From positions 1 to 28,200 of the IMG/VR virus record IMGVR_UViG_3300009182_000251: a DNA stretch of 28,200 nt; one strand, given 5' to 3'. Origin of the DNA: a virus. Below are positions 1-28,200 of this stretch, one piece after another (positions within the stretch are counted from its first letter, which is position 1; every line of letters starts with the position of its first letter). Position numbers and translations under genes: made by a program. A model generated the notes under the pieces. It was not told the origin of the DNA, did no database searches, and saw only the letters and a list, made by a program, of their open reading frames with translations.

Positions 1-1
1 A

Positions 2-2635
2 GGAGACGCAGACGGTTGGATCAGCGATCTGGGTGTGGAATTTGATACCAGCACTTGGAACGTTAAGTCAGATGGTCTCATCTACACAGATCCACAGTTC
101 TTGGCACAGCTACACAAGTTCCTCATGGGATTGGGCGTGCCCAGAGACATAGTGAGCCAGATCAGCTACAGCGAACAGGGCATGCAGGAAGACACATACG
201 TTAGCTTTGATGCCAATGCCTTCGGTGACTACGTGGCTGATCAGTTCGTGATAGGCGATGCTAAAACCATGGATGATCGCAAGACCGAGATCATACGTGC
301 CATGCTGGTCAACATCAGGGACGGTAACCAGAACAGAGCAGCTGGCATATTCAACCAGCTGCGCCAGCTGGGAGCCAAATGGCCGGAGCTTGATGCCATA
401 GAAAAGAGCTTGCGTGCTGGCAAGAACCTCACAGAAAGCGCACTGGCCAGAGAGGCACTGACCAATGCCAAGCGCAGCCTGTGGAGCGAACTGCCCGGAG
501 GCAACTGGTGGACTGTGGGCCGTGTGATAGATAGGATGATCTATGCCACGGTGACCAAGGACGATATCAGAACAGTGCTAGAAGGATTCAAGCGAGACAT
601 ACTCACGCAGCAGAACCAGCTCACACAGGGCCAGGGCGCAGAAGTGCTGGCAGGTCTCACTAACCTGCGCAGGCTCAGCATGGCAGGCGTGAACTGGCCC
701 GAGATAGGTCAGATGCTCACACGGAACAAGCGCCACATCATGCGTGCTGCGCTGCAGGAGATCAAGCACTTTGGTTCTGAAGATCTCAGTGACGATGAGC
801 TACCCTCCATATACAAGCATCTCAAGCAGCTGAACGTGGCCTGGCCAGAGATGGCAGTGATAGCCGATGGCATTGATACCATACGACAGCTGGGAGAAGC
901 CGCTGGTCCCAAGATGATAGCCACAGGTGCCGGCAAGATCAAGAATCCTGCGCACAGCGACGATGTTAAGTACGAAGGCAGCCCCGATGCCTATGATTTT
1001 GGTCCGCAGAAGGCAAACTATGATGCGCTCAAGGCGCTGCTGGCACGCAACGGCAAGCGATTGACTTATCTAGCTGTGGAACGCAGCACCGAAGGACCAG
1101 ACACCTTGGTAGCCACCGGTCCGGGTGTGGTATGGTTCAAGAAGACACAGTGGGGCGGTGGTGGTAACTGGGTATGGATCAACGGCGTCAAGAGCAACTT
1201 ATCCACCGTGCTCAAGCTAAGCCCGGCGGCGCAAGATGCGTTGTTTACCGCCCCACAGAGCCAAGCGATCAAGGCTACCAAAGGCAAACCCTTGGCCTAT
1301 GTCAAGGCTTTGGTAGCCGACGGTGTCACAGGACGGCAGCTGCGCAGCGAGGTTGACAGCGTAGCCGACCAGATAGTGGGCGATCTTGCCAAGACTTTGA
1401 GCTACAATGCCGACAAGCTGTCGGTATATCGACGTTTTATCAGCAGATTAGAACATGATTCTGGGACCAAGCTTAGCAGCCTTGACCCGCAACTTGTGAT
1501 TGACAAGGCCATGCCCATGTTGATGCAGCACTTGATAGGCAATCTTAGATGGGACAGCAATCGCTTTGAGAATCTCTTGAAATCCTACAAGGATAACGGC
1601 ATCAAGATATGGCCTAATGATATCAAGGCCGAGATTCTCAAGCAGTGGAGCGAGATACAACAACAGCTGCACGACGTTGACAACATCATGGATGGCAGGA
1701 GCATGACAATTGGTCGCAGGTTGCGCGGCTTTGGCATCGATAGTCCAGAGATCGAAGAGAAGAATCTCCAGCAGCAGCTGCAGGACAACAAGGCCAAAAT
1801 CATCAAGAACCTACTGTCTAGATTACGTGACGGACATATCAGCCTGGTAAAGCCTAAGATAGATCGACTCAAGCAGTTTGGTGTAACCTGGCCGGAGCTA
1901 GATGTCATGCTCAAGAGCATCAATTCTCAGCTTAGCGAAGATTGGCACGATGTTGACACAGATGACTATGACGAAGTCTATGGTCGCGTAGGCAGCGCCT
2001 TGCAGGACATAGAAAATGGCTTGCGCACACACATGGAAGAGTGGCATGCTGAAATGGTGGTGAATGGCCTTGCTGACCTAGCATCGCTGTTGGACGATAC
2101 TGATTGGTTAGACGCTCCAACACCCAGCGAATATAGCTTGGATCTCGCTAAGCAAAAACCTCTGTTTGTCAAGGCGCTGCTGTTTGGCATGAAACATTCA
2201 GACCATGACAACGTTCAAGATGCCATACGCATGCTGGAAGACTACTGGCATGTGCGTTGGCCAGAACTGGACACCATCAACAAGAGCATGCGTGCTGGCA
2301 AGTTAAAAGAATCCGCACCAAGCCATGATGAAGAAGCCTATCGCTATGCTGAAGAGATGGCTGCTAATCTTCCAGAAGTCGCAGCTGATCCTGTGGATGC
2401 CATGCATGTGTTCCTACACGCAGCTGATCATCCCCAGGTCATAGGACCCTGGGCTGCAGAATATTTTGCGCCTCACAAGGATCTGTGGATACGCTGGCTT
2501 CTGGCACAGATGAAGGGTGATGAGTATGCCACAGACGAGATATATGAAGCAGTGAGCATGCTCAAGCGCATGCGCCTGCCTTGGCCAGAGCTTGACGTGA
2601 TCGTTCGCAGCATGGGAGCAGACTTCCGTGGCTAA
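2..2635 (+). CDS. Giant WPELD-repeat protein, 5'-truncated by window
   Basis: The reading frame is open to the left edge, so the GTG at 35 is probably not the start and the gene begins outside the window. About 877 residues are visible. Counting from position 35, W-P-E motifs lie near residues 116, 221, 270, 619, 742 and 850. Several are preceded by a basic helical stretch of the form K-x-x-I-x-R-x-L-L and followed by K/R-S-M/L, so the protein looks like a chain of helical repeats of roughly 105-120 residues. Residues about 308-415 form a different, Gly/Trp-rich segment (VVWFKKTQWGGGGNWVWING) that may be an inserted domain. No signal peptide or membrane segment is visible in the part seen. 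The next gene starts inside its last codons and shares the repeat, so the two are probably paralogous and co-expressed. I do not recognise a named family; a phage virion or injected internal protein is a guess. Confidence 0.85.
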   Translation, partial: GDADGWISDLGVEFDTSTWNVKSDGLIYTDPQFLAQLHKFLMGLGVPRDIVSQISYSEQGMQEDTYVSFDANAFGDYVADQFVIGDAKTMDDRKTEIIRAMLVNIRDGNQNRAAGIFNQLRQLGAKWPELDAIEKSLRAGKNLTESALAREALTNAKRSLWSELPGGNWWTVGRVIDRMIYATVTKDDIRTVLEGFKRDILTQQNQLTQGQGAEVLAGLTNLRRLSMAGVNWPEIGQMLTRNKRHIMRAALQEIKHFGSEDLSDDELPSIYKHLKQLNVAWPEMAVIADGIDTIRQLGEAAGPKMIATGAGKIKNPAHSDDVKYEGSPDAYDFGPQKANYDALKALLARNGKRLTYLAVERSTEGPDTLVATGPGVVWFKKTQWGGGGNWVWINGVKSNLSTVLKLSPAAQDALFTAPQSQAIKATKGKPLAYVKALVADGVTGRQLRSEVDSVADQIVGDLAKTLSYNADKLSVYRRFISRLEHDSGTKLSSLDPQLVIDKAMPMLMQHLIGNLRWDSNRFENLLKSYKDNGIKIWPNDIKAEILKQWSEIQQQLHDVDNIMDGRSMTIGRRLRGFGIDSPEIEEKNLQQQLQDNKAKIIKNLLSRLRDGHISLVKPKIDRLKQFGVTWPELDVMLKSINSQLSEDWHDVDTDDYDEVYGRVGSALQDIENGLRTHMEEWHAEMVVNGLADLASLLDDTDWLDAPTPSEYSLDLAKQKPLFVKALLFGMKHSDHDNVQDAIRMLEDYWHVRWPELDTINKSMRAGKLKESAPSHDEEAYRYAEEMAANLPEVAADPVDAMHVFLHAADHPQVIGPWAAEYFAPHKDLWIRWLLAQMKGDEYATDEIYEAVSMLKRMRLPWPELDVIVRSMGADFRG

Positions 2636-5600
2636 GGTGGAACAGATCATGGATGAGCTGCGTGCGGGCCTCAAAGCAGGTAACGTGCATGCCGTGAAGA
2701 GAGCCACTAACAGTATCCTCGCAATGGGTCTGGACCCTGACCTACAACTGCATGCCGAGCAGCCACTGATAGAGCGCACGCTGCAGATACTGATGAGGCG
2801 CGGCAAGGAATACCAGGACAGTGTCCACGGACCAAGCCAGCACTTCCGCACGGTGGCGCACATCATAGACACGTTGACGCCCAGAGATTGGCCAGGCATA
2901 GCCAAGATACTGGAAGATAACAAGCATGAGATCATCAGGGACCTGCTGCTGAGGATGCGCGAAGGTTGGACGGCCAGCGCACTGATAGCAGCCAAGGACC
3001 TGCAGCGCTGGGGCAGGCGTTGGCCTGAGCTAGCCACCATAGCACGCACCGCATTAGATGATGTTGACAGGGTAGACGAGAGCCGGGATGATTACACGCC
3101 CAGCACAGAAAACCTCTTGCGTTATTTGCGTCAGGATTTAGACAAGGGCGACCACGATGCTGCGCTGGAGATCATAGGCGAGCTGGCATGGCCCACGCAT
3201 CCCAGCATGGATCTCAGTGAGTTGCTCAACAGTCACAAGCGAGGTCTCATGCGAGCCATGCTAACTACTATGAGCAGCAATGACAGCGAAGGTGTGCAGT
3301 ACATCATGCCACAGTATCTGGGTGGATTTGCCAAGTTTGGCGTGCATTGGCCTGAGTTCGACACCATAGAACGCAGCGTGGCTGCCATGGGGCATGAACA
3401 GCGTGATGCGGTTGATGAGGATTATGCGCTGGGCGAACCTGCACCGCAGGAGATCAACGACTTGTTTGAGTTCCTAGAAAACAGTGACGGATTCAATGCA
3501 GTAGCATCGCTGTACCGCCTCGCTGATGCCGATCTGGATCCCACCTATGCTGAAGATATCGCACCATACAAGGATCTGATCATACGCGGCATGCTGCAGT
3601 GGGCCAATGAAGAACCAGAATGGGCACCAACTGTGCTCACAGCCATAGACACTCTGCGCGACATAGGCCTAGACTGGCCAGAGCTGGCTGCTGTCAGCAA
3701 GAGCGCACTCAGCGATTTCGATCAGCTCACAGAGACCAATCCCGTGTATGCCAAGCAGGATGCTGAACGTGCCGTGCGCGGCATATCATCAAACCTCGAG
3801 AAGATGCGCCGTGTAGGGCTGCAGTGGGAGGCATACTACCAGCTGATCGATGCGCTATATGGAGTGTTGGCCGTGAATCGCAGCTACGCAGACATGACCA
3901 CGCCTGTGCTGGAACACTACAAGACCGACATCCTGCGTACCTTGCTGTGGAGCATCAAGACATCAGTGGAGCAGGGCAGGCACGACATGTTCATGAACAG
4001 CATGTTTGATGCGTTTGATCGTGCTAGAGTCAACTGGCCAGAGATTGATGCTATCAAGCGCAGCATGCGAGCTCGCGCTGAACAGTCAGCTGGCATAGCA
4101 GAGTCAACCATGAATCCTCATCAGCTGCGCTATATCACACAGACGCTGGATAATCACACTCCGTGGAAGGCAGCTAATGCCATGATCCAGCAGGGACTGC
4201 GCTATGACAGCAATCCTGAGATCAAAGCGCTCTGGGATGCCAACAAGGATCGCACAATCATACACATGCTCAAGCTGATCAAAGCTGATCCAAACCACAC
4301 AGGCGTTCCGCTGATGATCAAGGACTTCAAGACCATTGGCCTACCTTGGTCAGAGATAGACAGTATAGCCCGCAGCATCAGTGTGGGCATAGCAGAAGCT
4401 TGGAGCAAGAAGTACAAGCGCAGCATCAACTGCAGCCATCCCAAGGGTTTCAGCCAGAAGGCACACTGTGCAGCACGCCGCAAGCGCAGAGCAGGTGGCA
4501 AGACCAAGAGCAAGAGCGTGGGTGAAGCCATCAATCCCATCAGCGATCGCGGTGCTATAGCCTACAGCCCCATACACAAGCCTCGCGAACCTAGGAAGGT
4601 AGAGCCAGCCAAGCTGGGTGTGCAGGTTGATGTGCGCAGAGAGCATCCGCGCGATCCAGATGAATATGTGTACAAGAAACCCAAGCCCAAGAAGACGTTC
4701 AGCCTGGATGACGAGCTAGACGAAGCCATACGCGGACAGCACCGCTGGATACAGCGTGTGGCAGACAACCTAGCCTGGGATTTTGAGCACAATCGCGATC
4801 TCGAGATCGGATATACCATTCAGAAGCTGAACCAGACTGATCCCAGCGAGGTCCAAGAGATATTCGAACCATTAGCCCAGAGCTATGCTGATTGGTTCCA
4901 GCGCATGGTCGATGCCAACAGCGTTGATTTTGGCCTTCGAGAGCTGGACAGGCTGCTGGGTTACATCAGGGAGGCCTATCCACAGATAATCGCAGCAGTG
5001 GAACACAACAAGACAGCTATCATGCGCTATCTGCTGACCTTGGTCAGGGAAGAACATCACGATTTAGTAAAGAGCCGCATTGCTCTGCTCAGAGACCTCG
5101 GAGCTGATTGGAAAGAGCTCAACATGATAACTCGCAGCCTGCTTGAGAACGAGGATCCTGACAAGCAGCAGCGCAGCAAGGCTGAAGCTCGCCAGACCAT
5201 CTTGGACATGTTCGCTCGCGACATGGCAAAGAACGGTGATCGTGGCATCTACTACGTGATGTATCACATGGACGACTGGGGATTCAAGCTGGCAGATTGG
5301 CCGGAACTGCTGCCTTTGATCGATGCTCACAAGCATCGGATAGTGAGCGAACTGCTCAAGACACACCGAGGCGACTATGGCAGGAATCGCGAAGGAGTGC
5401 GGCTGTCACTGGACAGAATGCGCAGGATAGGCCTTGATTGGCCTGAGTTGGATGTCATAAGAAAGAGCCTTGATGCCGGCGAGAGACTGAACGAGGATGG
5501 CGACTTTGAAGAGATCATGGAATTCTTAGCTGGACAAATGAGTGACATGTCAGCGTTCCTCGAGGAAGGCAACGACCTATGGTTGGTTGGTGTGCTGAGC

Positions 5601-6422
5601 GAGATATACACCATGTTGGAAAACGAGAATCTTCACCAACAGTATTGGCCAGAACCCCATGACTGGGATATTGATCTAGAAGCTAACAAGACCAATTTCG
5701 TCAAGGGCATACTGGAAGCCATCAAGCTGGGCGAAGTCGATGAGGCTGTGCCGGCTGTGCACATGCTCAAGGATTATTGGCATGTCAATTGGCCAGAGCT
5801 TGATGTCATACTCAAGAGTGCCAATGCTATCAGGGCACAGGAGATTGATGAGCTACGTGGCTATCGTGCTGATCCCGTGTATCGTGCTGCCAAGCGAGAG
5901 TTCAAACCTCACAAGATGAAGACTCACAGCGAGCGCGACACGGCCATGGAAAAGCTCACTGACTACCTGGAGACACAGGGGTTCAAGCACATCGGTCAGG
6001 GTAGCTACAGCGAGATCTATCTCAAGCCAGGCTATCCATGGATGTTCAAGCTGTGGAGCCACGATCCCGCTTACCTATGGTGGATCACCTGGGCAGCCAA
6101 GCATCAGGACAATCCCAACGTGCCACGAGTCAAGGGCCTACCTGTGAAGATAGCACCAGACACCTATGTGGTACGATTGGAAAAGCTGCGCGGCCGCAGC
6201 CGCTATGATCACAAGCAGCTAGCCGACATGCTAGACGGTATTGAAACGGTTGATGACATCAGCAAGGAAGATCTGCAGTGGATCCGCAGGGAATATCCAG
6301 GCATCTATGATGCGCTGCGAGTGATACAGCGTGCTGGTAGCGATTTCGTGGTTGACCTGCACAGCGACAACATAATGATGCGCGGGCAGATACCGGTATT
6401 GGCTGATCCAGTAGTGGGCTGA
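2628..6422 (+). CDS. Giant WPELD-repeat protein with C-terminal kinase-like domain
   Basis: A protein of 1264 residues. The GTG start overlaps the preceding stop by 8 bases and has GGGAG 9 bases upstream. Motifs of the WPEL/WSEI/WKEL type lie near residues 132, 241, 350, 470, 574, 828, 891, 938 and 1055. The early ones are spaced 104-120 residues apart, as in the upstream gene. Near residue 602 the repeats are interrupted by a Cys/His motif (CSHPKGFSQKAHC) and a very basic tract. Residues about 1100-1264 resemble a small protein-kinase-like fold: a Gly-rich loop (GQGSYSEIY), a Lys in FKLW, a catalytic-loop-like DLHSDNIMMRG and a DFG-position DPV. Such C-terminal domains occur in marine phage proteins by my recollection. 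The His-x-Asp-Asn loop suggests nucleotide binding, but activity is not shown. Its stop abuts the stop of the opposing gene with no spacer. Function unknown. Confidence 0.9.
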   Translation: MAKVEQIMDELRAGLKAGNVHAVKRATNSILAMGLDPDLQLHAEQPLIERTLQILMRRGKEYQDSVHGPSQHFRTVAHIIDTLTPRDWPGIAKILEDNKHEIIRDLLLRMREGWTASALIAAKDLQRWGRRWPELATIARTALDDVDRVDESRDDYTPSTENLLRYLRQDLDKGDHDAALEIIGELAWPTHPSMDLSELLNSHKRGLMRAMLTTMSSNDSEGVQYIMPQYLGGFAKFGVHWPEFDTIERSVAAMGHEQRDAVDEDYALGEPAPQEINDLFEFLENSDGFNAVASLYRLADADLDPTYAEDIAPYKDLIIRGMLQWANEEPEWAPTVLTAIDTLRDIGLDWPELAAVSKSALSDFDQLTETNPVYAKQDAERAVRGISSNLEKMRRVGLQWEAYYQLIDALYGVLAVNRSYADMTTPVLEHYKTDILRTLLWSIKTSVEQGRHDMFMNSMFDAFDRARVNWPEIDAIKRSMRARAEQSAGIAESTMNPHQLRYITQTLDNHTPWKAANAMIQQGLRYDSNPEIKALWDANKDRTIIHMLKLIKADPNHTGVPLMIKDFKTIGLPWSEIDSIARSISVGIAEAWSKKYKRSINCSHPKGFSQKAHCAARRKRRAGGKTKSKSVGEAINPISDRGAIAYSPIHKPREPRKVEPAKLGVQVDVRREHPRDPDEYVYKKPKPKKTFSLDDELDEAIRGQHRWIQRVADNLAWDFEHNRDLEIGYTIQKLNQTDPSEVQEIFEPLAQSYADWFQRMVDANSVDFGLRELDRLLGYIREAYPQIIAAVEHNKTAIMRYLLTLVREEHHDLVKSRIALLRDLGADWKELNMITRSLLENEDPDKQQRSKAEARQTILDMFARDMAKNGDRGIYYVMYHMDDWGFKLADWPELLPLIDAHKHRIVSELLKTHRGDYGRNREGVRLSLDRMRRIGLDWPELDVIRKSLDAGERLNEDGDFEEIMEFLAGQMSDMSAFLEEGNDLWLVGVLSEIYTMLENENLHQQYWPEPHDWDIDLEANKTNFVKGILEAIKLGEVDEAVPAVHMLKDYWHVNWPELDVILKSANAIRAQEIDELRGYRADPVYRAAKREFKPHKMKTHSERDTAMEKLTDYLETQGFKHIGQGSYSEIYLKPGYPWMFKLWSHDPAYLWWITWAAKHQDNPNVPRVKGLPVKIAPDTYVVRLEKLRGRSRYDHKQLADMLDGIETVDDISKEDLQWIRREYPGIYDALRVIQRAGSDFVVDLHSDNIMMRGQIPVLADPVVG
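4431..4535 (+). other. Cys/His plus basic insert within repeat protein
   Basis: About residues 602-636 of the giant kinase-tailed protein. C-x-H and H-C pairs bracket a KGFSQKA core, followed by a run rich in Lys and Arg (ARRKRRAGGKTKSKS). The arrangement could bind a metal ion and nucleic acid. I recall similar short motifs in other marine phage proteins but cannot name the family with certainty. It separates two blocks of WPELD repeats. Confidence 0.5.
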
Positions 6423-6653
6423 TCAGCACAGGGTTTTGACAGCTCTATGTGCGCGATTATCTATAATACGCCAGTTGCCTGGCCGCTCAGCCTGCAGTGC
6501 TTCTGCATCTTCAATTGACTGGCAGCAGAAGCTTTCCCAACACTTATACAGTGTATCATGCTCACGCAGGGCGATGATGCGCTGGAAAGAACGTACCTCG
6601 GGGCTCAGCTCATCAGTAGTGATGAATGGAACGATTGAGTCAATATATGCCAT
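6423..6653 (-). CDS. Small hypothetical protein (76 aa)
   Basis: A 76-residue soluble protein with three Cys (KCWESFCCQ) in its middle. I chose the ATG at 6653 because it shares its A with the TGA stop of the upstream gene (TGATG), a classic coupled start; a GTG one codon earlier is possible. Its stop directly abuts the stop of the opposing giant gene. It is the last of three tiny genes read leftward from a sigma70-type promoter near 7035-7062, which suggests early expression. A plus-strand frame over the same bases (6436-6687) has poorer composition and no linked neighbour. No family recognised. Confidence 0.7.
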   Translation of the reverse strand: MAYIDSIVPFITTDELSPEVRSFQRIIALREHDTLYKCWESFCCQSIEDAEALQAERPGNWRIIDNRAHRAVKTLC

Positions 6654-6817
6654 CACTCATCACCTTTGGTGCTGTTGTGGTAGATGATCAGGAAGAACAC
6701 GCCCAACGCGATGTAGAGGTTAGTACCTAAACCAATCAGCGTGATACCTGCCACTAGGCTACCCAGTGACAGAACCATGGCACCCAGAGCTTTGATGAAT
6801 TCGCTATTGTTATCCAT
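6653..6817 (-). CDS. Small two-helix membrane protein (54 aa)
   Basis: Fifty-four residues: a short polar head (MDNNSEFIKAL) followed by two closely spaced hydrophobic stretches, roughly residues 12-31 and 34-46, ending in a polar tail. It is probably an inner-membrane peptide, although one long helix is also possible. The ATG has AAGG about 10 bases upstream. The stop overlaps the next start by one base, which supports both genes. It lies in the middle of a leftward three-gene block. Many phages carry such peptides near lysis or host-takeover genes, but nothing here assigns a role. Confidence 0.72.
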   Translation of the reverse strand: MDNNSEFIKALGAMVLSLGSLVAGITLIGLGTNLYIALGVFFLIIYHNSTKGDE

Positions 6818-6837
6818 GCCAGTTTGCCTTGTGTGAG

Positions 6838-6845
6838 AATTTATC
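6838..6845 (-). promoter_or_regulatory. Possible late-type octamer GATAAATT
   Basis: Matches TATAAATA at six of eight positions, about 20 bases before the 54-residue membrane gene, in the 48-base gap after the 48-residue gene. It could provide a second, later start for the last two small genes. The match is weak. Confidence 0.3.
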
Positions 6846-6865
6846 TTCCTGGTGTAGTGAGTGGA

Positions 6866-7012
6866 TCATCGCATCCACTCTTTGTGATAGCGTATGAGCG
6901 TCTCTATGGTACGGTCGTCCAGCTGGGGCTCGCACATGGCAGCGATATAGATATCAGCGTCTAGATTGCGTGATGCGCAGTATTTTCGTGCTAATTCCAA
7001 CAGCTTTTCCAT
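6866..7012 (-). CDS. Small hypothetical protein (48 aa)
   Basis: A 48-residue soluble protein beginning MEKLLELARKYC. The start at 7012 is fixed by a strong AGGAG placed 6 bases upstream. The frame stays open further upstream, but that extension has a different, Arg/Ser-rich composition and overlaps a better gene on the other strand, so I excluded it. It is the first gene after a good sigma70-type promoter and so is probably expressed early by host RNA polymerase. It is mostly helical with two Cys. No family recognised. Confidence 0.75.
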   Translation of the reverse strand: MEKLLELARKYCASRNLDADIYIAAMCEPQLDDRTIETLIRYHKEWMR

Positions 7013-7034
7013 GAACTTCTCCTGTCTCAAGAAC

Positions 7035-7062
7035 ACATTAGCACAGAATACCTGCCTGTCAA
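7035..7062 (-). promoter_or_regulatory. Sigma70-type promoter, leftward
   Basis: Read on the minus strand: a perfect -35 TTGACA, a 16-base spacer, and TAATGT with an extended -10 TG one base before it. Transcription would start near 7028, about 16 bases before the 48-residue gene, leaving room for its AGGAG. This fits a host-polymerase early promoter for the three small leftward genes. Confidence 0.65.
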
Positions 7063-7090
7063 CCGATAATCTGTGCCAAAAACGCCGCGC

Positions 7091-7098
7091 GATAAATA
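7091..7098 (+). promoter_or_regulatory. Late-type promoter octamer GATAAATA
   Basis: Seven of eight matches to the T4 late octamer TATAAATA, 20 bases before the ATG at 7119 and divergent from the sigma70-type promoter at 7035-7062. It would drive the rightward membrane-protein block. Confidence 0.55.
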
Positions 7099-7118
7099 TC
7101 CGCACAGGGACTCGGATC

Positions 7119-7400
7119 ATGGATGAATACTTTAAGCTGGTTGGTGAGGTAGGTTTTCCCATGGCTGCTGCCCTGGGCGGTGGATATTTTGTGTTCCTCA
7201 CTCTGAAGTTCATACTAGCTGGTGTGATGAGCTCAGTCAAGGGTCTAAGCGGTATCATCATAGCACTGGACAATCGTGTAAAGACCATGAACCACGATGT
7301 GATACGCATTGACACGCTGATGAGCAATGCACTGGGAGTGAGGCCAGACATCGAGCGCATAGCACGCGCTGATGGCAAGAACGATGCTAGGCGGGATTGA
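7119..7400 (+). CDS. Small membrane protein, paralogue 1 (93 aa)
   Basis: Ninety-three residues. A short amphipathic start (MDEYFKLVGEVGFP) leads into a hydrophobic stretch (about residues 14-36) and then a charged helix ending in a basic/acidic tail. The ATG at 7119 has GGGA about 8 bases upstream. The plan and the motifs (GFP near residue 12; a later I-I-A-L-D-x-R and M-N-x-D-x-I-R) match the protein at 7523, so the two look like diverged duplicates. A short N-terminal anchor followed by a cytoplasmic helical tail recalls phage holin-like or YvrJ-like small membrane proteins, but this is inference. The next gene starts three bases after its stop. Confidence 0.78.
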   Translation: MDEYFKLVGEVGFPMAAALGGGYFVFLTLKFILAGVMSSVKGLSGIIIALDNRVKTMNHDVIRIDTLMSNALGVRPDIERIARADGKNDARRD

Positions 7401-7403
7401 AGA

Positions 7404-7514
7404 ATGATGTCCAACCAGCGCCTCGGACTTTTACTGTTATTCTTCCTGGCAGCCTACTTTGTGCTGGGTAGTAGCCTAGCCAGAGACGAGCTGCTTTGGC
7501 TAATGGCTCACTAG
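7404..7514 (+). CDS. 36-residue single-helix membrane peptide
   Basis: Starts ATG-ATG three bases after the previous stop and ends at a TAG nine bases before the next start. The peptide is a polar N-end (MMSNQRLG), one hydrophobic helix (about residues 8-24) and a short charged end (ARDELLW). It could also be read as a signal sequence with an SLA cleavage site. The Shine-Dalgarno match is weak, so translation is probably coupled to the upstream gene. Position and length fit a phage membrane peptide such as a holin or lysis accessory, but nothing proves it. Confidence 0.55.
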   Translation: MMSNQRLGLLLLFFLAAYFVLGSSLARDELLWLMAH

Positions 7515-7522
7515 GATCTAAC

Positions 7523-7948
7523 ATGGATATAGCTGCAACCATCAACAAGTATGGTTTCCCAATAGTTGCTGCCGGAGGCCTCAGCTACATAATCTACTAC
7601 ATCTGGCGCTGGGCCACCATGGAGATCAAACCCATACTCAGCGAAGCCAACGGCGTTCTCATCGCGCTGATCGACCGCATACGCATGCTAGACAACGATC
7701 TCATACGATTGAACCAGAAGCTGAACATAGTGCTGCAGCTCAGAGGCAAGGAGATCGAAAGCGAACGGCATCTGCATGATGTCAAGACCACAGCTGAGGC
7801 ACAGAAGCGCGAGCTGGAAGCAGCATCGCAGCAGAAGAAAGCCGCAGAAGAGCTGGCCCACGGCAAAGTACCAAGGACCAGGAAGAAACGCACGCCGATC
7901 AAGGACCAGGACAGCGATTCCAAGGAAGCTGCCAGCGGCAGCAGCTGA
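7523..7948 (+). CDS. Membrane-anchored coiled-coil protein, paralogue 2 (141 aa)
   Basis: The ATG at 7523 is preferred over an in-frame TTG at 7496 because AGGA lies 6 bases upstream and the TTG falls inside the previous small gene. The order is: amphipathic N-end with YGFPIVAAGG, one membrane helix (about residues 12-28), a conserved-looking helix with ALIDRIRMLDNDLIRLNQKL, then a Lys/Glu/Ala-rich coiled coil (about 75-115) and a basic then acidic tail. I recall proteins with a very similar first 70 residues in marine T4-like phages, usually unnamed. It resembles the 93-residue protein two genes upstream. A role in lysis or membrane tethering is inference only. Confidence 0.82.
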   Translation: MDIAATINKYGFPIVAAGGLSYIIYYIWRWATMEIKPILSEANGVLIALIDRIRMLDNDLIRLNQKLNIVLQLRGKEIESERHLHDVKTTAEAQKRELEAASQQKKAAEELAHGKVPRTRKKRTPIKDQDSDSKEAASGSS

Positions 7949-7961
7949 TAAATATGCTATG
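7947..7961 (+). promoter_or_regulatory. TAAATA-N4-ATG start element
   Basis: GATAAATA followed by four bases and ATG, overlapping the previous TGA stop. No Shine-Dalgarno sequence is present. It could be a late promoter giving a nearly leaderless message, or an A-rich non-Shine-Dalgarno ribosome site. The same geometry precedes the genes starting at 10592 and 16008. Confidence 0.4.
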
Positions 7962-8555
7962 CGCATCAAAGACATCATCCCAGAATCCACACGCTATCGC
8001 CGGATGGCTCCAAAGACCTTGGATACCATCTATGCCAAGCAGGCCTATGACCGAGAATTGGCTGCTGTGAACGCAGCCAACGCTGCCCAACAGCGGGAAA
8101 TCGATAATGCCAAGAAAAGAGAAGATTATGCCCAGAAGAAGGACGCTGGCACATTGCCAGATGATCCCATAAAGGTATATTCCATTCACATATCACGCCC
8201 ATATGTTCGCCATTGGCGCAGGACGCATGACAGGCAATGGGCACTAGAACATGCCAAACGGTGGCGTCGGATAAAACAGGCTGTACCAACCCACATCAAA
8301 CAAGAAATATACAATGATCCAAGCTATCAGGCAGCTGTCATTCGCATCTGGGATCTAGCCGATCTGGTGCTCAAGACCTATGAGATGCCTCCGCCCAACT
8401 TCGGAGTGGCTTCTGGGTTCTCCAGGTTGGATAGGGTGGGAGCTGACAAGCAAGACGCTGTTGATGCGGTGATCGACCTCACTGATGCCATAAAGAAAGT
8501 CCTGCGCAAGAACAACATCGACGACACAGGACGTCAGCTGCCACCGCAGCGCTGA
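7959..8555 (+). CDS. Hypothetical soluble protein (198 aa)
   Basis: I chose the ATG at 7959 (MRIKDIIPEST), just after the stop of the preceding gene. Starting at 7776 would overlap that gene by 170 bases. There is no Shine-Dalgarno site. Instead GATAAATA (7947-7954) sits exactly four bases before the ATG, an arrangement shared with two other genes here. The protein has a charged helical first third rich in Ala, Gln and Lys, a basic middle (HWRRTHDRQW, KRWRRIK) and a helical C-terminal third. It has no membrane segment. Its stop abuts the stop of the opposing cyclase gene through a TGATCA palindrome. Function not recognised. Confidence 0.8.
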   Translation: MRIKDIIPESTRYRRMAPKTLDTIYAKQAYDRELAAVNAANAAQQREIDNAKKREDYAQKKDAGTLPDDPIKVYSIHISRPYVRHWRRTHDRQWALEHAKRWRRIKQAVPTHIKQEIYNDPSYQAAVIRIWDLADLVLKTYEMPPPNFGVASGFSRLDRVGADKQDAVDAVIDLTDAIKKVLRKNNIDDTGRQLPPQR

Positions 8556-10592
8556 TCACTTGGTGTTGGTGCGGTATACGGTGTCCCAACCTTCGCCCGG
8601 TGGATTAGCAGCTAAGTCTGTGCAGCGTTCTATCCACATATCATAGTAGCCATCCATTTGCCCACCAAACTTGCCCTTGAGTTCTATGCAGGCCATGATA
8701 GCACCTTTGAACCTCTGCGCACGGTAATCTGCTATCATGTGCAGGTGTTTGATCTTAGCTTCCTCGTCTCGCACGGTCAACACCGTGTGTATGTTCACGC
8801 CTTCCCGCTTGCCCTTTACAGCGATGCAGTCCAGAGGCAGCGTGAAGAAATCCTGCTTGACGTGGTCGTTGGTGCGATCCCCTATGACCATAGCAACATG
8901 ATAAGGCTTAGACTGGCCTTCCAGACGGCTTGCCAAATTAACAGCATCACCCAGGCAAGTGTAGTCAAAGCGCTGCTCACTGCCCATATTACCAACAACG
9001 ACGACCCCGGTGTTAATGCCCAGGCCCATACCAAAAGGAGGAACGCCTTCCGCAGTGACTTCGGCATTGAACGCAGAAAGGCTATCCAACATCTCCAGGG
9101 CCGTTCTAACCGCGTTCCTCGCGTGGTCTGGATCATCCAACGGAGCATTCCAGAATGCCATCTGCGCATCGCCGATATACTTGTCCAGAGTACCCTCATT
9201 GTCCAATATCTTCCTCGTCATGGCCGTCATGTAGCGATTCATTATCCGGGTCAGCCCTTGGACGTCGCTGCCATAATGCTCGCTGATAGAAGTGAAGCCC
9301 CTGACATCTGTGAACATGATCGAAAGCTCACGTGATTCCCCTCCCAGCTTGAGCAGGTCTGGATTCTCCTGCAGCTTCTCTACCATCTTTGGGCTCAGGT
9401 ATGTGCCAAACTGCTTCTTGATCTGCTGCTTCTGTAGGAACTCGCTGACAAACTTCACCACGTAGGCATGCAGAGCGACCACAATGCTGCCTGCTGTAAT
9501 GGCAGTAGCGTCCCATAATAGTCTATGCTCACTATAACCCCAGCGGCTACCCATAATGCTAGCGAACACCACCACAACCATCGTTCCAATGCCCACATAG
9601 GTCCACCTCGCCATTGCTGTCAATATGATACCGGCTGTTGCCAGTGCCAAGAGTTCCCCACCATCTGACCAATCTGGGCGCTGTATGTTGACCTTGTTGA
9701 TCATGGTACCCAGCACAGCTGCTTGAACATCCTGTGGCCACACTGCTCCGATGGCAGTTGACACCGGATTGCCTATGCCTGCTGCGCTCACGCCAACGAT
9801 GACCACAGCACCATGTAGATCGTCGGGCAGCTTGGTGATGCTGTAGTGCTCACTGTGCTGGCTCCAATCAATCCATATGCGCCCGAGACTGTCAGTGGTC
9901 ACTGGACCAAACTTTGGTATGCGCATCTTGTCGATACCAAGCTCGCTCAGCTTGACCTGCACTGTGCTGTCCTTGGCCAGCACACGCAGCGTCTCCATGC
10001 CTAGGCTGGGATATATCTTGCCGTCCACAGAGATCACCAAAGGCACCCTGCGATTCACACCATCTATCTCTGGCAGGGTGTTCACTGTGCCCACGCCCCA
10101 GGCTGGCGCTTCCAGCTCTGGTATGTTGGCTATCAGTCCAGGATAGTGTATGATCCTATCACCAAACTGGCTGTTGATCACTGCGCTGCCAGGCTTCCTT
10201 GGGCTGTTCTTGGTCACAGCAGCAGGTATGTTGCTGAGGATCGTGGGATGATCTTTCAGTGTTTCTGACAGCTGAGCATCGCCGCCAAAGCGGTCAGACT
10301 CGGGCATGAGCACGTTCCATACCACCAGTCCTGCGCCATGGGCATAGATATCCTTGATGATGTCAGCATACACGGTGCGTGGGAAGGGCCACTGTCCATA
10401 CTTGTCCAACGCAGCTTCGTCTATGTTGACCACAGCTATGTTGTTTGTGTGCACAGGCTGGCCAGTGATCAGAGTGTCAAAGTATCGCAACCTCACACTC
10501 TCCACGAAGCTGGGATCAGCTGCACGCAGAGCTATCATGACCGCAAGTGTTATCAGCGCCGTCCACGGCGATAGCACAATCTTCTTGAGCAT
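8556..10592 (-). CDS. CHASE2-domain class III adenylate cyclase
   Basis: A 678-residue membrane cyclase predicted to make cAMP in response to a signal sensed outside the inner membrane. An N-terminal helix (about 10-27) is followed by a CHASE2 domain (about 30-310, with VVNIDEAALDKYGQWPFPR and the TVNTLPEIDGVNRRVPL region), membrane helices between about 312 and 382, the usual linker (FGTYLSPKMVEKL), and a class III cyclase domain (about 420-610). Catalytic positions look intact: metal Asp 429 (FTDVRGF) and 475 (IGDAQMAF), substrate Lys 471 and Thr 545, and Asn 552 and Arg 556 (VNLASRLEG). Lys/Thr favours ATP over GTP and fits class IIIb. A tail of about 70 residues follows. It is the last gene of the leftward curli block. 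Bacterial CHASE2 cyclases often sit beside FecR-domain genes, as one does here. It has no Shine-Dalgarno site; TAAATA lies four bases before ATG. The domain call is very secure. Confidence 0.96.
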   Translation of the reverse strand: MLKKIVLSPWTALITLAVMIALRAADPSFVESVRLRYFDTLITGQPVHTNNIAVVNIDEAALDKYGQWPFPRTVYADIIKDIYAHGAGLVVWNVLMPESDRFGGDAQLSETLKDHPTILSNIPAAVTKNSPRKPGSAVINSQFGDRIIHYPGLIANIPELEAPAWGVGTVNTLPEIDGVNRRVPLVISVDGKIYPSLGMETLRVLAKDSTVQVKLSELGIDKMRIPKFGPVTTDSLGRIWIDWSQHSEHYSITKLPDDLHGAVVIVGVSAAGIGNPVSTAIGAVWPQDVQAAVLGTMINKVNIQRPDWSDGGELLALATAGIILTAMARWTYVGIGTMVVVVFASIMGSRWGYSEHRLLWDATAITAGSIVVALHAYVVKFVSEFLQKQQIKKQFGTYLSPKMVEKLQENPDLLKLGGESRELSIMFTDVRGFTSISEHYGSDVQGLTRIMNRYMTAMTRKILDNEGTLDKYIGDAQMAFWNAPLDDPDHARNAVRTALEMLDSLSAFNAEVTAEGVPPFGMGLGINTGVVVVGNMGSEQRFDYTCLGDAVNLASRLEGQSKPYHVAMVIGDRTNDHVKQDFFTLPLDCIAVKGKREGVNIHTVLTVRDEEAKIKHLHMIADYRAQRFKGAIMACIELKGKFGGQMDGYYDMWIERCTDLAANPPGEGWDTVYRTNTK

Positions 10593-10604
10593 GCGGTATT
10601 TAAC
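10590..10604 (-). promoter_or_regulatory. TAAATA-N4-ATG start element of the cyclase gene
   Basis: GTTAAATA, four bases, then the ATG at 10592. It is one of three genes in the window with this spacing and no Shine-Dalgarno site. It may be a late-type promoter for the cyclase or a translation signal. Confidence 0.35.
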
Positions 10605-10609
10605 CTAAG

Positions 10610-10732
10610 TCAGAGATCCAGTGCTTGGCATACAGCAGCCACGCAGATCAAAGCAAACATGGTACCGAGGAATATCGCAGCGTCTATGGGTAGCCTATAG
10701 CCATAGGCCCAGATGTCGTGCACATTATACAT
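10610..10732 (-). CDS. 40-residue membrane peptide
   Basis: A short gene beginning MYNVHDIWAYGYRLPIDA, with one hydrophobic helix (about residues 17-37) containing two Cys. The start is supported by AGGAG eight bases upstream, which overlaps the TAG stop of the preceding gene. It ends 17 bases before the cyclase start. It probably sits in the inner membrane and may be a small partner of the cyclase or of the secreted protein upstream. No homologue recognised. Confidence 0.7.
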   Translation of the reverse strand: MYNVHDIWAYGYRLPIDAAIFLGTMFALICVAAVCQALDL

Positions 10733-10743
10733 CGCGTTATCTC

Positions 10744-11145
10744 CTATTGAAGCAGACAGATAGCAGTGTCGTCGCTGAACACGTAGCGTATCTTGCTGAT
10801 ACCGCGATACCTACAGGTCAGCTGATCAGTCTTGACGCTGCCAGACCACAGGATGCGATCCTGCCACGGGGATCTGTGCCAGGCACCATCATTCCAGCTC
10901 CAGCCAGTGGTTCGCCTCTCGACACGCGGTAAGTCCATGACCCAGCGCTCCATGTTGCTATCGATGGTTATCTCGGTGTGATTGGCTGTGGTTTCGACCA
11001 AGCATTGGCGAAATCTCACGTAGGCAAAGCCGTTTGAATCGCGCTCGCTCACATCGCAGGCCACGCTGCGGCTGGCCGTGGCTACCGGGGTGGCCAGCAC
11101 CAGCAGTGCGGCAGTCAACCATGCTAGCCTATCGACCGACGACAC
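10744..11145 (-). CDS. Secreted small Cys protein (133 aa)
   Basis: The GTG start at 11145 overlaps the upstream gene by 17 bases; an in-frame TTG nine codons later is an alternative. Either gives a signal peptide with a hydrophobic core (LTAALLVLATPVATA). The mature part of about 105 residues has four Cys (VAC, RQC, LTC and AIC), enough for two disulfides, many beta-prone stretches and several Trp. It is probably a small periplasmic beta protein. Its place in the curli/FecR/cyclase block suggests it belongs to the same envelope system. I recognise no family. Confidence 0.75.
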   Translation of the reverse strand: MSSVDRLAWLTAALLVLATPVATASRSVACDVSERDSNGFAYVRFRQCLVETTANHTEITIDSNMERWVMDLPRVERRTTGWSWNDGAWHRSPWQDRILWSGSVKTDQLTCRYRGISKIRYVFSDDTAICLLQ

Positions 11146-11644
11146 TCTTCAATCCGGGCACTATCTGTGCTAGGCTGTGATAGGTCTGGTAATCGCTGCC
11201 GCTGATGATCACGCCAAACACAAACAGGCCCAGATAGATCATGGCTGGCAGTCCAAGGAACACTATCACGCAGGCCCAAAATATCTGTGATCTTTCTTCA
11301 GATCTTTCCCTGGCCAAGCGCTCTGCGCGTTTCCTAGCCTGTTCTGCGTCTATCTTTGACTGCTTGAATGCTGCTCTCTGGGCAGGAGTCATGCGAGCCA
11401 GCATATCTGCCTCTTGTTCAGCAGCTATCTCACGCATGGCCTGCTCGCGCAACATGTTGTTGTTGCGGATGATCTGGTTGTTTATCTCTGTGATCTTGTT
11501 CTTGTTTATGACTTTTTGAGTGTTGGCAGCCTTCTGTGCCGGCGAGTTCTTGATGACGTCCACGATCCCAAACACCGAATCGGTAAGGACCTCGCCCCAG
11601 GCTTGCCCAAGCTTCTGGGCCTTCTTGGGATCCATGTCAATCAT
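11129..11644 (-). CDS. Coiled-coil protein with C-terminal membrane helix (171 aa)
   Basis: The ATG at 11644 has a perfect AGGAGG six bases upstream. Residues about 1-120 are a long charged helix rich in Gln, Ala, Arg and Glu (probable coiled coil) without a signal peptide. A strongly hydrophobic region of about 25-30 residues follows (FWACVIVFLGLPAMIYLGLF), then a short tail. The likely topology is tail-anchored or hairpin, with the coiled coil in the cytoplasm. It is the first gene after an AT-rich gap that may hold an internal promoter of the curli/cyclase block. Function unknown. Confidence 0.82.
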   Translation of the reverse strand: MIDMDPKKAQKLGQAWGEVLTDSVFGIVDVIKNSPAQKAANTQKVINKNKITEINNQIIRNNNMLREQAMREIAAEQEADMLARMTPAQRAAFKQSKIDAEQARKRAERLARERSEERSQIFWACVIVFLGLPAMIYLGLFVFGVIISGSDYQTYHSLAQIVPGLKSVVGR

Positions 11645-11713
11645 GGATAACCTCCTAAAAAAAATGTATAAAAAATAACTATAGGTACTTAAATCACAGC
11701 TATTTAGCAGAAA
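11645..11713 (-). promoter_or_regulatory. AT-rich intergenic gap, possible internal promoter
   Basis: This 69-base gap is clearly richer in A and T than its surroundings. Read leftward it holds GCTAAATA (11701-11708, six of eight to TATAAATA), a TTTAAG-17-TATACA pair as a weak sigma70 candidate, a run of eight T, and the AGGAGG of the next gene. It is the only real gap inside the nine-gene block, so it may let the downstream four genes be transcribed separately. Confidence 0.4.
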
Positions 11714-12280
11714 TTAATGTTTGACATAGCTGTAGCCCTTGCAGCTACCAGTGTAGCAGCTGATGCTCATTTTGGCAGCGTCGGGGGTTGTGAGATTGTC
11801 CTGCACCACCGTGGCTCCGATGTTGCTGCCACTGAGCTGCAGCACAAAGCTCTTGTCTGCTCCAACACTGCCGCGCTGCATGATGCTGGCGGTGTTGTTG
11901 CTGTTTGACACTGGATCGCTCATGACCACGCTGGCTCTGTGATTGCCGTCGCCGGTCTGCAGTATGGTTATGTCGTTGCCGCTGTTAATGCTGTTTGAAG
12001 CCACCATGCCATCAGCGCCAACCGTGGCCCTGTGATCTCCACGGTCATGCTGCAGTATGGTGATGTTGTTGCTATCGCCGTGAGTGACGATCATAGCCTG
12101 TTGGTTACCAGAATCCACCTGCTTGACATAAGCAGTGTTGTTGTCACCTATCTGCTCTATGTAAACGAACTTGGAATTTGCCGCAGGCATGGCCACAGCT
12201 GGGCCAGTGCCGGCAGCACCCACTGTCTGTGCTGCTGCAGTTGATCCAAACAGCAAAAATGCTATCAGTGTGCGTATCAT
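11714..12280 (-). CDS. Exported curlin-repeat protein B
   Basis: A 188-residue protein with an N-terminal signal peptide, cleavage likely after AAA at residue 17. From about residue 40 it carries curlin-like units with the spaced Gln, Gly, Asn and Gln pattern: VYIEQIGDNNTAYVKQV, then NITILQHDRGDHRA and DITILQTGDGNHRA. The repeats are looser than in E. coli CsgA/CsgB. The C-terminal 15 residues end in CYTGSCKGYSYVKH, a Cys pair and basic tail unusual for a curlin; this could be an anchor or cap, as CsgB's C-terminus anchors E. coli fibres. Its ATG shares four bases (ATGA) with the FecR gene stop, so the two are translationally coupled. Substrate of the CsgG pore by inference. Confidence 0.82.
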   Translation of the reverse strand: MIRTLIAFLLFGSTAAAQTVGAAGTGPAVAMPAANSKFVYIEQIGDNNTAYVKQVDSGNQQAMIVTHGDSNNITILQHDRGDHRATVGADGMVASNSINSGNDITILQTGDGNHRASVVMSDPVSNSNNTASIMQRGSVGADKSFVLQLSGSNIGATVVQDNLTTPDAAKMSISCYTGSCKGYSYVKH

Positions 12281-13407
12281 CTGCTCTGTGATATCCTTAT
12301 GATGCTGTTGCCTCCGCCGTTGACGCGCTGGTTCAGTGTGTACTGGTCCTGCGACAGCGACAGCAGCGAGTTCTGATCTTTGTCCAAGGTCACTTCAGCA
12401 TAGCTTGATGTACCATTGCGGTAGAGCACCAGCTGGTTACCCATGATGATGTAGTTTAGACCGCTGGCCTTCTTGTATCCTGGCAGCAGCCCTTCGTTAG
12501 CAGCTATCTTGAGCATGTTTTCCAACAGCTCTGCGTTCAGCAGGTCCAGCATGTTGGCCAAGAACTGCTGACTGAGATAGTCTATGTCTAAGCGAGATCC
12601 AGCTGCTGTCAGTAGGTTGATATTGAGATCATCAAACTTCAACAGATCAGCATCAAGATAGTTGATATCCAGCGCGGTTTTCATGAGATGCTCGCTGCTG
12701 TGAGCAGCAGCTTCCCTGGGCGGTGTCAGTATCAACATGTTGTTGATCTGGCTGGGATCCAGCTTGAGTATCACGCTCTTGGCTGGATTGGCTTCTCTGC
12801 TCTTGGTCACCGTGGCTTGGAATGGTTGATCAAGCACTTCCTCACCCGCATCAGTGGTCACTATGATCTTGCCTGTCTTGCAGTCTCGCTCCACGTTCTT
12901 GAAACCCACTGGGCAACTTGGTAATAGGATGATGAGGCTGCGTCCCAGCTCATCGACGGTCATGCTAAAGTCCGTGCCGCGCACGCCTATGGTTGCCGTT
13001 GGTGTCTCGATCTTCACGCTGGCAGGGTTGTCCTTGGCTATCTGGCCGCTGGCATAGCGTGCAGTACCCAGCGCCATCTTGATGGCCAGCTTGCCAGTGT
13101 CCTTACCGGACGCAGGATCATAGACAAACTCATCTATGACCATCTTGCTCTGTTCGTTGATCTCTACCTTGGTATCATCCTCGAAGGTGATGCCAACACG
13201 AGCTCTAGCAGTGACCACGGCGTCATTCATCTCCACACGGGTGTTTACGGCACTGGGTATGCTGTTCTTGTCGCGCTGGATCTCAGCCAGTCCGGTCTGT
13301 TCTGTGACAGAACCTATGGCTGCGGTCGCATCAGTTGCCGCTGATAACAGATATAGTGTTATTGCTGCCAACGCTAGTGATGTTAACCTTGCTGTCCACT
13401 GTGCCAC
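12277..13407 (-). CDS. Exported FecR-domain protein
   Basis: A 376-residue protein. A hydrophobic signal sequence ending near DATAA (residue 30) is followed by a FecR domain (about 33-150) finishing in the hallmark TPTATIGVRGTDF. C165 and C176 could form a disulfide. The C-terminal half is rich in Leu, Asn and Asp (DINYLDADLLKFDDLNINLL) and ends in a beta-prone tail. It has no sigma-factor-binding or transmembrane anti-sigma part, so it is a periplasmic or surface FecR protein rather than a classic iron-dicitrate regulator. The GTG start at 13407 lies inside the curlin A gene. No in-frame Met follows until residue 60, so an overlap of the signal peptide with curlin A seems unavoidable; an internal TTG near 13374 is another candidate. 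FecR proteins often sit near CHASE2 cyclases, as here. Confidence 0.9.
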   Translation of the reverse strand: MAQWTARLTSLALAAITLYLLSAATDATAAIGSVTEQTGLAEIQRDKNSIPSAVNTRVEMNDAVVTARARVGITFEDDTKVEINEQSKMVIDEFVYDPASGKDTGKLAIKMALGTARYASGQIAKDNPASVKIETPTATIGVRGTDFSMTVDELGRSLIILLPSCPVGFKNVERDCKTGKIIVTTDAGEEVLDQPFQATVTKSREANPAKSVILKLDPSQINNMLILTPPREAAAHSSEHLMKTALDINYLDADLLKFDDLNINLLTAAGSRLDIDYLSQQFLANMLDLLNAELLENMLKIAANEGLLPGYKKASGLNYIIMGNQLVLYRNGTSSYAEVTLDKDQNSLLSLSQDQYTLNQRVNGGGNSIIRISQSR

Positions 13408-14026
13408 TCTGAGCCACTCCCACTGTGTTGCTGCTACCTGTCAGTGCCACTGTAGCTTCGAAGCCATTTAATCCAGCTGGACCGTGCTGCGTCACAGTCA
13501 CGGCATTGTCGCTGCCAGTGGCTGTGATGGTGCTGCGTGCGCCCAAGAGGTTGCTGGTGATGCTGTCCGTGTGCAGGGTGTTGCGGTCGCCAGTGACTTC
13601 AGTGCTGTGCGTGCTCTTGCTGCCAGCATTGATACCAATGTCGTTGTTGCTGCCAGTGATGTTGGCCGTGATGTTGCTGTCAGCACAGGCACTGGCCTTG
13701 TTCACGCTGCCGCTGCCGCAGTCGATGTTCACTGTGTTGGTATTGCCCGTGACAGTGCTCTGCACCGTGGTGCCAGCACCCTGAACGTTCAGTGCTGCGG
13801 TGTTCACAGCTCCTATCTGTGACACGGTTATTGATTGATTGTTGCCATGCAGTATAGCTGCTGCGGCGCTGTCGCCTACTGCGTTGTCACCACCTGATTG
13901 CGTGACGCTGATGTTGCTGTTGTTGCCAACTTGGTCTATGTAGACCTGGTTACCAGCTGCTAGTGCTCCACTTGCTGCTAGAACCGACATCGCTGTTCCC
14001 ATCAACAGCGACTTCAAACGTAGCAT
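13331..14026 (-). CDS. Exported curlin-repeat protein A
   Basis: A 231-residue protein. It has a signal peptide with cleavage after ALA (residue 23), then the unit QVYIDQVGNNSNISVTQSGG, a close match to the curlin repeat. More degenerate Asn/Ser/Thr/Gly-rich units follow (SITVSQIG, AVTVTQHGPAG, TVGVAQSG, TISVISGN). The middle (about 85-160) is rich in T-G-N-x-N turns and has two Cys. It is expected to be exported through CsgG and to form an amyloid-like beta solenoid. The ATG has AGGAG and GGGAG just upstream, a strong ribosome site suggesting high expression. It follows csgG by 37 bases and overlaps the FecR gene at its 3' end. Whether it is the major or nucleating subunit cannot be told. 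Confidence 0.88.
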   Translation of the reverse strand: MLRLKSLLMGTAMSVLAASGALAAGNQVYIDQVGNNSNISVTQSGGDNAVGDSAAAAILHGNNQSITVSQIGAVNTAALNVQGAGTTVQSTVTGNTNTVNIDCGSGSVNKASACADSNITANITGSNNDIGINAGSKSTHSTEVTGDRNTLHTDSITSNLLGARSTITATGSDNAVTVTQHGPAGLNGFEATVALTGSSNTVGVAQSGTVDSKVNITSVGSNNTISVISGN

Positions 14027-14063
14027 ACTCCCTCTCCTCAGGTGCCCTCGCCGGGGTCACACA

Positions 14064-14927
14064 TCATTTCGTGTCTGGGCCCTTGGCTGGCAATGCCTTG
14101 GCCGGTGTTGGTTTAGCAGCTGATGCGGGTCTCGGTGCGTATTCCCAGAGCTGCTTCTTGATCCCTTGCTGTATCATGTCTACCACAGCTGCTTCAGTGG
14201 CCAAGCGCACGGAGTAGGTAGTTGGTTCGTTCTGTGCCGAACCAGCTTCCATCTGCACGCTCATGGTACCTGCGTCCACGAAGGTGAACACGTTGGCATC
14301 GCTGCCTTGGCTGTATATGGTCTTGGTGGCTCCTGCGCTGACCAGGACTTCACCGGTCTGCACGCTGATCAAACGTATGACCACGGTGACCACGTCAACC
14401 CTGTAGTTGATGTCTGCGCCTATGCCCAGCAGCTTGGCACCCATTCCACCACTGATGGTGTCAGCGTCATAGCCAACGATGCCACCTTCCAGCATCACGC
14501 CTGCTACCAGCATGGGACTCAGCTGCTTGGCATCCTTGCCCTCATAGGTCTCACGTTGGTTGCGTATCAGCTGTCGTTCCTTGATCAGATCATCCAGTCC
14601 CACACGTTCTACCACCTGGAACCACTTGCCGTTACCCGCGTCCTGCAGCGCCTTGATGAGGAACACTTCTGCGCCCTGTGTCACGGCACTGCTGAGCACT
14701 GAGAACTTGTCATTGGGCTTGCGCTGTCCGGTCTTGTCGTTGAAGCTATACACAGCTATGGTTATGGGAGGGCCGTTAGGACCCTGCATGCCGTAGAGGC
14801 TGCTGACGTTGCTGCGCTTTAGGATCTGCGGTGTGGCACTGACCACTGACGGATCGATGGCCTTGTCACTCATGCAGCCGCTCAGCAGCGTCAATCCTGC
14901 TGCTGCTATCATCTTGCCTATCTTCAT
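14064..14927 (-). CDS. csgG: CsgG-type outer-membrane curli secretion lipoprotein
   Basis: A 287-residue protein. The signal peptide ends in a lipobox LSGC, with the acylated Cys at residue 18. The body follows E. coli CsgG closely in order: VYSFNDKTGQRKP, VERVGLDDLIKERQLIR, EGGIVGYDADTISGGMGAKLLGIGAD (quoted here in two parts: EGGIVGYDAD and TISGGMGAKLLGIGAD), then TGEVL, SNEP-like QNEPTTYSVR and a terminal LWEY. CsgG forms a nonameric outer-membrane channel exporting unfolded curlins. The segment matching the pore-constriction loop lacks the E. coli Tyr-Pro-Ala-Ser-Asn order and reads NDKFSVLSS, so channel gating may differ. A tail of about 20 residues rich in Pro, Ala and Lys follows the family end. 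Its ATG overlaps the csgF stop by one base. Confidence 0.95.
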   Translation of the reverse strand: MKIGKMIAAAGLTLLSGCMSDKAIDPSVVSATPQILKRSNVSSLYGMQGPNGPPITIAVYSFNDKTGQRKPNDKFSVLSSAVTQGAEVFLIKALQDAGNGKWFQVVERVGLDDLIKERQLIRNQRETYEGKDAKQLSPMLVAGVMLEGGIVGYDADTISGGMGAKLLGIGADINYRVDVVTVVIRLISVQTGEVLVSAGATKTIYSQGSDANVFTFVDAGTMSVQMEAGSAQNEPTTYSVRLATEAAVVDMIQQGIKKQLWEYAPRPASAAKPTPAKALPAKGPDTK

Positions 14928-15379
14928 CAGAACTTGAAACTCCCCATGGGTACAGTGATATCAGTCTTGTTACCAGTCTCATCTATCACTGTGAGCGATA
15001 TGGTACCCGCAACCGTGTCCTTGATCCAGCTGATGGTGCTGCCTTGGAAAGCCATGGTACCGGATGTGCTGCCATCGCTGAACATGGCATTGCTGAGCTG
15101 CAAGCTCAGCTGTGCGTAGATGCGAGATTCTAGATTGTTCATGAACTTGCTGAGATTGGTGTTCTGTGCCGCAGCTTTCGCAGCGTCAGCTTCGGCTTTC
15201 TTCTGTGCTTCTTGGGCCTGCCTGCGGCTGAATTCCAAGTTTTCTATGGTCATAGCTTGGCTGCTCCAAGCAGCTGGGTCGTCACCAAACGCAGGATTCT
15301 TGAAACCATAGGTTATCTGTCCAGCCAATGCGCTGGATGACAACAGCGTGAAAACCAGAGCAAACAAGCGTGTTTTCAT
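14927..15379 (-). CDS. csgF: CsgF-type curli assembly protein
   Basis: A 150-residue protein. I chose the ATG at 15379, with GGGGGA about 8 bases upstream and a clean signal peptide (cleavage ALA|G at 19/20); an upstream in-frame ATG at 15406 lies inside the promoter octamer. The mature N-terminus GQITYGFKNPAFG matches the CsgF peptide that inserts into the CsgG pore. An Ala/Lys/Gln-rich helix (about 50-75) and a beta-rich C-terminus (TISLTVIDETGNKTDITVP) follow, as in the family. In E. coli CsgF couples secretion to nucleation at the surface. It is first in the block and its stop overlaps the csgG start. No csgE or csgD is seen in the window. Confidence 0.94.
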   Translation of the reverse strand: MKTRLFALVFTLLSSSALAGQITYGFKNPAFGDDPAAWSSQAMTIENLEFSRRQAQEAQKKAEADAAKAAAQNTNLSKFMNNLESRIYAQLSLQLSNAMFSDGSTSGTMAFQGSTISWIKDTVAGTISLTVIDETGNKTDITVPMGSFKF

Positions 15380-15405
15380 GGTAATTCCCCCAAAGAACGC
15401 GCTCA

Positions 15406-15413
15406 TATTTATA
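15406..15413 (-). promoter_or_regulatory. T4-late-type promoter TATAAATA of the curli block
   Basis: A perfect TATAAATA on the minus strand, 26 bases before the csgF ATG. In T4 this octamer, read by a phage sigma-like factor, is the whole late promoter and starts RNA a few bases downstream. That would give csgF a leader of about 20 bases including its ribosome site. Similar octamers at 7091 and 17881 support a shared late class. Confidence 0.68.
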
Positions 15414-15438
15414 CAGATGCTGGATTTTCAAGCATCTG
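15414..15438 (-). terminator. 8-bp hairpin between hydrolase gene and curli promoter
   Basis: A perfect inverted repeat: CAGATGCT (15414-15421), a nine-base loop, AGCATCTG (15431-15438). It begins nine bases after the hydrolase stop and ends directly at the TATAAATA. There is no T-run after the stem on either strand, so it is not a canonical intrinsic terminator. It may be an mRNA-end or processing hairpin, or an insulator. Confidence 0.45.
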
Positions 15439-15447
15439 GTGTGCTGG

Positions 15448-16008
15448 TCATCCTATCTCTGCCATGAATCGTCTGACTGCTGCTACCGTGTCATCCATGA
15501 GCATGATCTCAGCATGGTTGGCATCCAGCTCTATGGTCTTTCCTGCAGCCCAGCTCCTCTGGCTCTTGAGCGTGACCACGCCATCATTGGGTTCGTACAT
15601 GTAGGGATTAAAACCCACGGTGCTCAGCAGATGCTGCACTGGTTGAGCATATGTGGTCCGGTGCAGCCGCTGCATGAATGTGCTGCGATGTGCCACTTCA
15701 TTGATGAATCCGCTGCGAGTGAGATAGGCCTGCAGGGCATTCACGCTTAGTCCGTCCAAGGGCGTGGCTATGGTGGTGATGCTGATCACGTTGGGATTGT
15801 CAGCCAGTGCCAGTGCGATCAACCCACCCATGCTGTGTCCTATCACATGGCTGGGTCGATCTATCACTGCTCGAGCACAGATGTCATCTACTCCGTTGAC
15901 ATCATTGTGATAGTCTAGGAAATGCCAGTCATGCTCATTCAATCTTGAACGCAGATAGTTGAATATGACCGGCGTGCTGAAAGCACCGTGTATAGCGAAT
16001 ATGTCCAT
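15448..16008 (-). CDS. Alpha/beta hydrolase, lipase/esterase-like (186 aa)
   Basis: A 186-residue single-domain hydrolase. IHG near residues 6-8 can supply the oxyanion hole, GHSMGG places the nucleophile Ser at 59, and the likely acid and base are Asp 142 (PNDGVV) and His 165 (NHAEIM). A full catalytic triad is therefore present. There is no signal peptide, so the substrate is cytoplasmic, or the enzyme reaches lipid after lysis. It begins seven bases after the polymerase stop, without a Shine-Dalgarno site; TGTAAATA lies four bases before ATG and overlaps that stop. The substrate cannot be read from sequence; acyl esters or phospholipids are guesses. Confidence 0.88.
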   Translation of the reverse strand: MDIFAIHGAFSTPVIFNYLRSRLNEHDWHFLDYHNDVNGVDDICARAVIDRPSHVIGHSMGGLIALALADNPNVISITTIATPLDGLSVNALQAYLTRSGFINEVAHRSTFMQRLHRTTYAQPVQHLLSTVGFNPYMYEPNDGVVTLKSQRSWAAGKTIELDANHAEIMLMDDTVAAVRRFMAEIG

Positions 16009-16020
16009 CAGCTATTTACA
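16006..16020 (-). promoter_or_regulatory. TAAATA-N4-ATG start element of the hydrolase gene
   Basis: TGTAAATA contains the TAA stop of the polymerase gene and ends four bases before the hydrolase ATG. There is no Shine-Dalgarno site. It is the third case of this geometry in the window. Confidence 0.35.
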
Positions 16021-17779
16021 GGCGCTTGCAGCTCCATTTGGTTACTCTGATGGTGCGATTGTTGTCTCTGATGTCGATCTCACCCACGCCTTCCACCATG
16101 TCAAACCTGCTCAGAGGCACACCACAGGGGAAGATCAGCTCGTGGAATTCTCGCCTATCTGTGCCCAGAGTGCAGAAGGTGATGTAGTCCTTCTTGCCCC
16201 GGACCCAGCCGCGGCAATACATGCGATGCGCAGCTACCAAACCAGAAAACGTGATGGTCCTGCCCAGTTCCGTGCTATAGCAGCCGGGCATGAACTCGTC
16301 GTGAGTCCAGAAGCCTCGTTTTCTCATCTGATCAGCATGGCTGTCAAATATGGGAACCTGCCAGTCTGCGTTGCGCAAGGTGTTGCCATCCACTCGCCAT
16401 GGTCGTTTGTTGCCTTCGATTCGCCAGCCTGCGGCCTTGGCCTGCTCCATGTGCACCCAGGGCCTGTACATGCTGTTGTTGTTTTCCAGCGTGCTCAGCC
16501 AGAACGCCTGTGGGTTGTGCACCTTCTCATAGGCCAAGCCCCAGATCAGGTTGGCCAAGTTGATGGCGTGTGCTTTACACAGACCAAAGCCGCCCATGTT
16601 GCCGAACAATTCCATGATTAGTTCCTTGCGAGGGCTTGAACCAATCCTCTGCAGGAAGTCCAAGCACAGTTCTTCGTTGCCCTTGATGAAGCCTCGGCGA
16701 TACATGTCAGCTGTGTAGGCATCGCAGCCCAGTTCTTCCATGATGAGGTTGATGGCATCTTCGTCGAAGATCAGACCATTCTCATACTTGAGATCACCAT
16801 AGGGCGCATCATTGCTCATGAGATCTCTGAAGAACACGCCCTTGGTGCGACCAGTCATGGCCGCAGGACGTATCAGCGCCGTGGCTATGGTTAGGTCACG
16901 CTTGTTCTTGACCTTGAGCGCTCGCAGGGTCCTTCGCATCACAGGACTTTCGCCCTGGCACACGCCCAGCGTGTCACCACGTGACAGCAGCTCTGCTGTG
17001 GCCTCATCCTCGTCTGGATAGTCCATGGGATGGCGACCGCTGATGTCAATGAGCTGTGCCAAGCCACGATTGCTGAGCACGTCTATCTTGAGGAATGCTA
17101 GGTCCTCGCACTCATTCTTGTCCAAGAGGATTTGGTTGTCCTGCCGTATCAGGCTGGCAGGCGGTGCGCGATCAAACACCACTATGCCTCCCGGATGCTT
17201 GCTGATGCAGCGCTTCTTGCCTATGAGCTTGGCAGTGAGCTTGCGCCATTCCTCCTGCTGGTGCTTGGGAACCAGCTTGGCGATGTCCTGGCTACCGGGT
17301 ATCTTGCCCTTGTGGCCAGTGATGCGCTTGAGGCTTTCCTTCTGTGCCGTGCGTTCTCGGAATCGCACGTAGTTGCTGAGGCGTGCGCTCTTGCCTGGCC
17401 ACTTCTTGTAGATGCGCTCCATGACTTCCTTGTGATAGTAGTAGGGAAAGTCTATGTCCACGTCTGGTAGATCGTCTCTGAATGGATTGAGGAATCGTGC
17501 CAAGGGTATGCGCTCTTTGACAGGATCCACGTCAGTGATTCCCAGCAGATAACAGACTAGACTGCTGCCTGCGCTGCCTCTGGTTATGTGTGGTATGTCT
17601 CGGGTAAGTTCAAGGACGTCTAGCACTCTGATGAAGTGCTTGGTGAAGTTCTGCTCGCTTATTATCTCAAGCTCTTCTGCTAATCTCTTGTCGTAAGCCT
17701 CATCCTCGGGTATGTCTCTTACGAATCTCTTGCTTAGTTCTATCCAGTTAGTGCGTTGTATGTTCACTGTGGTCGTCAT
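16016..17779 (-). CDS. PHP-less DnaE-type (family C) DNA polymerase
   Basis: A 587-residue replicative-type polymerase, about half the length of bacterial DnaE. The ATG at 17779 has GAGG eight bases upstream. Conserved landmarks: TRGSAGSSLVCYLLGITDVD (residues 67-86), RFLNPFRDDLPDVDIDF with catalytic Asp 106 and 108, HPGGIVVFD (about 195-203), FLKIDVLSNRGLAQL with the third catalytic Asp 233, and GGFGLCKAHAINLANLIWGL in the fingers region. A C-terminal OB-fold-like segment (SGLVAAHRMYCRGW onward) ends the protein. The N-terminal PHP domain (about 280 residues in E. coli) is missing, and I see no clear beta-clamp motif or tau-binding domain. It is a catalytically plausible minimal family C enzyme, probably a phage replicase or specialised polymerase. 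It is co-transcribed with the hydrolase. Confidence 0.94.
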   Translation of the reverse strand: MTTTVNIQRTNWIELSKRFVRDIPEDEAYDKRLAEELEIISEQNFTKHFIRVLDVLELTRDIPHITRGSAGSSLVCYLLGITDVDPVKERIPLARFLNPFRDDLPDVDIDFPYYYHKEVMERIYKKWPGKSARLSNYVRFRERTAQKESLKRITGHKGKIPGSQDIAKLVPKHQQEEWRKLTAKLIGKKRCISKHPGGIVVFDRAPPASLIRQDNQILLDKNECEDLAFLKIDVLSNRGLAQLIDISGRHPMDYPDEDEATAELLSRGDTLGVCQGESPVMRRTLRALKVKNKRDLTIATALIRPAAMTGRTKGVFFRDLMSNDAPYGDLKYENGLIFDEDAINLIMEELGCDAYTADMYRRGFIKGNEELCLDFLQRIGSSPRKELIMELFGNMGGFGLCKAHAINLANLIWGLAYEKVHNPQAFWLSTLENNNSMYRPWVHMEQAKAAGWRIEGNKRPWRVDGNTLRNADWQVPIFDSHADQMRKRGFWTHDEFMPGCYSTELGRTITFSGLVAAHRMYCRGWVRGKKDYITFCTLGTDRREFHELIFPCGVPLSRFDMVEGVGEIDIRDNNRTIRVTKWSCKRL

Positions 17780-17911
17780 GTTTATGTGCCTCTTTTGTGC
17801 CAAGTGTGAATGATGCCGCCAATAAGGGAGCATGCGATACTTATCAGCTGCCCTCAGCAGGTGACTGAGAAAAATCATTCCATAAATACAGCTCACAGCA
17901 CGAGGACCGCA
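17780..17911. promoter_or_regulatory. Divergent intergenic region between polymerase and fibre genes
   Basis: A 132-base gap that must carry both promoters. The rightward late-type octamer is at 17881-17888. For the leftward polymerase gene I see GAGG eight bases before ATG but no convincing sigma70 pair or octamer. A small CTCAG/CTGAG hairpin followed by AAAA lies near 17853-17874. Confidence 0.5.
17881..17888 (+). promoter_or_regulatory. Late-type promoter octamer CATAAATA
   Basis: Seven of eight matches to TATAAATA, 23 bases before the GTG start of the first collagen-like fibre gene. The spacing is nearly the same as for the octamer before csgF. Confidence 0.58.
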
Positions 17912-19648
17912 GTGGATACCACACGCATAATTGGCAACAAGAACTACGGCGTTGACGGCAACGTCTATGTTGGCTATCAGGGAGAGCTGACCGTAGATCC
18001 AAACAGCTTGGCTGTGAGAGTCCACGATGGTGTGCAGCCTGGTGGTTTACCGATCGTCGGCGTCACTGGTCCAACTGGTCCTGCCAGTGGTCCCACAGGA
18101 CCATCTGGACCAACTGGTGCTACTGGTGCTACTGGCGCTGCCAGCACAGTCACCGGACCCAGTGGTTACACAGGTGCCACAGGTGTCACAGGCAGCACAG
18201 GTCCAACTGGTCCTCAGGGCATACCAGGCACAGCAGTGCTCACGGGTGCCACAGGTCCCACAGGTCCTCTGGGAGGTCCCACAGGTCCACAGGGTGATGC
18301 GGGTCCACAGGGCCCAGCTGGAGGTCCCACTGGTCCAACCGGCCTGCGAGGTATCACTGGTCCGACTGGTGTCCTAGGTCAACGAGGATCGACTGGTGCT
18401 ACAGGTCCCACAGGTCCCACAGGTCTAAACGGTAACACTGGTTTACCAGGTGCCACTGGTGCCACAGGACGTACTGGTCCCACAGGTGCTGCTAGCACCA
18501 TACCAGGTCCAACAGGAGCCACTGGTCCACTGGGCACCGGTCCCACAGGTCCCATGGCCGTGGGCGTCTATGAGAGATATGACTACACAGCAGTGTCTGG
18601 ACAAACAGTGTTCGCAGCTGTTTACCAAACCGGTTTCGTGGACGTGTACTACAACGGCATACTGCTACAGGCCACTGATTACATAGCTACCAATGGTACC
18701 ACGGTACAGCTCAACGATGCTGCCATAGGTGGCGACCCAGTCAGCATCATAGCTTGGCAGATCAGCGGCATCAATGGACCAACCGGCCCAAGCGGTGCCA
18801 TAGGCTACACCGGTCCCACTGGTGCGTCAGGAGTGACTGGCCCAACCGGATCGCCAGGTACAGCTGCTAACACGGGAGCCACTGGTAGCACAGGACCCAC
18901 AGGCTTGAATGGGCCACAGGGACCCACTGGTGCGCCTGGCACTGCCGTGAACACAGGTGCTACCGGTCCAGCTGGCGCTCCCGGGGGCCCAACCGGACCA
19001 ACTGGACTGCGAGGACTGACTGGTCCCACTGGAGCACAGGGATCAGCAGGCATCACGGGTACCACTGGTCCAACTGGTCTGCAGGGCTGGACTGGACCCA
19101 CGGGCGCAGCAGGCACGCAGGGCATCAGAGGTCCTACCGGAGCACAGGGACAGATCGGACCAACCGGAAGCTTCAGCAACAACAGTCCTCGGACCTTGGC
19201 CAGATACAACAACGGCACTCAGACTGTGTCGACTAGCAGCAACACAGTGGTGCTGTTTGACACGCCAGACACTGCTCCAGGGCAGCCCACCAGCTACAAC
19301 ACCAGCAGCCAAATAACCTATGACCTTGGATCTTTCGTATACGAAGGTCCAGGTACTGTTACCATGTTGGTCACTTGGCAGATAGGTTGGCAGTATTTCA
19401 ACCTCGGACAGAGATACACTTGGTTAGCCTATGACGGAGACTACAGCAATAGATATGGTTATCAGGCCCAACTGAGCACCAACACTGACCCATTCCAAGC
19501 ATCTAGCACTGTGATAACCATGACCACCGGTCAGTATTTCAACATACTCTGCTACCAGGATGCTCCCAGCGCCAGCATGACCACTGGTGGAACCATAGGC
19601 GGTGTTAGCAACAACCTCGCTAACCGCATACAGGTCACGCAGATCTAA
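17912..19648 (+). CDS. Collagen-like phage fibre protein with C-terminal beta head
   Basis: A 578-residue protein. I chose the GTG at 17912 because AGGA lies 6 bases upstream, the late octamer is correctly placed, and from here the protein aligns with the N-terminus of the next gene. Domains: an N-terminal head (about 1-48, VYVG...TPGG-like), a first Gly-Pro-Thr-Gly collagen-like rod (about 50-215), a globular insert (about 216-288, [14 protein letters not shown] and [10 protein letters not shown]) of a kind common in phage tail fibres, a second rod (about 289-417), and a C-terminal beta-rich domain of about 155 residues ([24 protein letters not shown]) that could be a C1q/TNF-like trimer head. 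The rods imply a trimer. Likely a virion appendage for host attachment; the receptor is unknown. Confidence 0.88.
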
Positions 19649-19660
19649 TCTGAACGGCTC

Positions 19661-19668
19661 GCTAAATA
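19661..19668 (+). promoter_or_regulatory. Possible late-type octamer GCTAAATA
   Basis: Six of eight matches to TATAAATA in the 53-base gap, 33 bases before the second fibre gene. That gene also has AGAGGG about 9 bases before its ATG. It would give the second fibre gene its own late start. Confidence 0.38.
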
Positions 19669-19701
19669 TGGGAGCAGTATCAGATCAGAGGGCTAGATCC
19701 A

Positions 19702-22700
19702 ATGTCAATGCGATTATTCCGCAGCACCACGCTTGATAGCAACGCAAACACCTACGTTGGAGACAGCCTAAGCCTGTTCGTGGGCAACGACTATGTGGTA
19801 CGCATCAGCGACAACACCACGCCAGGTGGTGTTACCATACAGGGCAGCGGCGGCGGAGTAACTCAGAGCCCCACGCCTCCCAGCAGCCCCACTGCCAACA
19901 CGCTTTGGTATAACACGGACACTGGCCGCCTCTATGTGTATTATGAAGATGTCTGGGTAGATGCTGCGCCAGCGCTAGCAGGTCCAACTGGACCAAGCGG
20001 CACCAATGGTAGCACGGGTCCAACTGGCACGCAAGGTCCAACAGGTCCCAACGGTGGCCCAACTGGTCCTACTGGCGCGAGCATTACTGGTCCAACAGGT
20101 GGAACTGGTCCAACAGGCAGTGGATCAACCGGTCCCACAGGTCCAGCTGGCGCGAGCATTACTGGTCCAACAGGTGGAACTGGTCCAACAGGCAGTGGAT
20201 CAACCGGTCCCACAGGTCCAGCTGGCGGCGCTGTAAACACTGGGAACATAACCTTCACTGGCAATGTCATAGGCAGCACCAATGGCAACATAGTCATAGA
20301 CACTGCGCTGGTACCAAGTGGTAACAGCACAATTGATCTGGGAACCATAGACAACCAATGGCGCAGCTTGTACGTGAGCGGTCAGACCATCTATCTAGGC
20401 GGTGTGCCTCTGAGCGTATCCGAAGGCAACACGCTGGCCTTTGGTAACACCACCATAGCCAACACCAGCAACACCATCACCACAGTCACTGGCAACATAA
20501 CGTTCTCAGACACAACTTTAGGCACAGTGATGCCTGGCAGCAATGTAAACATCAGCCCTGCATATCAGCAGATCGACACCAATCAAGCTGCGTATATGGA
20601 CTTCAATGGGTTCAGTCCCGGTACTCAATCAGTGAGCATGAGCCCTGGTATCACCATCGGCACAGGTGCGTTCACGCTTAGCTTTTGGATATACCGCAGA
20701 AGCGTGTCACAGTGGACACCAGTGTTTAGCTATCTACAAGGTAACTCACAAAGCCCGTTCATATACTTTGACAACAGCAACAACCTTGTAATTGATCCAT
20801 ATTACTTTGCACTACCAGTTACGATGAACGCTAGCCAGTGGTACTACGTGGCCATATGTCGAGACGCCGATGGCAACTTAAACATGTGGTTGGACAACCA
20901 GCCAGCAGGTCCTGCCATAGCCAATGCTGTGCTCACGCACCAAGAAGAAGGTCCAATAACTGAGCTGGCCTATCTGTGGTATGGTCCATCATACGCACAA
21001 GCAGCTTTCAGCAGCGTGCAGGCCGTGATAGGCAGCAACATCTATGCTACCAGCGGCAACATCACGGTTCCCACTGACGTGCCCACCGTGATACCCGGCA
21101 CTGAACTGCTGTTGTGTACCAGCTACGGCACTTACTTTGCATTCAGTGATGCCAGCAACACGCAGATCATAAGCAACAACAGCGACACACCGGCGTTCCA
21201 AGGTGGCGTGCCTGTCTACAACGTGGAGATCATCAACACCGCACTGACATGGCAGTTTGCAATTGGCAGCGAAGGTCAACCACAGTTGGTCATGCCGCCC
21301 AATACCCTTATAACCAGTCCAACAAGACAGCTTTACATTTACGGCAGCGAAGGTCTTCACTTAAATTCTGGTGCCGAAGGTTACATAGACTTCTATGTTG
21401 CTCAGGCTCCTTATGGCTACGGCGCTTCCGGCGGCGGCGATATCAACCTCAATGCTGGCGCTGGAGCAGATGGCGGCGACGGTGGCAGGATAAACTTCTA
21501 TGCAGGCTATGGCAGCAGCAACATCATCACGCAGAGCGGCGGCGAGGGCGGCAGCATCTACCTGAACGGCGGCCGAGGTCAGACCTACATCAGTGCTGCG
21601 GCCATCAGTGCCATATCCCTGACCACTCCGGTCACACTGACCGTGCCAGATAACAACATGCAGTACGGTGGCAAGATCTACATACAGAACCTGCTCACTG
21701 CCACTGAGCTCAACAATGCCAGTTATTACGTCATACCCAATGGTGACTATCTACAGCTGTTCCAAGATCCTTGGCTGCAGATACCAGTGGTTGGCGCCAG
21801 CGTGAGCCCATACTTCACGGGCAACGTGACCACCACCAGCCAGGTTCCCGTCAACACCAACTTCTACAATTACAAGGGCTATCTGGACATCAGTCCCAGC
21901 AGCAACGTGCTGATCAGCAACATAGGCACGGGCTGCGTGATCAACAGCGCCAATCTGGCTGCGTATGGCCTATCTGACCGGCCCGTGAGCGCACCGATAT
22001 TACCTTCGGGCGATCAGACACAGGATCTCTACTTCAACATATTTGATTATGTGGGTGGCAGCATAGAACTTGGCGGCAGCAAGTGGATGCGCATGACCCC
22101 TGGCGTGACCTTTGGCGCCAATCCCTGGACCGTGAGCCTATGGATCCAGCTCTATGACAACACACAGGGCACCATAATTGGCAGCCTTGCCAACCTAGGC
22201 CTCAGGATCAACATTGCCAGCCCCACTGAGATCACCGTGGGCTATGCCAATGGCGGTGGCAACACCTTTACCGTGCCTACCATGGGCGTTGGCACCTGGA
22301 TGTGGCTGGCCGTGAACAGCGACGCCGATGGTATAGCTCTGTGGCTCAACGGCGTGGCCAGCGTGAGCTCGCTGGGAACCAACGGCAACTTCACTGATGC
22401 CACGCGCACCATCGGTCACGATGTGGCTGGTGGACCAGACTACTTCCAGGGCAGGTTCCAAGGGCTGCAGATAACCAACGGCACAGCACTGTACAGCAGC
22501 CTCAGCAGCACCATAGACATACCCACAGCGTTCAGCGATCCCACACAGGCCAGCTGGAGCCTGCTGATGAATGCCTTCTATGGCGCATTCCTAGCTGACA
22601 GCTCGGGTACGCAGACCATGACGCCCTACAATGGCCCGAGCTGGTATCAGGATGCTCCCATAGCAGCCTGGGCGCCAGATGCTGAGTGGGTATTCACTGT

Positions 22701-24090
22701 GCCTGCATCTGGGACCATCACGGCCAGCACCGACGGCGGTAGTGTTTATATAAACGGTGGGACCCCTGACAATCCCAGCACCGGCAGCGAAGGCCGCGTG
22801 AATGTGACAAGCAACCTCAGTGTGGCCAGCGTAGAGCCCTACAATTACGGCAGGGATCTGCTGCTACGTAATCAAAACAGCTACTTCAACTTCAACAACC
22901 AAAGCACAATCAGCAGCCCAGGCAGCACTCAGTTCACACCCTATGACATAAATCCCAGTGGCCCCGACATCAACTGGACCAACAGCAGCCCGTTCAGCAA
23001 CGTTGTGACCAGCAACGGCAGCATCAACAGCGTATACAACCAGCGCACCAACCTAGAACCGCCCATGCCAGCCATACGGCAGGGCGCTTACACCATCAGC
23101 TTGTGGTTCAATTCAAGATATACAGCTGGCCCCAATACGCTGCTGGGCGGCGACAATGGTAGCCTCAATCTGATCAGCCAGAATCTCACAGATCTGATAG
23201 TAACCACCGGCGATGCAAACACAGCAACAGGGTTTGGTTTCCCTGCCCAGCTAACCCCAAATCAGTGGCACTACTTGGTGGTGACCAGGGATGATCAGCA
23301 TCGCTGTGCGGCATGGCTCAACGGTGAGTATCTGCAGAATGGGGTCATTGGTTACAACCACGGCATAGACATCAACGACTACACGGTTCCAATCACCTAC
23401 CTATGCGCAGGGGGATACTACGGCACCGCATTTGATGGCGTGATCACTGACGTCAAGATTGACAATGTGAACCTATACAGCACCTGGGGACCGGGTGTAA
23501 CCGGCAACATACAAGTGCCAACCACACCAGCTGTGGCAGGATTCAGCACGCAGGTGCTGCTCAGCGCCACAGACAGCGACAATGTGTTTGTGAACAGTGC
23601 CAACACAGTGATATACACGCCGTTTGCCATAGCCAGCGCAGGCACAGAGCTCAGCATCAACTCCAACGGCAGCATTGGCTTACCAGGCACCAGGTTTGGC
23701 AACATCAGCATCAGCGGCACGGTTACCACGGTGGGCGGCCTATATCCTGCCTGGGCACTGCCCAGTGAAAGCGTGTACATCTGGCATGCCAGCAGTGCCG
23801 ACGTGCGTGGGTTCAAGATGACCGTGCGAGCACAGCACAATGATCCCTGCACCTGCCTCGAGATGGCCGACATCACCTGCGCATATGACGCGGTGGGCGG
23901 CTTGGTGTACAGCGTGGGCAACAGGGTCAAGAGCAATCAGGGTGCCACAGACACGGTGTTTGGCGTGCTCATAGACTATGACATCGTGCCTGGTGAATAC
24001 CTGCTGGTAGTCACGGCCACCGTGGGCAGCACAGACACGGTCTATTTCACATACGAGGTCACGGAGTTCATGACCACCCATGCCACATAA
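19702..24090 (+). CDS. Giant fibre/adhesin with collagen stalk and three LamG-like domains
   Basis: A 1462-residue protein. The N-terminal head resembles the preceding fibre protein ([25 protein letters not shown]). A segment common in phage fibres follows ([20 protein letters not shown]), then a short collagen-like rod (about 93-175). Three concanavalin/LamG-like domains lie near residues 296-430, 786-930 and 1115-1270. Each has a variant of the strand TLSFWIYRR / TVSLWIQLY / TISLWFNSR and the later W-x-x-x-x-x-x-x-x-D-x-x-x-x-x-W-L motif. A Gly-rich stretch of parallel-beta type lies between domains 1 and 2 (about 570-630). LamG folds bind glycans, which fits host recognition. The C-terminal 100 residues hold two close Cys ([11 protein letters not shown] region). 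No signal peptide. It is a probable tail-fibre or tail-associated adhesin. Confidence 0.9.
20072..20221 (+). repeat. Perfect 75-bp tandem duplication in collagen rod
   Basis: Bases 20072-20146 and 20147-20221 are identical by eye, and six further bases match at the start of a third copy. The unit is 25 codons, in frame, encoding a [12 protein letters not shown]-type block. Complete identity at all codon positions points to recent duplication or active length variation of the fibre stalk. Confidence 0.92.
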
Positions 24091-24102
24091 GGGAACACAG
24101 CG

Positions 24103-28200
<4,098 letters not shown>

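Follow-up and report, generated by a model that had tools for sequence, protein, structure and literature searches.

The DNA analysed here (the window) is the 28,200-nucleotide stretch at positions 1-28,200 of the virus record IMGVR_UViG_3300009182_000251, and a module of genes, all on the minus strand, occupies its positions 8556-15413. By Pfam, the module contains CsgF, CsgG, two curlins, a FecR-domain protein and a CHASE2 adenylate cyclase, together with two small ORFs, arranged as follows:

15406..15413, minus strand: T4-type late promoter box (TATAAATA), the window's only TATAAAT[AG] with both strands considered
14927..15406, minus strand: csgF (Pfam CsgF, 2.5e-17), likely start at ATG 15379
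14064..14927, minus strand: csgG, outer-membrane curli pore (Pfam CsgG, 3.4e-48)
13331..14026, minus strand: curlin A (Pfam Curlin_rpt, 7e-7, 2 stretches), its position shared with relatives
12277..13407, minus strand: FecR-domain protein (Pfam FecR, 2.4e-10)
11714..12280, minus strand: curlin B (Pfam Curlin_rpt, 1.6e-8)
11129..11644, minus strand: 171-aa ORF with a C-terminal hydrophobic stretch, no Pfam or PHROGs match
10744..11145, minus strand: 133-aa ORF with a signal-peptide-like start (by eye), no Pfam or PHROGs match
8556..10592, minus strand: class III CHASE2 adenylate cyclase (Pfam CHASE2, 6.9e-38, and Guanylate_cyc, 3.5e-20)

An earlier note on this DNA had described a leftward run of csgF, csgG, curlin, FecR and CHASE2 genes, which Pfam bears out, the two small ORFs having gone unlisted. 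Overlaps occur between csgF and csgG (1 base), curlin A and FecR (77 bases), FecR and curlin B (4 bases), and the 171-aa and 133-aa ORFs (17 bases). The last two sit between curlin B and the cyclase; their Pfam and PHROGs searches returned nothing below E 0.05, and a comparison by eye revealed no evident relatives among the neighbours of other loci. ATG 15379 is preceded by GGGGGAA, whereas the alternative ATG 15406 overlaps the late box, and the former is more likely to be the true csgF start. The flanks are as the earlier note described, with small proteins of phrog_18771 on the left; the right flank holds a lipase-like ORF, a polymerase of PolIII-alpha type and genes for collagen-like fibres. 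The window contains no tRNAs and no Rfam match, so there is no upstream riboswitch match of the kind reported for Melnitz tmRNA. Sigma-70-like promoters in the window (13 vs. 9.1 ± 3.1 expected) were given no weight.

No terminase or capsid family was found among the ORFs scanned in the 28.2-kb window, which would suit a bacterial chromosome or plasmid miscalled as viral. However, a syntenic 183-kb relative (L085/G042) encodes terminase, tail sheath and UvsX, gp23 capsid was found on three module-bearing contigs, and the full set is present in the records of the cultured phages HTVC008M and Melnitz. Of the virion genes that the earlier note proposed to look for, terminase is present on the relative, and the note's claim that the module is phage-borne is supported. 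Neither FecR nor cyclase was found near the curli genes of six alphaproteobacterial loci, nor at two other cellular loci, L107 and L108 (L108 on one side only), which also counts against a cellular origin, and a miscalled bacterial contig is extremely improbable. We regard the identities of the genes and their placement in a phage as very well founded.

The module also lies on environmental jumbo-phage contigs related to PA5oct (278-364 kb, with gp23 capsid). The gp23 proteins of two module-bearing contigs share 69-77% identity with those of PA5oct, Vibrio 2.275.O and Sinorhizobium Phosso, and the G042 terminase is 54% identical in the comparison with PA5oct-like jumbo phages; these three named phages are themselves absent from the seven records matching the window's CsgG. 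In a CsgG tree with long branches and few cellular rows, a 100/96 branch separates all 78 viral CsgG from 8 cellular ones, and the window falls in a jumbo sub-clade (99/97); HTVC008M and Melnitz belong to a different one (96/92). We read the window's phage as jumbo-type and T4-like, and the jumbo branch shows that the full module occurs beyond phages of streamlined ocean bacteria.

Gene order was compared across 97 CsgG loci chosen by CsgG similarity; the set counts the window and two cultured phages but not three copies of the window's own locus. In 51 of the 97, with 44 distinct CsgG among them, the sequence extends 8 kb or more past csgG on its downstream side. Searching viral contigs for the same neighbourhood had been proposed in the earlier note, and FecR and cyclase profile matches were obtained in 51/51, with the cyclase downstream of csgG on the same strand in 46. 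Four of the 51 (L090, L091, L094 and L095) match the FecR profile only weakly (68-82 bits), and a Pfam search for FecR in L090 found none. On this comparison, the order of genes in the module is not a product of chance. In 7/59 loci, some of the seven being closely related, the start codon of the cyclase gene overlaps the stop codon of the FecR gene (ATGA).

Residues 10-264 of the window's CsgG align with solved CsgG (E 8.8e-43). Both curlins score above the Pfam Curlin_rpt cut-off and begin with signal-peptide-like starts (by eye); curlin A had no match to solved structures at E <= 1. These Pfam and alignment results support the earlier proposal of a phage-encoded CsgG/CsgF pore with its own curlins. 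As in E. coli csgBAC/csgDEFG, CsgG and CsgF are homologous over most of their length and curlin repeats are present, whereas the phage module adds FecR, the CHASE2 cyclase and the late box, and CsgE was found in none of 22 phage records searched, many of them fragments. Membership in curli (type VIII secretion) stands because CsgE is a non-essential part; curli systems lacking the CsgE present in E. coli are discussed in PMC7029224 and PMC9599517. CsgG constriction-loop residues were considered as a phage hallmark and dropped, since the same positions vary in cellular CsgG.

The FecR protein has a hydrophobic N-terminal segment, a FecR domain (about residues 32-201) and a six-strand C-terminal domain (317-374). 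Its structure model (mean pLDDT 81.5) begins with an N-terminal helix followed by the FecR domain, which shares the signalling-domain fold of FecR/PupR anti-sigma regulators (PupR signalling domain: Z 15.2, rmsd 2.7 over 134 residues). Unlike those regulators, it carries the extra C-terminal domain, and its model lacks a cytoplasmic anti-sigma part; only the FecR domain exceeds the Pfam cut-off, and no sigma factor or TonB receptor was found among the scanned neighbour ORFs. A FecIRA-type anti-sigma regulator was rejected on these grounds. The modelled C-terminal domain consists of six short strands and matched nothing in the PDB at Z >= 5 (best Z 3.4, with no curli row among the matches listed); a curlin solenoid for this domain is neither favoured nor disfavoured by the model.

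The last strand of the FecR protein resembles the curlin C-terminus. Gln374 is invariant in 60/60 FecR proteins, and the strand motif lies within the last 30 residues of all 60 vs. 11/587 body windows, with 4.3 expected after shuffling. The same ending was found in 28 of 1043 other ORFs, and 25 of these 28 are curlin A. Comparison of the FecR and curlin A tail profiles gave a score of 18.8; 60 column shuffles scored 8.3 ± 1.8 and at most 14.5, and the reversed tail scored 10.4. The HHalign probability was only 44%, and the likeness was first noticed and then tested on the same sequence set. Pfam Curlin_rpt matched 0/60 FecR proteins at E <= 1. The FecR protein does not appear to be a curlin subunit by this test, and its likeness to the curlin C-terminus seems to be limited to the last strands. 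We give binding of FecR to curlin an even chance.

In all 54 cyclases aligned, the catalytic residues (both metal Asp, Lys and Arg) are present. Asn552 is present in the window (Ser in 25/54 at that position), and the purine-site residue varies across the 54 (D 26, T 17, S 11). By these residues, the protein is a class III CHASE2 adenylate cyclase with its predicted catalytic site in place. The earlier note held that the phage rewires cAMP; this is unsupported in the genomes searched, because none of 16 phage records and just 5 of the 118 SAR11-family genomes searched showed a cNMP-binding (cAMP receptor) domain. The rarity of such domains in SAR11 relatives turns the purpose of the cyclase into a testable question. 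The further statement that FecR and CHASE2 cyclases are often neighbours in bacteria stands for Campylobacterota, where PMC9239204 places a FecR-domain protein near a CHASE2 cyclase with a phosphodiesterase and a TPR protein, but not for 30 rescored alphaproteobacterial FecR loci, none of which has a cyclase within its short flanks (up to about 1.5 kb on each side). In the window, unlike that Campylobacterota cluster, the partners are curli genes and FecR has a curlin-like tail.

The perfect late box just upstream of the window's csgF recurs in front of csgF elsewhere. Of 71 distinct csgF upstreams, 44 match the box at 7/8 or better vs. 4.5 expected and 18 match perfectly vs. 0.31 expected, these expected numbers being rough because the comparison region, upstream of csgG (0/73 with the box), lies in coding DNA and the loci share ancestry. 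The other 27 csgF upstreams all fall short of a 7/8 match. A gp55-like late sigma was found in G006, G011, G016 and HTVC008M; in the window's 183-kb relative, the box is imperfect (7/8) and no gp55 match was found. The putative late-type promoter favours a late-stage over an early role, placing the module toward the end of infection, and csgF and the module are quite probably expressed late.

Some relatives of the window carry an autotransporter domain (Pfam beta-domain PF03797) inside the module, found in 10 of 22 records searched, nine of them over the cut-off; the window's own module has none. By hmmscan, PF03797 was present in 8 of 12 proteins scanned and missing from L011, L036, L037 and L055. 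Whole-protein hmmscan misses the domain in L008, L014, L017 and L027, whereas a scan of the last 300 residues detects it in all four (below cut-off in L014), and that of L011 was found by the genome search only. A literature search on phage-borne autotransporters, with subscription papers mostly outside it, gave no match on topic.

The earlier note was mistaken in taking the full set as unreported. The HTVC008M and Melnitz records already contain it, and PMC9599517 (2022) reports for podo- and myo-pelagiphages a set made up of CsgF, CsgG, CsgA/B, FecR, a further CsgA/B and an adenylate cyclase. The pelagiphage module has the window's order of csgF, csgG, curlin, FecR, a second curlin or curlin-like gene and cyclase. 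It differs in that the window's CsgG belongs to the separate jumbo-phage clade, the window has two extra ORFs and no histidine kinase among its scanned neighbours, and some of the window's relatives carry the autotransporter. Viral curli pore genes are also known outside pelagiphages, in temperate sediment viruses, where the accessible text of PMC9636769 names csgGF alone, without FecR or cyclase. Literature searches, from which subscription papers were mostly excluded, found no report of curli or csgG in jumbo phages, PA5oct relatives included, and the matches listed for huge phages with curli or autotransporters concern bacteria, judged by title. The accessible text of PMC9599517 makes no mention of the late box or FecR tail. 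The module in jumbo phages, the late box, the FecR tail, the autotransporter within the module and the scarcity of cAMP receptors are what the present analysis adds.

Competing ideas on the purpose of phage curli genes have been put forward for pelagiphages and for the methylophage Melnitz (PMC9599517 and PMC9004378). Our best explanation, held tentatively at slightly under an even chance, is that the module is a phage-adapted type VIII secretion system with a built-in sensor, in which surface amyloid is exported late and FecR-CHASE2 senses its progress. Late in infection, a CsgG/CsgF pore would be inserted in the host outer membrane and export curlins, which would polymerise on the infected-cell surface. 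The curlin-like C-terminal strand of FecR may bind periplasmic curlin or become trapped at the pore or the base of the fibre, and the FecR domain would relay the state of curlin to the periplasmic CHASE2 domain, setting cyclase activity. The infected cell or its debris might thereby be made adhesive, helping progeny meet new hosts; this adhesive purpose is possible but less probable, and the Melnitz authors did not see clumping of infected cells (PMC9004378), which counts against it.

For Melnitz, structure models led to a proposal that CsgG/CsgF acts in lysis, as a gated hole through the outer membrane whose late opening would help to trigger it, with the other genes carried along or controlling the gate (PMC9004378). 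The late-type promoter fits this idea, as does the lack of CsgE matches, since the pore may then be open. That paper counted the curlins missing, yet the Melnitz record annotates a curlin-repeat gene on either side of FecR. A bare pore needs neither curlin-like genes nor FecR and cyclase, which stay with it in most sufficiently long loci, nor would it call for the autotransporters added in some relatives, and a lysis device is therefore unlikely. Tailed virions assemble in the cytoplasm, whereas the signal-peptide-like starts of the curlins would direct them to the periplasm, which makes their export to, or assembly with, virions as fibres or decorations highly unlikely. The late box and the nearby collagen-like fibre genes would agree with such decoration, and the module adjoins tail and baseplate genes in Melnitz and HTVC008M, but the adjoining tail genes are on the opposite strand. 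Superinfection exclusion usually acts early, and the late box of csgF would be late timing for it. A surface amyloid that coats the infected cell and blocks other phages, suggested for pelagiphages in PMC9599517 and in keeping with the presence of pore and curlins, is thus quite unlikely.

Returning to export with a sensor, the curlin-strand mimic carried by FecR would let it read curlin as exported or backed up, and the signal would need another receiver, since most SAR11-type hosts have no classical cyclic-nucleotide receptor. The autotransporter added by related jumbo phages would make late surface remodelling the shared theme. The fullest form of this idea, a phage-invented amyloid-export sensor in which a curlin-strand-mimic FecR drives the CHASE2 cyclase as part of late surface remodelling across distant phage groups, is rather doubtful. 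The curlin-like FecR tail and the coupling of the FecR and cyclase genes offer a concrete, removable link from amyloid export to the cyclase.

Pfam recovered every gene named in the earlier note, all minus-strand and within 8556-15406, which confirms the set of csgF, csgG, curlin, FecR and CHASE2 cyclase genes claimed there. Two ORFs absent from that note's list lie within the same interval, and Pfam and PHROGs scans gave no match below E 0.05 for either:

10744-11145, minus strand: ORF of 133 aa
11129-11644, minus strand: ORF of 171 aa

The module is real and phage-borne. Fibres and a polymerase of PolIII-alpha type are encoded in the window, whose scanned ORFs gave neither a capsid nor a terminase family. 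One contig of 37 kb matches the window at 97.8% along 15.3 kb. Another of 183 kb (G042, carrying locus L085) is syntenic with the window, with a DNA identity of 68-77% across parts of the left-flank, csgF, csgG, FecR and cyclase genes. For 26 of its larger ORFs, the 25 PHROGs families listed out of 37 include those of a terminase, a tail sheath, UvsX, a DnaB-like helicase and ribonucleotide reductase, and the terminase shares 54% identity with its counterpart in the Pseudomonas jumbo phage PA5oct. A second scan took in 30 ORFs of G042 and of two shorter relatives; rIIA/rIIB, baseplate and tail-fibre families are among the 25 of 77 matches listed, not assigned to a single contig. The same gene order as in the window was observed in two cultured phages, Melnitz and HTVC008M (whose record lists the second curlin as hypothetical), and this order, together with the terminase, tail sheath and UvsX of G042, bears out the phage-borne location that had been claimed.

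Viral contigs were scanned with a three-sequence CsgG profile (349 relatives, best 80 kept), with the window's CsgG (17 loci) and with its polymerase (3 loci). Of 97 CsgG loci, selected by CsgG similarity, 51 have at least 8 kb downstream of csgG, and these 51 hold 44 distinct CsgG proteins. FecR and cyclase profiles matched in all 51, the FecR match being weak (68-82 bits) in four. The cyclase lies downstream on the same strand in 46 of the 51; the earlier note had proposed looking for such neighbourhoods in viral contigs. Among 50 records searched, many of them fragments, three contain gp23 capsid genes (contigs of 364, 344 and 278 kb) and three a large-terminase domain (344, 278 and 191 kb); gp23 from two module-bearing contigs shares 69-77% identity with the group formed by PA5oct, Vibrio 2.275.O and Sinorhizobium Phosso. 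A tree of CsgG was built from 78 viral and 8 cellular rows. One sub-clade (99/97) unites the window with all five long jumbo-labelled contigs, another (96/92) holds HTVC008M and Melnitz, and eight viral rows branch outside both, most viral rows falling in one or the other. All viral CsgG are separate from the cellular rows on a branch of 100/96, in a tree with several long rows and only 8 cellular ones.

Cellular counterparts were sought among bacterial genomes. Searching roughly 9-10 kb to each side of six alphaproteobacterial curli loci (L106, L133-L137) and of L107, and the one side available at L108, gave no match to the phage FecR and cyclase profiles at E <= 1e-3. Only 7 of 385 Alphaproteobacteria genomes have a CsgF match. 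FecR matches at E <= 1e-10 occur in 98 of 289 Alphaproteobacteria; among those listed, the alignment stops by position 215 of the 373-position profile. When 30 such loci were rescored, L143 extended to position 280 and the others to 215 or less, and no cyclase was found in their short flanks. CHASE2 cyclases are described as clustering with FecR proteins in Campylobacterota, in the available part of PMC9239204. Phage-type csgF and csgG were found on four short contigs (<10 kb; L102-L105) binned into Rhodobacteraceae, Pirellulales, Pelagibacter and Flavobacteriaceae genomes. L102 also carries FecR and cyclase, as does L105 with its cyclase in two pieces, and L104 has a partial FecR; these contigs may be mis-binned phage pieces.

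The window's sole TATAAAT[AG] on either strand, a T4-type late promoter motif, lies at 15406-15413, directly before csgF. Among 71 distinct csgF upstreams (-60 to +5), 44 match TATAAATA at 7 or more of 8 positions against 4.5 expected on the basis of 16,688 other windows, 18 match it perfectly against 0.31 expected, and 27 lack a box of at least 7/8; the exact TATAAAT[AG] occurs within -150 to +40 in 21 of 71 against 1.5. At L085, a 7/8 box lies at -23. Boxes of at least 7/8 precede csgG in 0 of 73 cases (4.8 expected), FecR in 14 of 70 (4.6) and the cyclase in 22 of 59 (3.6). These expectations are rough, as the loci are related and start codons come from an ORF finder. A gp55-like late sigma was matched in 5 of 12 records, weakly and with internal stops in G022, and G042 gave no match; the available text of PMC9004378 counts 15 late promoters in Melnitz.

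The FecR model (51 rows, mean pLDDT 81.5) runs from an N-terminal helix through a FecR signalling domain and a poorly modelled middle to six C-terminal strands. The predicted signalling domain resembles PupR (Z 15.2); the C-terminal domain modelled alone (pLDDT 89.7) had no good match in the PDB. Gln374 is invariant across 60 distinct viral FecR proteins, the window's and those of the two cultured phages among them. All 60 contain [NST]x[AILVF]x[AILVF]xQ within their last 30 residues, against 11 of 587 body windows. The pattern also ends 28 of 1043 other ORFs, 25 of which are curlin A, and many further curlin A tails, the window's included, are alike without the exact pattern. Comparison of the FecR and curlin A tail profiles, with six deep-branching loci omitted from the curlin set, exceeded all 60 column shuffles, at a modest probability of 44%; Pfam Curlin_rpt matched none of the 60 proteins. 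On this sequence evidence we read the FecR tail as a putative curlin-like terminal strand, rather than a curlin domain. In 7 of 59 loci, the stop codon of FecR and the start codon of the cyclase share an ATGA, which supports joint action of the two proteins.

All 54 cyclases compared keep both metal Asp as well as the Lys and the Arg, and the window's Asn is Ser in 25 of them. A search of 16 phage records for cNMP-binding domains found none. Five of 118 genomes from G053's family have a cNMP-binding domain and three a class III cyclase (two above cut-off); G053 is a MAG of an uncultured Candidatus Pelagibacter, and the 118 genomes may be incomplete. cAMP signalling may operate in the window's host, whose family may not be that of G053.

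In relatives, 13 distinct loci have, between FecR and the cyclase, a protein of 499-1445 aa whose start resembles a signal peptide:

Outer-membrane-type proteins between FecR and cyclase
L007, L008, L009, L011, L014, L015, L017: 499-1445 aa
L024, L027, L036, L037, L055, L066: 499-1445 aa

By hmmscan of whole proteins or last 300 residues, 8 of 12 have a Pfam autotransporter beta-domain (one below cut-off) and two have F5/8 type C domains; a profile built from the full set of 13 aligns with the EstA autotransporter at E 9.8e-6. One beta-domain each was found in 10 of 22 phage records, nine above cut-off, all 10 falling by coordinates inside proteins of this set, and none in G001 (the window copy), G042, Melnitz or HTVC008M. 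Relatives of the L009 protein in the phage collection come only from two Synechococcus phages.

Curli of pelagiphages and Melnitz are covered, in the parts available, by PMC9599517, PMC7029224 and PMC9004378, which put forward sibling capture, superinfection defence, import and lysis as possible roles, and csgGF is named in temperate sediment viruses in that of PMC9636769. Jumbo phages carrying the module, autotransporters, a late box ahead of csgF and the FecR tail do not come up in the available text of these four papers. Against that text the module is known in kind and the phage lineage is new; the late box, the putatively curlin-like FecR tail and the autotransporter partner in relatives go beyond it.

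Several minor observations were made. A deep-branching viral group (L089, L090, L091, L094, L095, L097) encodes proteins, some 715 aa long or longer, with weak similarity to FecR (that of L090 had no match in a Pfam scan); in four loci the cyclase lies upstream, on the other strand. A family of about 160 aa with a (V/M/L)IDP start and a C-terminal hydrophobic segment lies between FecR and cyclase in L030, L044, L048, L055 and L066. In the pelagiphage-type locus L070, a 1446-aa protein without a Pfam match (12914-17251) separates FecR from a 117-aa curlin-like gene. The tiny unannotated record OR851715.1 (Salmonella phage S.Kent 1-2-1, 1499 bases) encodes CsgG and may be host DNA. The window, catalogued in IMG/VR at 28,200 bases, has a G+C of 51-61% per kilobase. 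Its plus strand encodes two big proteins of 866 and 1264 aa (35-6422) with a WPEL-type motif repeated by eye; neither had a match in a Pfam scan, and the C-terminal end of the larger weakly matches the protein-kinase-like phrog_15752 (E 3e-4). Two adjoining phrog_18771 members follow (6966-7400 and 7496-7948, plus strand), which by eye resemble a protein adjoining the cyclase in L065 (13656-13979). Further along the plus strand (19702-24090) lies a fibre protein whose start is collagen-like and which matches Laminin_G_3 three times.

Follow-up and report, generated by a model that had tools for sequence, protein, structure and literature searches.

The cyclase gene at positions 8556–10592 of the window, by which we mean the whole 28,200-nucleotide stretch of IMG/VR viral DNA that was analysed, forms the distal end of a phage curli (type VIII secretion) module, a context that was missed in the earlier sequence-only reading of this DNA. 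Judged from sequence comparison, its product is almost certainly an intact adenylate cyclase that belongs to this module. The curli context changes the reading of the protein: instead of manipulating cAMP on its own, it would serve a phage curli cassette as its signalling arm.

The module lies entirely on the minus strand in the order csgF–csgG–curlin–FecR–curlin–(small ORFs)–cyclase. It starts with the genes for the curli assembly factor CsgF (14927–15406; Pfam CsgF, 2.5e-17) and the outer-membrane secretion pore CsgG (14064–14927; Pfam CsgG, 3.4e-48), the lipobox cysteine of which, Cys18, is invariant among 31 aligned viral homologues. These are followed by a first CsgA/B-like curlin (13331–14026; Pfam Curlin_rpt, 7e-7), a secreted FecR-domain protein of 376 amino acids (12277–13407; Pfam FecR, 2.4e-10; PHROG 37870) and a second CsgA/B-like curlin (11714–12280; Pfam Curlin_rpt, 1.6e-8, with weak NCBIfam CsgB/CsgA matches below the cut-off). 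The next open reading frame encodes a 171-amino-acid protein with a C-terminal hydrophobic stretch (11129–11644), for which no Pfam or PHROG match was found and a BLAST match was obtained only within the window. Two small frames of 40 and 133 amino acids, annotated as ORFs only, lie between the cyclase and the curli genes (10610–11145); the 133-amino-acid frame has no PHROG match. No Pfam match to csgE, csgC or csgD was found among the proteins scanned, which included the small ORFs in part and came from a window that is itself a fragment.

The sequence-only reading had placed an intact cyclase at 8556–10592 and named no strand; the open frame, with an ATG start and 678 codons for amino acids, is on the minus strand, and the same interval read on the plus strand contains many stops. 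The assignment as a CHASE2 class III adenylate cyclase is based on Pfam, PHROG 35576 (4e-233) and the predicted model. The CHASE2 sensor domain (PF05226, E = 6.9e-38) spans residues 15–323 (9624–10550, minus strand) and includes the first and part of the second membrane helix, and the catalytic domain, delimited by PF00211 (Guanylate_cyc, E = 3.5e-20), the alignment with CyaC (1wc1) and conservation, spans residues 421–597 (8802–9332, minus strand). In the AlphaFold model, with a mean pLDDT of 88.5, a helix at residues 9–25 is followed by CHASE2, by helices at 309–327, 331–356 and 363–395, by the catalytic domain and by a helical tail to residue 676, such that the sensor is located between predicted membrane helices. 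The matches listed for the model in a fold search cover mainly the cyclase part, and for the catalytic domain include 3r5g (Z = 27.8) and 1wc1 (Z = 26.7). The domains, residues and predicted architecture thus agree with the earlier view of a full-length, apparently intact sensory cyclase on a phage contig.

The six catalytic residues named earlier, Asp429, Lys471, Asp475, Thr545, Asn552 and Arg556, were each found at the position claimed, and in an alignment with class III cyclases they pair with the metal Asp, Lys/Thr and Asn/Arg residues of Spirulina CyaC (1wc1). The suggestion of class IIIb is borne out by the Lys471/Thr545 pair, which is the same as that in the class IIIb CyaC. Cya2 (2w01), a guanylate cyclase that is among the closest solved cyclases by sequence, has a glutamate at the site of Lys471, and this difference supports ATP over GTP as the substrate. 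The two metal Asp residues are present in 83/83 phage and 51/51 bacterial sequences. Four of the six catalytic residues (Asp429, Lys471, Asp475 and Arg556) are invariant in all 83 phage cyclases, and likewise in 85/85 when the sequences from a Rhodobacteraceae metagenome bin are included. Position 545 of the 83 phage cyclases is Thr in 68, Asp in 12 and Ser in three (Thr/Ser in 71/83), and position 552 is Asn in 71 and Ser in 12; with the bin sequences (n = 85), position 545 is Thr in 68, Ser in three and Asp in 14. Asp545 and Ser552, replacing Thr and Asn, always occur together (14/85, including phage Melnitz) and never singly, and the branch that carries them requires two changes at position 552 and three at position 545 on the tree. 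The serine in place of the transition-state asparagine in these 14 of 85 sequences could weaken catalysis in that branch.

Viral homologues, the search for which had been proposed in the sequence-only reading, proved to be numerous, with relatives encoded in at least 592 IMG/VR stretches. Within 10-kb flanks of 82 other viral cyclase loci (L002–L083), FecR was found at 70, csgG at 68 and csgF at 66, although contig ends cut many of these flanks short. Four loci on longer contigs apparently lack csgG; three of these (L056, L072 and L080) have csgG elsewhere on the contig and the fourth (L083) is near a contig end. In the converse scan from csgG, confined to the 38 viral loci with at least 9 kb of downstream sequence, FecR, csgF and a curlin were present at 38/38 and the cyclase at 37/38, and the contig of the 38th locus (L250) also holds cyclase locus L056. 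The counts of this converse scan rest on the best-matching loci and describe the family, not every viral csgG. At about 15 loci (nine in the cyclase scan and six in the csgG scan) the cyclase and the curli genes are on different strands and yet adjoin each other, which argues for a functional and not merely transcriptional tie. At L059 csgF–csgG are on one strand and curlin–FecR–curlin–cyclase on the other, a division that separates precisely the pore genes from the others.

The median pairwise dN/dS was 0.12 for the cyclase, 0.11 for FecR, 0.10 for curlin, 0.09 for csgG and 0.15 for csgF, and on this sequence-based measure the cyclase is under purifying selection; given this value and the hundreds of homologues, the gene is not a chance frame. 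Part of the family also encodes a stand-alone protein of 103–138 amino acids, homologous to the C-terminal tail of the cyclase (window residues ~562–672), directly upstream of csgF. This tail paralogue was found at 19 loci in all (among them L008, L009, L010, L011, L014, L015, L016, L040, L041/L188, L058, L059, L067, L069 and L184), where it and the cyclase mark the two ends of the module; the paralogue has no PHROG match and is absent from the window.

Focusing on the origin of the module, homologues of the cyclase at E < 1e-30 were found in 204 of 385 alphaproteobacterial genomes, typically with about 40% identity. In the tree, the 85 phage-type cyclases form one clade (support 1.0), separated from 51 alphaproteobacterial cyclases by a branch of 0.91 substitutions per site. 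The cyclase is thus not one bacterium's own copy; the placement inside a single bacterial genome's copy, which the earlier reading had regarded as refuting, was not observed. A strict scan of the genome collection gave only two matches, both on Rhodobacteraceae metagenome-bin contigs with the whole module, and both grouped with the phages. The several phage-type curli-module contigs in this bin (L084, L085, L260 and L261) probably represent viral contamination. Among the bacterial CHASE2 cyclases, a FecR-domain gene was found nearby at 14 of 40 loci, whereas the density of FecR matches in 34 of these genomes (124 in 142.6 Mb) would predict about 0.6 in the ~0.66 Mb examined, and all 14 FecR neighbours were also recovered by the Pfam model. 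Nine of these 14 pairs adjoin within about 120 bp or overlap, usually with FecR directly upstream on the same strand; the gaps are approximate, as open frames were taken from stop to stop. At the five bacterial curli loci (L255–L259), where csgF, csgG and curlins are present, FecR and the cyclase were found in 0/5. Because FecR and the cyclase often pair in bacteria while the curli operons examined lack both, the phage module is most simply read as joining a curli export cassette to a FecR/CHASE2-cyclase sensing cassette, which are separate in bacteria.

This two-cassette origin also makes FecR better read as the periplasmic partner of the cyclase than as an iron regulator. FecR was the only domain matched in 42/42 phage homologues, and no anti-sigma domain was found in these 42 at E values up to 1. 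The N-terminal helix of the phage protein (residues 2–24) looks like a signal peptide, and the closest fold is that of the periplasmic signalling domain of PupR. With a periplasmic-type domain only, a signal-peptide-like helix and no anti-sigma domain, the protein is not a regulator of the FecIR type. We consider it reasonably probable that FecR is the periplasmic partner of the cyclase, although FecR neighbours only about one third of the bacterial cyclases sampled, which speaks against this view. A hidden curlin repeat at the C-terminus of FecR was ruled out (hhalign probability 0.6%), and a match to AraC_N, below the Pfam cut-off in the window protein and present in only 5/42 homologues, was ignored.

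The membrane-bound class III adenylate cyclase may well be the signalling arm of the phage curli secretion module, a proposal for and against which we regard the case as evenly balanced. During infection, the phage would build the CsgG/CsgF pore and export curlins; the periplasmic FecR protein would inform the CHASE2 domain about the condition of the envelope or of curli export, and the dimeric cytoplasmic cyclase domains would then turn ATP into cAMP, which would work via the host's own cAMP receptors and adjust host physiology or infection timing. No cNMP-binding protein (PF00027), that is, no phage cAMP receptor, was found in ten related phage records, so that a direct effect on host cAMP signalling, as envisaged earlier, would depend on a host receptor. 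CRP-like sites show no excess in the window (18 found, 22 expected). The Melnitz study saw no cell clumping (PMC9004378), which was counted against the curli-signalling reading. The coupling of curli export to cAMP is conceivable, if somewhat doubtful. Tentatively, phages may have fused a curli exporter and a FecR/CHASE2-cyclase sensor into one device that monitors itself, a second messenger reporting on curli export while infection proceeds; the tail paralogue may have the cyclase or its partner as its target.

A cyclase that simply boosts cAMP, reprogramming host metabolism or delaying lysis and sharing no more than an expression unit with the curli genes, would be compatible with the intact catalytic site, and its occasional position on the opposite strand indicates that co-transcription is not required. 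Such a booster would often be expected to occur without curli, however, which is almost never the case in the sampled viral loci, and a soluble domain would suffice for it, whereas the full sensory CHASE2 domain is retained under the same constraint; we therefore regard this explanation as unlikely. It is considerably less probable that the cyclase rides along as a passenger or serves as a scaffold without catalytic function, retained since a bacterial cluster was captured. The loss of the transition-state Asn in one branch of the family would fit, but the metal Asp, Lys and Arg residues are invariant in 85/85 phage sequences, dN/dS is about 0.12 and the bacterial curli operons examined, being without a cyclase, offered no ride. 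The matches of PADLOC PycC models to the cyclase domain (best 6.6e-26) would be expected of a Pycsar-like defence or superinfection-exclusion cyclase producing cCMP or cUMP. These matches are limited to the shared cyclase domain, however, PADLOC matched 0/4 of the neighbours scanned, no cNMP-binding protein was found in the ten records of related phages and the Lys/Thr pair is of the adenylate cyclase type, which leaves this reading highly improbable. With PycC matches of up to 6.6e-26, there is a risk that phage curli cyclases are wrongly labelled Pycsar by automated annotation of defence systems.

A further alternative concerns the contig rather than the enzyme, namely that a bacterial fragment was filed as a virus by mistake. 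The earlier description of a phage-like region holds in so far as the DNA is an IMG/VR virus contig with tail-fibre genes; no match to the gp23 capsid or Terminase_6N was found in the 28.2-kb contig. This, together with the two relatives within a Rhodobacteraceae metagenome bin, is what a bacterial origin would predict. On the other side, the contig also carries the tail-fibre genes, the cultured phages Melnitz and HTVC008M show identical gene order, gp23 capsid and Terminase_6N are present in several large related contigs (149–344 kb), the phage clade is single and distinct from the bacterial cyclases, and the bin holds further csgF–csgG–curlin contigs and is probably phage-contaminated, such that a bacterial fragment is extremely improbable. 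The tail-fibre proteins encoded by the contig are collagen-like. A DNA polymerase III α (DnaE-type) fragment (16016–18025, minus strand) has matches to the NTPase and finger domains only and none to PHP, and its listed GTG start overlaps a plus-strand tail-fibre frame, so that translation probably begins at a site within the frame. A small α/β-hydrolase (lipase-like) is encoded directly upstream of csgF (15448–16008, minus strand). Two very large proteins of recurring 'WPELD' helical repeats are encoded on the plus strand (2–2635 and 2628–6422), the second with a weakly protein-kinase-like C-terminus (phrog_15752, 3e-4). The GC content of the window is about 54%, compared with 33–46% in related cyclase loci; megablast found no relatives of the window at the nucleotide level among phage genomes, and no Rfam RNA, riboswitches included, was found in the window.

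Phage curli modules have puzzled researchers since 2020, with a lysis pore, nutrient uptake and sibling capture among the ideas put forward. As the cyclase occurs in practically all sampled modules, any account would have to include a sensor of the envelope that, to judge by its sequence, makes cAMP. With the FecR–cyclase pairing in bacteria, this becomes a proposal open to testing, namely that the phage monitors its own curli export, and the cultured carriers Melnitz and HTVC008M make it amenable to experiment.

Among known systems, csgF and csgG were reported in pelagimyophages by Zaragoza-Solas and colleagues (PMC7029224), and a pelagiphage type VIII secretion module that includes FecR and adenylate cyclase was described in mSystems in 2022 (PMC9599517). 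The latter report stresses both proteins as foreign to bacterial curli operons, treats FecR as a ferric citrate regulator and, in the text considered here, leaves CHASE2 unmentioned. The pelagiphage module resembles that of the window in its order (csgF, csgG, curlin, FecR, second curlin, adenylate cyclase) and in its alphaproteobacterial affinity; it lacks csgE, to which no match was found among the window proteins scanned either. It differs in belonging to marine SAR11 podophages and myophages and in having a histidine kinase upstream, whereas the window has ~54% GC, three additional small ORFs and, upstream, DnaE and the lipase-like gene. Methylophilales phage Melnitz and Pelagibacter phage HTVC008M, like the window, carry a complete module ending in a CHASE2-type cyclase, annotated in both as adenylate/guanylate cyclase and 40% and 37% identical to that of the window, respectively; the Melnitz enzyme has Asp545/Ser552, compared with Thr545/Asn552 in the window. 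Of the module, the Melnitz paper (PMC9004378) takes up csgF and csgG alone, leaving the cyclase unmentioned, and it calls csgA/B absent, whereas the Melnitz record annotates two curlin-repeat proteins; a riboswitch or other Rfam RNA was also reported for this phage (PMC9004378).

Beyond phages, the Sinorhizobium meliloti CHASE2 cyclases CyaD1, CyaD2 and CyaK relay signals from NsrA, a protein of the outer membrane, to Clr (PMC13001267); these membrane enzymes report an envelope event by cAMP, as proposed here, in a bacterial system with a dedicated CRP-type receptor, Clr, and are likened to the window by description. A Burkholderia biofilm operon encodes a LysM-FecR protein and a CHASE2 histidine kinase (PMC5192318); like the window it places the gene for a secreted FecR protein beside a CHASE2 sensor, here linked to biofilm, but it is bacterial, has a kinase output and lacks curli. 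The class IIIb cyclases CyaC (1wc1) and CyaB (3r5g) share the catalytic fold of the window cyclase, and CyaC its Lys/Thr and Asn/Arg signature, although both have other sensor domains and no CHASE2. In conclusion, the phage curli–cyclase set is already known (PMC9599517) and the window adds a phage carrier of higher GC content; new here are the findings that FecR and the cyclase pair up in bacteria, that the linkage is near-obligate at the loci sampled, that the phage enzymes form a clade of their own, that Asp545 and Ser552 co-vary in one branch and that some members of the family encode a free-standing paralogue of the cyclase tail upstream of csgF.
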